A stretch of 55,000 nt of DNA. It comes from Paenibacillus bovis (GTDB lineage Bacteria; Bacillota; Bacilli; Paenibacillales; Paenibacillaceae). This document shows, one piece after another, positions 1 through 55,000 of this stretch (the first letter of the stretch is position 1; every line of letters begins with the position of its first letter). The position numbers were made by a program, and so were the translations under genes. The stretch lies in contig NZ_CP013023.1 of the NCBI RefSeq assembly GCF_001421015.2, forward strand, positions 737,501 through 792,500, in the 5' to 3' direction. The notes under the pieces were generated by a model. The model made no database searches. It worked only from the letters and a program-made list of their open reading frames with translations, and was not told where the DNA came from.

Positions 1-1894
<1,894 letters not shown>

Positions 1895-1967
1895 AAATAA
1901 GCGTTCTAAAACAGCGGTGTTTCGTTTCGGATTCAGTTTTCAGGTGATCAACCTGTAAGGTAAGACG

Positions 1968-2084
1968 TTTGGTGATGATGGCGGAGGGGTTCCACACGTA
2001 CCCATCCCGAACACGACCGTTAAGCCCTCCAGCGCCGATGGTACTTGGACCGCAGGGTCCTGGGAGAGTAGGACGTTGCCAAGC
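1968..2084 (+). rRNA. rrf: 5S ribosomal RNA
   Basis: A 117-base stretch begins TTTGGTGATG and ends GTTGCCAAGC, so its two ends can pair to form helix I. It contains the conserved CCGAACACG loop and the GAGAGTAGGACG segment typical of Bacillus-type 5S. It is the last gene of the rRNA operon; no tRNA follows before the terminator. Confidence 0.96.
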
Positions 2085-2096
2085 GACGAAAAAGAA

Positions 2097-2126
2097 AGAC
2101 GTTATCCACTGGATAGCGTCTTTTTT
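2097..2126 (+). terminator. rRNA operon terminator
   Basis: AGACGTTATCC and GGATAGCGTCT pair fully (one G-U) around a 3-base loop, followed by six T. It starts 12 bases after 5S and ends the rRNA operon. Confidence 0.85.
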
Positions 2127-2210
2127 GTTTGGGTTTTAAGCCTTTGTTGCTACCTTGTAGATGGACCTATGTAGAGATGAATATACGTAGGAAGCATTTT
2201 TGCCTACTTA

Positions 2211-2240
2211 AAAGACTCTTTCCAAGTGGAAAGAGTCTTT
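2211..2240. repeat. Perfect inverted repeat between rRNA operon and stalk-protein gene
   Basis: AAAGACTCTTTCCA (2211-2224) and TGGAAAGAGTCTTT (2227-2240) are exact reverse complements around a 2-base centre. It would form a strong hairpin on either strand, but no long T run follows on either side. It could be a backup terminator for either strand or a protein-binding palindrome. Confidence 0.55.
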
Positions 2241-2355
2241 GTGTAGTTGGTGTAATGTTAACTATTATTAATTAAATTCTTCTTGGAAGCTATTTAATTA
2301 TTTGGTAGTTTATTTTCTTATATATGCGTCGCCTAATTAATTAGAATCACTAATA

Positions 2356-2976
2356 TTAGCTATCTTCACCTAAAGAATCATCATCTTGGCTAGGGTTGGT
2401 AGATCCGCCTGTAGTAGAATCAACAGTTGTTCCGGAAGCTGGGCTATTTACTTCACCGCCGGTAGTGGAATCTACTGTTCCGCCGTTACCGTTCACTGTT
2501 CCACTATTGGTGGTTTCAGTAAATGGGTTAGGTGTACCATTTTCATCAGTGTTTGTACCTGTTGCGTTGGTATCGGTAGTCGTTCCTGTATTCGTATTAG
2601 TGGTTGTTCCAGTCGTACTATCTGTAGTACCTGTTGTCGTATCGGTTGTTCCTGTTGAAGCGGTAGTGCCGGCATACGTATTGCCTGTAGCTGTAGTCAA
2701 TTGAACTGTACTTGTTGCAGCATTATATACTACATTTGCTCCCATCAATTCTGCTGTAGCACGTACTGGAAGGTACGTAGTGCCATTATAGGTAAGAGGT
2801 GTTACCTCTTTACCATTAGCTGTTTGCAGTGTTGCTGGATTTCCATCTACTTCTACTTTGATTTGATCATTTAAATATGCAGTTACTTCCTCCATGTTCG
2901 TAGCAGCCAGCGCACCAGTACCTGTACCAATTAACAAAGCAGAACCAACGAGTAAAGAAGCCATACCTTTTTTCAT
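2356..2976 (-). CDS. Secreted copper amine oxidase N-domain-like (stalk domain) protein
   Basis: This encodes a 206-residue exported protein. An in-frame TTG lies 6 bases upstream, but the ATG at 2976 sits 7 bases after AGGAG and is preferred. Residues 1-25 form a signal peptide (KKG, hydrophobic run, ALAA). Residues about 30-95 match the stalk domain often annotated as copper amine oxidase N-terminal-like, with the pattern YNGTTYLPVRATAELMGA followed by a TVQLTT strand. From about 100 to the end the protein is low-complexity Thr/Gly/Asp/Asn (TGTTDTTTGTTD type), likely a flexible wall-spanning tail. There is no LPXTG motif and no SLH domain, so how it is retained is unclear. It is transcribed towards the rRNA operon. 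Function is unknown; such stalk domains are common in Paenibacillaceae surface proteins. Confidence 0.8.
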   Translation of the reverse strand: MKKGMASLLVGSALLIGTGTGALAATNMEEVTAYLNDQIKVEVDGNPATLQTANGKEVTPLTYNGTTYLPVRATAELMGANVVYNAATSTVQLTTATGNTYAGTTASTGTTDTTTGTTDSTTGTTTNTNTGTTTDTNATGTNTDENGTPNPFTETTNSGTVNGNGGTVDSTTGGEVNSPASGTTVDSTTGGSTNPSQDDDSLGEDS

Positions 2977-4963
<1,987 letters not shown>

Positions 4964-5198
4964 CAGAATCTCGGCACAAGAGAGCTATAATCAGCAGAGC
5001 AGTGCTGACTACCTATGAGTAATAGCATTTATGATGGAAGCAACTGAAATAAAATTCAAATAGTCAGTCAGGTCATATCCATAAAATGATGTAGAAAAAA
5101 GTGGGATAGAAGAAGTACACACTTTTGATACACCCTCTTTTGGTTGCAAAATTGGATGAAGCGACCTGGCTGGCGTTTTAGATTTTTATTGACGTTCG

Positions 5199-5235
5199 GA
5201 CAAGCTTGTGATTTTCAGCAAGCTTGTCTTTTTTT
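5199..5235 (+). terminator. Rho-independent terminator after guaB
   Basis: GACAAGCTTG (5199-5208) and CAAGCTTGTC (5219-5228) form a perfect 10-bp stem with a 10-base loop, followed by seven T. Confidence 0.88.
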
Positions 5236-5267
5236 GCATGGCGGCGTGTGCTAAAATTAGAAAGTCA

Positions 5268-5296
5268 TTGTGATATTGGGCTTTTCCATACATTAT
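5268..5296 (+). promoter_or_regulatory. Possible dacA promoter
   Basis: TTGTGA (5268-5273) and CATTAT (5291-5296) are 17 bases apart, each 4 of 6 to consensus. It is downstream of the guaB terminator, which requires a dacA promoter somewhere in 5236-5480. The match is modest. Apart from this and the guaB terminator I see nothing else in the 4964-5496 gap. Confidence 0.35.
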
Positions 5297-5496
5297 GCCT
5301 GTTACATAAGCAGCTGTTATACTGAACAGGTCATTGATCTGCTCTGCTGAATAGCTGAATTATCCGGGATTAAATGATTATAATTATTCGGATATGAGGA
5401 TTTACCGGTGATTGTAATCATGGAACTGCATAAATGCCGGAGACGGTATATTACATGAACAACATAAGCTATGACTTTGAGGGGAGCATTAATACA

Positions 5497-6909
5497 TTGG
5501 AACGCAAGTTATTAACGCAAAAAGGTAAGAAGTCGAAACGTCAATTGATCAAAAAAAGTGTAGCATCGCTGATGCTTGTAAATATGCTTTGTATATCTAC
5601 GATTATTCCTACAGCTGCCATGGCAGCATCTGCTACCAGCACCAATACTTCTACAGATACCAAATCTACAGAGGCTGCTGATACCAAAACAGGAGCTGTA
5701 TCTAATATAAAAGCACCTGAATTACAGGTGAAATCTGCCGTATTGATGGAAGCATCAACCGGTAAAATTTTGCTGTCTATTAATAGCGACGAAGCTCTGC
5801 CGCCAGCAAGTATGTCCAAAATGATGACAGAATACTTGGTGTCTGACTATGTTAAACAAGGCAAGCTGAAATGGGACGATGTGGTAACCGTATCTGAAAA
5901 TGCTGCTGCTCAAATTGGCTCACGTGTGTTTCTTGCAGCAGGCGATAAGCATACTGTACTGGACTTGTATAAGGCTATGGCAATTGGATCAGCCAATGAT
6001 GCTTCTGTAGCATTAGCTGAACAAATTGGCGGCACAGAGAAAGATTTTGTTAAATTGATGAATGCCAAAGCCAAAGAATTTGGTATGAAAACAGCTCACT
6101 TTGCCAATGCGACTGGTTTAAATATCTCAGATATGCCAGAAGCCAGCCGTCCGGATGATGGTAAAGAAACGATAATGTCGGCAATGGATACAGCGATTCT
6201 GGCTCGTCATATTGTTGATGATCACCCTGATTTTAGCGACGTGACCAGTATTCAATCTTTCAAATTCCGTCCGACAGATAAAGATCCTGTAGTGAACTGG
6301 AACTGGATGCTGGAATCCAATTCATCTATCACCAACTTTAAAGCATACGCTTATCCAGGTCTGGATGGTTTGAAGACAGGTCATACGGCAGCAGCCAAGC
6401 AGTGCTTTACAGGAACAGCTGAACGTAATGGCATGCGTCTGATCAGTGTCGTTATGGGAGCGGAAACGGAAGCTGAACGCTTCAAACAAACCAAAAAAGT
6501 GCTGGATTACGGCTTTGATAACTTTGAAGTCAAACAAATTATTGGTGCAAAATCCGCTGTATCCGGTCTAGCTACTATTCCGGTAGTTAAAGGCGCAGCA
6601 ACAGAAGTGCCTGTTGTTACCGATGCAGCTGTTAACGTAGTTGTACCAAAAGGCACAGAGCCCAAAAATGTAACTTACACTGTAGCTCAGTCCGATGAAG
6701 CAGCACGCACTGCTCCAATCGCAGCAAGCAAAGCGCTTGGAACAATCACATACACCTATAAAAACGATAGTATCGCTCAGGATCAGGTCACTACGGTTAA
6801 CCTGATTGCTGCTGAACCCGTCGAAAAAGGAAGCTGGCTGCGCCTGTTCTTCCGCTCGATCGGTGATCTGTTTGGCGATTTGTTCGATTCTGTTAAAAAC
6901 ATGTTTTAA
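5497..6909 (+). CDS. dacA: D-alanyl-D-alanine carboxypeptidase (PBP5 type)
   Basis: A penicillin-binding protein that removes the terminal D-Ala from peptidoglycan pentapeptides outside the cytoplasmic membrane. I chose TTG at 5497 (next residues ERKLLTQKG) because GAGGGGAG lies 10 bases upstream; in-frame ATGs at 5434 and 5455 lack good ribosome sites. With this start the protein has 470 residues. A basic stretch and hydrophobic signal end at TAAMA. Catalytic motifs are SMSK (Ser105, Lys108), SAN in the GSANDAS segment, and KTG in the GLKTGHTA segment. The C-terminal PBP5-type domain is followed by an amphipathic helix (WLRLFFRSIGDLFGDLF) that would anchor it to the membrane face. It sits between guaB and pdxS as in B. 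subtilis. Confidence 0.95.
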   Translation: MERKLLTQKGKKSKRQLIKKSVASLMLVNMLCISTIIPTAAMAASATSTNTSTDTKSTEAADTKTGAVSNIKAPELQVKSAVLMEASTGKILLSINSDEALPPASMSKMMTEYLVSDYVKQGKLKWDDVVTVSENAAAQIGSRVFLAAGDKHTVLDLYKAMAIGSANDASVALAEQIGGTEKDFVKLMNAKAKEFGMKTAHFANATGLNISDMPEASRPDDGKETIMSAMDTAILARHIVDDHPDFSDVTSIQSFKFRPTDKDPVVNWNWMLESNSSITNFKAYAYPGLDGLKTGHTAAAKQCFTGTAERNGMRLISVVMGAETEAERFKQTKKVLDYGFDNFEVKQIIGAKSAVSGLATIPVVKGAATEVPVVTDAAVNVVVPKGTEPKNVTYTVAQSDEAARTAPIAASKALGTITYTYKNDSIAQDQVTTVNLIAAEPVEKGSWLRLFFRSIGDLFGDLFDSVKNMF

Positions 6910-6930
6910 TTAACTTGATGGAATGCTGCT

Positions 6931-6978
6931 GACGAGAAGTACAGTACATGCCGTAAGGCTGTCCTGCTTCTTGTCTTT
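6931..6978 (+). terminator. Probable terminator after dacA
   Basis: GACGAGAAG (6931-6939) pairs with CTTCTTGTC (6967-6975, one G-U), with an inner ACAG/CTGT pairing. Only three T follow directly, so it is weaker than the others. Confidence 0.45.
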
Positions 6979-7185
6979 GGCCGCTTTTTCACTTTACCTG
7001 CTCGAAGTAAATGTATTGTATATTGCAGAAGTGTCATGTAAAATTATGAGTTAGATTCTGTCCTGTAATCCGCGCTGGCAGTGCGTATAGCTTCCATGGC
7101 GCAGGCCGACGGAATCATATCATTTTAGAAAGTCAGCATTATGCTATATGCACGATGCTTACAGAAATAATCAGGAGGCATGGAC

Positions 7186-8067
7186 ATGGAAACTGGTACA
7201 TCGAGAGTTAAAAGAGGTATGGCAGAAATGCAAAAGGGCGGCGTCATCATGGACGTCATGAATGCAGAGCAGGCAAAAGTAGCAGAAGCTGCGGGTGCTA
7301 CGGCAGTTATGGCTCTCGAGCGTGTACCTTCTGATATTCGCGCTGCTGGTGGAGTAGCCCGTATGGCTGATCCTACTATTGTGGAAGAAGTCATGAAAGT
7401 AGTATCCATTCCTGTTATGGCCAAAGCACGTATTGGTCACTATGTAGAAGCTAAAGTACTGGAATCACTGGGTGTTGATTACCTCGATGAAAGTGAAGTA
7501 TTGACTCCGGCTGATGAAGTATTCCATATTGATAAACATGATTTCACCGTACCATTCGTATGTGGTGCCAAAGATCTTGGAGAAGCACTGCGTCGTATCG
7601 GTGAAGGTGCATCTATGATCCGTACCAAAGGCGAACCGGGAACCGGTAATATCGTAGAAGCCGTACGTCATATGCGTCATATCAACAGCCAGATTCGCAA
7701 AGTACAGAACATGTCCAAAGATGAACTGTATGCGGAAGCGAAAAACCTGGGTGTTGCTTATGATCTGCTGATTGGCGTACACGAAAACGGCAAACTGCCG
7801 GTAGTTAACTTTGCGGCAGGCGGCGTAGCAACACCAGCGGATGCAGCTCTGATGATGCATCTGGGTGCTGATGGTGTATTCGTAGGTTCCGGTATTTTCA
7901 AATCCGATAGCCCTGAGAAGTTTGCCCGTGCGATTGTAGAAGCTACTACACACTATAACGATTACAAGCTGATCGCAGAAGTATCCAAAAATCTGGGTGC
8001 TCCAATGAAAGGCATCGAAATCTCCAAATTAACTCCAGGTGAGCGCATGCAGGATCGCGGCTGGTAA
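7186..8067 (+). CDS. pdxS: Pyridoxal 5'-phosphate synthase, synthase subunit PdxS
   Basis: PdxS joins ribose 5-phosphate (or ribulose 5-phosphate), glyceraldehyde 3-phosphate and ammonia from PdxT to make PLP in the cytoplasm. The 293-residue barrel contains [16 protein letters not shown], the catalytic Lys segment [10 protein letters not shown], the second Lys in [10 protein letters not shown], and the phosphate site [12 protein letters not shown]. An ATG at 7180 is only 1 base from AGGAGG (7173-7178); the ATG at 7186 is 7 bases away and aligns with the B. subtilis start, so it is chosen. pdxT follows after 16 bases, and the two form an operon whose products assemble into a 12+12 complex. 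Confidence 0.97.
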
Positions 8068-8083
8068 GAAAGAAGGATTGCAC

Positions 8084-8668
8084 ATGAAAATCGGTGTCTT
8101 GGCACTACAGGGTGCCGTTGCAGAGCATATCCGGAGTCTTGAGTTAGCAGGAGCAGAAGCTGTTACTGTCAAGCGTGTTGAGCAGCTGGAAGAGATCGAC
8201 GGAATCGTGATTCCCGGCGGAGAAAGCACAACGATCGGCAAGCTGATGCGCAAATATGGCTTTATTGAAGCATTGCAGCAGTTTTCTGCCCAGGGCAAGC
8301 CTTTGTTTGGCACCTGTGCCGGCTTGATTGTACTGGCAGAGCGAATCGCCGGTCATGATCAGGCGCATCTGTCCCTGATGAATATGACCGTATCCCGCAA
8401 TGCTTTTGGCAGACAGCGTGAGAGCTTTGAGACTGATCTGGATGTCAAAGGAATAGATGAGCCGATTCGTGCGGTATTTATCCGTGCACCGCTTATTCAA
8501 GAGGTTGGCGAAGGAGTAGAAGTGCTCTCGGTGTATCACGACGAGATTGTCACGGCAAGACAGGGGCATCTGCTGGCCTGCTCTTTCCACCCGGAACTAA
8601 CCGATGATTATCGTCTTCATCAGTACTTTGTGGACATGGTGGCACAGTCTCTGGCTGCTGCGAAATAA
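8084..8668 (+). CDS. pdxT: Pyridoxal 5'-phosphate synthase, glutaminase subunit PdxT
   Basis: PdxT is a class I glutamine amidotransferase that hydrolyses glutamine and channels ammonia to PdxS. The 194-residue protein starts MKIGVLALQGAV. It has the PGGEST oxyanion strand, the nucleophile Cys78 in GTCAGL, and His169/Glu171 in FHPEL, completing the catalytic triad. The start at 8084 lies about 8 bases after AAGGA and 16 bases after the pdxS stop, which indicates co-transcription. Confidence 0.97.
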   Translation: MKIGVLALQGAVAEHIRSLELAGAEAVTVKRVEQLEEIDGIVIPGGESTTIGKLMRKYGFIEALQQFSAQGKPLFGTCAGLIVLAERIAGHDQAHLSLMNMTVSRNAFGRQRESFETDLDVKGIDEPIRAVFIRAPLIQEVGEGVEVLSVYHDEIVTARQGHLLACSFHPELTDDYRLHQYFVDMVAQSLAAAK

Positions 8669-8945
8669 TCAGTCTACGACCAGAGTACAAAAGCAGTCAT
8701 TTGATTTATAACGTATACAGAAATGTATGCAAATAGGAATATACAGGATAGACCATACCTTAACTCTTGGCAGCTTCCGCCAGTAGAATGTGATTCTCTG
8801 CGGATGGCGGCAAGTTCTCGCTTGCCCGGTACAGTGTATCGCTTTTCCGGCAGTTTATCGCCTTTACAGGCGGCTGTGGAAGAGCTGTCCTGTCGGCGAA
8901 AAAGAGAACCGGGAGTTAAGGTTATTTTATTAGGAGGGGTTATTT
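8669..8945 (+). promoter_or_regulatory. Structured leader of serS (no T-box recognised)
   Basis: The 277 bases between pdxT and serS are rich in local complementarity. CTTG...CAAG plus CCGC/GCGG pairing spans roughly 8765-8815, and GTTCTC...GAGAAC spans roughly 8813-8910. The T-box core (AGGGTGGNACCGCG) is absent by eye, although serS genes of Firmicutes are often T-box controlled. The region may hold a promoter and an uncharacterised leader structure; alternatively it is only spacer. Confidence 0.35.
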
Positions 8946-10232
8946 ATGTTGGATGTTAAAATACTGCGCAATGACTATGATCGTGTAGCTACAGCGCTGC
9001 AAAATCGTGGTAAATCGCTCGATCTGATCGCAGGCTTCCCGGAGCTGGATACCAAGCGTCGTGAACTGCTGCAGGAGACAGAGCAGCTGAAAAATCGCCG
9101 GAATACCGTATCTGGAGAAGTGGCTCAGCGCAAAAAGAATAAAGAGGATGCCGAAGAACTGATTCTGGAGATGCGTCAGGTCTCCGATCGGATCAAAGCA
9201 TTGGATGAAGAAATCCGCACCCTGGAGACAGAGATCGATGCATTGACCCTGTCTATTCCAAATCTTCCGCATAGCAGTGTACCTGTAGGCGCGTCAGAAG
9301 ACGATAATGTGGAAATCCGGCGCGATGGCGAACCACGCCAGTTCGAATTCACACCGAAAGCACACTGGGATGTAGCTCAGGATCTGGGCATTCTGGACTT
9401 TGAAGCCGGAGCCAAAGTAACAGGTTCCCGTTTTACGTTCTACAAAGGAATGGGTGCACGTCTGGAACGCGCGCTGATCAACTTTATGATGGATCTGCAC
9501 AGCGAAGAGCATGGATATGAGGAGATTCTGCCTCCATACATTGTTAACCGCGATAGCCTGGTAGGTACAGGACAGCTACCGAAATTTGAGGAGGATCTGT
9601 TCAAGCTGACGGATTCTGATTATTATCTGATCCCTACTGCTGAAGTACCGGTAACCAACTATCATCGTGAAGAGATTCTGTCCAAGGAAGATCTGCCCAA
9701 GCATTATGTTGCCTACAGCTCATGCTTCCGTTCCGAAGCTGGTGCAGCTGGCCGCGATACGCGTGGTCTGATTCGTCAGCATCAATTTAACAAGGTCGAG
9801 CTGATCAAGCTGGTTGAGCCGGAGACATCCTATGAAGAGCTGGAGAAAATGACAGCCAACGCCGAGCGTGTGCTGCAGCTGCTGGGTCTGCCTTATCGTG
9901 TACTGGCACTCTGCACAGCCGATATGGGCTTCAGCGCGGCTAAAACGTACGATCTGGAAGTGTGGTTGCCGGAAAGCAATATGTACCGTGAGATCTCTTC
10001 CTGCTCGAACGTAGAGGACTTCCAGGCACGTCGTGCAAGTATCCGCTACCGCAAAGATAGCAAAGGCAAACCGGAATTCGTGCATACGCTGAATGGTTCG
10101 GGACTTGCTGTAGGACGTACTGTAGCTGCGATTCTGGAGAACTACCAGCAGGAAGACGGAAGCGTAATCGTACCTGAAGTACTGCGTCCTTACATGCGCG
10201 GTGTAGAAGTGATCGGTAACAAAACAAAATAA
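8946..10232 (+). CDS. serS: Seryl-tRNA synthetase
   Basis: A class II aminoacyl-tRNA synthetase charging tRNA-Ser (and tRNA-Sec where present). It has 428 residues, the normal length. Residues about 28-105 form the long antiparallel coiled-coil arm that contacts the tRNA variable arm. Motif 2 is [25 protein letters not shown] near residue 260 and motif 3 contains [16 protein letters not shown]. The ATG follows AGGAGGGG by 7 bases. tRNA-Ser(UGA) lies 61 bases downstream on the same strand, an arrangement also known next to B. subtilis serS. Confidence 0.97.
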
Positions 10233-10293
10233 AAGTTGTCATGTACAAAGATGTATGATATGATATTTGTGTTGTGCAATATTAGGATTTAAT

Positions 10294-10382
10294 GGAGAGG
10301 TACCGAAGCGGTCATAACGGGGCGGTCTTGAAAACCGTTAGGGTGCAAGCCCACGTGGGTTCGAATCCCACCCTCTCCGCCA
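10294..10382 (+). tRNA. tRNA-Ser (anticodon UGA)
   Basis: The 7-bp acceptor stem is GGAGAGG/CCTCTCC with discriminator G and encoded CCA. The anticodon arm is CGGTC-TTGAAAA-like with anticodon TGA, and the T arm has GTGGGTTCGAATCCCAC. The long variable arm marks it as a class II tRNA, as expected for serine. Confidence 0.95.
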
Positions 10383-10399
10383 TACATCTACAATAACCA

Positions 10400-10428
10400 A
10401 GTCGTTCCGAATAGGGACGGCTTTTTTT
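10400..10428 (+). terminator. Terminator after tRNA-Ser
   Basis: AGTCGTTCC and GGGACGGCT pair over 9 bp (two G-U) around GAATA, followed by seven T. Confidence 0.8.
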
Positions 10429-10578
10429 GTATTTTTGCTACAGATAGCCTGATTTATATAGGATGAGCATCCATTTTATGCCATAATATAAAGGTGAACG
10501 TTTGTTATTTTCGGACTGCTGGAAAAAAGTTGCCACCATGTGGCATGAAAGTACGTACATAGAAAAAGGAGGAAGGCC

Positions 10579-11478
10579 ATGGCTGTAAAACAACCTCCGG
10601 TATCCGAGTTCACACCGGTAGAACACGGAAGACGTTCACTCAAAAGTACGCTGATTCGCTCGCTGCTCATTATTCTGGGAGCTGCTACGGTAGCGGCTGC
10701 TCTGGAATTATTCCTGGTACCCAACAACATTACAGACGGCGGAATTACAGGGATATCCATCATCATGTCCTATTTGACGGGATGGAAGCTGGGGGTATTT
10801 CTGTTTCTGCTCAATATTCCATTTCTGGTGCTCGGTTATAAACAAATCGGCAAGACATTTGCGTTGTCTACCCTGCTAGGGATTACCGTCATGTCGACAG
10901 GTACGCTGCTGCTGCATCCGGTCGAAGCTTTTGTCAAAGAAACGGTACTCGCCTTTGTATTTGGAGGCATGTTTCTCGGGTTGGGTACAGGGCTTGTATT
11001 GCGCTCCGGCGGCTCCTTGGACGGAACAGAAATTATCGCTATTTTGCTATCCCGGCGAACAGTTTTTTCTGTAGGGGAAATTGTAATGATCCTGAACGTA
11101 TTTATTTTGTGCGGAGCAGGATTCGTATTTGGCTGGGACAGGGCGATGTACTCCATTATCGCTTATTATATCGCGACCAAGGTCATTGATATTACGATTG
11201 ATGGTCTGGATCAATCCAAGTCGGTATGGATTATCAGTGAGCGTACGCATGATATAGGCGATGCGATTATCAGCCGATTGGGAAGAACGGTTACTTATTT
11301 ATCCGGAGAAGGCGGCTTTTCGGGAGAAGAGAAGAAGGTTATCTTCTGTGTAATTACCCGATTGGAGGAAGCCAAGCTCAAGGAAATCGTCAATCATTTT
11401 GACGAAAATGCGTTTATGGCGGTAGGCAATATTCATGATGTCAAAGGTGGACGTTTTAAGAAAAGGGATATTCACTAA
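10579..11478 (+). CDS. YitT family membrane protein (DUF161/DUF2179)
   Basis: A 299-residue membrane protein. After a basic cytoplasmic N-terminus of about 28 residues come five or six hydrophobic segments between about 29 and 205 (starting LIRSLLIILGAATVAAALE). A soluble C-terminal domain of about 85 residues follows, starting SVWIISE and ending GGRFKKRDIH. This layout and the NNITDGGITGI and GGSLDGTEI motifs fit the YitT/YebE-type family. Its transport or signalling role is not established. The ATG follows AAAGGAGG by 8 bases. It is not closely linked to its neighbours: serS/tRNA upstream has its own terminator. Confidence 0.85.
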   Translation: MAVKQPPVSEFTPVEHGRRSLKSTLIRSLLIILGAATVAAALELFLVPNNITDGGITGISIIMSYLTGWKLGVFLFLLNIPFLVLGYKQIGKTFALSTLLGITVMSTGTLLLHPVEAFVKETVLAFVFGGMFLGLGTGLVLRSGGSLDGTEIIAILLSRRTVFSVGEIVMILNVFILCGAGFVFGWDRAMYSIIAYYIATKVIDITIDGLDQSKSVWIISERTHDIGDAIISRLGRTVTYLSGEGGFSGEEKKVIFCVITRLEEAKLKEIVNHFDENAFMAVGNIHDVKGGRFKKRDIH

Positions 11479-11705
11479 GGAGTCCTGTAGGGTCCTATGT
11501 ATAAGCTACAATTGGATATAGACCGGTAAATATGCCGGATTTTATGCCAATTTTGATTATTTTGCAGTTATTTGCAGCCAATTTTAGGTTTGTCATTTAA
11601 AATACTGTCAAAATGGTTTATCATGGATGCGGAGTCCGTAAAACGTTTGCTTGCGTAACATGGAGCATTACTTCATTGATGGACACAAACGAAAGGGGTA
11701 ACAAC

Positions 11706-12779
11706 ATGAACAAAAGATTGACTGGAAGCCTTTTGGCGATCCTGCTGGTATTCACACTGGCACTGGTAGGCTGTACGAAAAAGGAAGAACCAAAAACAGC
11801 CGTAAAAGCAGCTGTAACCAATGCAGCGCAAATGACATCGTATGCAATGACAACACAGTTTAAAATCACAAATCTGGCATTCACATCTGCTGACGGCGCA
11901 GCATCAACAGATCCAACCAATGCGCAGATTGCCAATACACTGAAAAATGCACAGATCTCTGTAACCGGTGCATATCAGAGTAACCCAATGCAAACGGAAA
12001 TGACGATGAACGTCAACCTGAGTGATGGCGCAATCAATATCAAAGTTCCAATGGTGATGACGCAGGACACACTGTATGTCAAAATCCCGCAAATCCCTAT
12101 GCTGCCATTGCCGGAAACAATAGTCGGCAAATTCCTCAAGCTGGATATGAAAGAACTGGCTAAGATGGAAGGTCAAGAGTACAAACCGCTGAGCGTACAA
12201 ACCAGCCAAAAACTGTCGCAGGAGCTGTCCAGTGCAGTACTGGATAAATACGACCAAGCGAAATACTTTAAAGATGTAGATAAAAAAGATGCAGCTCTGC
12301 CTGAAGGCGTAGATGCGAAGCAAGTTGTTCAATTCGCAGTAACTAACGAAAATGCCAAAGAAGCAGTAACGATCTTTGTAAAACAGGCACTGCCAGCTGT
12401 ACTGGATGTACTGTCCAAAGAAGAATACCGTTCCGCACTGAATATTACACAATCCGATATCGATGAAGTGAAAAAATCGCTTCAATCGGAAGATTCCCAG
12501 AACGAGTTCACCAAATCGGTAAACGAGCTGGATAAATACATGACGCTGAACCAGTTCCATGTGAATACAGCTATCAACGATGACAACTTCCCGGTATATC
12601 AACAAATGGTTATGGATGCAGTATTTGCTGATCCGGATACCAAGGAAAACGTGAAGGTAGCGCTGGAAGGAAGCAGCCAGTACTCCAAAATCAACGAAAA
12701 ACAAACATTTACACTGGGCATCCCAACCGGTGCTGATGTAGTAACGATGGATCAACTGCAAAAGGAAATGGGCTACTAA
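11706..12779 (+). CDS. Putative lipoprotein of unknown function
   Basis: A 357-residue exported lipoprotein. The ATG at 11706 (MNKRLTG) is 7 bases after AAGGGG; in-frame codons upstream extend the frame but have no ribosome site. The signal peptide ends in the lipobox LVGC with the lipidated Cys at residue 23. The mature part begins KKEEPKTAVKAAVTNA and contains a repeated beta-strand pattern (QISVTGAYQ, EMTMNVNLSDGAINIKVPM, DTLYVKIP) reminiscent of sheet-rich lipid- or polymer-binding lipoproteins, then a helical half. I do not recognise a named family. A strong bidirectional terminator follows. Confidence 0.75.
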   Translation: MNKRLTGSLLAILLVFTLALVGCTKKEEPKTAVKAAVTNAAQMTSYAMTTQFKITNLAFTSADGAASTDPTNAQIANTLKNAQISVTGAYQSNPMQTEMTMNVNLSDGAINIKVPMVMTQDTLYVKIPQIPMLPLPETIVGKFLKLDMKELAKMEGQEYKPLSVQTSQKLSQELSSAVLDKYDQAKYFKDVDKKDAALPEGVDAKQVVQFAVTNENAKEAVTIFVKQALPAVLDVLSKEEYRSALNITQSDIDEVKKSLQSEDSQNEFTKSVNELDKYMTLNQFHVNTAINDDNFPVYQQMVMDAVFADPDTKENVKVALEGSSQYSKINEKQTFTLGIPTGADVVTMDQLQKEMGY

Positions 12780-12841
12780 GATCCATGCCATTATCTAAAT
12801 AGACGATTACAGGAGAGTACTTTGCCTGTGACAGTCTCAAC

Positions 12842-12882
12842 AAAAACCCTCACTGTTCACATTGAACAGTGAGGGTTTTTGT
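12842..12882. terminator. Bidirectional terminator, lipoprotein gene / acetyltransferase gene
   Basis: An 18-bp perfect stem, AAAAACCCTCACTGTTCA (12842-12859) with its complement (12863-12880), closes a CAT loop. A and T runs flank it, so it can stop transcription from both converging genes. Confidence 0.9.
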
Positions 12883-13013
12883 TATGCTGTGTTGTTGTGA
12901 CGACGTGTATGGCAAGCTTTTATACCTAAAGTAAACATATGCTTATTAAAAAGCAGTATCACATCATTCAATACAAGTTGAATAATGATAGATTGAATAT
13001 CGACTAAAATAGC

Positions 13014-13634
13014 TTATTGGGAATTGGGATCAGAAAGGGGTAACGGCGCTTCATAGGAGATCGAGGAGTCTTCCTCCAGATCGCTGGCAAGAATGGCATA
13101 AATCTGATGATCTTCCCACTCGCCATTAATTTTGACCAGCTGACGAGCAATGCCTTCTGCCTGGAAGCCGCATTTCTCCACTACACGGCGCGAAGCTGTA
13201 TTATGCGGAATAATACCTGCCTGGATACGATGCAGCCCAAGCGAGCGAAAGGCGTACTCCAAAACCAGCTTGACCGCTGCAGTCATATATCCCTGACCCT
13301 GCAGCAGATGACTCAGTGAATATCCGATCTCGGCAAACTGACCTACACCACGAACGATATGACTTAGCGAAACGGTGCCGATCAGTTCCTGCTGTGCCGT
13401 TATAAAGATGCCAAACAGGTATCCGCGGTCTTCTGCTGCTTCCTGGCGGCGCCGGTAAATCAGATCCAGCTGACTGGCCAGTGTAAAAAAATCTTCCGGA
13501 TAACGCGGTTCATACTGCTGATTCGCTTCACGGCTTTGCAGGCGAAGCTGCAGGAGAGATTCGGCATCATCAGGTTGGAGCTGCCGAATATGGATTCCTT
13601 TGCGGGTATTATACAGTTCAAGCGACATCGACAT
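13014..13634 (-). CDS. GNAT family N-acetyltransferase (RimJ/RimL type)
   Basis: A 206-residue acetyl-CoA-dependent acetyltransferase. The fold is recognisable from IRQLQPDDAESLLQL at the start, GTVSLSHIVRG (beta-4), the acetyl-CoA loop segment LLQGQGYMTAAVKLVLEYAF, and NTASRRVVEKCGFQAEG, which is typical of RimJ/RimL-like and MccE-type enzymes. The substrate cannot be read from sequence. A tail of about 25 residues (acidic, Pro/Ser-rich) follows the domain. The ATG lies 8 bases after AAAGGGGG, and the gene starts 14 bases after the tadA stop, so the two are likely co-transcribed. Confidence 0.85.
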   Translation of the reverse strand: MSMSLELYNTRKGIHIRQLQPDDAESLLQLRLQSREANQQYEPRYPEDFFTLASQLDLIYRRRQEAAEDRGYLFGIFITAQQELIGTVSLSHIVRGVGQFAEIGYSLSHLLQGQGYMTAAVKLVLEYAFRSLGLHRIQAGIIPHNTASRRVVEKCGFQAEGIARQLVKINGEWEDHQIYAILASDLEEDSSISYEAPLPLSDPNSQ

Positions 13635-13648
13635 AGCGGGAACCCCCT

Positions 13649-14203
<555 letters not shown>

Positions 14204-14212
14204 TTAACAGCT

Positions 14213-14281
14213 TGTGGATAAAATTGTGGATAACTATATTTTGCTGTGGAAAACCTTGCTGTGTAAGCGTTCTGTGGATAA
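14213..14281. promoter_or_regulatory. Cluster of DnaA boxes
   Basis: Three exact copies of TGTGGATAA (reverse complement of the DnaA box TTATCCACA) lie at 14213-14221, 14225-14233 and 14273-14281, all in the same orientation. A near match, TGTGGAAAA, is at 14245-14253. The first two are 12 bases apart start to start. The sequence around is AT-rich. Such clusters outside oriC are known in B. subtilis to bind DnaA and influence initiation. Here it lies between the divergent/adjacent minus-strand units tadA and motAB. Confidence 0.7.
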
Positions 14282-14403
14282 AATCGCACAAAAAAATCGT
14301 CTAAAACATCAAAATATTGCTATTTTATGTCCTTTTATAATTGTAGGCAATCCCTTCTTTGTTTTCAATCGCAATACGCAAAGAGCAGGTATAAAAAATC
14401 AAA

Positions 14404-14441
14404 AAACAGGCAGACACAGAATGCTCTGTATCTGCCTGTTT
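14404..14441 (-). terminator. Terminator of motAB operon
   Basis: AAACAGGCAGACACAGA (14404-14420) pairs with 14425-14441 with one mismatch around ATGC. On the minus strand the stem is followed by a T-rich stretch. It lies just after the motB stop. Confidence 0.8.
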
Positions 14442-14473
14442 GCAAAATGATTAACTAAATATCGTAGACACGA

Positions 14474-15322
14474 TTATTTATTGCCTGTCAGAGATTGCAG
14501 CGTAGGATTAACATCATTGTCCACATATTTACGGACAATAGCGACTTCAACACGGCGATTCTTGGCACGACCGATATTAGTATCATTGCTGACGATCGGA
14601 CGATATTCGCCGTAACCGATCGCACTGAATTTACGTGGATCAAGATTTTTGTTCAGCAATAGAATCTGCATGAAATTAAGTGCACGGTCCGAACTCAGAT
14701 TCCAGTTGGATGTGTACCGGGAGTTGGAGATCGGTACATTATCCGTATGACCGGAGACGATAACATCGTAATTCGGAATTTCCTGCAAAATGGTCGATAG
14801 TGACTTGGCCAGTTTGCGGGAATCTGTTTTGACGGTAGCCTGTCCGGAAGCGAACAAGGTGTTATCGCTAATCGTAATGCTCAATTCGGACTGATTCAAT
14901 TTGGTCGTCAATTGCGATTTCAGACCATTGTCTCTAATATACTTATCCAGCTTGCGTTTGAGATTTTCCAGATCCTGCTGCTCCTGCTTTTTCAGCTGCT
15001 CACGCAGTTTTTGCTTGGAAGAAGTGGAAGTCTCCTGCGAAGGTGCGGCAGCAGCAGATGCGGTAGAATCCTGTGGATCTTTGTTCGGCACTTTACCAGC
15101 AGTTGGAGCCATTGCATTCTCGTTCAATACACCAGAACCACCGGAAAAGGCAGCACTGAGGGCCTGAGCCATCTGTTCGAATTTGGCAGCATCCATGGAG
15201 CTCATGGAAAACAGCGTAATAAACAGGGCTAGCAGCAGGGTCATCAGGTCAGAATAGGGAAGCAGCCAGCTCTCGTCGGCATGCTCCTCATGGGGTTCAT
15301 GTCGTTTACCCTTCTTGCTCAC
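14474..15322 (-). CDS. motB: Flagellar stator protein MotB
   Basis: MotB anchors the stator to peptidoglycan and carries the ion-conducting aspartate. The start is GTG at 15322 (MSKKGKRHEP), 5-7 bases after GGAGGAGGTGG. It gives 282 residues and overlaps the motA stop by 17 bases, so translation is probably coupled. The single membrane helix has the conserved PYSDLMTLLLALFITLF with Asp25. A charged coiled-coil/linker covers about 85-145. The OmpA-like peptidoglycan-binding domain has SGHTDNVPI and GYGEYRPIVSNDT...NRRVEV. Whether the ion is H+ (MotB) or Na+ (MotS) cannot be settled by eye. Confidence 0.93.
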   Translation of the reverse strand: MSKKGKRHEPHEEHADESWLLPYSDLMTLLLALFITLFSMSSMDAAKFEQMAQALSAAFSGGSGVLNENAMAPTAGKVPNKDPQDSTASAAAAPSQETSTSSKQKLREQLKKQEQQDLENLKRKLDKYIRDNGLKSQLTTKLNQSELSITISDNTLFASGQATVKTDSRKLAKSLSTILQEIPNYDVIVSGHTDNVPISNSRYTSNWNLSSDRALNFMQILLLNKNLDPRKFSAIGYGEYRPIVSNDTNIGRAKNRRVEVAIVRKYVDNDVNPTLQSLTGNK

Positions 15323-16112
15323 TGGTTCCACCTCCTCCATCCGCGTCCATTGCTGCAACTTCAGTAGGAGTCAGGAATACAGACAGCTTTTGGCTGATGG
15401 CCATAGTTGATACGCCTGATTGAATCGACAGAAGTCCTTCGACCATCATCAGCTTTACTTCGACTTCTGTTTTCGACAGACGTTTCAATTTGTTAGCCAT
15501 CGGATGCCATAGTACGTAACCACTAAAGATACCGAGAACGGTTGCGATAAATGCACCGGCGATAGCATGTGACAGTTTACCCATATCACTCAAGTCGGCC
15601 AGTGCAGCGATCAGACCTACAACGGCACCGAGTACGCCGAGTGTAGGAGCATACATACCTGCCTGAGTGAAAATCAAAGCTCCGGAGCGGTGACGCTCTT
15701 CGGTTGCATTAATATCTTCCATCAGAACATCCTGAACAAATTCCTGATCGTTACCATCGATGATCATACGCATACCGTTGCGAAGAAACGTATTATCAAT
15801 TTCTTCGACTTTGGATTCTAGGGCGAGCAAGCCTTCACGACGGGTAATAGACGCCCATTCCATGAACATGCGTACCAAATCGATTTTGCTCATAAGCGGT
15901 TTTTCTTTGAAAATAATACCGAACAGCTTGGGAATACGTTTTACTTCTGCCATCGGGAATGCCATAAAGATTGTTCCTGCCGTACCTACGAAAATGATAA
16001 CGTAAGCCGCCGGGTTGTTAACCAAACTGATCAATGGAGCGCCTTTGAGCACCATACCAACCACCAGGGATAGAAACCCGAGCGCCAGGCCAATAATTGT
16101 TGAAATTTGCAT
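15306..16112 (-). CDS. motA: Flagellar stator protein MotA
   Basis: MotA is the four-helix membrane subunit that couples ion flow through MotAB to torque on the rotor. The ATG at 16112 (MQISTIIGLALG) is 4-5 bases after GAGGTG and gives 268 residues. Membrane segments are near 1-22, 30-50, about 150-170 and about 180-205. The cytoplasmic loop has the charged rotor-contact region (SITRREGLLALESKVEEI). The conserved PTLGVLGAVVGLI segment carries the channel prolines. First gene of motAB; a sigma-D-like promoter lies 80-110 bases upstream. No other flagellar or chemotaxis genes are in the window. Confidence 0.93.
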   Translation of the reverse strand: MQISTIIGLALGFLSLVVGMVLKGAPLISLVNNPAAYVIIFVGTAGTIFMAFPMAEVKRIPKLFGIIFKEKPLMSKIDLVRMFMEWASITRREGLLALESKVEEIDNTFLRNGMRMIIDGNDQEFVQDVLMEDINATEERHRSGALIFTQAGMYAPTLGVLGAVVGLIAALADLSDMGKLSHAIAGAFIATVLGIFSGYVLWHPMANKLKRLSKTEVEVKLMMVEGLLSIQSGVSTMAISQKLSVFLTPTEVAAMDADGGGGTSEQEG

Positions 16113-16198
16113 AATACACCTCGTCCATGAGTATAGTTTATTTCTTGCATCATTCTCTTCCATGGAATGATGGCGTTACTTAAAAAGCTGATACTTTT

Positions 16199-16225
16199 TT
16201 ATCGACAGAATATGATACTTTGTTA
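16199..16225 (-). promoter_or_regulatory. Sigma-D-like (flagellar) promoter for motAB
   Basis: On the minus strand TAAC (16225-16222), 15 bases, then GTCGATAA (16206-16199) resembles the sigma-D pattern TAAA-N15-GCCGATAT (3 of 4 and 6 of 8). Position, spacing and the motility genes downstream agree with the call. Confidence 0.55.
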
Positions 16226-16297
16226 AGAGTTTTTTGAGTTATAATGGAAAGAAGTTGGCAATTGTGACAATATGGGCAGATGGAAAGGAGAAGAGCC

Positions 16298-16591
16298 ATG
16301 GGGGTAAAACACGGTCGCGAATACGAAGAAATTCTCACGGATCTGACAGCGGCGCTGGATATGATACCGGACAGCTATATGTTTTTTCATATGGAATCGG
16401 AAGAATGGGTAGCGCTTCAGGATAGCGAAAAGCTCGAAGTACAGGAAGCGCTGGCTGAAGATCTTTTCTATGCACTGGGTTCAGAGCCTGTGATTCATGT
16501 AGGCAGCGGGATTGTTATTCATGACCCGGATACGCATCGGATTAATATTTTGATTGGCGAGGAAGAGATGACTTTTGTATCGCTGATCTGA
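16298..16591 (+). CDS. Small conserved-looking hypothetical protein
   Basis: A 97-residue acidic soluble protein with no signal peptide or membrane segment. The ATG at 16298 is 7 bases after AAAGGAG, which makes it a credible gene. A TATAAT at 16240-16245 could be its -10, overlapping the divergent motAB promoter region. The sequence has a helical first half (EYEEILTDLTAALDMI) and beta-like strands later (VIHVGSGIVIHD, RINILIGEEEMTFV). I do not recognise the family. It is divergent from motA and ends at a bidirectional terminator. Confidence 0.65.
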   Translation: MGVKHGREYEEILTDLTAALDMIPDSYMFFHMESEEWVALQDSEKLEVQEALAEDLFYALGSEPVIHVGSGIVIHDPDTHRINILIGEEEMTFVSLI

Positions 16592-16675
16592 TATCGGTCG
16601 TTACTCAGGTGTGTTTATATATCAATAGTCGGATAGTTGAATAAAAGACTGCCGGGTATCGGCGGCTTATAACCA

Positions 16676-16719
16676 AAAAAGCACATCTCGCAGTCTATAC
16701 GCTGCCGGATGTGCTTTTT
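16676..16719. terminator. Bidirectional terminator between hypothetical and acetyltransferase genes
   Basis: AAAAAGCACATC (16676-16687) and GATGTGCTTTTT (16708-16719) are exact complements with an inner CAG/CTG pairing. A and T runs on both ends suit the two converging genes. Confidence 0.85.
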
Positions 16720-16750
16720 GGAATTCACGGATGCTGCTATGAAGAAAAGG

Positions 16751-17248
16751 TTAGGCATTCTCCTTTTCATAAACCATACAATAAAAAGGCTTCATGCCAT
16801 CCGGTGTACGCCGTGTATACGTATCGGTAATATGAAATCCTGCTTTCTGGTAGGTACGAATCGCGCGCTGGTTCCAGGTGAGCACTTCCAGATCAATCTC
16901 GGCCTCCGGATTACGCTGGATAGCGGCTCTTACGACCGCAAGGGTGAATTCGGCACCATAGCCATGACCGCACAGATCCGGCCGCATGCCGATACCCAGC
17001 CGAATCGTCTGCTGCAAAGGAAAAAGCTGCGCAAAGCCGGCCAGTTCTCCCTTATTATTCAATACTGCCAGATACTGTTGCTGTCGCAGTTCGGGGTCTC
17101 CAAATTCGATCTCCAGCTCCTGCATCTGGTCCCAGGACATCCATCCATATATATCATAAGGCGGGTCGTATACCCATTCACATATTTCGGCAGCCTGCTG
17201 CTCATGGAGGGGAGCAGTATGAAAGTAAGGTACAGAAAAATGATTCAT
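16751..17248 (-). CDS. GNAT family N-acetyltransferase
   Basis: A 165-residue acetyltransferase. The ATG at 17248 (MNHFSVPYF) is 8 bases after GAGGAG; a GTG at 17257 overlaps the ribosome site. The acetyl-CoA binding region appears as IGMRPDLCGHGYGAEFTLAVVRAA, and the C-terminal NQRAIRTYQKAGFHITDTYTR motif is typical of RimI-like GNATs. An N-terminal segment rich in aromatic residues (EWVYDPPYDIYGW) resembles the aminoglycoside/small-molecule acetyltransferase subgroup, but no substrate can be assigned. Confidence 0.85.
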   Translation of the reverse strand: MNHFSVPYFHTAPLHEQQAAEICEWVYDPPYDIYGWMSWDQMQELEIEFGDPELRQQQYLAVLNNKGELAGFAQLFPLQQTIRLGIGMRPDLCGHGYGAEFTLAVVRAAIQRNPEAEIDLEVLTWNQRAIRTYQKAGFHITDTYTRRTPDGMKPFYCMVYEKENA

Positions 17249-17703
17249 AACAGTCACTCCTCATCATATATCATAGTGTCTCACTTGCTGGGACTGCATC
17301 CTGTACAGTTAGCTACTACAGATTATAAAAGTGGCACGGTTCACATTCAAGCTTAATAGCCAGGATATAATCCGAAAAGGAATAATATCCATGATCAGCT
17401 GCTTTACGACAGCGCACAAATCACAAGCGTACTATAAAGTGCGTTTGCCCGATATTTCAAAAATTAATATTAATTTTTACTGGAAAATGTGTTTACCATA
17501 ATTACGATCCGGGTACTATATAGTAGACATAATTACCTGAACAGTCGAACTTCACATTGCAGCAATTATTTTTCTCAAAATATGTAACCTATTCCCAGGT
17601 TGTTACGTCTTACAAGTAAGCAATAAAAAAACCGCAAAAGATTCTGGCGGGAATCCTTCACGGTTAGTAAATGAATTATATATACAGTTAGAATAAATGT
17701 TAA
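17249..17703. other. AT-rich intergenic region without recognised gene
   Basis: This 455-base gap lies between two minus-strand genes. It contains the terminator of the NlpC/P60 gene (17624-17665) on its right side. Candidate promoter for the acetyltransferase should be within 17260-17350 but no clear -35/-10 pair is seen. No ORF with a ribosome site is present. Confidence 0.5.
17624..17665 (-). terminator. Terminator of NlpC/P60 gene
   Basis: AACCG (17630-17634) pairs with CGGTT (17661-17665), and GATTC (17640-17644) with GAATC (17651-17655). On the minus strand a run of seven T follows. Confidence 0.7.
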
Positions 17704-18186
17704 TTACTCGGCTGCATAGCTGCTGTAAGAGAAGTTGCTCATTACACGCTTAGCGCCCACATAGCGGTTTTGGTAGTAGTCCATATCAATATTATCAATT
17801 CGTACGCCTTTGGATGTTGAAGCGTGTGCGAATTGACTGCTGCTTACCATAACGCCTACATGAGAAACGCCTGCCCCCGTAGTGTTGAAGAATACCAGAT
17901 CCCCAGCTTGCAGATCACTTTTGGATACAGCGTCGCCGACTTGATACTGAGAAGTCGATTGGCGAGGCAGATCGATATTCATTTGACCGAATACATATTG
18001 AGTAAATCCGGAGCAGTCAAAACCGCTAAAAGATGTTCCACCAATACGATATGGTGTACCCATGGCTGGTTCGATGATCTGGTCCATTTTGGAATTTGCG
18101 CTTGCACTGCTAGTCCCCATAACAGTAAACGCAATTGCGAATCCCATTACTGCGGCGGTTAGTTTCTTTTTCATATTCAAAATCAT
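17704..18186 (-). CDS. Secreted NlpC/P60 peptidoglycan endopeptidase
   Basis: A 160-residue exported cell-wall hydrolase that would cut the D-Glu-meso-diaminopimelate type peptide bond. Residues 1-31 are a signal peptide ending SSASAN. The catalytic domain fills the rest: Cys in GFDCSGFTQYVFG, His in GVSHVGVMV, and the third polar residue in FAHAST. No LysM or SH3 binding domain is present, so it is a single-domain enzyme. The ATG at 18186 is 4 bases after AAGGGG; an ATG at 18174 is also possible. A c-di-AMP riboswitch lies immediately upstream, fitting known control of wall hydrolases by this ligand. Confidence 0.93.
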   Translation of the reverse strand: MILNMKKKLTAAVMGFAIAFTVMGTSSASANSKMDQIIEPAMGTPYRIGGTSFSGFDCSGFTQYVFGQMNIDLPRQSTSQYQVGDAVSKSDLQAGDLVFFNTTGAGVSHVGVMVSSSQFAHASTSKGVRIDNIDMDYYQNRYVGAKRVMSNFSYSSYAAE

Positions 18187-18199
18187 TTGTCCCCTTCCA

Positions 18200-18320
18200 A
18201 TGCCTGCGAGGTTAGCTTAAGGATTCGGTAGAAGGTTTCCCCTATGATCCCTCCGAAACAAGATCAATTCACCCAAAACGGTTCCCCCGCTTCCCGGTGC
18301 CACGGAATTTGGCTTCACAC
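18200..18320 (-). ncRNA. c-di-AMP riboswitch (ydaO-yuaA type)
   Basis: Read on the minus strand the leader has the conserved blocks of this class in order: GCGGGGGAACC, GGGTGAATT, GGAGGGATCATAGG, ACCGAATCC and AGCTAACCTCGCAGGC. The class binds cyclic di-AMP and turns genes off in Firmicutes, often before wall hydrolases. The aptamer ends about 15 bases before the ATG, directly against the AAGGGG ribosome site, leaving no room for a separate intrinsic terminator. The boundaries are approximate. Confidence 0.9.
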
Positions 18321-18380
18321 TTATTGATTGCACCGTAGTCCATATTCGATTCACGACAAATTTCATCTTTTCTGACAAAA

Positions 18381-18409
18381 GTTACAAGCTTCATTGTTAA
18401 AGTTTACAA
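18381..18409 (-). promoter_or_regulatory. Possible promoter for riboswitch-NlpC/P60 transcript
   Basis: On the minus strand TTGTAA (18409-18404), 17 bases, then TGTAAC (18386-18381). Each box is 4 of 6. It lies about 60 bases upstream of the aptamer, a fitting place. Confidence 0.35.
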
Positions 18410-18715
18410 AGTTGTTACTAATAACTCGCTGGATTTATTTTAACAGAGGTTTTTTACTTTGGCAAACGTTTATTCATCCTTTTTTAAGGATAACTTGCTA
18501 AATGAATGCGTTAGCAAGCGAGAAAGCCCGTCACTATCAGGTTTGTAATTATTAAAAAAATTTAATCTTTGTTCTTCATTCAATGCCTATTCGTACTCAT
18601 TTGGGCTTATGCTTGCCTGTTCTTTAATCTTTTTCGGTTATAAATTTGTAAACTTTATACATTTGAGACAATTAAATTTCTTTTTTGCCGAAAAAGTGAC
18701 AGGAATCGACTTTCG

Positions 18716-18744
18716 TTGGCTTTTAAAAGGATATTCGTTACAAT
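18716..18744 (+). promoter_or_regulatory. Candidate sigma-A promoter for ywhD-like gene
   Basis: TTGGCT (18716-18721), 17 bases, then TACAAT (18739-18744, 5 of 6). The predicted transcript starts about 105 bases before the gene. The remaining part of the 18441-18857 gap is AT-rich and shows nothing else. Confidence 0.5.
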
Positions 18745-18857
18745 AATGATGATGTTATTATGTACAGTAAGAAATAAAAACAGCCGAACAAACTCATTTT
18801 ACCATTATAAACAGTTATGACTCATATATCCAATACAGAGAGGAAGTTACTAGACTC

Positions 18858-19376
18858 ATGGAACAAAATCAACCGGGCAAAAAAGCAGTATCTCTCAATA
18901 TTATCAGTAGCAGTACCAAAAGCAGCAAGCACAAAGGATTTGGCGCAGGTGCCATTAATCTGAACAATGTTTCTCCTATAATAGTAGATCGTGGTGAAGC
19001 GCGTATCGATATTGGTGCCATGCATGCCAAGAGCAAGGTCGAGCGCGGTATCAAGTTTACACCGAATCGTGAAGAGGTGGAGGGCGGTCGCCAGGTATGG
19101 GTCGTATGGGTAGCAGTAGACAAATTGGCAGAAGGCGCCAACTATGCCGGAGCTACTGCCTGCGAGATGTGGATTAATGAAGAAGATAAAAAAGGCTGGA
19201 AGATTCTCGCCGAGCATGTGAACAAACTGGATTACGCGATCAAGCGCCGGGTTATGCTGGAAGGACTGGATGAGGAAGCAAAAGCGGCGCTTCGTCAGCT
19301 GCTTGTCAGTCATAATGAGGAATGGTGGAACAACTCTTCCGAAGAATTAAAACAGGCACTGGAACCCCGAGCATAA
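18858..19376 (+). CDS. ywhD: YwhD family protein
   Basis: A 172-residue soluble protein. The segment GAGAINLNNVSPIIVDRGEARIDIGAMHAKSKVERGIKF, read in pieces, and later ACEMWINEE and LAEHVNKLD match what I recall of the B. subtilis YwhD family, whose function is unknown. The N-terminal 30 residues are Ser/Lys-rich and probably disordered; the C-terminus is helical (WWNNSSEELKQALE). In B. subtilis ywhD is in the same chromosomal neighbourhood as speE and the argS-rho block, which supports the call. The ribosome site is AGAGGAAG, rather far (about 12 bases) from the ATG. A terminator follows. Confidence 0.75.
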   Translation: MEQNQPGKKAVSLNIISSSTKSSKHKGFGAGAINLNNVSPIIVDRGEARIDIGAMHAKSKVERGIKFTPNREEVEGGRQVWVVWVAVDKLAEGANYAGATACEMWINEEDKKGWKILAEHVNKLDYAIKRRVMLEGLDEEAKAALRQLLVSHNEEWWNNSSEELKQALEPRA

Positions 19377-19442
19377 TAATGAAAAAATAGGTAAAAAAGT
19401 TTAATCTTTTTACTGCAATTATGCGTAACAATAATATAAGGC

Positions 19443-19477
19443 AAAAGCTGGAAATCTTGGATGGTTTCCAGCTTTTT
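19443..19477 (+). terminator. Terminator after ywhD-like gene
   Basis: AAAAGCTGGAAA (19443-19454) and TTTCCAGCTTTT (19465-19476) are exact complements with a 10-base loop and a T run. Confidence 0.85.
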
Positions 19478-19651
19478 CTTTGAGCAGAGGGGCTGCTGGA
19501 AAATATGTTTAATACTTGGAAGTATCGCAATAATTTATTGTGAATACATCATTGATAATTGGAAAAAAAGGGTATAATTGATTAAACACCTTTCTATTTC
19601 TACTCTATTTCTACAAAAATGGAAAATACCTTTCTCCAAATCGCGATAGGT

Positions 19652-19660
19652 TGTTATAAT
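19652..19660 (+). promoter_or_regulatory. Extended -10 promoter candidate for the KaiC-like operon
   Basis: TGTTATAAT carries the TGn extension and a perfect -10; the -35 is poor. A second TATAAT is at 19573-19578. The implied leader is about 70 bases. Confidence 0.45.
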
Positions 19661-19736
19661 TGCTGTACAGTCATCTTCGTAGGACAAAGCTACCCCTTGC
19701 TTGACTAAAATATTCTACAGATGGAGGGAGCAGTAT

Positions 19737-21167
19737 ATGCAGAAAAAGAAGGCTGTTCAAACGGGTATACCAGGTCTGGACGATATTCTATATGGTGGAG
19801 TGCCGCCTGGAGCTGTAGTAATTTTGGAAGGTGAACCGGGAACCGGCAAAACAACATTTGGTATGCAATTTCTGGTAGAAGGTGCAGTTAAGCATAATGA
19901 ACCGGGAATTTACATTACATTCGAGGAACTTCCGGAGCAGATCTATGAGGATATGAACGGCTTTGGCTGGGATTTGCGGGATCTTGAAAGGCAGAACAAG
20001 CTGCGCGTTATTTGTATGGAACCGGATATTTTGCTGGAACAAATGCTCCAGCCTCATGGCCTGTTCGAACAGATCGTTAATGAGATCGGCTGCAAGCGGG
20101 TAGTTATTGACAGTATCAGTCTTTTTAGAATGGTGGGAGATGAAGAAAACGTACGGACGAATGTATATTCTATCCGTAATATTATGCGCAAGCATTCCTT
20201 GACTTCCTTTTTTATCCGGGAGTATTCCGAGTTTGAAGGGATGAGCATGCCTTTTGAGAACTATATTTGCGATGGGATTGTACGCCTGTCCCTCAAGCCG
20301 CTAATGGATAAATACCGCAAGCGGACGATTGAAGTATTGAAAATGCGCGGTACTCGTATTCTGGAAGGGGAACATACCTACAAGTTTATCCATAATGGCG
20401 TATATATTGTGCCTTCCCTGTCGATGGCCGAAGACAAGATGCTGATTCGCGAAGCGGAAGTGCTGTCTACCGGTATCGATTCGCTGGATGATATGCTGGC
20501 AGGTGGTATTCCACGGGGCAGTGTATTCATGATTGATACAAACAGCAAAGCCAATTACCGTTATTTGCTGTCTTCAATTTATTCCCAGCGTATCAAGGAT
20601 GACGATTGTACGGTGACGATGATGTCGGGAAATACATCGCTGGATACTTTTGCAGACACGATCGAGCTGTTTGGGGTGTCACTGCGAGAAGCAGCACGTA
20701 AAGGGAAAGCCTTCTTTATTGAACATTATCGCAGAGCAGTGGAAGCGGATCTGGAAAAAGCTATGGTTCGTGTGGATAAAGTTACTAATGAAGAGTATGC
20801 ACAGGTGCTTAACGAGCGGCTGAATCCGATTTTTGAATGTGAAGATTTGTGTGACAAGCGCTGGTTTGTATATTATGATCTGAATACGATTATTTCCGAG
20901 CGAGGAAAAGATTTCCTGCTTCGTTATTTTGCGGAAGAGATGTCGATGTGGCGCTCACTGGGTATTACCATTGTAGTACACTGTAACTTTGCCGAGATTG
21001 GTTCGGAAACGGCTTCGTTCCTTGAGCGTACATGCAATGGTGTAATTCGTACGTGGGTAGATGGTAATTACCAATATCTGCAGGTGACCAAATCTCCGAG
21101 TGGACGTGTATCTGCTCCACACATTATCGCAAATGTAGCCGAGAAACCTTTCGTACAATTGATATAA
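19737..21167 (+). CDS. KaiC-like RecA-fold ATPase with degenerate second domain
   Basis: A 476-residue cytoplasmic protein built as two KaiC/RadA-like domains in tandem. Domain 1 (about 5-230) has TGIPGLDDILYGGVPPG, a full Walker A GEPGTGKTT (32-40), the paired glutamates TFEELPE (63-64) typical of KaiC, and Walker B RVVIDSIS (121-128). Domain 2 (about 240-470) repeats the entry motif as TGIDSLDDMLAGGIPRG, but its P-loop position reads MIDTNSKANYRYL, lacking the Gly-Lys-Thr, so it probably does not hydrolyse ATP. The ATG at 19737 follows GGAGGGAG by 6 bases. It is the first gene of a three-gene unit with a winged-helix protein and a LuxR regulator. There is no KaiA or KaiB here, so a clock role is not suggested; a signal-transducing or scaffold ATPase is my inference. 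Confidence 0.85.
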   Translation: MQKKKAVQTGIPGLDDILYGGVPPGAVVILEGEPGTGKTTFGMQFLVEGAVKHNEPGIYITFEELPEQIYEDMNGFGWDLRDLERQNKLRVICMEPDILLEQMLQPHGLFEQIVNEIGCKRVVIDSISLFRMVGDEENVRTNVYSIRNIMRKHSLTSFFIREYSEFEGMSMPFENYICDGIVRLSLKPLMDKYRKRTIEVLKMRGTRILEGEHTYKFIHNGVYIVPSLSMAEDKMLIREAEVLSTGIDSLDDMLAGGIPRGSVFMIDTNSKANYRYLLSSIYSQRIKDDDCTVTMMSGNTSLDTFADTIELFGVSLREAARKGKAFFIEHYRRAVEADLEKAMVRVDKVTNEEYAQVLNERLNPIFECEDLCDKRWFVYYDLNTIISERGKDFLLRYFAEEMSMWRSLGITIVVHCNFAEIGSETASFLERTCNGVIRTWVDGNYQYLQVTKSPSGRVSAPHIIANVAEKPFVQLI

Positions 21168-21184
21168 GGAGGGATTGGGACCTT

Positions 21185-21436
21185 ATGGTGGCAGAAAGTG
21201 ATGTGATTACATTGCAGATGGAATGCACGTTATTTTTTGAAAATAACCCGTATGCGATCGAGACCAGCAACGGCTTATCCAAGCGGCTTGGCCGCAGCCA
21301 GCAGGTAACGGAACAGGCATTGAACCGTCTGGCGGAGATGTCCATTCTGGAAAAGAATGGGCAAGGGATACGTGCGATCTATCGATATAAAGCTCCTTAT
21401 ATACAGACAGAAGTGGATCTGAATGCTTATGATTGA
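21185..21436 (+). CDS. Small winged-helix-like protein in KaiC/LuxR operon
   Basis: An 83-residue protein whose whole length reads as a helix-turn-helix with a wing: FFENNPYAIETSNGLSKRLGRSQQVTEQALNRL gives three helices and the tail GQGIRAIYRYKAP a beta hairpin. It starts 17 bases after the KaiC-like stop, with AAGGAGGG 11-12 bases upstream, and its stop overlaps the start of the LuxR gene. This coupling suggests fixed stoichiometry with its partners. It may bind DNA or act as a protein adaptor; I cannot assign it to a named family. Confidence 0.75.
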   Translation: MVAESDVITLQMECTLFFENNPYAIETSNGLSKRLGRSQQVTEQALNRLAEMSILEKNGQGIRAIYRYKAPYIQTEVDLNAYD

Positions 21437-23642
21437 TACTTATATGATGAACGATACCAGAGAGATTTGTCAGGAACTTCAGGATACGTATGCCCAGCTG
21501 ACCAATCTGCTGGTCTTTGTTACCAACCATGAGGGTCAGCTGATAACGGCTCCTTCCAATATTGACGATTCCTCCGTATTTGAAAAATATAGCAGTGAAC
21601 TGCAAAACATGTTCAAGACGGAGATCGATAAACTGCAGGGCATCCGTCAGACGATTTTGTCCGATCAATGGGTACCGGGTGTAAAATGGCTGATTGCTCC
21701 TGTATCAGTAGATCAGTCCGATACAGGCATGTATGTATGGGGCGGTATACTGATTCAGCAGGGAACGCTTCAGTCCATCATTACGCATCCAAATTATGTA
21801 CAGCCGGAGAGCGGGGCACCTGCTGACTTTATTGAGTTAATGCGCAGCTGGATTCAGAATACGGGCGAAATTTCTCCCGATCAGGAGATTTTCAAGCGTG
21901 AAAAGATTACCAAGTTCGCCAAAGCGCTATCTCTTATCTTAAAATCGAGTTTCAAGGAAAACCGCTTGACCCAGCGCCTGAATGCACTCAATGAAACGCT
22001 GATTACCGAGCAAAGTATCGGGAATCCGATCGAAGAAATTACTCGTGCGGTACTGGCGAGCAGCGATCTGGCAGACGTATTCGGATTTGCACTCAAAACG
22101 GCTCCGGGCAAATATACGATCATGAACAGTATGGGCATGAATTCGGGAACGCTGGGCGGTTCGACCTTCCATGAAGGCGAAGGCTTCCTCGGACAGGCAG
22201 TACTCAGTCCGCAGTCGAGCCGCTGGAGAGATATATCGCGGGACCCAAGAAATCACTTTTTCCAGCAAAATGGGCTGGATTCGGTCTATGAAGTGCAGTG
22301 TTTCCCGATTCGTTATGAGAATGAGGTATACGGACTGTTATTTGGCCTGAGTTTCAAAGAACGCTCTACGCCAAGTATCAATCCGCAGTTTGAAGAAACG
22401 ATGATCTCCCTAATGGGCTGGTACATCGGCAACCATATTACGTACGAGAAAATGGAGAAACAGCTGCAGCGCTTCAAGCCGCTGATTGAGCTGTCCCGCA
22501 TGATTATATCGGTGCAGGATATCCAGCGTGTGATGTTCATGCTGGTCGATATGAGCCTCAATCTGGTGTGGAATCCGTCCGCCTCCATTGTGGTTCACCG
22601 TTCTTCGGAAGATGGAAAAATACAGATGGTTGCGCGCGGTATGCAGAGTCCCAAAGGGGAAACATATGCCAAGGATATCGCCCGCCGCTATCTCGACAAT
22701 AGTGATAAGCCTGCAGCGAGTTCCTTCATTAATCCGACTACTCCGTTCTCGCTGATGCTGGAATATCCGATCGTCTATGCAGACCGGACAAGAGCTGTCC
22801 TGTGCGTTGCTGTCAGCAATGAGCAGGAAGGCGAAGAATGTCGCGAGATTTTGTCGGCTCTGGCAATGATGGGCAGTGTCGTCATGAAGTCTGTTCATGA
22901 TCGGCAGCAGTATTTGTCCAACAGCAACCGGTTTGCGCATATTTTGCATGAAGCTATCCGGGAATGGAATGTTGCTCATTATCAGCTGACTGCCGATGCC
23001 CAAAAAATTGTACAGGAATTTGCTATGTGGGGCGGCATCAGCAAGGAAGAAGCCGATGTGATTGGTCGTGCCTGTCTGATGTCGTGTACCGATCCTTCCA
23101 TGCTGCGCAGCTTCCCGCATCTTTTCCAGCAGGAAGCGGAAATGATCGAGGACTACAAGCATATACATGACGACCAGAGTATTCTTGGCACCGGTTCCTA
23201 TTCCAAAGGTGGGCAGATTATGGCCCTGGCTTTTGCTATTGCAACAGCTGGCGATCATGATATGCGCGTAGTGAATGATCTGCAGATCAATGGTGTGGAT
23301 CAGGGATTAGTCAGTCAATTCCGCCTGTTTGTACTGAGCAGACATACACTTCAGACCGAAATCAATCTGGTGGAAGAGAAAGCGCCGGCAGCTAAGGCTC
23401 TTACTGCAGAAGGAGCAGAAGGCCGCGGACTGGATGCGATTGTAAAGCAGTTTGGGCTGTCTCCACGGGAGAAGGAAGTTCTGGAGCTGGTTGTCAAAGC
23501 GTCCAGCAACAAAGAAATTGCGGCTACGCTATTTATTAGTGAGCATACGGTGAAAAATCATTTAACTAATATATTTAATAAAATGGGTGTAACGGATCGT
23601 GCACAGGCGATTGCCGCTGTATTCAATAAAAGTATAGGATAA
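21423..23642 (+). CDS. LuxR-type transcriptional regulator with GAF-like sensor domains
   Basis: A 739-residue cytoplasmic regulator. Residues about 1-125 are an N-terminal sensory segment (LTNLLVFVTNHEGQLITAP, then WGGILIQQG) resembling PocR/GAF-like folds. Residues about 195-345 form a GAF-like domain (HEGEGFLGQAVLSPQSSRW, then YEVQCFPIRYENEVYGLLFGLS). Residues about 365-510 look like a second one. About 520-630 is helical and unrecognised. The C-terminal LuxR DNA-binding domain is clear: LSPREKEVLELV from residue 679, with NKEIAATLFISEHTVKNHL as the recognition part. No phospho-acceptor receiver domain is present, so it probably senses a ligand or partner. It overlaps the winged-helix gene by 14 bases (or 8 if ATG 21429 is used) and has no strong ribosome site, implying coupled translation. 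Confidence 0.88.
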   Translation: MLMIDTYMMNDTREICQELQDTYAQLTNLLVFVTNHEGQLITAPSNIDDSSVFEKYSSELQNMFKTEIDKLQGIRQTILSDQWVPGVKWLIAPVSVDQSDTGMYVWGGILIQQGTLQSIITHPNYVQPESGAPADFIELMRSWIQNTGEISPDQEIFKREKITKFAKALSLILKSSFKENRLTQRLNALNETLITEQSIGNPIEEITRAVLASSDLADVFGFALKTAPGKYTIMNSMGMNSGTLGGSTFHEGEGFLGQAVLSPQSSRWRDISRDPRNHFFQQNGLDSVYEVQCFPIRYENEVYGLLFGLSFKERSTPSINPQFEETMISLMGWYIGNHITYEKMEKQLQRFKPLIELSRMIISVQDIQRVMFMLVDMSLNLVWNPSASIVVHRSSEDGKIQMVARGMQSPKGETYAKDIARRYLDNSDKPAASSFINPTTPFSLMLEYPIVYADRTRAVLCVAVSNEQEGEECREILSALAMMGSVVMKSVHDRQQYLSNSNRFAHILHEAIREWNVAHYQLTADAQKIVQEFAMWGGISKEEADVIGRACLMSCTDPSMLRSFPHLFQQEAEMIEDYKHIHDDQSILGTGSYSKGGQIMALAFAIATAGDHDMRVVNDLQINGVDQGLVSQFRLFVLSRHTLQTEINLVEEKAPAAKALTAEGAEGRGLDAIVKQFGLSPREKEVLELVVKASSNKEIAATLFISEHTVKNHLTNIFNKMGVTDRAQAIAAVFNKSIG

Positions 23643-23709
23643 ATCACATTAATATCTTGCTGCATGGATCTATAATTGTGCGGACAAGTACAAAAGTTTA
23701 TAAATCAAA

Positions 23710-23739
23710 GGCCATCTTGCACATAAGATGGTCTTTTTT
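23710..23739 (+). terminator. Terminator after KaiC-like/LuxR operon
   Basis: GGCCATCTT and AAGATGGTC pair over 9 bp (one G-U) around GCACAT, followed by six T. It separates the regulator operon from the giant surface-protein gene. Confidence 0.82.
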
Positions 23740-23814
23740 GATGCTCTAATTTTGTCGTAATTAATCTAAGAAAGTAGAATCATACATAATTACCTTATAT
23801 TAGGAGAAAAGACC

Positions 23815-23820
23815 TATAAT
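23815..23820 (+). promoter_or_regulatory. Possible -10 box of the giant surface-protein gene
   Basis: A perfect TATAAT lies about 100 bases before the start codon, downstream of the terminator. No good -35 is found 16-18 bases upstream, which would fit a promoter that needs an activator. Confidence 0.35.
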
Positions 23821-23921
23821 CCATATTAAAAATGACGGCGAAAGTAAGATTATACGCCAAGTAAAAATCCTGTTAGTTCTTTGCATGGCACCCAAAAAAC
23901 TGTTCAAAAGGGGAGAAAGAG

Positions 23922-26900
23922 ATGAGGAAAAAAGGGTATACGCTGTTTACCATGTTATTGGTAGTGGCGCTGGTATTCTCCAGCTGGCCAGGTCATGTCC
24001 AGGCAGCAGATGGAGCACTAGGTATATCTTCAGCAAATGGACAGAATGTGGCAGGCCAAAAAACAAATTTGGCTATTACGTATGCACCTGGCATTCAACT
24101 GAATCTGGCAGGCAGTACGGTATTTACCTTACCTGCAGGTATTACAGCCACTGTAGCGGACAAGTTTAACGGAACCAATCTTCCGGCGAACGCAATCAGT
24201 AGTGACGGAAGAACGATAACTTTAAACGCTTCCTTAATTGGACTCAACTTGTTGGCTTCCAATACGCTAACTTTAAATAACAAGACATTGCCTGCAGCAG
24301 GCAATTACTCTTTTGGAGCTTCTGTTAAAAATCTGTTGAATGTTACGATTGGGGAAGCAACCCAGCAGGGAACATTCACAGTGATCGGTGCAGTGCCTCC
24401 GCCGACAGCAGCACAGATCAGTGTAAGCAATGCAATCAGCGGCAATTCGACTATTACGGTTACCGGCCAAAACCCGGGAGATACCATTACCGTCTACAAC
24501 GATAAAAATGAAGTTCTCGGTACAGGTACAGTCAATGCTTCTGGACAGGCAAGCATCTCGGCAGCATTGGTTGCAGCAGGCGGCACGATTCAGGTGAGTG
24601 CGCTGCGTGGTACAGCCGAAAGTGCAAAAACCTCCTTTACCTATACAGCAGCCGTACTGAGTCCGATTCCGGCAGCTAATATCAGTGTCAGCAATTCGTA
24701 CGGCACTCAGGATAGTGTAGCTGTAACCGGACTGACCGCAGGCGATCTGGTGACAGTCTACTCCAACGGCAGTGCGATTGGTACGGGCACAGCAGACAGC
24801 AATGGAGCAGTTACCATTGCAGTAACACTGACACCGGAAGGCGGCAGCCTGAGTGTTACCCGCAAACGCAGCGGTGTAGAGAGTGCAGCGACTCCAGTCA
24901 GTTATCCGGCTCAAATTATTCCGCCGGTAGCTTCCGGTAATGTAACAGTTACCAATTCATATGGTGGAACTTCCCAGGTAACTGTCAAGAATCTGTCGAT
25001 CGGAGATATCGTTACAGTATCTGCCAACGGCACGGTTCTGGCAACAGCACCGGCAGTTACCAATACACTGACATTACCTGTTCTGCTGGAACCGGCAGGT
25101 GGCAGTCTCAATATCAGTGTAAAGCAGGGTATCCTGCAAAGTGCTACAACGACGGTTAACTATGCGGCCATTGTCGTTCCGTCGATTCTCTCCAGCAATA
25201 TTCAAGTGAAAAATCTGTCCGGAAATGCAGATGTTGTTACGGCTGTAAATCTGACAGAAGGAGATACAGTCACTGTATATGATGGCACAGGTGTACTGGG
25301 TACAGGCACAGTAGATGCGCAGGGGAAAGTCTCCATTCCTGTACAACTGCTTCCTGTAGGCGGTTCGGTCAATGTCAGTGTGAATCATGCAGGAGTGGAA
25401 AGTCTGGCGACGCCGGTTGTATATGTAGCAGAGATTGTACCTGCTATTCTGAGCAACCAGATCTCCATGTCTCCTATTTTGAATGGAACAGCAAATGTAA
25501 GTGTGAACGGCTTGAACAATGGTGATACTGTAAAAGTATATGGCAACGGTACAGTACTTGGTACTGCTACTGCAGGTGCTTCCGGAACAGTCAGTATTCC
25601 GGTGAGTGTGAATGCGCAGGGCGGGAGTCTGAGCGTGGAGCTGCTGCGTAATGGACTGGCAAGTGCTGCTACCTCCATCACGTATGGAGCAGTTGTTGTA
25701 CCACCTGTAACAGCTGCCAATATCACGGTAAGTAATAATTCCGGCAATAACGATACAGTTACCGTTACCGGACAGACACAGGGCAATCTGATCACCGTAT
25801 ATGGTAACGGTAAAGTGCTGGGTACAGCGACTGTAGGCAGTAACGGTCAGGCTGTAATCAATGCAGCACTCGTACCTGTAGGTGGTGTCATCGATGTCAG
25901 TGTAACTTCACAGGGCGTAGAGAGTGTAGTGACACCGGTTCTGTATCTGGCAGAAGTCGTGCCGGCACTGACGGCAGCAAGTGTAAATGTAGATAACAAT
26001 ACCGGCAGTCAGGATATCGTTAAAATTGGCGGCCTGAAACAGGGTGACACCGTAAAAGTATATGGCAGCGCTGATCTGCTGGGCAGTGCTGATCTGCAGG
26101 CAGACGGTACGCTAGAAGTACCTGTAACTCTGCTGCCTGTTGGCGGCAGCCTGAGTGTAGCGCTGGTGCGTAATGGTGTGGAAAGTGTGCCAACACTCGT
26201 CAGCTACAGTGCAGAGATCGTCAAACCTCTTCTGCCAGCTGCAATCAAAGTAGAGAATCTGATCGAAGCCACCTCCAAAGTAACAGTAAGTGGTCTGCAA
26301 AATGGCGATATCATCCATGTGTATGCCAATGGAGAACTGCTGGGTACGGGTACTGCGGACAGCAACGGAGTAGCTGCAGTGGATACCGATCTGGCTCCAA
26401 ATGGTGGTGTAGTAGGCGTCAGCCTGGTTCGTAATACAGTCGAGAGTCCAACTGCACAAATCAGCTACGGCTCCATTATCGTACCTGCAATTGATGCAAG
26501 TCAGGTTCAACCACAAAACAATTACGGCGATGAAGACACTGTAACCATAACCGATCTCAAAGAAGATCAGGCAATTACGGTGTATCAGGATAATGAGGTA
26601 CTGGGTACCGGCAAAGCCAATGCCAGTGGTACAGTTGTTATTGAACTGACCCTGATCCCGGCAGGCGGAGAAATGCAGGTAAGTACAGAATACCTGGGCA
26701 TTGAAAGCAGCCCGGTATCTGTATCGTATGGAGCAGAAGTCGTGCCTCCGATTCCGGCGGCAGATATTACGATTGTAAATAATGAAGGAAATATGGATAG
26801 CGTCAGTATCCGTAATCTGGTAGCAGGTGATCTTGTTACTATTTATCAAAGCAATAATGTAATCAGCACCAAAACAGCAGATACAAATGGCAATATTACG

Positions 26901-29900
26901 GCTGGTCTGACACTGCAGCCATACGGAGGTACGCTTTCTTTTACAAGAGAGCATAGCGGTATTGCCAGCATAGCTACAGATGTCGTATATACAGCAGAAC
27001 CGGGTCCGGTATTGCCTCAATCCAGTGTCAGTGTAAACAATGTGACCGGTGATGAAGATACGGTTCAAGTAACCGGATTGCAGCAAGGCGATATGATCCG
27101 TGTATATGATGCCAATGGAACACTGCTGGGCAGCGATATTGCCGGCTCATTTAACTGGGTAATGCTGCAAGTACAGCTGCTGCCCGAAGGCGGCTCCGTA
27201 TCCGTACAACTGACACGTAATCAGATGGACAGTAATATTGTAACAGTGACGTATGCGGCTGAAGAAGTTCCACCAGCCAACGCACCGGTAGCCGATATTG
27301 CTCTGGATTCCGAACAGGGAGACCAGGCGGTTATTACAGTGACAGGCATGAATGAAGGCGATATCGCCAAAGTCTATGACGATGACGATCAATTGCTTGG
27401 ATCTGCTTCGGCAAACGCAAGCGGCAAAGCGGCAGTAAGCTTCAAATTCCTCAAAGCACAGGGACGACTTTTTGCCAAAGTAGCTTCTGGTGGAGTGGAA
27501 ACTACTGTACGCAGCTTTGATTATCAGGGAATTGTATTCCCGACAACAGATCCAGTAGCAGAATTGACTGGTATAGATGGTGACCAAGGAACGGTTACAG
27601 CTACGAATATTGTTTCCGGCGATACAGTGAAAGTGTACGATGCCGATGGCAACCTGCTCGGCACACAAGTAGCCGACGGCAATGGCCAAGCAGTAGTAAA
27701 CTTTACGTTCCCGACAACCGATGGTGAACTCACTGTTACGGTAACCAGCAATGGAACCGAGACAGAGATTATAACGCTTGCATATAGTGGAGTAGAACTG
27801 CCAGTGACGCCAACACCAGCTGCCAATTTGAGCGACGTAGATGGTGATCAAGGGACAGTTACAGTCACCAATGTAACTTCCGGCGATACAGTCAAAGTGT
27901 ATGATGCCGATGGCAACCTGCTCGGCACACAAGTAGCTGACGGCAATGGCCAAGCGGTAGTGAACTTCACGTTCCCAACAACCGATGGTGAACTGACCGT
28001 GACGGTAACCAGCAATGGAACCGAGACGGAGATTACCACGCTGCCATACAGCGGAGTGGATCTTCCAGCAACGCCAGCACCAGCTGCTAACTTGAGCGAC
28101 GTAGATGGTGACCAAGGAACCGTTACAGTAACTAATGTAACTTCCGGCGATACAGTGAAAGTATACGATGCTGATGGCAACCTGCTCGGCACACAAGTAG
28201 CCGACAGCAACGGCCAAGCAGTAGTAAACTTCACGTTCCCAACAACTGATGGCGAACTGACTGTTACGGTAACCAGCAATGGAACCGAGACGGAAATTAC
28301 TACACTGCCATACAGCGGAGTAGATCTTCCAGCAACGCCAGCACCAGCCGCTAATTTGAGCGACGTAGATGGTGATCAAGGAACCGTTACAGTCACCAAT
28401 GTAACTTCCGGCGATACAGTGAAAGTGTACGATGCCGATGGCAATTTGCTTGGCACGCAAGTAGCTGACGGCAATGGCCAAGCGGTAGTAAACTTTACGT
28501 TCCCGACAACCGATGGCGAACTGACTGTTACGGTAACCAGCAATGGAACCGAAACGGAAATTACAACGCTGCCATACAACGGAGTAGATCTTCCAGCAAC
28601 GCCAGCACCAGCCGCTGATTTGAGCGACGTAGATGGTGATCAAGGAACCGTTACAGTAACTAATGTAGCTTCTGGCGATACAGTGAAAGTGTATGATGCT
28701 GATGGCAAACTGCTCGGCACACAAGTAGCCGACAGCAACGGTCAAGCAGTAGTGAACTTCACGTTCCCGACAACTGATGGCGAATTGACCGTGACGGTAA
28801 CCAGCAATGGAACCGAAACGGAGATTACAACGCTGCCATACAGCGGAGTAGATCTTCCAGCAACGCCAGCACCAGCCGCTAATTTGAGCGACGTAGATGG
28901 TGATCAAGGAACCGTTACAGTCACCAATGTAACTTCCGGCGATACAGTGAAAGTGTACGATGCCGATGGCAATTTGCTTGGCACGCAAGTAGCTGACGGC
29001 AATGGCCAAGCGGTAGTAAACTTTACGTTCCCGACAACCGATGGCGAACTGACTGTTACGGTAACCAGCAATGGAACCGAAACGGAAATTACAACGCTGC
29101 CATACAACGGAGTAGATCTTCCAGCAACGCCAGCACCAGCCGCTGATTTGAGCGACGTAGATGGTGATCAAGGAACCGTTACAGTAACTAATGTAGCTTC
29201 TGGCGATACAGTGAAAGTGTATGATGCTGATGGCAAACTGCTCGGCACACAAGTAGCCGACAGCAACGGTCAAGCAGTAGTGAACTTCACGTTCCCGACA
29301 ACTGATGGCGAATTGACCGTGACGGTAACCAGCAATGGAACCGAAACGGAGATTACAACGCTGCCATACAGCGGAGTAGAACTGCCGGCAACACAGGTAA
29401 CAGCTGAACTGGTAAATGTAACAGGGGACCAGGGAACTGTAAGTGCAAATGGAGTACAAGCAGGCGATGTTATTAATGTATACGACGAAAATGATGAACT
29501 ACTGGGAACAGCTACAGCCACTACAAGTGGACAACTAAGTATTCCGGTTACTTTTACCAAGTCTCAAGGTACACTGGTTATCCGTTTGGAACGTAATGGT
29601 TCGGTTATACTAGTAGATTCCATTAACTATTCAGATGTTGTGATCGATAATCCAGGTACCCCTTCAACACCTGATGCAGTAATTAGTGATGTGAGTGGTG
29701 ATCAGGGAACCGTAGTCGTAACAGGTGTCGGCTCAGGAGATACTGTTATTGTCTATGGTACCGACAATCAGGTACTCGCAAGCGAAGTGGCTGATGGAAA
29801 TGGTACAGCTACATTGACATTTACCTTCCCGAACGAACAAGGTGAGCTGACAGTAGTTGTAGTAACCAATGGAACCGAAACAGAAATTAAAACACTGCCA

Positions 29901-32438
29901 TACAGCGGAGTGGATTTACCAGCAACGCCAGCACCAGCCGCTGATTTGAGCAATGTAGATGGTGATCAAGGAACCGTTACAGTAACTAATGTAACTTCTG
30001 GTGATACAGTCAAAGTGTATGATGCCGATGGCAACCTGCTCGGCACACAAGTAGCCGACAGTAACGGCCAAGCAGTAGTAAACTTCACGTTCCCGACAAC
30101 CGATGGTGAACTGACTGTTACGGTAACCAGCAATGGAACCGAGACGGAAATCACCACACTGCCATACAGCGGAGTAGATTTACCAGCAACCCCAGCACCA
30201 GCCGCTGATTTGAGCGACGTAGATGGTGATCAAGGAACCGTTACAGTAACTAATGTAGCTTCTGGCGATACAGTGAAAGTGTACGATGCCGATGGCAACC
30301 TGCTCGGCACACAAGTAGCTGACAGCAACGGCCAAGCGGTAGTGAACTTCACGTTCCCGACAACTGATGGCGAACTGACTGTTACGGTAACCAGCAATGG
30401 AACCGAAACGGAAATCACCACACTCCCATACAGCGGAGTAGATGTTCCAGCAACGCCAGCACCAGCCGCTGATTTGAGCAATGTAGATGGTGATCAAGGG
30501 ACCGTTACAGTAACTAATGTAGCTTCTGGCGATACAGTGAAAGTGTACGATGCTGATGGCAACCTGCTCGGCACACAAGTAGCCGATAGTAACGGCCAAG
30601 CAGTAGTGAACTTCACGTTCCCAACAACTGATGGTGAACTGACTGTTACGGTAACCAGCAATGGAACGGAAACTGAGATTACAACGCTGCCATACAGCGG
30701 AGTAGATGTTCCAGCAACGCCAGCACCAGCCGCTGATTTGAGCAATGTAGATGGTGACCAAGGAACCGTTACAGTAACTAATGTAGCTTCCGGCGATACA
30801 GTCAAAGTTTATGATGCTGATGGCAACCTGCTCGGCACACAAGTAGCCGACGGCAATGGCCAAGCAGTAGTAAACTTCACGTTCCCGACAACCGATGGTG
30901 AACTGACCGTTACGGTAACCAGCAATGGAACGGAAACAGAAATTGCAACACTTCCTTATAATGGAGTAGAAATTCCAGGAGGAACTGACCCAGGAACCGG
31001 AGGAGGAACTGACCCAGGAACGGGTGGAGGAACTGACCCAGGAACGGGAGGAGGAACCGACCCAGGAACGGGTGGAGGAACTGATCCAGGAACGGGTGGA
31101 GGAACTGACCCAGGAACGGGTGGAGGAACCGATCCAGGAACTGGAGGAGGAACTGACCCAGGAACTGGAGGAGGAACTGATCCAGGAACGGGTGGAGGAA
31201 CCGACCCAGGAACGGGTGGAGGAACTGATCCAGGAACGGGTGGAGGAACCGACCCAGGAACGGGTGGAGGAACCGACCCAGGAACGGGAGGAGGAACCGA
31301 CCCAGGAACCGGAGGAGGAACTGACCCAGGAACTGGAGGAACTGACCCAGGAACTGGAGGAACTGACCCAGGAACTGGAGGAACTGACCCAGGAACCGGA
31401 GGAGGAACTGATCCAGAAACCGACGCAGGAAACGATGATGGCGGAACTACCGGCAGTATTCCAAGTGAAACCGGCGGAACCGTACCTGGTGAAAATGGAG
31501 GTACCGTACCGAGCGAAACCGGCGGAACTGTACCAAGTACACCAGCGGCACCAGCTAATCCTGTTACTGCAGCCACACCAACAGGCGGAACACCAGCTGC
31601 TACAACACCAGCCCCAGCTACAGCGCCTGCTACAACAACACCAGCTCCGGCAGATAATGGCGTAACCAGCGCAGCAGGTATTGGAGCAGTAACACCAGCA
31701 GCTGAAGTTGGAACTGGCGGAGGAGGTGGCGGCTCTGCTGCTACAACCCCAGCAGCAGATGCCAACACTGTAACAGCTGCAAGTGGAGAAGGTACAGCTG
31801 CTGATCTGAACGACACTGCTGACAGCTCTGTTATTACACTGAAGTCTGTTGCCAAAACTCGCTTTGTAGACGTGAATAATTCATGGGCCAAGGCAAATAT
31901 TGATCGCTTGCAGGATCTGGGTATTCTTAACGGCGTAGGCAATAACAAGTTTGATCCAAATGCAGTGATCACCCGTGCTCAGTTTACGCAAATGATCAAT
32001 AATCTGTTGCAGCTGAACGGCACATCTGCTGGAACAGCCAGCTACAAAGATGTACAAGCCAATGACTGGCACCATGATGCGATCTCGGCAGTAAGCGCAA
32101 CACGCATTACCGATGGTTATACGGACGGTACGTACCAACCGGATAAGCAGATTACACGTGAAGAAATGGCGCATATTATCAGCAACACATTGAATTATCT
32201 GGATCCTGCCGGCTCATTCGCTGCAGATTCCGCGCAGACTCTGAATGCTTTTAGCGATAAAAAACAAGTCTCCAACTGGGCTAAAGATACCCTCGCTACA
32301 GGCGTCAAAGAAAAAATTATAATGGGCAGACCAAATGGCAAGATTGCTCCAGGTGCCAATGCTACACGGGCTGAAGCAGCCACTGTAATTGCTCGTCTGA
32401 TGGATCGGATGTCATCCAAATTCAATATTACCGAATAA
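23922..32438 (+). CDS. Giant SLH-anchored surface protein with about 25 Ig-like repeat modules
   Basis: A 2838-residue exported protein. Residues 1-28 are a signal peptide (ending HVQA). About 29-160 is a beta-rich N-terminal domain. From about 162 to 2350 run about 25 modules of roughly 85-88 residues: twelve divergent ones, one intermediate, six near-identical, two divergent, then four near-identical. Each has the pattern GDTVKVYD...G...LLG followed by ELTVTVTSNGTE, a bacterial Ig-like beta sandwich. Residues about 2352-2505 are an 8-residue TDPGTGGG minisatellite, then a Pro/Thr/Ala linker, and three SLH domains from about 2646 (FVDVNNSWAKANIDRL; YKDVQANDWHHDAISA; FSDKKQVSNWAKDTL) that would bind pyruvylated wall polymer. 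I see no Cys. The start follows AGGGGAG. Likely an adhesin or matrix/S-layer-associated filament; the target is unknown. Confidence 0.9.
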   Translation: MRKKGYTLFTMLLVVALVFSSWPGHVQAADGALGISSANGQNVAGQKTNLAITYAPGIQLNLAGSTVFTLPAGITATVADKFNGTNLPANAISSDGRTITLNASLIGLNLLASNTLTLNNKTLPAAGNYSFGASVKNLLNVTIGEATQQGTFTVIGAVPPPTAAQISVSNAISGNSTITVTGQNPGDTITVYNDKNEVLGTGTVNASGQASISAALVAAGGTIQVSALRGTAESAKTSFTYTAAVLSPIPAANISVSNSYGTQDSVAVTGLTAGDLVTVYSNGSAIGTGTADSNGAVTIAVTLTPEGGSLSVTRKRSGVESAATPVSYPAQIIPPVASGNVTVTNSYGGTSQVTVKNLSIGDIVTVSANGTVLATAPAVTNTLTLPVLLEPAGGSLNISVKQGILQSATTTVNYAAIVVPSILSSNIQVKNLSGNADVVTAVNLTEGDTVTVYDGTGVLGTGTVDAQGKVSIPVQLLPVGGSVNVSVNHAGVESLATPVVYVAEIVPAILSNQISMSPILNGTANVSVNGLNNGDTVKVYGNGTVLGTATAGASGTVSIPVSVNAQGGSLSVELLRNGLASAATSITYGAVVVPPVTAANITVSNNSGNNDTVTVTGQTQGNLITVYGNGKVLGTATVGSNGQAVINAALVPVGGVIDVSVTSQGVESVVTPVLYLAEVVPALTAASVNVDNNTGSQDIVKIGGLKQGDTVKVYGSADLLGSADLQADGTLEVPVTLLPVGGSLSVALVRNGVESVPTLVSYSAEIVKPLLPAAIKVENLIEATSKVTVSGLQNGDIIHVYANGELLGTGTADSNGVAAVDTDLAPNGGVVGVSLVRNTVESPTAQISYGSIIVPAIDASQVQPQNNYGDEDTVTITDLKEDQAITVYQDNEVLGTGKANASGTVVIELTLIPAGGEMQVSTEYLGIESSPVSVSYGAEVVPPIPAADITIVNNEGNMDSVSIRNLVAGDLVTIYQSNNVISTKTADTNGNITAGLTLQPYGGTLSFTREHSGIASIATDVVYTAEPGPVLPQSSVSVNNVTGDEDTVQVTGLQQGDMIRVYDANGTLLGSDIAGSFNWVMLQVQLLPEGGSVSVQLTRNQMDSNIVTVTYAAEEVPPANAPVADIALDSEQGDQAVITVTGMNEGDIAKVYDDDDQLLGSASANASGKAAVSFKFLKAQGRLFAKVASGGVETTVRSFDYQGIVFPTTDPVAELTGIDGDQGTVTATNIVSGDTVKVYDADGNLLGTQVADGNGQAVVNFTFPTTDGELTVTVTSNGTETEIITLAYSGVELPVTPTPAANLSDVDGDQGTVTVTNVTSGDTVKVYDADGNLLGTQVADGNGQAVVNFTFPTTDGELTVTVTSNGTETEITTLPYSGVDLPATPAPAANLSDVDGDQGTVTVTNVTSGDTVKVYDADGNLLGTQVADSNGQAVVNFTFPTTDGELTVTVTSNGTETEITTLPYSGVDLPATPAPAANLSDVDGDQGTVTVTNVTSGDTVKVYDADGNLLGTQVADGNGQAVVNFTFPTTDGELTVTVTSNGTETEITTLPYNGVDLPATPAPAADLSDVDGDQGTVTVTNVASGDTVKVYDADGKLLGTQVADSNGQAVVNFTFPTTDGELTVTVTSNGTETEITTLPYSGVDLPATPAPAANLSDVDGDQGTVTVTNVTSGDTVKVYDADGNLLGTQVADGNGQAVVNFTFPTTDGELTVTVTSNGTETEITTLPYNGVDLPATPAPAADLSDVDGDQGTVTVTNVASGDTVKVYDADGKLLGTQVADSNGQAVVNFTFPTTDGELTVTVTSNGTETEITTLPYSGVELPATQVTAELVNVTGDQGTVSANGVQAGDVINVYDENDELLGTATATTSGQLSIPVTFTKSQGTLVIRLERNGSVILVDSINYSDVVIDNPGTPSTPDAVISDVSGDQGTVVVTGVGSGDTVIVYGTDNQVLASEVADGNGTATLTFTFPNEQGELTVVVVTNGTETEIKTLPYSGVDLPATPAPAADLSNVDGDQGTVTVTNVTSGDTVKVYDADGNLLGTQVADSNGQAVVNFTFPTTDGELTVTVTSNGTETEITTLPYSGVDLPATPAPAADLSDVDGDQGTVTVTNVASGDTVKVYDADGNLLGTQVADSNGQAVVNFTFPTTDGELTVTVTSNGTETEITTLPYSGVDVPATPAPAADLSNVDGDQGTVTVTNVASGDTVKVYDADGNLLGTQVADSNGQAVVNFTFPTTDGELTVTVTSNGTETEITTLPYSGVDVPATPAPAADLSNVDGDQGTVTVTNVASGDTVKVYDADGNLLGTQVADGNGQAVVNFTFPTTDGELTVTVTSNGTETEIATLPYNGVEIPGGTDPGTGGGTDPGTGGGTDPGTGGGTDPGTGGGTDPGTGGGTDPGTGGGTDPGTGGGTDPGTGGGTDPGTGGGTDPGTGGGTDPGTGGGTDPGTGGGTDPGTGGGTDPGTGGGTDPGTGGTDPGTGGTDPGTGGTDPGTGGGTDPETDAGNDDGGTTGSIPSETGGTVPGENGGTVPSETGGTVPSTPAAPANPVTAATPTGGTPAATTPAPATAPATTTPAPADNGVTSAAGIGAVTPAAEVGTGGGGGGSAATTPAADANTVTAASGEGTAADLNDTADSSVITLKSVAKTRFVDVNNSWAKANIDRLQDLGILNGVGNNKFDPNAVITRAQFTQMINNLLQLNGTSAGTASYKDVQANDWHHDAISAVSATRITDGYTDGTYQPDKQITREEMAHIISNTLNYLDPAGSFAADSAQTLNAFSDKKQVSNWAKDTLATGVKEKIIMGRPNGKIAPGANATRAEAATVIARLMDRMSSKFNITE
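24408..27540 (+). repeat. Twelve divergent Ig-like modules (protein-level repeat)
   Basis: Modules begin about every 255-267 bases with a pattern such as AANISVSNSYG...DSVAVTGL...GDLVTVY and end with TPVSYPAQIIPP-like linkers. They differ strongly at DNA level, so they are old duplications. Confidence 0.8.
27541..30974 (+). repeat. Near-identical 264-bp modules, in two blocks around two divergent modules
   Basis: The 88-residue unit (DVDGDQGTV...GDTVKVYDADG...FPTTDGELTV...LPYSGVDLPATPAPA) recurs at a 264-base period. One intermediate copy and six close copies occupy about 27550-29390, two divergent modules about 29391-29930, and four close copies about 29931-30974. Protein differences are few (VTS/VAS, GN/KL, DG/DS), while synonymous codon differences are scattered in mosaic fashion. 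Confidence 0.9.
28306..29383 (+). repeat. Perfect 528-bp tandem duplication (two-module unit)
   Basis: Bases 28306 to about 28855 are repeated at +528 (28834 to about 29383). Line-by-line reading found no difference until GTAGATCTT versus GTAGAACTG at the right end. The repeated unit is exactly two 264-bp modules. Confidence 0.85.
30976..31420 (+). repeat. 24/21-bp minisatellite encoding TDPGTGGG
   Basis: Eighteen TDPGTG units and one TDPET unit are counted. The first fifteen units have a 24-base period (GGAACTGACCCAGGAACGGG type), and the next three a 21-base period. Codon variants GAC/GAT, ACT/ACC and GGT/GGA alternate. The region encodes a flexible spacer between the Ig-like shaft and the SLH anchor. 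Confidence 0.93.
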
Positions 32439-32466
32439 CTTGTAGCATCCTAATATAATATGTGGG

Positions 32467-32505
32467 AAGAATGGTGGACTCTTACGGGGTCTGCCATTCT
32501 TTTTT
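32467..32505 (+). terminator. Terminator after giant surface-protein gene
   Basis: AAGAATGGTGGAC (32467-32479) pairs with GTCTGCCATTCTT (32489-32501) with two G-U pairs, followed by a T run. Confidence 0.82.
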
Positions 32506-32728
32506 ATTCAATCGCTTCCTAACTTATTTGCGGAGCGGAACAATCTACTATCACAAAAAGGAGCAATAATGCCGTTTTATATACTATACAGTTTAGTAAG
32601 TAAGCAGAAGTAGCGGATTGGCGATATCCCTTATTATGAAGGTAACTCTGCTTTGTACCCAATGGCGGATCTATAGTCCGTCTTGCTTGTATGATAATTA
32701 ATTAGAAGTAAAGGAGGGTAGATGAACA

Positions 32729-34753
32729 ATGCAATATATACATGCACACTATAATCCTTATATCGTAACGCTATCTGTTCTTATCGCTATTCTGGCTTCC
32801 TATATAGCATTGAATATCGTCGGCAAGGTCGGCCAGTCCACTGGCAGGAACAAGGCACTATGGACAGGTCTGGGCGCCTTTGTTATGGGCAATGGGATCT
32901 GGTCTATGCATTTTATCGGTATGCTGGCTTTGGAGGCAGACATCAGCATGAGCTACGATCTGAAAATTGTCGCTCTGTCTGCTGTATTTAGCATTCTGGC
33001 TTCACTGATTGCTTTTTACGTGACACTGGATGCAGTGACCCGGCTCTGGAAAATAAGCCTGGGTGGTGCGCTTATGGGTGCGGGTATTGTGGCAATGCAC
33101 TACACCGGCATGGCTGCTCTCCATACAGCGGTCATGATCACATATGATCCAGTCTACTGGCTATTGTCACTGGCTGCTGCTTTGATGGCTTCCTATGCAG
33201 CCCTACTTCTTTTTCGTCGTTTTCGTAATCATCCGGGCTTCAGTATCTGGAAATTCTACAGTGCTGTCGTTATGGGACTCGCAATCTCCGGGATGCATTA
33301 CGTAGGCATGGCGGCGACCCAGTTTCATTACACCCGGCAGGAATTGCAGAGCGCGCCTCCGGCAGGCCAGATGCTGTTGATTTCTGCAGTAGCGATTGTG
33401 ACGCTGTTTATTCTGGCGGCTTCGTGGGCGGCCGTATTTGTGGAGAAACATGTGCTGGAACGTATGGCATACAGTGATCCGCTGACCGGCCTGCCGAACC
33501 GTCATGGACTGCAGCGTTATTTTACCAAGGAATTTACAGCGCAGACCGAAGGAGCAGTTCTGTTTCTCGATCTGGATCGTTTCAAATCGATCAATGACAC
33601 GCTGGGTCACGATGTAGGGGATGAACTACTAATAGAAGTATCCAAAAGACTACAGCTCTGTACCCAGAATCAGGGTATTGTTTTCCGGCTCGGCGGTGAT
33701 GAATTCCTGATTGCATCCAGTTCAGGCTCTGTCGATACGACGATTCAATTGGCGGAATCCATACTGGATTCGATCAAGCAGCCTTACCATCTCGCTAACA
33801 ACCAGCTGTTCATTACAGGCAGTATCGGTATCGCGCTTGTCCCGCAGCATGGATTTGAACGCACTTTTCTGATGCGGGCTGCGGATACCGCGATGTATGT
33901 ATCCAAAAACACCGGCAAGAACAAGTACAGCATTTTTAGTGAAGATATGAATCAGCGTCAGATTCGCCGGATGGAGCTGGAGAAAGATCTGCGTAATGCC
34001 CAGGAGCAGGAAGAATTCTTTATTGTGTATCAGCCCAAATGGGATTCCCTGCATAATCGGCTGACAGGGATGGAAGCGCTGCTGCGCTGGAAGCATCCAC
34101 AGCTGGGTATTGTATCTCCTGGAGAATTTATCCCTATTGCCGAAGAGACAGGCCTTATTATCCCCATGACAGACTGGATTCTGGAAAAGGTGTGCGAGCA
34201 GAACAAGATCTGGCAGCAGCAGGCAGATATTTATATACCGATCTCGGTTAATATGTCTGCGCGTATGTTTGAATGCTCTGCCTTTCCCGAACGTATTGCC
34301 CGGATTCTGGCCGATACCGGACTGGAGCCTCAATATCTGGAACTGGAGATCACGGAATCTATTGCGATGAACGGAATCGAAGGCACCGTTGAACAGCTGC
34401 AGCAGATTCAGCAGCAGGGCGTGGGCATTTCGCTGGACGACTTTGGTACAGGATATTCTTCGTTAGGCAGTCTGGATGAGATGCCGGTCGATATTATCAA
34501 AATCGATCAGGTATTTGTCCGTAATATTGATCATGCATCCAAACAGTCGATTATTAGCACCATTATCGCTATCGCCTATAATCTGAATATGGAGATGGTT
34601 GCAGAAGGCGTGGAGACGGTTGAACAGATTCAATTCCTCCAATCCAAAGGCTGTTTTATTATGCAGGGTTATTATTATGGCAAGCCGATGACCGTGGAAC
34701 AAATGAATCAATGGCTGGAACAGTCAGCCGATCAGATACCGCTGGCGGAGTAA
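32729..34753 (+). CDS. MHYT-GGDEF-EAL membrane protein (cyclic di-GMP turnover)
   Basis: A 674-residue membrane-bound signalling enzyme. Residues about 1-245 form an MHYT sensor of seven membrane helices, with the motif repeated as SMHFIGMLAL, AMHYTGMAAL and GMHYVGMAA; this sensor is proposed to bind copper and sense a gas such as O2, CO or NO. The GGDEF domain (about 250-405) has an intact RLGGDEFLI; no RxxD inhibitory site is seen upstream. The EAL domain (about 425-665) keeps MEALLRW, NMSARMF, the DDFGTGYSS loop and AEGVET, so both diguanylate cyclase and phosphodiesterase activities are possible. AAGGAGGG precedes the ATG by 10 bases. The stop codon lies in the loop of its terminator. Confidence 0.92.
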   Translation: MQYIHAHYNPYIVTLSVLIAILASYIALNIVGKVGQSTGRNKALWTGLGAFVMGNGIWSMHFIGMLALEADISMSYDLKIVALSAVFSILASLIAFYVTLDAVTRLWKISLGGALMGAGIVAMHYTGMAALHTAVMITYDPVYWLLSLAAALMASYAALLLFRRFRNHPGFSIWKFYSAVVMGLAISGMHYVGMAATQFHYTRQELQSAPPAGQMLLISAVAIVTLFILAASWAAVFVEKHVLERMAYSDPLTGLPNRHGLQRYFTKEFTAQTEGAVLFLDLDRFKSINDTLGHDVGDELLIEVSKRLQLCTQNQGIVFRLGGDEFLIASSSGSVDTTIQLAESILDSIKQPYHLANNQLFITGSIGIALVPQHGFERTFLMRAADTAMYVSKNTGKNKYSIFSEDMNQRQIRRMELEKDLRNAQEQEEFFIVYQPKWDSLHNRLTGMEALLRWKHPQLGIVSPGEFIPIAEETGLIIPMTDWILEKVCEQNKIWQQQADIYIPISVNMSARMFECSAFPERIARILADTGLEPQYLELEITESIAMNGIEGTVEQLQQIQQQGVGISLDDFGTGYSSLGSLDEMPVDIIKIDQVFVRNIDHASKQSIISTIIAIAYNLNMEMVAEGVETVEQIQFLQSKGCFIMQGYYYGKPMTVEQMNQWLEQSADQIPLAE

Positions 34754-34776
34754 AGACTCCGTTCCAGCGGTTTTTT
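34739..34776 (+). terminator. Terminator overlapping the stop codon of the MHYT-GGDEF-EAL gene
   Basis: CCGCTGG-CGGAGT (34739-34751) pairs with ACTCCG-TT-CCAGCGG (34756-34770), then six T. The TAA stop (34751-34753) is at the top of the stem and loop. Confidence 0.88.
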
Positions 34777-34800
34777 ATTATAATAGTCACTATGCAGCAG

Positions 34801-35448
34801 CTACAGAATCGGCGGCCGCTCCAATAGATAAGGAAGTGGAGTCGTGTTTTTGGCAGAGATATAGGGATGGTTTTTAATATAGAAGCGCCATGGTTTGGCT
34901 GCATACTCCTGGGCATAGTCGATATTGATGCGCGGCCCGGATTCGATATCGTAAAAAATATCCTCTGGTGGATCTTCCAGCCGTAATGTTCCGCCACTTG
35001 CCAACAGATGCAATCCGTTACACGATTTGTCGATCGAAAGGGCCTGACAAAGTTTGCCGGGGCCATTGGAGATATTTTTGAGCTGGCGCGCTGCAGCCGG
35101 ACGGTGTTTTAGCATGAGCTGCTCATCTTTTGGAGTCAGAGGCTCTACCGCGCGAATCAGTACAGCTTGCGGATCATTTTCGTCGCCGGTGACCACGTTG
35201 AGGCAGTGATACATGCCATAGATCAGGTAAATGTAGGCATAACCGCCCTGCCGGAACATCATCTCCGTACGTGCAGTGCGGCGGTTGCCGTAGGCATGAC
35301 TGCCTTTGTCCTCGGCTCCGCCGTAGCTCTCCGTCTCGACAATCCGGCAGCGGATCTCGCCATCTTCGGTGATTCGGCTGATCATTTTACCGAGTAATCG
35401 CGGAGCGGCTTCGAGTGCTGTCAGTTGTACAATTTCGTGAATGTTCAT
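34801..35448 (-). CDS. 3-methyladenine DNA glycosylase (AAG/MPG family)
   Basis: A 215-residue base-excision repair enzyme that removes alkylated purines such as 3-methyladenine and hypoxanthine. The conserved active-site stretch RIVETESYGGAEDKGSHAYG contains the catalytic Glu. Other family segments are GGYAYIYLIYGMYHCLNVV and NGPGKLCQALSID. The ATG at 35448 (MNIHEIVQL) follows AAGGAG by 9 bases; the reading frame extends further upstream without a ribosome site. It is a lone minus-strand gene, convergent with the MHYT gene and divergent from speE. Confidence 0.93.
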   Translation of the reverse strand: MNIHEIVQLTALEAAPRLLGKMISRITEDGEIRCRIVETESYGGAEDKGSHAYGNRRTARTEMMFRQGGYAYIYLIYGMYHCLNVVTGDENDPQAVLIRAVEPLTPKDEQLMLKHRPAAARQLKNISNGPGKLCQALSIDKSCNGLHLLASGGTLRLEDPPEDIFYDIESGPRINIDYAQEYAAKPWRFYIKNHPYISAKNTTPLPYLLERPPIL

Positions 35449-35661
35449 TATAATCAGCTCCTTTGTGCCGAATGAATAGAATAACCAATCGAGAGTCTGT
35501 AATTTGCTCAAGAAATGGCGGTTTGTTCTGTGGAAAGTACTGCATCCCGAAGCTGCTCAAGTTCCTTTTGCAGTCCGGGATTATATCGCGTATAATGCGA
35601 AATGAATGATAAGGACTATCCCCTTGATTCAGCTGAATATACGCGAAAGAAGGTAATAAAT

Positions 35662-36492
35662 ATGGAATTATGGTATACCGAGAAACAAACGCCGGTTTTC
35701 GGCATTACAGCCAAAATCCGCGAGACTCTGGTAACAGAGAAAACTGATTTTCAAGATCTGGCAATGATCGATACCGAAGAGTTCGGACGCATGCTGGTGC
35801 TGGATGGCATGGTAATGACAACCGTCAAAGATGAGTTTGTTTATCATGAAATGGTCGCTCATCCTGCCCTGAACACGCACCCGAATCCGAAGCATGTACT
35901 CGTTGTCGGTGGCGGCGACGGCGGTGTTATCCGTGAAGTGCTGAAACACCCAGAAGTGGAAAAAGCAGTTCTTGTCGAGATCGATGGCAAAGTTATCGAG
36001 TACTCCAAAAAGTACCTGCCGGAAATCGCTGGCGAACTGGACAATCCGCGTGTAGAAGTAATGGTAGCAGATGGCTACATGCACATCATCGAGAACAAAA
36101 ATACGTATGATGTGATCATGGTCGATTCCACAGAGCCTGTAGGACCAGCAGCACCACTGTTCGAAAAAGGATTCTATCAAGGCATCTACGAGACACTCAA
36201 AGAAGACGGTATCTTCGTCGCTCAGACGGATAACCCATGGTTCAAAGCCGATCTGATTCAGCAGGTCAACAAAGATGTCAAAGAAATCTTCCCGATCGTT
36301 CGTGTATACGGAGCCAACATTCCTACTTACCCGAGTGGACTGTGGACATTCACCATGGGAAGCAAAAAATACGATCCTCTGGAAGTGGACGAGACGTCTA
36401 TTCCGGAAATGGAAAGCAACAAGTACTACACACCACGCCTGCACAAAGCAGCATTCGCACTGCCTAAGTTCGTCGAAGATCTGTGCAAGTAA
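35662..36492 (+). CDS. speE: Spermidine synthase
   Basis: SpeE transfers an aminopropyl group from decarboxylated S-adenosylmethionine to putrescine. The 276-residue protein begins [19 protein letters not shown]. It has the nucleotide-binding [14 protein letters not shown] motif, the acidic VLVEID strand, and the catalytic-site segment [14 protein letters not shown]. The ATG at 35662 follows AGAAGG by about 9 bases and aligns with the B. subtilis start. B. subtilis has speB directly after speE; here a terminator follows and no speB is in the window. Confidence 0.95.
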
Positions 36493-36503
36493 GATAACAA
36501 CAG

Positions 36504-36546
36504 ACCTGTATATCCTGCGGTATCGCCGGGATATACAGGTTTTTTT
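36504..36546 (+). terminator. Terminator after speE
   Basis: ACCTGTATATCC (36504-36515) and its complement GGATATACAGGT (36529-36540) form a perfect 12-bp stem followed by a T run. Confidence 0.88.
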
Positions 36547-36778
36547 GCGTAATTGTTCCGTATCTGTGCTGATCTGGTGCCGAGATATTCCTGTTGGTCA
36601 TATAAAATGAACCCCAAATGCACAATCAGCAGAAACACGCTATTTTTTGTCGGAAAAAGCGGCTTTCGCTTCAATATAATGGTACAATAGAAGGGACTGT
36701 GCTTATTGAATTTATCGTGAAAATGTTCTATATTCAACAAGCCAAGATGGAGTCATACCAAAAATGGAGCTGGGTTTT

Positions 36779-37222
36779 ATGACAGAATCGAACGAAGTAC
36801 ATCTGACGCTGCACAGTGACCAGAATGGGGAAAGCGTCACCACCCATTTTAACGGTCAGGCTTTCCAGAAAGGCAGCAGCATTTATATCCGCTATACCGA
36901 AACACCCGAATCCACACAGCAGGAAGTCCGTACAACAGTGAGGATCAGCAAGGATGAGATCAAAATTATGCGTCACGGCGGCGTAGAAGCGGAACAGTCC
37001 TTCCGGCAGGGAGAGCAGCTGACCGGATTTTACCGATCGCCTTTTACCCGTTTCGGCCTGATTACGCATACTTCATTGATTCATAACGAACTGAACGGAT
37101 ATATGGGTAAAATCACCTGGGAATATGATCTGTATGTACATGAACAGCTGAACGGTACATTCAAGGTCAGTCTGGATATACAGGCAGCTCAGTCCCCAAC
37201 CAGTGATCGCCCCAAAGCATAG
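36779..37222 (+). CDS. ywiB: DUF1934 (YwiB-type) beta-barrel protein
   Basis: A 147-residue soluble protein of alternating strands (EVHLTLHSDQ, TVRISKDEIKIMRHGG, MGKITWEYDLYVHEQ) resembling B. subtilis YwiB, a calycin-like family of unknown function. The ATG at 36779 (MTESNEV) follows GGAG by 9 bases and matches the family start; an in-frame ATG at 36764 is an alternative. It precedes argS by 85 bases exactly as ywiB precedes argS in B. subtilis, and is probably co-transcribed with it. Confidence 0.82.
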   Translation: MTESNEVHLTLHSDQNGESVTTHFNGQAFQKGSSIYIRYTETPESTQQEVRTTVRISKDEIKIMRHGGVEAEQSFRQGEQLTGFYRSPFTRFGLITHTSLIHNELNGYMGKITWEYDLYVHEQLNGTFKVSLDIQAAQSPTSDRPKA

Positions 37223-37307
37223 ACCGATAGCAATCATCTCCGGCTGCATTGCCAGTATACGGAGAATTAACCCTACGAAGTGCAAGATACAGGAGGAACA
37301 TTAGACA

Positions 37308-38987
37308 ATGACAGTTAATCCACTGGAACAAAGCCGTAATTCCGTCAAAGAAGCCGTACATGCAGCTGTACTCGCAGCAGGTATTGTAGGTCCGGAAGAT
37401 ATGCCGGAAGTTACGCTCGAAGTACCCAAAGACAAAAACCACGGCGATCTGGCTACCAATATCGCGATGCAGCTTACCCGTATTGCCAAACAAAATCCAC
37501 GCATGCTGGCAGAAAGCATTATTGCCAACCTGAATCTGCAGCAGGGTGGTATTGAGCATGCCGAGATTGCAGGTCCTGGCTTTATCAACTTTACCCTTAA
37601 CAAAAATTATCTTTATCCGGTGATCCAGGCTGTTCATGAGCAGGGCGACAAGTACGGACGTACCAACAATGGACAGGGCCGCAAGGTCGAAGTCGAGTTC
37701 GTCAGTGCCAACCCAACAGGCAGCCTGCATCTGGGTCATGCCCGCGGCGCTGCATTCGGCGATTCCCTGTGCAACCTGCTTGATTTTGCCGGTTACCAGG
37801 TAACCCGTGAATACTATATCAATGATGCCGGTAATCAAGTATCCAATCTGAGCCTGTCGATTGAAGCCCGTTACCTGCAGGAGCTGGGACAGGATGCACC
37901 TATGCCGGAAGATGGCTACCATGGTGAAGATATCCGCGGTTTTGCGAGAGAACTGGTAGCTGAAAAAGGCGATAGCCTGCTGTCCATGTCTTCCAGCGAA
38001 CGTACTTCCTTTTTCCGTGATTATGGTCTCAAAAAAGAAATGGAAAAAATCCAGCGCGATCTGGGAGATTTCCGCGTGAACTTTGATATCTGGTTCAGCG
38101 AGACTTCTCTGTACGAGAACGGTCAGGTACTCGACGCTCTGGGCGAACTGCGCGAGCGCGGTGAAGTGTACGAAGAAGAAGGCGCAACATGGCTGCGTAC
38201 TACTGCCTATGGCGATGACAAGGACCGCGTACTGATCAAAAACGATGGTACGTACACGTACCTGACGCCGGATATCGCTTACCACAAAGACAAATACGGC
38301 CGCGGTTACGATCGTATGATCAATATCTGGGGAGCGGATCACCACGGCTACATCCCGCGTATGAAGGCAGCGATGCAGGCGCTTGGTAATGACCCGGACA
38401 AATTGACAGTTCTGATTGCACAGATGGTCAGCCTGTTCCAAAACGGTGAAAAGGTGAAAATGTCCAAGCGTACCGGTAAAGCGGTAACGATGGAAGACCT
38501 GATGGCTGAAGTAGGCGTAGATGCGGTTCGTTATTTCTTTGCGATGCGCAGCATTGATTCCCATTTGGACTTTGATATGGATCTGGCGGTGTCTACTTCC
38601 AACGAGAACCCGGTATTTTATGTGCAGTATGCGCATGCGCGGATTTGCAGTATTTTCCGTCAGGCTGAAGAGCAGGGAATTACACTGCCTGCACTGTCGG
38701 AGATCGACTACAGCCAACTGACGACCGAGCACGAATATGCACTGCTGCAAAAGCTGGGTGAACTGCCACAGGAGATTTCCATGGCGGCTGATAACTTTGC
38801 GCCGCATCGCCTGATCCGTTATGTATATGAACTGGCATCCATGCTGCACAGCTACTACAAAGCAGAGCGTACCCTGACTGAAGATCAGCCGAAAACGCTG
38901 GCTCGTCTGGCCCTGCTGGATAGCGTTCGTATCGTTATTGCCAATGTGCTGCGTCTGGTTGGCGTATCGGCACCGGACCGTATGTAA
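37308..38987 (+). CDS. argS: Arginyl-tRNA synthetase
   Basis: A class I synthetase charging tRNA-Arg. The 559-residue protein has the N-terminal ArgRS additional domain (about 1-120), the HIGH-type motif HLGH in [15 protein letters not shown], the KMSK loop [11 protein letters not shown], and a C-terminal DALR anticodon-binding domain ([10 protein letters not shown] to the end). The ATG follows AGGAGG by about 10 bases. It is in the conserved ywiB-argS-rpoE-pyrG order. No T-box leader is seen before it. Confidence 0.96.
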
Positions 38988-39105
38988 GCAGGCGGAATCC
39001 GCCGCTTTTACACGCTTTGTCTAACAATCGTGGAGTATACCTATTGTTTTTTGTAAAAAACTTGATTTTTACAGTTAAATAGGGTTTACTTAACTCAGCA
39101 TTTTG

Positions 39106-39111
39106 TATAAT
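39106..39111 (+). promoter_or_regulatory. Possible -10 box of rpoE promoter
   Basis: A perfect TATAAT lies about 95 bases before the rpoE start; the upstream TTTACT is at a short 15-base spacing. A small hairpin (GGCGG AAT CCGCC, 38991-39003) with a short T run follows argS and may end its transcript. Confidence 0.35.
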
Positions 39112-39203
39112 GTATCGTAGAGCCTTTTCATTCCTATCCGTAACGTATCGGGATAGAATCAAATAAGCAGACTGAAATTGGATCCGAGAGGAAGTGTCCG
39201 TAA

Positions 39204-39776
39204 GTGAGCACACCGCAAGAATTGAAGATCAATCCGGAGAAAGTGCACGAGATCCCAATGGTGGATCTGGCCTTTGCGGTATTGAAAAAAATTAATACAC
39301 CTTTGTATTACCGTGACCTGATGAAGGAAGTTGCCGAACTGCGCGGTTATACGGAAGAGCAAATTAACGAATATATCGCTCAGCTGTATACAGAGCTGAA
39401 TATTGATGGCCGTTTTGCCTGTGTAGGTACCAACCTGTGGGGCCTGAAGCGCTGGTATCCACTGGAGCGCGCTGAAGATCCGGTAGCGAACGCCAAACGT
39501 CCACGTATTATCAACGACGATAATGATGATGATGATATCGAAGATGATGAGTTCAACAACGAAGATGTAGCTGATACCAACGATGAAGATGATGAAATCG
39601 AAGATGACAACTACGATGATGTAGATGACAACGACGATGATGATGAAGCGATCTTCTCCGAGGATGAAGAGGATAGCGAAGACCTGGTCATCGAAGATGA
39701 AGATGAGGATGAAGACTTCGACGAAGACGAGGAAACTACGGAATTCAAAGAGGAAGATACGGACGAAGACCGTTAA
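39204..39776 (+). CDS. rpoE: RNA polymerase delta subunit
   Basis: Delta increases RNA polymerase recycling and specificity in Gram-positive bacteria. The protein has 190 residues. The N-terminal HARE-HTH domain (about 12-90) includes EIPMVDLAFAVLKKINTPLYYRDLMKEV, read as two halves, and ends GTNLWGLKRWYP. The C-terminal half is almost wholly Asp/Glu with some Asn, the disordered acidic tail that competes with nucleic acid. GTG start at 39204 after GAGGAAG. A terminator follows at 39784. Confidence 0.95.
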   Translation: MSTPQELKINPEKVHEIPMVDLAFAVLKKINTPLYYRDLMKEVAELRGYTEEQINEYIAQLYTELNIDGRFACVGTNLWGLKRWYPLERAEDPVANAKRPRIINDDNDDDDIEDDEFNNEDVADTNDEDDEIEDDNYDDVDDNDDDDEAIFSEDEEDSEDLVIEDEDEDEDFDEDEETTEFKEEDTDEDR

Positions 39777-39783
39777 TTTCCTG

Positions 39784-39812
39784 ACCTGCCCTGTGAAGGG
39801 GCAGGTTTTTTT
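39784..39812 (+). terminator. Terminator after rpoE
   Basis: ACCTGCCC (39784-39791) and GGGCAGGT (39799-39806) form an 8-bp perfect stem followed by seven T. Confidence 0.88.
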
Positions 39813-39939
39813 GTGAATAAATATGGATTTTGCAAATACAATGAACGGAAATAAGGTATATTCAGACCTGCCATAAAGGCTCGCTGCGCTCCCAAAAAGA
39901 TGAAAGTAAATATTACGTTCATCTTTCTCGGGATATGTC

Positions 39940-39979
39940 TTGACACAGCATTGCAGAACAGAGTAAACTATTGCATGGG
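39940..39979 (+). promoter_or_regulatory. pyrG promoter with GGG initiation site
   Basis: TTGACA (39940-39945), 18 bases, TAAACT (39964-39969), and 7 bases later GGGCTT (39977-39982). A transcript starting with GGG after such a promoter is the hallmark of B. subtilis pyrG (GGGCUC), where low CTP makes polymerase add extra G residues. Confidence 0.7.
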
Positions 39980-40036
39980 CTTATGAATCAAACTATAAAT
40001 CAACATATATGCAGCGCATAATTTGCTGAAATAAAT

Positions 40037-40079
40037 AAAGTGCCCCGTGGCTACGGGTGTCACTTTTTTTGTTTTTTTT
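40037..40079 (+). terminator. pyrG leader attenuator hairpin
   Basis: AAAGTG (40037-40042) pairs with CACTTT (40061-40066) and CCCGT (40044-40048) with ACGGG (40053-40057), followed by a long T run (40064-40079, one G inside). It is about 60 bases after the GGG start. The left arm has a run of four C that extra G residues at the RNA 5' end could pair with, blocking termination. Confidence 0.75.
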
Positions 40080-40232
40080 GGGATATATCTCCCCCTGGGC
40101 GTCCTGATCGCGATGGAACATTACGATGGATCGATGAACTGGTAGAAGATTTAAAGTGGGCTCTGCTGGTTGTTAGATGAACTACGTAGGATTCATGGCG
40201 GCAAGATGCTGATTTGAATGTCTGGATAATAA

Positions 40233-41849
<1,617 letters not shown>

Positions 41850-41892
41850 GAGCGCCGGGTTTAAGATTATACGTTTAATTTTTATTTTTGGC

Positions 41893-41931
41893 AACCACCT
41901 GTATCTTGAAGAAGATGCAGGTGGTTTTTTT
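41893..41931 (+). terminator. Terminator after pyrG
   Basis: AACCACCTG-ATCTT pairs with AAGAT-CAGGTGGTT around GAAG, followed by seven T. Confidence 0.88.
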
Positions 41932-42038
41932 GTATAATAAAACAGTATGAATAGATACCCGGGCAAATAGGTAATTGAAGCGTATCTTTTTGCATCCCTT
42001 ATTGGTAGGGATTGGACAGCGGTGTACAAGGCAGATTT

Positions 42039-42099
42039 TGTCGCAGTATGCGCTGTCTTTTTCGCAATGATGCAGGATTTACGCGAAAAAAAGCGAAAG
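42039..42099 (+). promoter_or_regulatory. Sigma-H-like promoter and near Spo0A box before spo0F
   Basis: GCAGGATTT (42072-42080) matches the sigma-H -35 pattern RNAGGAWWW at every position. After 11 bases AGCGAAAG (42092-42099) matches the -10 pattern RNNGAAWW at 7 of 8. TGTCGCA (42039-42045) is 6 of 7 to the Spo0A box TGTCGAA and lies about 30 bases upstream. B. subtilis spo0F is known to use sigma-H and Spo0A. The rest of the 41850-42233 gap holds the pyrG terminator and an untranslated leader. Confidence 0.6.
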
Positions 42100-42233
42100 T
42101 GTATATTATGTTATTCAAAGTAAGGATTTACATTTCAACCCAAACAGGATATTGTAGCTCGTCATCGTTCTGAATAGTAGATCAATGCACCAACAGGAGA
42201 ACCGATCAGCACAGACGAAGGGAAAGGTGACAG

Positions 42234-42614
42234 ATGGAACAGAAAAAAATATTAATTGTCGATGATCAAAATGGAATTCGAATATTGCTTGTAGAATTAT
42301 TCAGCAATGAGGGCTATCAGATGTTCCAGGCAGCCAATGGCAAGGCGGCGCTGGAAGTGGTAGAGCAGGAAGTTCCCGATCTGGTACTGCTGGATATGAA
42401 AATACCGGGTATGGATGGACTGGAGATTCTGCGCCATATCAAGTCCACACATCCGCAGATTCACGTCATTATGATGACTGCCTACGGCGAGCTGGATATT
42501 ATCCAAAAAGCCAAAGACCTGGGCGCGATTGGTCACTTTACCAAGCCGTTTGATATTGATGATATGCGCAAGGCCGTTGACCAGTGTTTGCGCGGTACCG
42601 GCGTAGATCAATGA
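42234..42614 (+). CDS. spo0F: Sporulation phosphorelay response regulator Spo0F
   Basis: A 126-residue single-domain receiver that accepts phosphate from sporulation histidine kinases and passes it to Spo0B. The acidic pocket is IVDDQ (Asp10, Asp11), the phospho-acceptor Asp54 lies in [13 protein letters not shown], the Thr is in MMTAYGELD, and the Lys is in [10 protein letters not shown]. The wording is close to B. subtilis Spo0F along its whole length, and the pyrG-spo0F-fba order is conserved. There is no output domain. The ATG follows GGGAAAGGTG. Confidence 0.95.
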
Positions 42615-42704
42615 CCCTGTATTAAGGCTGCAAATCATTTGATTTGAATGTGCGAAGGCGCATATCTCTTTTCAAATTGCTTGTTTAGTATTTGAAGTGG
42701 GTTA

Positions 42705-42713
42705 TGTTATAAT
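42705..42713 (+). promoter_or_regulatory. Extended -10 promoter of fbaA
   Basis: TGTTATAAT has the TGn extension and a perfect -10. The -35 at 17 bases (TTAGTA) is weak, which an extended -10 can offset. The leader would be about 60 bases. Confidence 0.6.
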
Positions 42714-42781
42714 AGGCACGTATGCAGTAGCGGCTTACACAATTTTGGGACATACCCAACATTTTTGAGGAGGATGTCATT

Positions 42782-43636
42782 ATGCCATTAGTATCTATGA
42801 CAGATATGTTAAACAAAGCACTCGAAGGTAAATATGCAGTTGGTCAATACAACATCAACAACCTGGAGTGGACACAAGCGATTCTGGGTGCAGCGGAAGA
42901 AGAAAAATCACCAGTAATCCTCGGTGTATCCGAAGGTGCAGCACGTCACATGGGCGGATTCACTACTGTTGTCAAAATGGTAGAAGGTCTGCTTCACGAT
43001 ATGAAAATCACGGTTCCTGTAGCCATTCACCTGGACCATGGTTCCAGCTTTGACAAATGTAAAGAAGCGATCGACGCTGGCTTTACTTCCGTTATGATCG
43101 ACGGTTCTCACCACCCTATCGAAGAGAACATCGAAATGACGAAAAAAGTAGTTGAGTATGCACACGCTAAAGGCGTTTCCGTAGAAGCTGAAGTTGGTAC
43201 TGTAGGCGGACAGGAAGACGACGTAATCGGCGGTATCATGTACGCTGACCTGGAAGAGTGCACACGCCTCGTTAAAGAAACAGGTATCGATACACTGGCA
43301 CCTGCACTGGGTTCCGTACACGGTCCTTACCATGGCGAGCCTAACCTGGGCTTCAAAGAAATGGAAGAAATTCGTGACGCGGTTAAACTGCCACTCGTAC
43401 TGCACGGTGGTACTGGTATCCCTAAACACGATATCGACAAAGCGATCTCCCTGGGTACTTCCAAAATCAACGTAAACACCGAAAACCAGATCGAATTCGC
43501 AAAAGCGGTTCGCAAAGTACTGGCTGACAAACCGGAAGCTTACGATCCACGTACTTTCATCGTTCCAGGTCGCGATGCGATCAAACAAACCGTTATCGGT
43601 AAAATCCGTGAGTTCGGTACAAGCAACAAAGCGTAA
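42782..43636 (+). CDS. fbaA: Class II fructose-1,6-bisphosphate aldolase
   Basis: A zinc-dependent glycolytic enzyme that splits fructose 1,6-bisphosphate into dihydroxyacetone phosphate and glyceraldehyde 3-phosphate. The 284-residue protein has the catalytic Asp85 and zinc ligand His86 in [11 protein letters not shown], His180 in GSVHGPYHG, and His208 in VLHGGTG. The phosphate site NVNTE follows. The start has GAGGAGG 7 bases upstream. Codon use looks optimised, as expected for a highly expressed gene. It is next to spo0F and murA, as in B. subtilis. Confidence 0.96.
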
Positions 43637-43749
43637 TTGGCTTTTTGCATGGGCGTAGTGTATATTACAGTATGCAGAAGTTAAAACAGAAATAAACCGG
43701 AACTTTTCCAGCCGGAAAAGGTCTAATTAAATAGGTTGTTATGGAGAGC

Positions 43750-43770
43750 ACACCGCTGAGCCGGTGTCTT
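43750..43770 (+). terminator. Possible weak terminator after fbaA
   Basis: ACACCG (43750-43755) and CGGTGT (43762-43767) form a short stem followed by a pyrimidine-rich stretch (CTTTCC). Confidence 0.35.
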
Positions 43771-43846
43771 TCCATTTTAACCGCCAAAAATCAACAGCAC
43801 GTGTCGTTTTATCGGCTGCAAAACACGTAGGGGGACATTAAGCTTT

Positions 43847-45121
43847 ATGGAAAAATTGATGATCAGTGGCGGACGTCCGCTGCAGGGAACTATCACCATC
43901 AGTGGTGCAAAAAACAGTGCCATTGCGCTTATTCCTGCGGCATTGCTCGCCGAGTCAGAAGTCGTGCTGGATAACTTGCCCCTTCTGAGCGATGTGGCAG
44001 TTTATGCGGAAATTCTCGAGAATCTGGGTGCAAGCGTAAGCTGGCATGAACTGGATAACCAGATGCGTATTGATCCAAGCAGTGTCAGATCTATTCCAAT
44101 GCCCAACGGACCTGTCAAAAAGCTGCGGGCATCCTATTATATGATGGGTGCGTTACTTGGACGTTTTGGAGAAGCAACGATCGGCTTGCCGGGCGGCTGC
44201 AACTTTGAACCAAGACCTATCGATCAGCATATCAAAGGCTTTGAAGCACTCGGTGCAACAGTTACCAATGAACATGGTTCGATTCATTTATATGCCAAAG
44301 AGCTCCGTGGAGCCAAAATCTATCTGGACGTAGCCAGTGTGGGTGCGACCATCAATATTATGCTGGCGGCAGCAAGAGCCAAAGGCCATACCATTATCGA
44401 AAACGCGGCGAAAGAGCCTGAGATTATAGATGTAGCAACATTATTGAATGCCATGGGCGCAAGTATCAAAGGCGCTGGTACCGAAACGATCCGTATTGAG
44501 GGCGTTTCCGAAATGCATGGCTGTCGACATTCCATTATTCCTGACCGTATTCAGGCAGGTACGTATATGATCGCTGCAGCGGCAACGCGCGGTGATGTTC
44601 TGATTGACAATGTAATTCCCAAGCATCTGGAGGCGGTAACCGCCAAGCTGCTGGAAATGGGCGTGCATGTGGATGAACTGGATGAAGGTATCCGTGTTCT
44701 CGGCAAGGCTTCCTACAACCATGTAGATGTCAAAGCACTGACCTATCCGGGCTTTGCTACCGATCTGCAATCTCCGATGACCAGTCTGCTCACACAAGCA
44801 CAGGGAGTCAGTGTGCTGAGTGACTTTGTCTACAGCAGCCGATTCAAGCATGTGCCGGAGCTGGCGCGCATGGGAGCCAAGATCAAGGTAGAAGGCCGCT
44901 CGGCTATTATCGAAGGCGGCGAATTAAATGCAGCCAAAGTCAAAGCAATGGATTTGCGCGCAGGTGCGGCGCTGGTTATTGCAGGTTTGACTGTAGGTGA
45001 AGGTGTAACCGAAGTATCCGGTGTAGAGTTTATTGATCGTGGTTATGACCATCTGGTAGATAATCTGCGCAATCTGGGTGCCAATGTATGGAGAGAGACG
45101 CTGGAAACACCGACTCTCTAA
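43847..45121 (+). CDS. murA: UDP-N-acetylglucosamine 1-carboxyvinyltransferase (MurA, murAB/murZ position)
   Basis: MurA transfers enolpyruvate from PEP to UDP-GlcNAc, the first committed step of peptidoglycan synthesis. The 424-residue protein has Lys22-Asn23 in GAKNS, the loop Cys118 in [12 protein letters not shown] (the fosfomycin target), and [14 protein letters not shown] near the end. Its place between fbaA and rho is that of the second B. subtilis enzyme (murAB/murZ), so another murA copy is probably elsewhere in the genome. The ribosome site GGGGG is 12 bases from the ATG, rather far. Confidence 0.95.
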
Positions 45122-45140
45122 TTTGTTTGTCCCTCTTACA

Positions 45141-45196
45141 GGGAGGAGAATTCACTTGTATTTCCCAAAATACATACCTCTTGAATATCTCCTCCC
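45141..45196 (+). repeat. Nested inverted repeats between murA and rho
   Basis: GGGAGGAGA (45141-45149) is exactly complementary to TCTCCTCCC (45188-45196). Inside, TGTATTT (45157-45163) is complementary to AAATACA (45168-45174). The two would stack as one interrupted hairpin in the murA-rho spacer. No T run follows, so it is not a normal terminator. It may be a leader structure of rho. Confidence 0.55.
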
Positions 45197-45327
45197 AAAA
45201 TGGGTAATGCTATCCTATGAATGAATTTGGAAGTATCCACTCCGTATAATTCAATCTTCTGATTATTCCCAACATTATTCTATCGATTGTCTAACATTCT
45301 CTATAAAATTGAATAGGTGGTTATTGT

Positions 45328-46689
45328 ATGGATTTACAAATTTCCGATTTGGAAGAAATGAAGCTGACCGACTTGTACAAACTGGCCAAGCAGTACCAGA
45401 TTCCGTATTATGGGCAGCTCAAAAAAAAGGAATTGATCTTTGCAATTCTACGTGCGCAGGCTGAACGCAGTGGACTTATGTTCATGCAGGGCGTACTTGA
45501 AATACTGCCTGAAGGATACGGATTCCTGCGGCCGATCAATTATTTGCCAAGTGCAGAGGATATTTATATTTCGGCTTCACAGATTCGCAAATTCGATCTG
45601 CGTACCGGAGACCTGGTATCCGGTAAATGCCGGGCACCCAAAGAAAACGAACGTTATTTCGGACTTCTTCAGGTTAATGCCGTAAACGGTATCAGTCCGG
45701 AACAAGCAGCAGAACGCCTTCATTTCCCTGCGCTGACTCCTCTCTACCCGCAAAAGAAGCTGGTTCTTGAGACAGCTCCCAACAAACTCTCTACACGGAT
45801 CATGGATGTACTGGCTCCAGTCGGACTGGGACAGCGTGGTCTGATCGTAGCACCTCCCAAAGCCGGTAAAACACTCCTGCTCAAAGAAATCGCGAACAGC
45901 ATCTCAACGAACAATCCGGAGATTGAGCTTTTTGTGCTGCTTATTGACGAGCGTCCGGAGGAAGTGACAGATATGCAGCGTTCGGTCAAAGGTGAAGTTA
46001 TTGCTTCTACATTTGACGAATTGCCCGAGAATCATATCAAAGTAGCCGAGCTGGTGCTGGAGCGTGCACTGCGTCTTGTCGAACACAAAAAAGATGTCGT
46101 TATTCTGATGGACAGTATCACTCGTCTGGCACGTGCCTACAATCTGGTGATTCCGCCATCCGGTCGTACACTGAGCGGTGGTATTGATCCGGCAGCTTTC
46201 CATCGTCCAAAGCGCTTTTTCGGTTCTGCCCGTAATGTAGAGGAAGGCGGTAGTCTGACCATCTTGGCGACAGCGCTGATCGACACCGGCTCCCGTATGG
46301 ATGATATCATTTACGAAGAATTCAAAGGTACTGGTAATATGGAGCTGCATCTGGACCGTAAACTGTCCGAGCGCCGTATTTTCCCGGCGATCGATATCCG
46401 CCGTTCGGGTACACGCCGCGAAGAAGATCTGCTTGCCAAGGAAGAGCTGGATACCATCTGGCATATCCGCAAAAATATGAACGATAGCCAGGACTTTGTG
46501 GAAGGCTTCCTCAAAAAGCTGCGCAACTCTAAGACCAATCAGGAGTTCCTTGCTACATTTGATACCCGGGAAGATAGCAAAAACGGCAGTTCCGGTGCCA
46601 AGAAATCTTCGCCTTCGTCCAGTACCGGTTCCGGGAACACGGGTAGACGTACGACCCGTTCCACTACGGCTTCCGCGACAACCAACTGA
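45328..46689 (+). CDS. rho: Transcription termination factor Rho
   Basis: Rho is a hexameric RNA-dependent ATPase that ends transcription at unstructured RNA. The 453-residue protein has an N-terminal helical domain (about 1-48), the cold-shock-like RNA-binding domain with EGYGFLR (62-68), Walker A APPKAGKT (175-182), the Q-loop region and [11 protein letters not shown], and [11 protein letters not shown]. After about residue 420 there is a Ser/Thr/Gly-rich tail of some 33 residues ([18 protein letters not shown] type) that is unusual and likely disordered. The ATG is 7 bases after AGGTGG. In B. subtilis rpmE follows rho; here SRP RNA follows. Confidence 0.96.
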
Positions 46690-46751
46690 CCCGGCAAAAC
46701 ATATCCAAGTGGATAGTTGCATTGTCTACGTGTGTCAGGTATAATTACTTA

Positions 46752-47023
46752 ATGCCGTGCTAGATGGGGAGGTAGCGGTGCCCTATAACTCGCAATCCGC
46801 TATAGCGAGATTGAATTCCTGTCCTAGGTATTGTCGATGTAAGGCAGGTATCTGAGCGCAGTGTTGACGGATGGGTCCTTCGCAAGGAACACCTGTGAAC
46901 CTGGTCAGGTCCGGAAGGAAGCAGCCATAAGCAGTTTCGTTCTTGTGCCGAGGGAGTGCCTATCCTGAGCTGTCGCTCAGAAGAACCGCTTGGATCGCAA
47001 TTATCGAAGACAGGTGCACGGTA
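46752..47023 (+). ncRNA. scr: Signal recognition particle RNA (large Gram-positive type)
   Basis: The ends ATGCCGTGC (46752-46760) and GCACGGTAT (47015-47023) pair, giving a 272-base RNA of the size of B. subtilis scRNA. The Alu-type 5' domain has GGGGAGGTAGCGGTGCCC. The Ffh-binding domain IV is visible as GGTCAGGTCCGGAAGGAAGC near 46900-46923. It is followed by a terminator and then dnaX, as in B. subtilis. Confidence 0.95.
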
Positions 47024-47041
47024 TATAACTAAGCTATTCAT

Positions 47042-47074
47042 AACACCTTTTGCGTACTGCAACAGGTGTTTTTT
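47042..47074 (+). terminator. Terminator after SRP RNA
   Basis: AACACCT and AGGTGTT (outer) with TTGC and GCAA (inner) form the stem, followed by a T run. Confidence 0.8.
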
Positions 47075-47230
47075 GTTTGTGAAATTAGGGTCTGCAGGTT
47101 TTTCTTGATGCTGATTTATAGTATAATTAAAGGTAAGTTCTTTTGTTTTATTGTAGTTATTTTTATGCCAGATCACCTTTGAGAACAGTTTAAATCAAAG
47201 GTAGCCATATACAAGAAAGAGGGTAAGCAA

Positions 47231-48964
47231 GTGGAACATATCGCACTTTATCGTGCTTGGCGGCCGCAGTCGTTTCAGGACATGGTAGGACAGCAGCATA
47301 TCATTCAGACACTGCAGAATGCCATTCGGGAAGAGCGTATTTCACATGCCTATCTGTTTAATGGTCCCAGAGGTACAGGCAAAACATCTGCCGCCAAAAT
47401 ACTGGCCAAAGCGATCAACTGTGAAAAAGGTCCGGCGATCGAGCCTTGTAATGAATGTGAGACCTGTAAACGGATCACTTCCGGCAATATTATGGATGTA
47501 CTGGAGATTGACGCCGCCTCCAACCGGGGTGTCGAAGAAATCCGGGATCTCAGAGAAAAGGTAAAATATGCGCCCACCGAAGTCCGGCGCAAAGTATATA
47601 TTATAGATGAAGTCCACATGCTGACGACGGAAGCGTTCAATGCGCTGCTCAAGACACTGGAAGAACCGCCGGGCCATGTGGTATTTATACTGGCTACAAC
47701 AGAGCCTCATCGTCTGCCGGCGACGATTATTTCACGTTGTCAGCGGTTTGACTTCCGCCGGGTATCGCTGCAGGAGCAGACAGAGCGTCTGCAGCTAATC
47801 TCCGAGCAGGAAGGTCTGGAGTCGGAACGGGATGCTTTGGAGTACATCGCTCGTTTGTCCGACGGCGGGATGCGGGATGCGCTGAGTATACTGGATCAGG
47901 TATCTTCATTTACCGAAGGCAAGATCACGTATTCGCAGGTACTGCAGATGACAGGCGGTATTGCCTCCGAGCAGTTTGCCGAACTGGCTTCGGCATTACT
48001 CCAGAATGATGTAGGCAAGGTACTGCATATGGTAGAATCATTTATGCAGGAAGGTAAGAGTGCAGAGAAGTGCATGGAGAATCTGCTATACTATTTCCGT
48101 GATGTGCTGATGATCAAGATGATCCCGCAGGCGGGTGATCTGACTGAGCGTATGCTGAACCCGGATAATTTCCGCGAGACAGCGGCCGCTTTTACCAAAG
48201 AGCAGCTGTTTGCTATGATCGATACGCTGAATCATTATCAAACCGAGATGAAGTATGCGACCCAGCCGCAAATGCTGTTTGAAGTAGCGCTGCTCAAGCT
48301 AAGTAGTATACCGGGTAGCGGTGCTTCCGAGAATGCATCCGGGGCAGCTTCCAGTAGTGGCAGCTCGGCTGATGCGAGTGAGGTAAGACAGCTCAAGCAG
48401 CAGCTGGCAGCACTGGAGCAAAAGCTGGATAAAGCGCTCAAATCCGGTATTGCTGCTGGAGGAGAAGCTGCAGCTTCCGGGAATACGGGCAGACGGGCAC
48501 CTGCTCCGAGAATATCGTCTGCCGCCAAGATTCCATCACAAATGACCCATTATGTGTCCAACCGCAATCATGAGGACTTTGCCAAAATCTCTGGTTCCTG
48601 GAGCAAAGTGCTGCAGCGTGTCAAAGAGGTCAAAGTCACTATCCATGCCTGGTTTGTAAACTGTGACCCTGTATCTTTTCATGAAGATGCGATTCTGGTC
48701 GCCTTCAAGCATGATATGCACCGGGAGACGATCGAGAAGTCTGCCAACAAGCAGGTGATCGAATCGGTATTGAATGAAATACTGGGCGGTACCTATCGCC
48801 TCGTAACGATGATGCAAAAAGACTGGATGGACGCGATCGAAGGAACAAGCGATCAACCGGGTGAAGAGCTCAAACTGGAGCACGAGGAATCCGCCAACAG
48901 CGATGCACTGGTGGATGAAGCCATTCAGCTGTTTGGCGAGGAATTGGTTGTAATCAAGGAATAA
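47231..48964 (+). CDS. dnaX: DNA polymerase III subunits gamma/tau
   Basis: DnaX is the clamp-loader ATPase and replisome organiser. The 577-residue protein starts MEHIALYRAWRPQSF at GTG 47231 (AGAGGG upstream). It has Walker A GPRGTGKTS (45-53), four zinc-binding Cys (64, 73, 76, 79), Walker B VYIIDEVHML, and the arginine-finger region ISRCQRFDFR. After the clamp-loader domain III (about 370) comes a Gly/Ala/Ser-rich linker with a short coiled coil (QLKQQLAALEQKLDKAL), then the tau-specific C-terminal domain. No slippery AAAAAAG-type frameshift site was noticed. Confidence 0.96.
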   Translation: MEHIALYRAWRPQSFQDMVGQQHIIQTLQNAIREERISHAYLFNGPRGTGKTSAAKILAKAINCEKGPAIEPCNECETCKRITSGNIMDVLEIDAASNRGVEEIRDLREKVKYAPTEVRRKVYIIDEVHMLTTEAFNALLKTLEEPPGHVVFILATTEPHRLPATIISRCQRFDFRRVSLQEQTERLQLISEQEGLESERDALEYIARLSDGGMRDALSILDQVSSFTEGKITYSQVLQMTGGIASEQFAELASALLQNDVGKVLHMVESFMQEGKSAEKCMENLLYYFRDVLMIKMIPQAGDLTERMLNPDNFRETAAAFTKEQLFAMIDTLNHYQTEMKYATQPQMLFEVALLKLSSIPGSGASENASGAASSSGSSADASEVRQLKQQLAALEQKLDKALKSGIAAGGEAAASGNTGRRAPAPRISSAAKIPSQMTHYVSNRNHEDFAKISGSWSKVLQRVKEVKVTIHAWFVNCDPVSFHEDAILVAFKHDMHRETIEKSANKQVIESVLNEILGGTYRLVTMMQKDWMDAIEGTSDQPGEELKLEHEESANSDALVDEAIQLFGEELVVIKE

Positions 48965-49005
48965 TGATAAATACACTTATACTTTATTAGAGGAGATGAT
49001 TGGAA

Positions 49006-49317
49006 ATGGGTAACATGAATCAGATGATGAAGCAAGTGAAGAAAATGCAGGAGCAAATGCTGAAAGCACAGGAAGAACTGGGTTCCAAAACAGTATCTGG
49101 TTCTGCTGGTGGCGGCGTAGTCTCTGTTGAGGTTAACGGACACAAAAAAATTATCTCTATCAACATCAAACCGGAAGCTGTAGATCCGGATGACGTGGAA
49201 ATGCTGCAGGATCTGGTACTCACAGCTGTTAACGATGCAATGAGCAAAGCAGAAGAACTGGCGAACCAGGATATGGGTAAATTCACAGGCGGAATGAAGA
49301 TTCCTGGCCTGTTCTAA
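49006..49317 (+). CDS. YbaB/EbfC family nucleoid-associated protein
   Basis: A 103-residue dimeric DNA-binding protein. It begins [25 protein letters not shown], a long helix, and has the central [25 protein letters not shown] sheet, read in pieces; this is the YbaB (yaaK) pattern. The ATG at 49006 is 10 bases after AGAGGAG; a TTG at 49000 is an alternative. It lies between dnaX and recR, the conserved dnaX-yaaK-recR operon. Confidence 0.93.
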
Positions 49318-49368
49318 AATAACAGATCGGCATTAGCCAAATGACCGGTCTCAAAGGAGATCGCTGTA

Positions 49369-49965
49369 TTGTATTATCCCGAACCGATTGCTAAATTGAT
49401 AGATGCTTTTACGCACTTGCCGGGAGTAGGGCCGAAGACAGCCGGTCGGCTTGCCTTTCACGTTCTTCGTATGAAAGAAGACGACGTGATTGACTTTGCC
49501 AAAGCACTGGTCAATGTGAAGCGGAATCTTCACTACTGTTCCGTATGCGGTAATATTACTGACGCGGATCCATGCCAGATCTGTCAGGACAAAACGAGAG
49601 ATGCTTCTGTCATTTGTGTGGTACAGGAGCCCAAGGATCTGGTCGCGATGGAGCGTACCCGTGAATTCGATGGCTATTATCATGTACTGCATGGAGCCAT
49701 CTCGCCGATCGAAGGTATAGGTCCCGACGAAATCAAGCTCAAAGAACTGCTGAATCGTCTGAGTGATGAGCGGGTGCAGGAGCTGATTCTGGCCACCAAC
49801 CCCAACATTGAGGGCGAAGCAACAGCCATGTATATCTCGCGTCTGGTGAAGCCATTTAATCTAAAGGTAACCCGGATTGCTCACGGACTGCCGGTTGGCG
49901 GAGATCTGGAATATGCAGATGAAGTCACCCTGTCCAAAGCGCTGGAAGGGCGCAGAGAACTATAA
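49369..49965 (+). CDS. recR: Recombination mediator protein RecR
   Basis: RecR acts with RecF and RecO to load RecA at gaps. The 198-residue protein has a helix-hairpin-helix ([14 protein letters not shown]), a four-Cys zinc finger (Cys57, 60, 69, 72), and a Toprim domain with [14 protein letters not shown]. It ends with the canonical [26 protein letters not shown] pattern. It starts at TTG 49369, 9 bases after AAAGGAG, 51 bases after the ybaB-type stop. The yaaL-bofA genes that follow in B. subtilis are not here. Confidence 0.96.
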
Positions 49966-50001
49966 TCCTTTTTCTAATAATCACAAAGTCTTTAATACAA
50001 G

Positions 50002-50042
50002 GCGTCAGGTCCCATTTTATGGTGAACTGACGCTTTTTTTGT
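50002..50042 (+). terminator. Terminator after recR
   Basis: GCGTCAG (50002-50008) and CTGACGC (50027-50033) pair, with a CCAT/ATGG inner pairing, followed by seven or more T. Confidence 0.85.
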
Positions 50043-50084
50043 TATATTGTCGCATTTTAGGGTATATGTTATTAGCTGCACAAC

Positions 50085-50098
50085 TGGGAACGTTCCCA
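50085..50098. promoter_or_regulatory. Palindromic operator for the LacI-family regulator
   Basis: TGGGAACGTTCCCA is a perfect 14-base palindrome with a central CG, the usual shape of LacI/GalR operators. It lies 85 bases before the LacI-type gene and is probably its binding site, implying autoregulation of the sugar cluster. A promoter should be next to it, but no strong match is seen. Confidence 0.65.
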
Positions 50099-50182
50099 CT
50101 AAAAGAAACAGCTATCTAACAGACGAATACATACGTTGGGATCAACACACATTTAATACATAGAGACAGAGAGGGAAAACCT

Positions 50183-51301
50183 ATGGGACCTACTATTCAT
50201 GACGTTGCACGACTGGCTAATACATCCAAGAGTACTGTTTCTCGTTATCTTAACGGCCAATCCGTCCGGCGGCACACCCAGGAAGCACTGGAGAAAGCGA
50301 TCAAGGAGCTCAATTACCATCGTAATATGAACGCACGCCGGTTGGTAATGAACAAGACATTTAATATCGGTGTCATCGTCGACAATATATCCAACACGTT
50401 TTACTCCGGTATCATACGCGGCATTGAGCAGATCACCCACGATCACGGATATAACAGTGTATTCTACAGTTGGGATTCTAATTACCCGAGAGGAAAAGCC
50501 GCAGAGCGCAGACAAGAGAGCTCATTTTTGAAATTGTTGTATGAAGGCGAGGTAGACGGCATCATTTTGCTTAGTTTCAAAAAGCGTGCCAAAGAGGAGC
50601 TGGAACAGATCAGTCAGACTCCGTATCCGGTAGTGCTTATAGGCGATCACGGAGAAATGGACAATATTTTGGCTATCGATGTAGATAATGGGGCGGGAAC
50701 AGCAAAATCGGTACGTTATTTGTATGAGCTCGGTCATCGCCGAATAGCCTACATCTCTGGCCCTGAATATGCTACAGCCAGTGATTATCGTTTTAGGGGC
50801 TATCGTGAAGCGCTCAAGCAGCATCAGCTGGAATATGATCAAGCGCTTGTAACGTCTTCGGATTGGAGTAAAGAGGGAGGTTACGAGACTATGAAGAAAC
50901 TGCTGCAACAAGCTGATTTTACAGCTGTAATCGGTTCTAATGACGAGACCGCTATTGGAGCGCTTCGTGCGATCCATGAATATGGATTGTCTGTACCGGA
51001 GCAGATGTCCATCATTGGTTATGATGATATTCCTATCTCCGAATGGGTAAGGCCTGCGCTTACAACTATCCGGCAGCCGTTTGAACAAATCGGATGCCAG
51101 GCAGCTGCCAGCTTGTTCGAACAGCTGGAGAAAGGAGGAGGATCGCCGATACAGTCAGACAAGCAAGGGCAGCAAGCAAACGGCGCAGATACAGCCATAC
51201 TATCCGTATCTGGCCGGGTGCATCTGCTCGAACCTTCGCTGGTCATCCGTGATTCCTGTTCTAAAGTGAATACAGACGTTGCCAAAGGGGGAGAATCGTG
51301 A
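50183..51301 (+). CDS. LacI/GalR family transcriptional regulator
   Basis: A 372-residue repressor-type protein. Residues 1-58 form the DNA-binding domain: TIHDVARLANTSKSTVSRYLNG (helix-turn-helix) and NMNARRLVMNKT (hinge). The rest is the periplasmic-binding-protein-like effector domain, with NIGVIVDNISNTFYSGII and SIIGYDDIPISEWVRPALTTIRQP as landmarks. The C-terminus extends about 40 residues past the usual end (Gly/Gln-rich, then VHLLEPSLVIRDSC). The ligand is unknown, probably the sugar taken up by the linked transporter. The stop overlaps the start of the permease gene by 4 bases. Confidence 0.92.
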   Translation: MGPTIHDVARLANTSKSTVSRYLNGQSVRRHTQEALEKAIKELNYHRNMNARRLVMNKTFNIGVIVDNISNTFYSGIIRGIEQITHDHGYNSVFYSWDSNYPRGKAAERRQESSFLKLLYEGEVDGIILLSFKKRAKEELEQISQTPYPVVLIGDHGEMDNILAIDVDNGAGTAKSVRYLYELGHRRIAYISGPEYATASDYRFRGYREALKQHQLEYDQALVTSSDWSKEGGYETMKKLLQQADFTAVIGSNDETAIGALRAIHEYGLSVPEQMSIIGYDDIPISEWVRPALTTIRQPFEQIGCQAAASLFEQLEKGGGSPIQSDKQGQQANGADTAILSVSGRVHLLEPSLVIRDSCSKVNTDVAKGGES

Positions 51302-52173
51302 ATTCCAAGCTCAATAAATATTATTTTGGGTACATCTTCGTTGCTCCGTTTTTTATCTCGTTCGCTGTATTTGGATTGGTGCCTATTCTGTATACGCTCT
51401 ATCTGAGCTTTACCAATTGGGATGCATTTAATGATCCGGCATACACAGGCTTTGGCAATTATACCCGCCTGCTGCATGATATAGCTTTTTATCAATCGAT
51501 TGGCAATACGCTGATCATCTGGATCTTCTCGATTGTTCCTCAACTGATTATTGCAATTACGCTTGCCATTATCCTCAATGAGAAATTTATCCGGGGCAAG
51601 CATTTTTTTCGTGCCATATACTATTTTCCGAATATTATCACGCCTGTTACGCTCGGGGTATTGTTCAGCCTGATTTTTGATTGGCAGACAGGGAGTATAA
51701 ATAAGCTGCTGACCACGATTGGTCTGGTGGAAGATCCGATTAACTGGTTTAACAATCCATGGTGGTCCCGCTTGATTGTAGCTGCTGTTATCTGCTGGCA
51801 GAATTTTGGGTTTAATATGATCGTTTTTATCGCAGGCCTGCAGAGTATTCCTGATGAAGTATACGAGGCTTCACAGGTGGACGGTGCCAACGGCTGGCAG
51901 AAAACATGGTATGTAACGATTCCGCTGCTGCGCCCGGTATTTATTTTCACACTGATTACGTCGGTGATTGGAGGACTGCAGTTATTCGATTCGCCGTATA
52001 TGATTGGCAATGGTCCTAATAATACGACTCGTACCATGATTATGTATTTGTATGAGACGGCTTTCAAGAATTTCAATTTTGGTTATGGGGCAGCTATTGC
52101 TTATGGTGTGTTTGTGATTGTAATGTGCTTTACTGCCGTCACCGTCTGGCTTACACGCAGACGAGAGCAGTAA
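51298..52173 (+). CDS. Sugar ABC transporter permease (MalF-like, CUT1)
   Basis: A 291-residue permease with six predicted membrane helices, the first at GYIFVAPFFISFAVFGLVPI. The EAA loop that contacts the ATPase is EASQVDGANGWQKTWYVTIPLLRP. The GTG start overlaps the LacI-type stop (GTGA), so regulator and permease are translationally coupled. It pairs with the MalG-like permease and the binding lipoprotein downstream. No ATPase gene is in the cluster; such systems often share an MsmX-type ATPase encoded elsewhere. Confidence 0.92.
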   Translation: MNSKLNKYYFGYIFVAPFFISFAVFGLVPILYTLYLSFTNWDAFNDPAYTGFGNYTRLLHDIAFYQSIGNTLIIWIFSIVPQLIIAITLAIILNEKFIRGKHFFRAIYYFPNIITPVTLGVLFSLIFDWQTGSINKLLTTIGLVEDPINWFNNPWWSRLIVAAVICWQNFGFNMIVFIAGLQSIPDEVYEASQVDGANGWQKTWYVTIPLLRPVFIFTLITSVIGGLQLFDSPYMIGNGPNNTTRTMIMYLYETAFKNFNFGYGAAIAYGVFVIVMCFTAVTVWLTRRREQ

Positions 52174-52294
52174 AAGCAGGTCTGGCTGTATAACAGTATG
52201 ACAGCCTGTCTGATCGGAGTGGACGAGGAAGGAAGAATTGTGGTCGCATATCTATAAGCGGACTTACTATGAATAATAACCAGGGAGGTTAAAA

Positions 52295-53170
52295 ATGGAG
52301 TGGAGCAGTAAGACAGTACCCGAACGACCTGATGCGAACAATGGAAAAACAGGAAGAATACTATCCAGGTTGTTCATCTACCTTTTACTGATAGGAAGCG
52401 CCGTAATTTGTCTGATCCCTTTTTACAGCATGTTTATTACAGCGACACATACCAACTCCAGTATCGCTCGTCAGCTGCTGCTGATTCCCGGGGATCAATT
52501 GCTGGATAATTATCATCGATTGATTGAGACCGTACCGATCTGGCGTGGCTTTGCCAATACTACATTAATCAGTGTGATTTCCACTCTGTTAACGGTATAT
52601 TTCTCTGCGCTGGCAGGCTATGGATTTTCTAAATATCGTTTTAGTCTTAGCAGTATGCTATTTGCTATTGTACTGGGTACGATGATGATCCCGGGTCAGC
52701 TGGGCATTATCGGATTTTACCGTCTGATGGACTCCTTTGGATGGCTGAATACGTATTGGCCGCTGATTTTGCCATCGGTCCATAATGCATTTGGTGTTTT
52801 TCTGATGAAGCAGTTTGCCGATAGCTCTATACCTTCCGAGATTATCGAATCCGGCCGAATCGATGGCAGTGGGGAGTTGTATATTTTCCACCGACTGGTA
52901 CTGCCGCTTATGATGCCCGGAATAGCTACACTCGCAATTTTTACTTTCATTGGCAAATGGAATGATTTCCTCAACCCGTTAATTATCCTTTTTGATAATG
53001 AACTTCAGACGTTGCCTGTTATGATCGCTGGTGTCAAATCGCAATTCACAGCTGATTTTGGTGCACAATATGTAGGCATTGTGATCTCGATTATTCCTAT
53101 ACTCATTGTATTCTCGATCATGTCGAAGCGCATTATCAGCAGTGTAGCAGCAGGCGCAGTCAAAGGTTAG
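52295..53170 (+). CDS. Sugar ABC transporter permease (MalG-like, CUT1)
   Basis: A 291-residue permease with a polar N-terminal stretch of about 25 residues and six membrane helices. The EAA loop is IIESGRIDGSGELYIFHRLVLPLMMP. The C-terminus IISSVAAGAVKG is the family signature. GGGAGG lies 6 bases before the ATG. The 121-base spacer after the first permease shows no terminator, so they are likely one transcript. Confidence 0.92.
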   Translation: MEWSSKTVPERPDANNGKTGRILSRLFIYLLLIGSAVICLIPFYSMFITATHTNSSIARQLLLIPGDQLLDNYHRLIETVPIWRGFANTTLISVISTLLTVYFSALAGYGFSKYRFSLSSMLFAIVLGTMMIPGQLGIIGFYRLMDSFGWLNTYWPLILPSVHNAFGVFLMKQFADSSIPSEIIESGRIDGSGELYIFHRLVLPLMMPGIATLAIFTFIGKWNDFLNPLIILFDNELQTLPVMIAGVKSQFTADFGAQYVGIVISIIPILIVFSIMSKRIISSVAAGAVKG

Positions 53171-53221
53171 CTCGATATACGTCTATACCCGTACCTATTC
53201 GATTTCAAAGGAGAATCCCAT

Positions 53222-54514
53222 GTGAAAACAACAACTGTCTGGAGAACAAGTATCGCTATCTTGCTGATTGCCGCAATGCTGGTAGGCTGCGGAGGCAAAG
53301 ATAAGCAATCAACAGCAAGTCAACCTGCCCGTAATGCCAGTGGAGAGCTGGAAGGCAATTTGGTCGTATGGACGTTTTTTGATCAGGTAGAGGATATGGC
53401 TGCCCAATTTATGAAGGAAAATCCCAAGGTGAAAGTCGAAGTCAAAACATTTCCGGGGGACGATTATCAGACCAAGCTGCTAACCGCTCTTCAATCCGGA
53501 CAGAATGTACCGGATGTATTTGATCTGGAACGTTCCTATATTGGCAAGTTTATCGATTCCAAGTATCTGTCGGATTTGTCGGCTATGGGGGCGGAAGATC
53601 TGGTAGCTAATTACGTGCCTTACGTACAGGCACTGGGGAGAGCATCCGATAATACTATTCGCGCTGTATCTGACCACTCTTCTCCCGGAGGATTCTGGTA
53701 TATTCGTGAGAATGCTCAAAAGTACTTGGGTACCGATGATCCAGACCAAATCAGCGATATGGTGAATAGCTGGGATAAAATCATTGCTCTGGGGCAGAAA
53801 GTGGAACAGCAAAGCCAGGGGCAGGTGCATCTGATCTCCAATTCAGGTGACCTGTTTGATATCGAAGCATACAATACAGAACCCTGGGTCAAAGATGGCA
53901 AGTTAAATATCGACCCCAAGTGGGAACAGTACTATACGATCCAGCAGCAGATTAATGATAACAATGTGGATGCCAAGCTCTCCTTTATGTCAGCGGGCTG
54001 GGGAAATGCCCTTAATGATGGCAGTGTAGTTCTGACGACAATGCCGGCCTGGGCCTCATTTATGATTGATAATGACAACGGAGCAGCCAAAGGAAAATAC
54101 GGAGTCGCGCGTACACCAGAAGGCTACTATAACGGAGGAACCTACCGTGGTATTTATCGGGAATCACCCAATCAGGAACTTGCTTACGAGTTTATCAAAT
54201 ATATCGCCGGTGAGAAGTGGCAGCAGCATAACCTAGAGGCAACCGGCAATATGCCGGGAAACGCCAAAGTATATGAGAAGAATCTAAATACATTCACCTC
54301 CGAGATCACCGGCGACCAAAAAGTAATGAAAGTGTACTACGATGTAGTCAAAGACCTGCCTGCGCTCCAACCCGACAAGTACAGTGAAGAAATTCTCAGT
54401 ACATGGCGCAAAGTCGCAAAAGAAGGCATTACCAATCATACCGACTATGCTGCAGTCTTAGCCAATTTTACCAAACAGGTACAAAACGCGTTTCCGGAGA
54501 TTCAGGCTCCATAA
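53222..54514 (+). CDS. Sugar ABC transporter substrate-binding lipoprotein
   Basis: A 430-residue extracellular solute-binding protein, family 1. The GTG start at 53222 is 8 bases after AAAGGAG. The signal peptide ends in lipobox LVGC with the lipidated Cys at residue 23. The mature protein starts with a GGKDKQS linker, then NLVVWTFFDQVEDMAAQF and VPDVFDLERSYIGKFID typical of maltose/multiple-sugar binders. Aromatic residues (WYIREN, AWASFM, YNGGTYRGIYRES) would stack on a sugar. The substrate cannot be read out. Last gene of the cluster; terminator at 54663. Confidence 0.93.
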   Translation: MKTTTVWRTSIAILLIAAMLVGCGGKDKQSTASQPARNASGELEGNLVVWTFFDQVEDMAAQFMKENPKVKVEVKTFPGDDYQTKLLTALQSGQNVPDVFDLERSYIGKFIDSKYLSDLSAMGAEDLVANYVPYVQALGRASDNTIRAVSDHSSPGGFWYIRENAQKYLGTDDPDQISDMVNSWDKIIALGQKVEQQSQGQVHLISNSGDLFDIEAYNTEPWVKDGKLNIDPKWEQYYTIQQQINDNNVDAKLSFMSAGWGNALNDGSVVLTTMPAWASFMIDNDNGAAKGKYGVARTPEGYYNGGTYRGIYRESPNQELAYEFIKYIAGEKWQQHNLEATGNMPGNAKVYEKNLNTFTSEITGDQKVMKVYYDVVKDLPALQPDKYSEEILSTWRKVAKEGITNHTDYAAVLANFTKQVQNAFPEIQAP

Positions 54515-54662
54515 TTATAGAGAAAAAGAATATACCGCCATGTATCATGCGTATACGATCTTCAAACTTGGAGGAGCTTGCTTTACAAAAGGAAAAGCGA
54601 GATCGCATTTCTCTAGTCCTGCTATATGGAGAACCTGCTGCGTCCGTAATAGATCATTTCAA

Positions 54663-54703
54663 AAACAGAGAACGGGTATCTATTCGTTCTCTGTTTGTTT
54701 TTG
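54663..54703 (+). terminator. Terminator of sugar-uptake cluster
   Basis: AAACAGAGAACG (54663-54674) and CGTTCTCTGTTT (54685-54696) form a perfect 12-bp stem, followed by a T-rich stretch. It is about 150 bases after the stop. Confidence 0.82.
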
Positions 54704-55000
54704 TATATAGCGACGATAACTAAGTACTTGTACTATGATGATCACTAAGCATTTATACTATCAGATGAAGCACAACAAGTGATTAAAACGTCATGCGTCA
54801 GATAAAGAGACTCACTCATCATCTGACGAAAGCTCAATTTAATACGGGATCTGACAAATTGTTTGATTAAACTTCAAAGGAGAATAATCAATAAAGCAGT
54901 AATAAAATATAATATAGAAGTTGCAAAAAAATTAACTGCTTATTATAAAAGAAACTCTTATCATTTCTATGCTTATTGCAAGTTCAATCAGCTATTGTCG
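54704..55000. other. AT-rich end of window without supported gene
   Basis: No ORF with a ribosome site is seen. An 8-bp inverted repeat, CGTCAGAT (54796-54803) and ATCTGACG (54821-54828), is present. An AAAGGAG at about 54877-54883 has no start codon at the right distance. The region may be the upstream part of a gene beyond the window. Confidence 0.4.

Follow-up and report, generated by a model that had tools for sequence, protein, structure and literature searches.

Three adjacent same-strand genes in a 55,000-nucleotide stretch of the Paenibacillus bovis genome (hereafter the window) encode a KaiC-like ATPase, a mini winged-helix protein (wHTH) and a LuxR-type regulator. With near certainty from comparison with relatives, they constitute a real conserved three-gene unit. 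Its probable role in relatives of Paenibacillus and Bacillus is that of a so far undescribed switch from free to attached life and back. We give an even chance to the more specific reading, in which the trio switches transcription for surface attachment, gated by the ATPase, and the wHTH acts as its adaptor. The features concerned, in window coordinates, are as follows.

19655–19660, plus strand: TATAAT, the likely −10 box of the operon promoter (putative function); TTGTTATAATT is identical in five of five aligned sequences (window and four relatives).
19661–19736, plus strand: leader from the promoter to the kaiC-like start, conserved in the window and four relatives.
19737–21167, plus strand: kaiC-like gene, 476 residues, two RecA/KaiC domains (PF06745 and PDB KaiC matches).
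19827–19856, plus strand: Walker A motif EGEPGTGKTT of the first domain, GKT being kept in 50 of 50 relatives.
20535–20558, plus strand: DTNSKANY, standing where the second domain would have its P-loop (by comparison with relatives).
21185–21436, plus strand: wHTH gene, 83 residues (AlphaFold2 model and conservation).
21423–23642, plus strand: luxR, LuxR-type regulator of 739 residues with PocR-like, GAF, GAF, dead HD-GYP and GerE domains (Pfam, model and folds).
22935–23342, plus strand: degenerate, shortened HD-GYP domain, about residues 505–640.
23457–23615, plus strand: GerE/LuxR DNA-binding domain (PF00196), residues 679–731.
23708–23735, plus strand: intrinsic-terminator-like hairpin and T run 3′ of luxR, from a scan without shuffle control.
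23922–32438, plus strand: giant repeat surface protein of 2838 residues with a BslA-like N-terminus, Ig-like repeats and three SLH domains (Pfam); putative output gene.
32729–34753, plus strand: MHYT-GGDEF-EAL c-di-GMP-type protein (Pfam); putative output or partner gene.

The kaiC-like open reading frame runs from the ATG at 19737 to the stop at 21167, with an in-frame TTG also at 19701, and is separated from the wHTH gene by 17 bases, as read directly from the window's open reading frames. The luxR gene, ending at 23642, overlaps the wHTH gene by 14 bases when started at the ATG at 21423, or by 8 bases from an alternative ATG at 21429. A riboswitch in the kaiC leader was considered and rejected, since Rfam gave nothing up to E 5 and the fold was not above that of shuffled sequences (z −0.57). 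Terminator-like hairpins, scanned for without a shuffle control, separate luxR from the gene that follows it in the window and in 34 of 50 loci, and the downstream neighbours are therefore not simple operon members.

Among 148 genomes of the family Paenibacillaceae, KaiC was found in 17 (E ≤ 1e-20), wHTH in 17 (E ≤ 0.001) and LuxR in 30 (E ≤ 1e-15). The KaiC and wHTH sets are the identical 17 genomes, in all of which LuxR is adjacent in the same order, while the remaining 13 LuxR-bearing genomes have no KaiC match, so that KaiC-less LuxR relatives are common. A scan for KaiC alone, with one genome per species, gave 66 pattern-matching stretches, 52 of which encode a relative, at 51 distinct named loci. 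Behind KaiC, wHTH and LuxR follow in the same order in 51 of 51, counting L066, where luxR is cut by a contig end, and L090, where the frames are broken; several genomes occur in both this set and the family set, which are thus not independent. Trio-bearing genera include Paenibacillus, Saccharibacillus, Brevibacillus, Cohnella, Cytobacillus, Oceanobacillus, Robertmurraya, Halalkalibacter and others, together with one uncultured Bacillaceae bacterium, all of which we take to belong to Bacillales; among relatives with a name, Paenibacillus dauci and P. wulumuqiensis are the closest, with a KaiC identity of 97%. The first-pass annotation had described the genes as tightly coupled, with a 17-base spacing followed by an overlap of 8–14 bases, and had proposed that they act as a regulatory unit: the coordinates agree with the former, the latter holds with the linkage conserved, and the opposite possibility, that the three are rarely adjacent in relatives, fails in 17 of 17 family KaiC genomes and 51 of 51 named loci.

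The KaiC-like protein of the window belongs to PF06745, which it matches over two stretches with 215.6 bits against a cut-off of 26.6, and KaiC structures match it in a PDB search. The 5.5-Mb host genome holds seven PF06745 matches, of which the trio's KaiC is the sole strong one at 199 bits, the next reaching 34.7. All 50 KaiC frames longer than 400 residues from the named loci (L090, with its broken frames, left out) keep the first-domain motifs intact: GKT of Walker A, the paired glutamates and the aspartate of Walker B. At the P-loop position of the second domain stands D[TS]NSKANY in 48 of the 50, a frequency that is partly by construction, as the search for the named loci used two patterns, this motif being one; the two others, DTNSRANY in L083 and DTNSKSNY in L092, were retrieved through the other pattern. 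The motif also occurs in 10 of 10 rows from genomes found by whole-protein search, which are free of this bias. Given its near-uniformity, with just two close variants, the second-domain motif looks selected rather than decayed. The earlier view of one intact KaiC catalytic domain joined to a second without a P-loop was thus borne out, whereas the stated absence of KaiB, receiver and kinase stands for receiver and kinase domains, which Pfam finds in none of the three trio proteins, and narrows for KaiB to the lack of a match over cut-off in the organism's own genome.

AlphaFold2 modelled the wHTH from 43 alignment rows with a pLDDT of 90 and the element order H-E-H-H-E-E of a winged helix; no Pfam family was over cut-off. 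The protein reaches well beyond the trio. In an order-level set of 198 genomes, KaiC occurs in 20 and wHTH in 22, all 20 KaiC genomes having wHTH. In a phylum set of 348 genomes, KaiC was found in 17 (E ≤ 1e-40) and wHTH in 19 (E ≤ 1e-5, one match each), with 15 in common (Fisher p 7e-21, relatedness ignored, and the four wHTH-only genomes counted as misses, though one of them, G551, has a KaiC operon cut by a contig end, L131). Fifteen of the KaiC genomes lie outside the genus; the wHTH is near KaiC in 12 of them, or in 13 with G311, where KaiC is cut at a contig end and continues on another contig together with wHTH; the exceptions are G622 and G373.

In 13 of these 15 phylum genomes, the examined stretches hold wHTH together with KaiC but no LuxR-family regulator. 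Two row types recur instead, with Pfam run on one locus of each and other loci assigned by profile and position: KaiC, small KaiC, V4R-like protein, wHTH and PAS histidine kinase (L118, V4R just below cut-off), and wHTH, KaiC, small KaiC and V4R protein (L114). In G350 (L115), the genes for wHTH and an intact GAF-HD-GYP protein run divergently from that of a KaiC whose second domain is degenerate; a weak LuxR-profile match had made this locus a candidate trio, which was dropped as the protein is a GAF-HD-GYP without HTH. Stretches without KaiC carry wHTH-LuxR in G152 (L112; by eye preceded by a phosphate-transporter gene and followed by one of HD-GYP type, like L059), LuxR-wHTH in G256 (L111), wHTH-HD-GYP-LuxR in G392 (L129), and wHTH with an apparent PAS protein in G382 (L130). 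By gene content, the wHTH is the common denominator of these otherwise different assemblies, for which reason we regard it as a putative adaptor.

The regulator is a LuxR/GerE transcription factor, its GerE domain scoring 72.6 bits against a cut-off of 23.5, and not a response regulator, since no receiver domain is found among its Pfam matches up to E 1. GAF and PocR are below the Pfam cut-off in the window protein and over it in the relative L061. The LuxR model has a pLDDT of 81.7, with a VIA-align warning that its parts outside 177–492 are barely tested. Neither of the catalytic motifs HDxGK and GxGYP is kept in any of 49 trio regulators longer than 600 residues, and the metal and nucleotide loops of the HD-GYP domain are deleted. 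Profile–profile comparison, the predicted fold and the intermediate L129, with its intact domain, show that this modelled domain shares HD-GYP fold and ancestry with its catalytic motifs lost; the case does not come from sequence searches, as a single-profile search matched an HD family in 0 of 38 members and a PDB sequence search with the regulator gave no HD protein. As its loops are deleted, c-di-GMP binding by the regulator may be gone altogether; residual c-di-GMP binding by the dead domain is putative, by analogy with a known receptor discussed below.

Downstream of the trio in the window lie the giant BslA-like/Ig/SLH gene, preceded by the terminator-like hairpin, and then the MHYT-GGDEF-EAL gene. 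Relatives of the former are found directly 3′ of the trio in 8 of the 51 named loci, and relatives of the latter immediately 3′ in L026, L038 and L039. Overall, a c-di-GMP or adhesion gene is present within 7 kb downstream in 41 of 51 loci versus 5 of 51 upstream, or 36 of 45 versus 4 of 45 where the full 7 kb is available on both sides (L055 was left out at one step of the neighbourhood analysis). The downstream genes are GGDEF/EAL in 18 loci, HD-GYP-type in nine, a Tad-pilus operon in eight (one member of each cluster identified with Pfam) and a giant surface protein in eight, some loci having more than one, compared with three, two, zero and zero upstream, a comparison that is weaker for the Tad and giant classes, which were defined after the downstream genes had been seen. 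GGDEF alone occurs in 17 loci downstream versus 3 upstream, with about 1.1 of 51 expected at the median density and 2.3 at the highest, as calculated from 24 genomes with relatedness ignored (G629 was dropped as the same genome as G128). These 17 loci span nine named genera, and GG[DE]EF is kept in 19 of 21 downstream GGDEF-tagged frames and ExLxR in 15 of 16 EAL-tagged ones.

The HD-GYP-type neighbours are weaker evidence, and several may not be enzymes either, because the HD dipeptide is kept in only four of the nine downstream loci (L076, L077, L083 and L085) and lost in five; within the corresponding neighbour cluster, the dipeptide is present in 6 of 11 members and an HHE...GxG stretch in 11 of 11, as GYP in eight. 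The strength of our preferred reading is unaffected, since the GGDEF/EAL count and the ancestry of the regulator are independent of these neighbours. Gene counts thus show a bias toward c-di-GMP and adhesion genes downstream of the trio, a setting that the first-pass annotation missed. It had likewise called the second gene a linked small winged-helix protein and the third a GAF-LuxR regulator; the linkage and the GerE and GAF domains stand, to which are added the recurrence of the wHTH in different assemblies and the dead HD-GYP domain.

Two other readings concern what the trio's own proteins do. Two-domain KaiC homology would fit a circadian or other KaiABC-type timer, which is nonetheless so improbable that we treat the clock as ruled out: the NCBI clock models are not reached (circ_KaiC 133.8 against 546 bits, PRK09302 193.9 against 408 bits), the kinase-type second domain has D[TS]NSKANY or a near variant where its P-loop would be, and KaiB in the own genome (G000) stays below cut-off, at best 24.1 against 27 bits. 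Weak KaiB matches occur in 38 of 39 genomes and pass the cut-off in eight, the own genome not among them, with a maximum of 28 bits; we take them to be putative thioredoxin-like cross-matches. Rather unlikely, in our judgement, is that the wHTH serves as a second DNA-binding protein, so that LuxR and wHTH would co-bind neighbouring promoters and KaiC would sequester or remodel one of them. The modelled recognition-type helix and wing are consistent with it, as are the weak Foldseek matches (best E 2.4e-3), which include Z-alpha (Z-DNA-binding) domains and ArsR-type repressors, and the pI above 8 of 16 of 55 wHTH members; against it, Foldseek gave no match at E ≤ 0.001 for the model, the pI is below 6 in 33 of the 55 and 4.85 in the window's protein, and the wHTH recurs alongside a histidine kinase, an HD-GYP protein or LuxR in different assemblies, as suits a protein adaptor. 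With pI so mixed, charge was given up as a sign of DNA versus protein binding.

The module could also be real with its targets elsewhere, for example in stress or metabolism, and its proximity to c-di-GMP and adhesion genes could reflect shared chromosomal neighbourhoods only. Ten of the 51 loci have no sought gene within 7 kb downstream (L047, L050, L052, L060, L066, L080, L082, L084, L087 and L089). In their place, the Saccharibacillus loci L047, L050, L052 and L089 carry a gene resembling LysR regulators by eye, along with other genes; a sought gene lies upstream in five of the ten, namely L060, L066, L082, L084 and L087. In several Paenibacillus loci, moreover, the HD-GYP-type neighbours sit in a shared region beside an EcsB-type transporter gene, and the loss of the HD dipeptide in five of nine points the same way. 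We nevertheless hold this reading to be improbable, since the neighbouring gene classes differ by genus and sit downstream rather than upstream, GGDEF is 7 to 15 times over expectation, the regulator is itself of HD-GYP protein descent, and in Cohnella pontilimi (L086) EAL, GGDEF, FapA and PilZ genes lie behind the trio (FapA and PilZ assigned by clusters with a tested member).

In the mechanism that we prefer, in which ring and complex formation, ATP gating, the adaptor role, the ligand and the target genes are inferred, the KaiC-like protein would probably form a ring in which the ATPase of the first domain moves through a cycle of states, while the second domain, having traded its P-loop for a conserved DTNSKANY surface, would bind the wHTH. 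The wHTH would link the ring to the LuxR-type regulator, which would integrate signals through its PocR, two GAF and dead HD-GYP domains, the last derived from a c-di-GMP phosphodiesterase and fused to the LuxR HTH, and the ring, through its working ATPase, would present or withhold this factor. The factor would then activate or repress nearby genes for c-di-GMP-type proteins, Tad pili or giant SLH proteins, switching surface attachment, and hence sessile life, on or off. The idea of the first-pass annotation that ATP-driven assembly may gate a transcription factor is likewise putative. More tentatively, and with some doubt, the dead-HD-GYP factor gated in this way may read c-di-GMP, coupling energy state and second messenger to attachment, and the same adaptor may serve LuxR, HD-GYP enzyme and histidine kinase outputs across Bacillota.

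KaiC-like ATPases are widespread outside cyanobacteria, and to our knowledge their partners there are mostly unknown. Signalling hubs built around a KaiC-like protein are already known as a kind; this partner set, which includes a LuxR factor with a dead HD-GYP domain, is undescribed as far as our searches go, no description of a KaiC-wHTH-LuxR trio having been found in the open-access library. Cyanobacterial KaiC of the KaiABC clock shares the two RecA-type domains and intact CI ATPase motifs, whereas the trio has a replaced CII P-loop, wHTH and LuxR partners, and an own genome without KaiB over cut-off. KaiC-like signalling hubs of archaea were reportedly described by Makarova, Galperin and Koonin in 2017. 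For the haloarchaeal GvpD/GvpE system, neither a wHTH adaptor nor a GAF/HD-GYP sensor is known to us.

The excerpts of the sources cited here offer several partial likenesses. In Haloferax volcanii, the KaiC-like CirA has a common regulon with CsmR, which is similar to Lrp/AsnC regulators, in the control of archaeal motility (PMC13286277), so that in this pair, as in the archaeal hubs, a KaiC-like ATPase is linked with transcriptional regulation and with motility or lifestyle; unlike them, the trio is bacterial, and the excerpt does not mention a dead HD-GYP for CirA/CsmR. GvpD brings about the breakdown of the activator GvpE, for which its P-loop is needed according to the title of a reference therein (PMC4390858); the likeness lies in a P-loop protein controlling an activator through protein contact, the window's KaiC having a weak PF07088 (GvpD-type) match of 23.4 bits, below the cut-off of 24, and the difference in that GvpE is degraded. 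DvhD of Desulfovibrio vulgaris is a catalytically dead HD-GYP that serves as a c-di-GMP receptor controlling large adhesins (PMC13090378), binding being putative in the trio regulator; in the excerpt DvhD is a membrane receptor acting on a protease, whereas the trio regulator is predicted to bind DNA. Streptomyces lunaelactis SLUN_31535, like the trio regulator, combines HD-GYP with a LuxR HTH and lacks the GYP residues, PocR/GAF domains, wHTH and KaiC not being mentioned for it in the excerpt (PMC6205966). BcsE, which controls biofilm cellulose, similarly joins a degenerate nucleotide-signalling domain to a predicted RecA/KaiC-like fold, in its case as a single protein with a degenerate GGDEF and not as a LuxR transcription factor (PMC7439463).

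The trio supplies a named KaiC partner set in cultivable bacteria, tied to attachment and c-di-GMP-type genes, and makes KaiC function without KaiA and KaiB directly testable. Its regulator is in addition a traceable case in which the enzyme domain of an HD-GYP phosphodiesterase has become part of a transcription factor.

The leader ahead of the kaiC-like start (positions 19661-19736 in the window) is conserved across the window and four relatives, with several GGA motifs recognizable by eye, and an Rfam search with this segment returned no match. Farther upstream of the trio, a riboswitch was assigned on the opposite strand:

18186-18324, minus strand, c-di-AMP riboswitch (RF00379, 69.2 bits)

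It immediately precedes an NlpC/P60 gene (17704-18186), an arrangement of known type.

Among the loci from relatives' genomes, L112 (6455-10088) retained the winged-helix and luxR genes and lacked the kaiC-like gene, with neighbours that by eye matched those of L059, and KaiC alone was apparently lost there. In L058, L086 and L088 the trio was followed, behind luxR, by another winged-helix gene, a diverged second copy. In L079 a second full-length paralogue of the regulator (7678-9834, minus strand) was positioned divergently and immediately upstream of the trio, and L076 showed a similar-looking arrangement.

In the HD-GYP-type genes behind the trio of L056, L059, L079, L081 and L090, the HD dipeptide had lost its H and HHE...GxG was retained. 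Directly upstream of the trio in Cohnella pontilimi (L086, 7757-9650), two genes resembled degS-degU by eye.

In three Robertmurraya loci (L063, L070 and L072), a Spo0E-like gene, assigned by Pfam on the L063 member, separated the trio from the GGDEF-EAL gene, and in L080 a Spo0E-like gene followed the trio with no GGDEF gene present. This placement hints at a connection with the control of sporulation.
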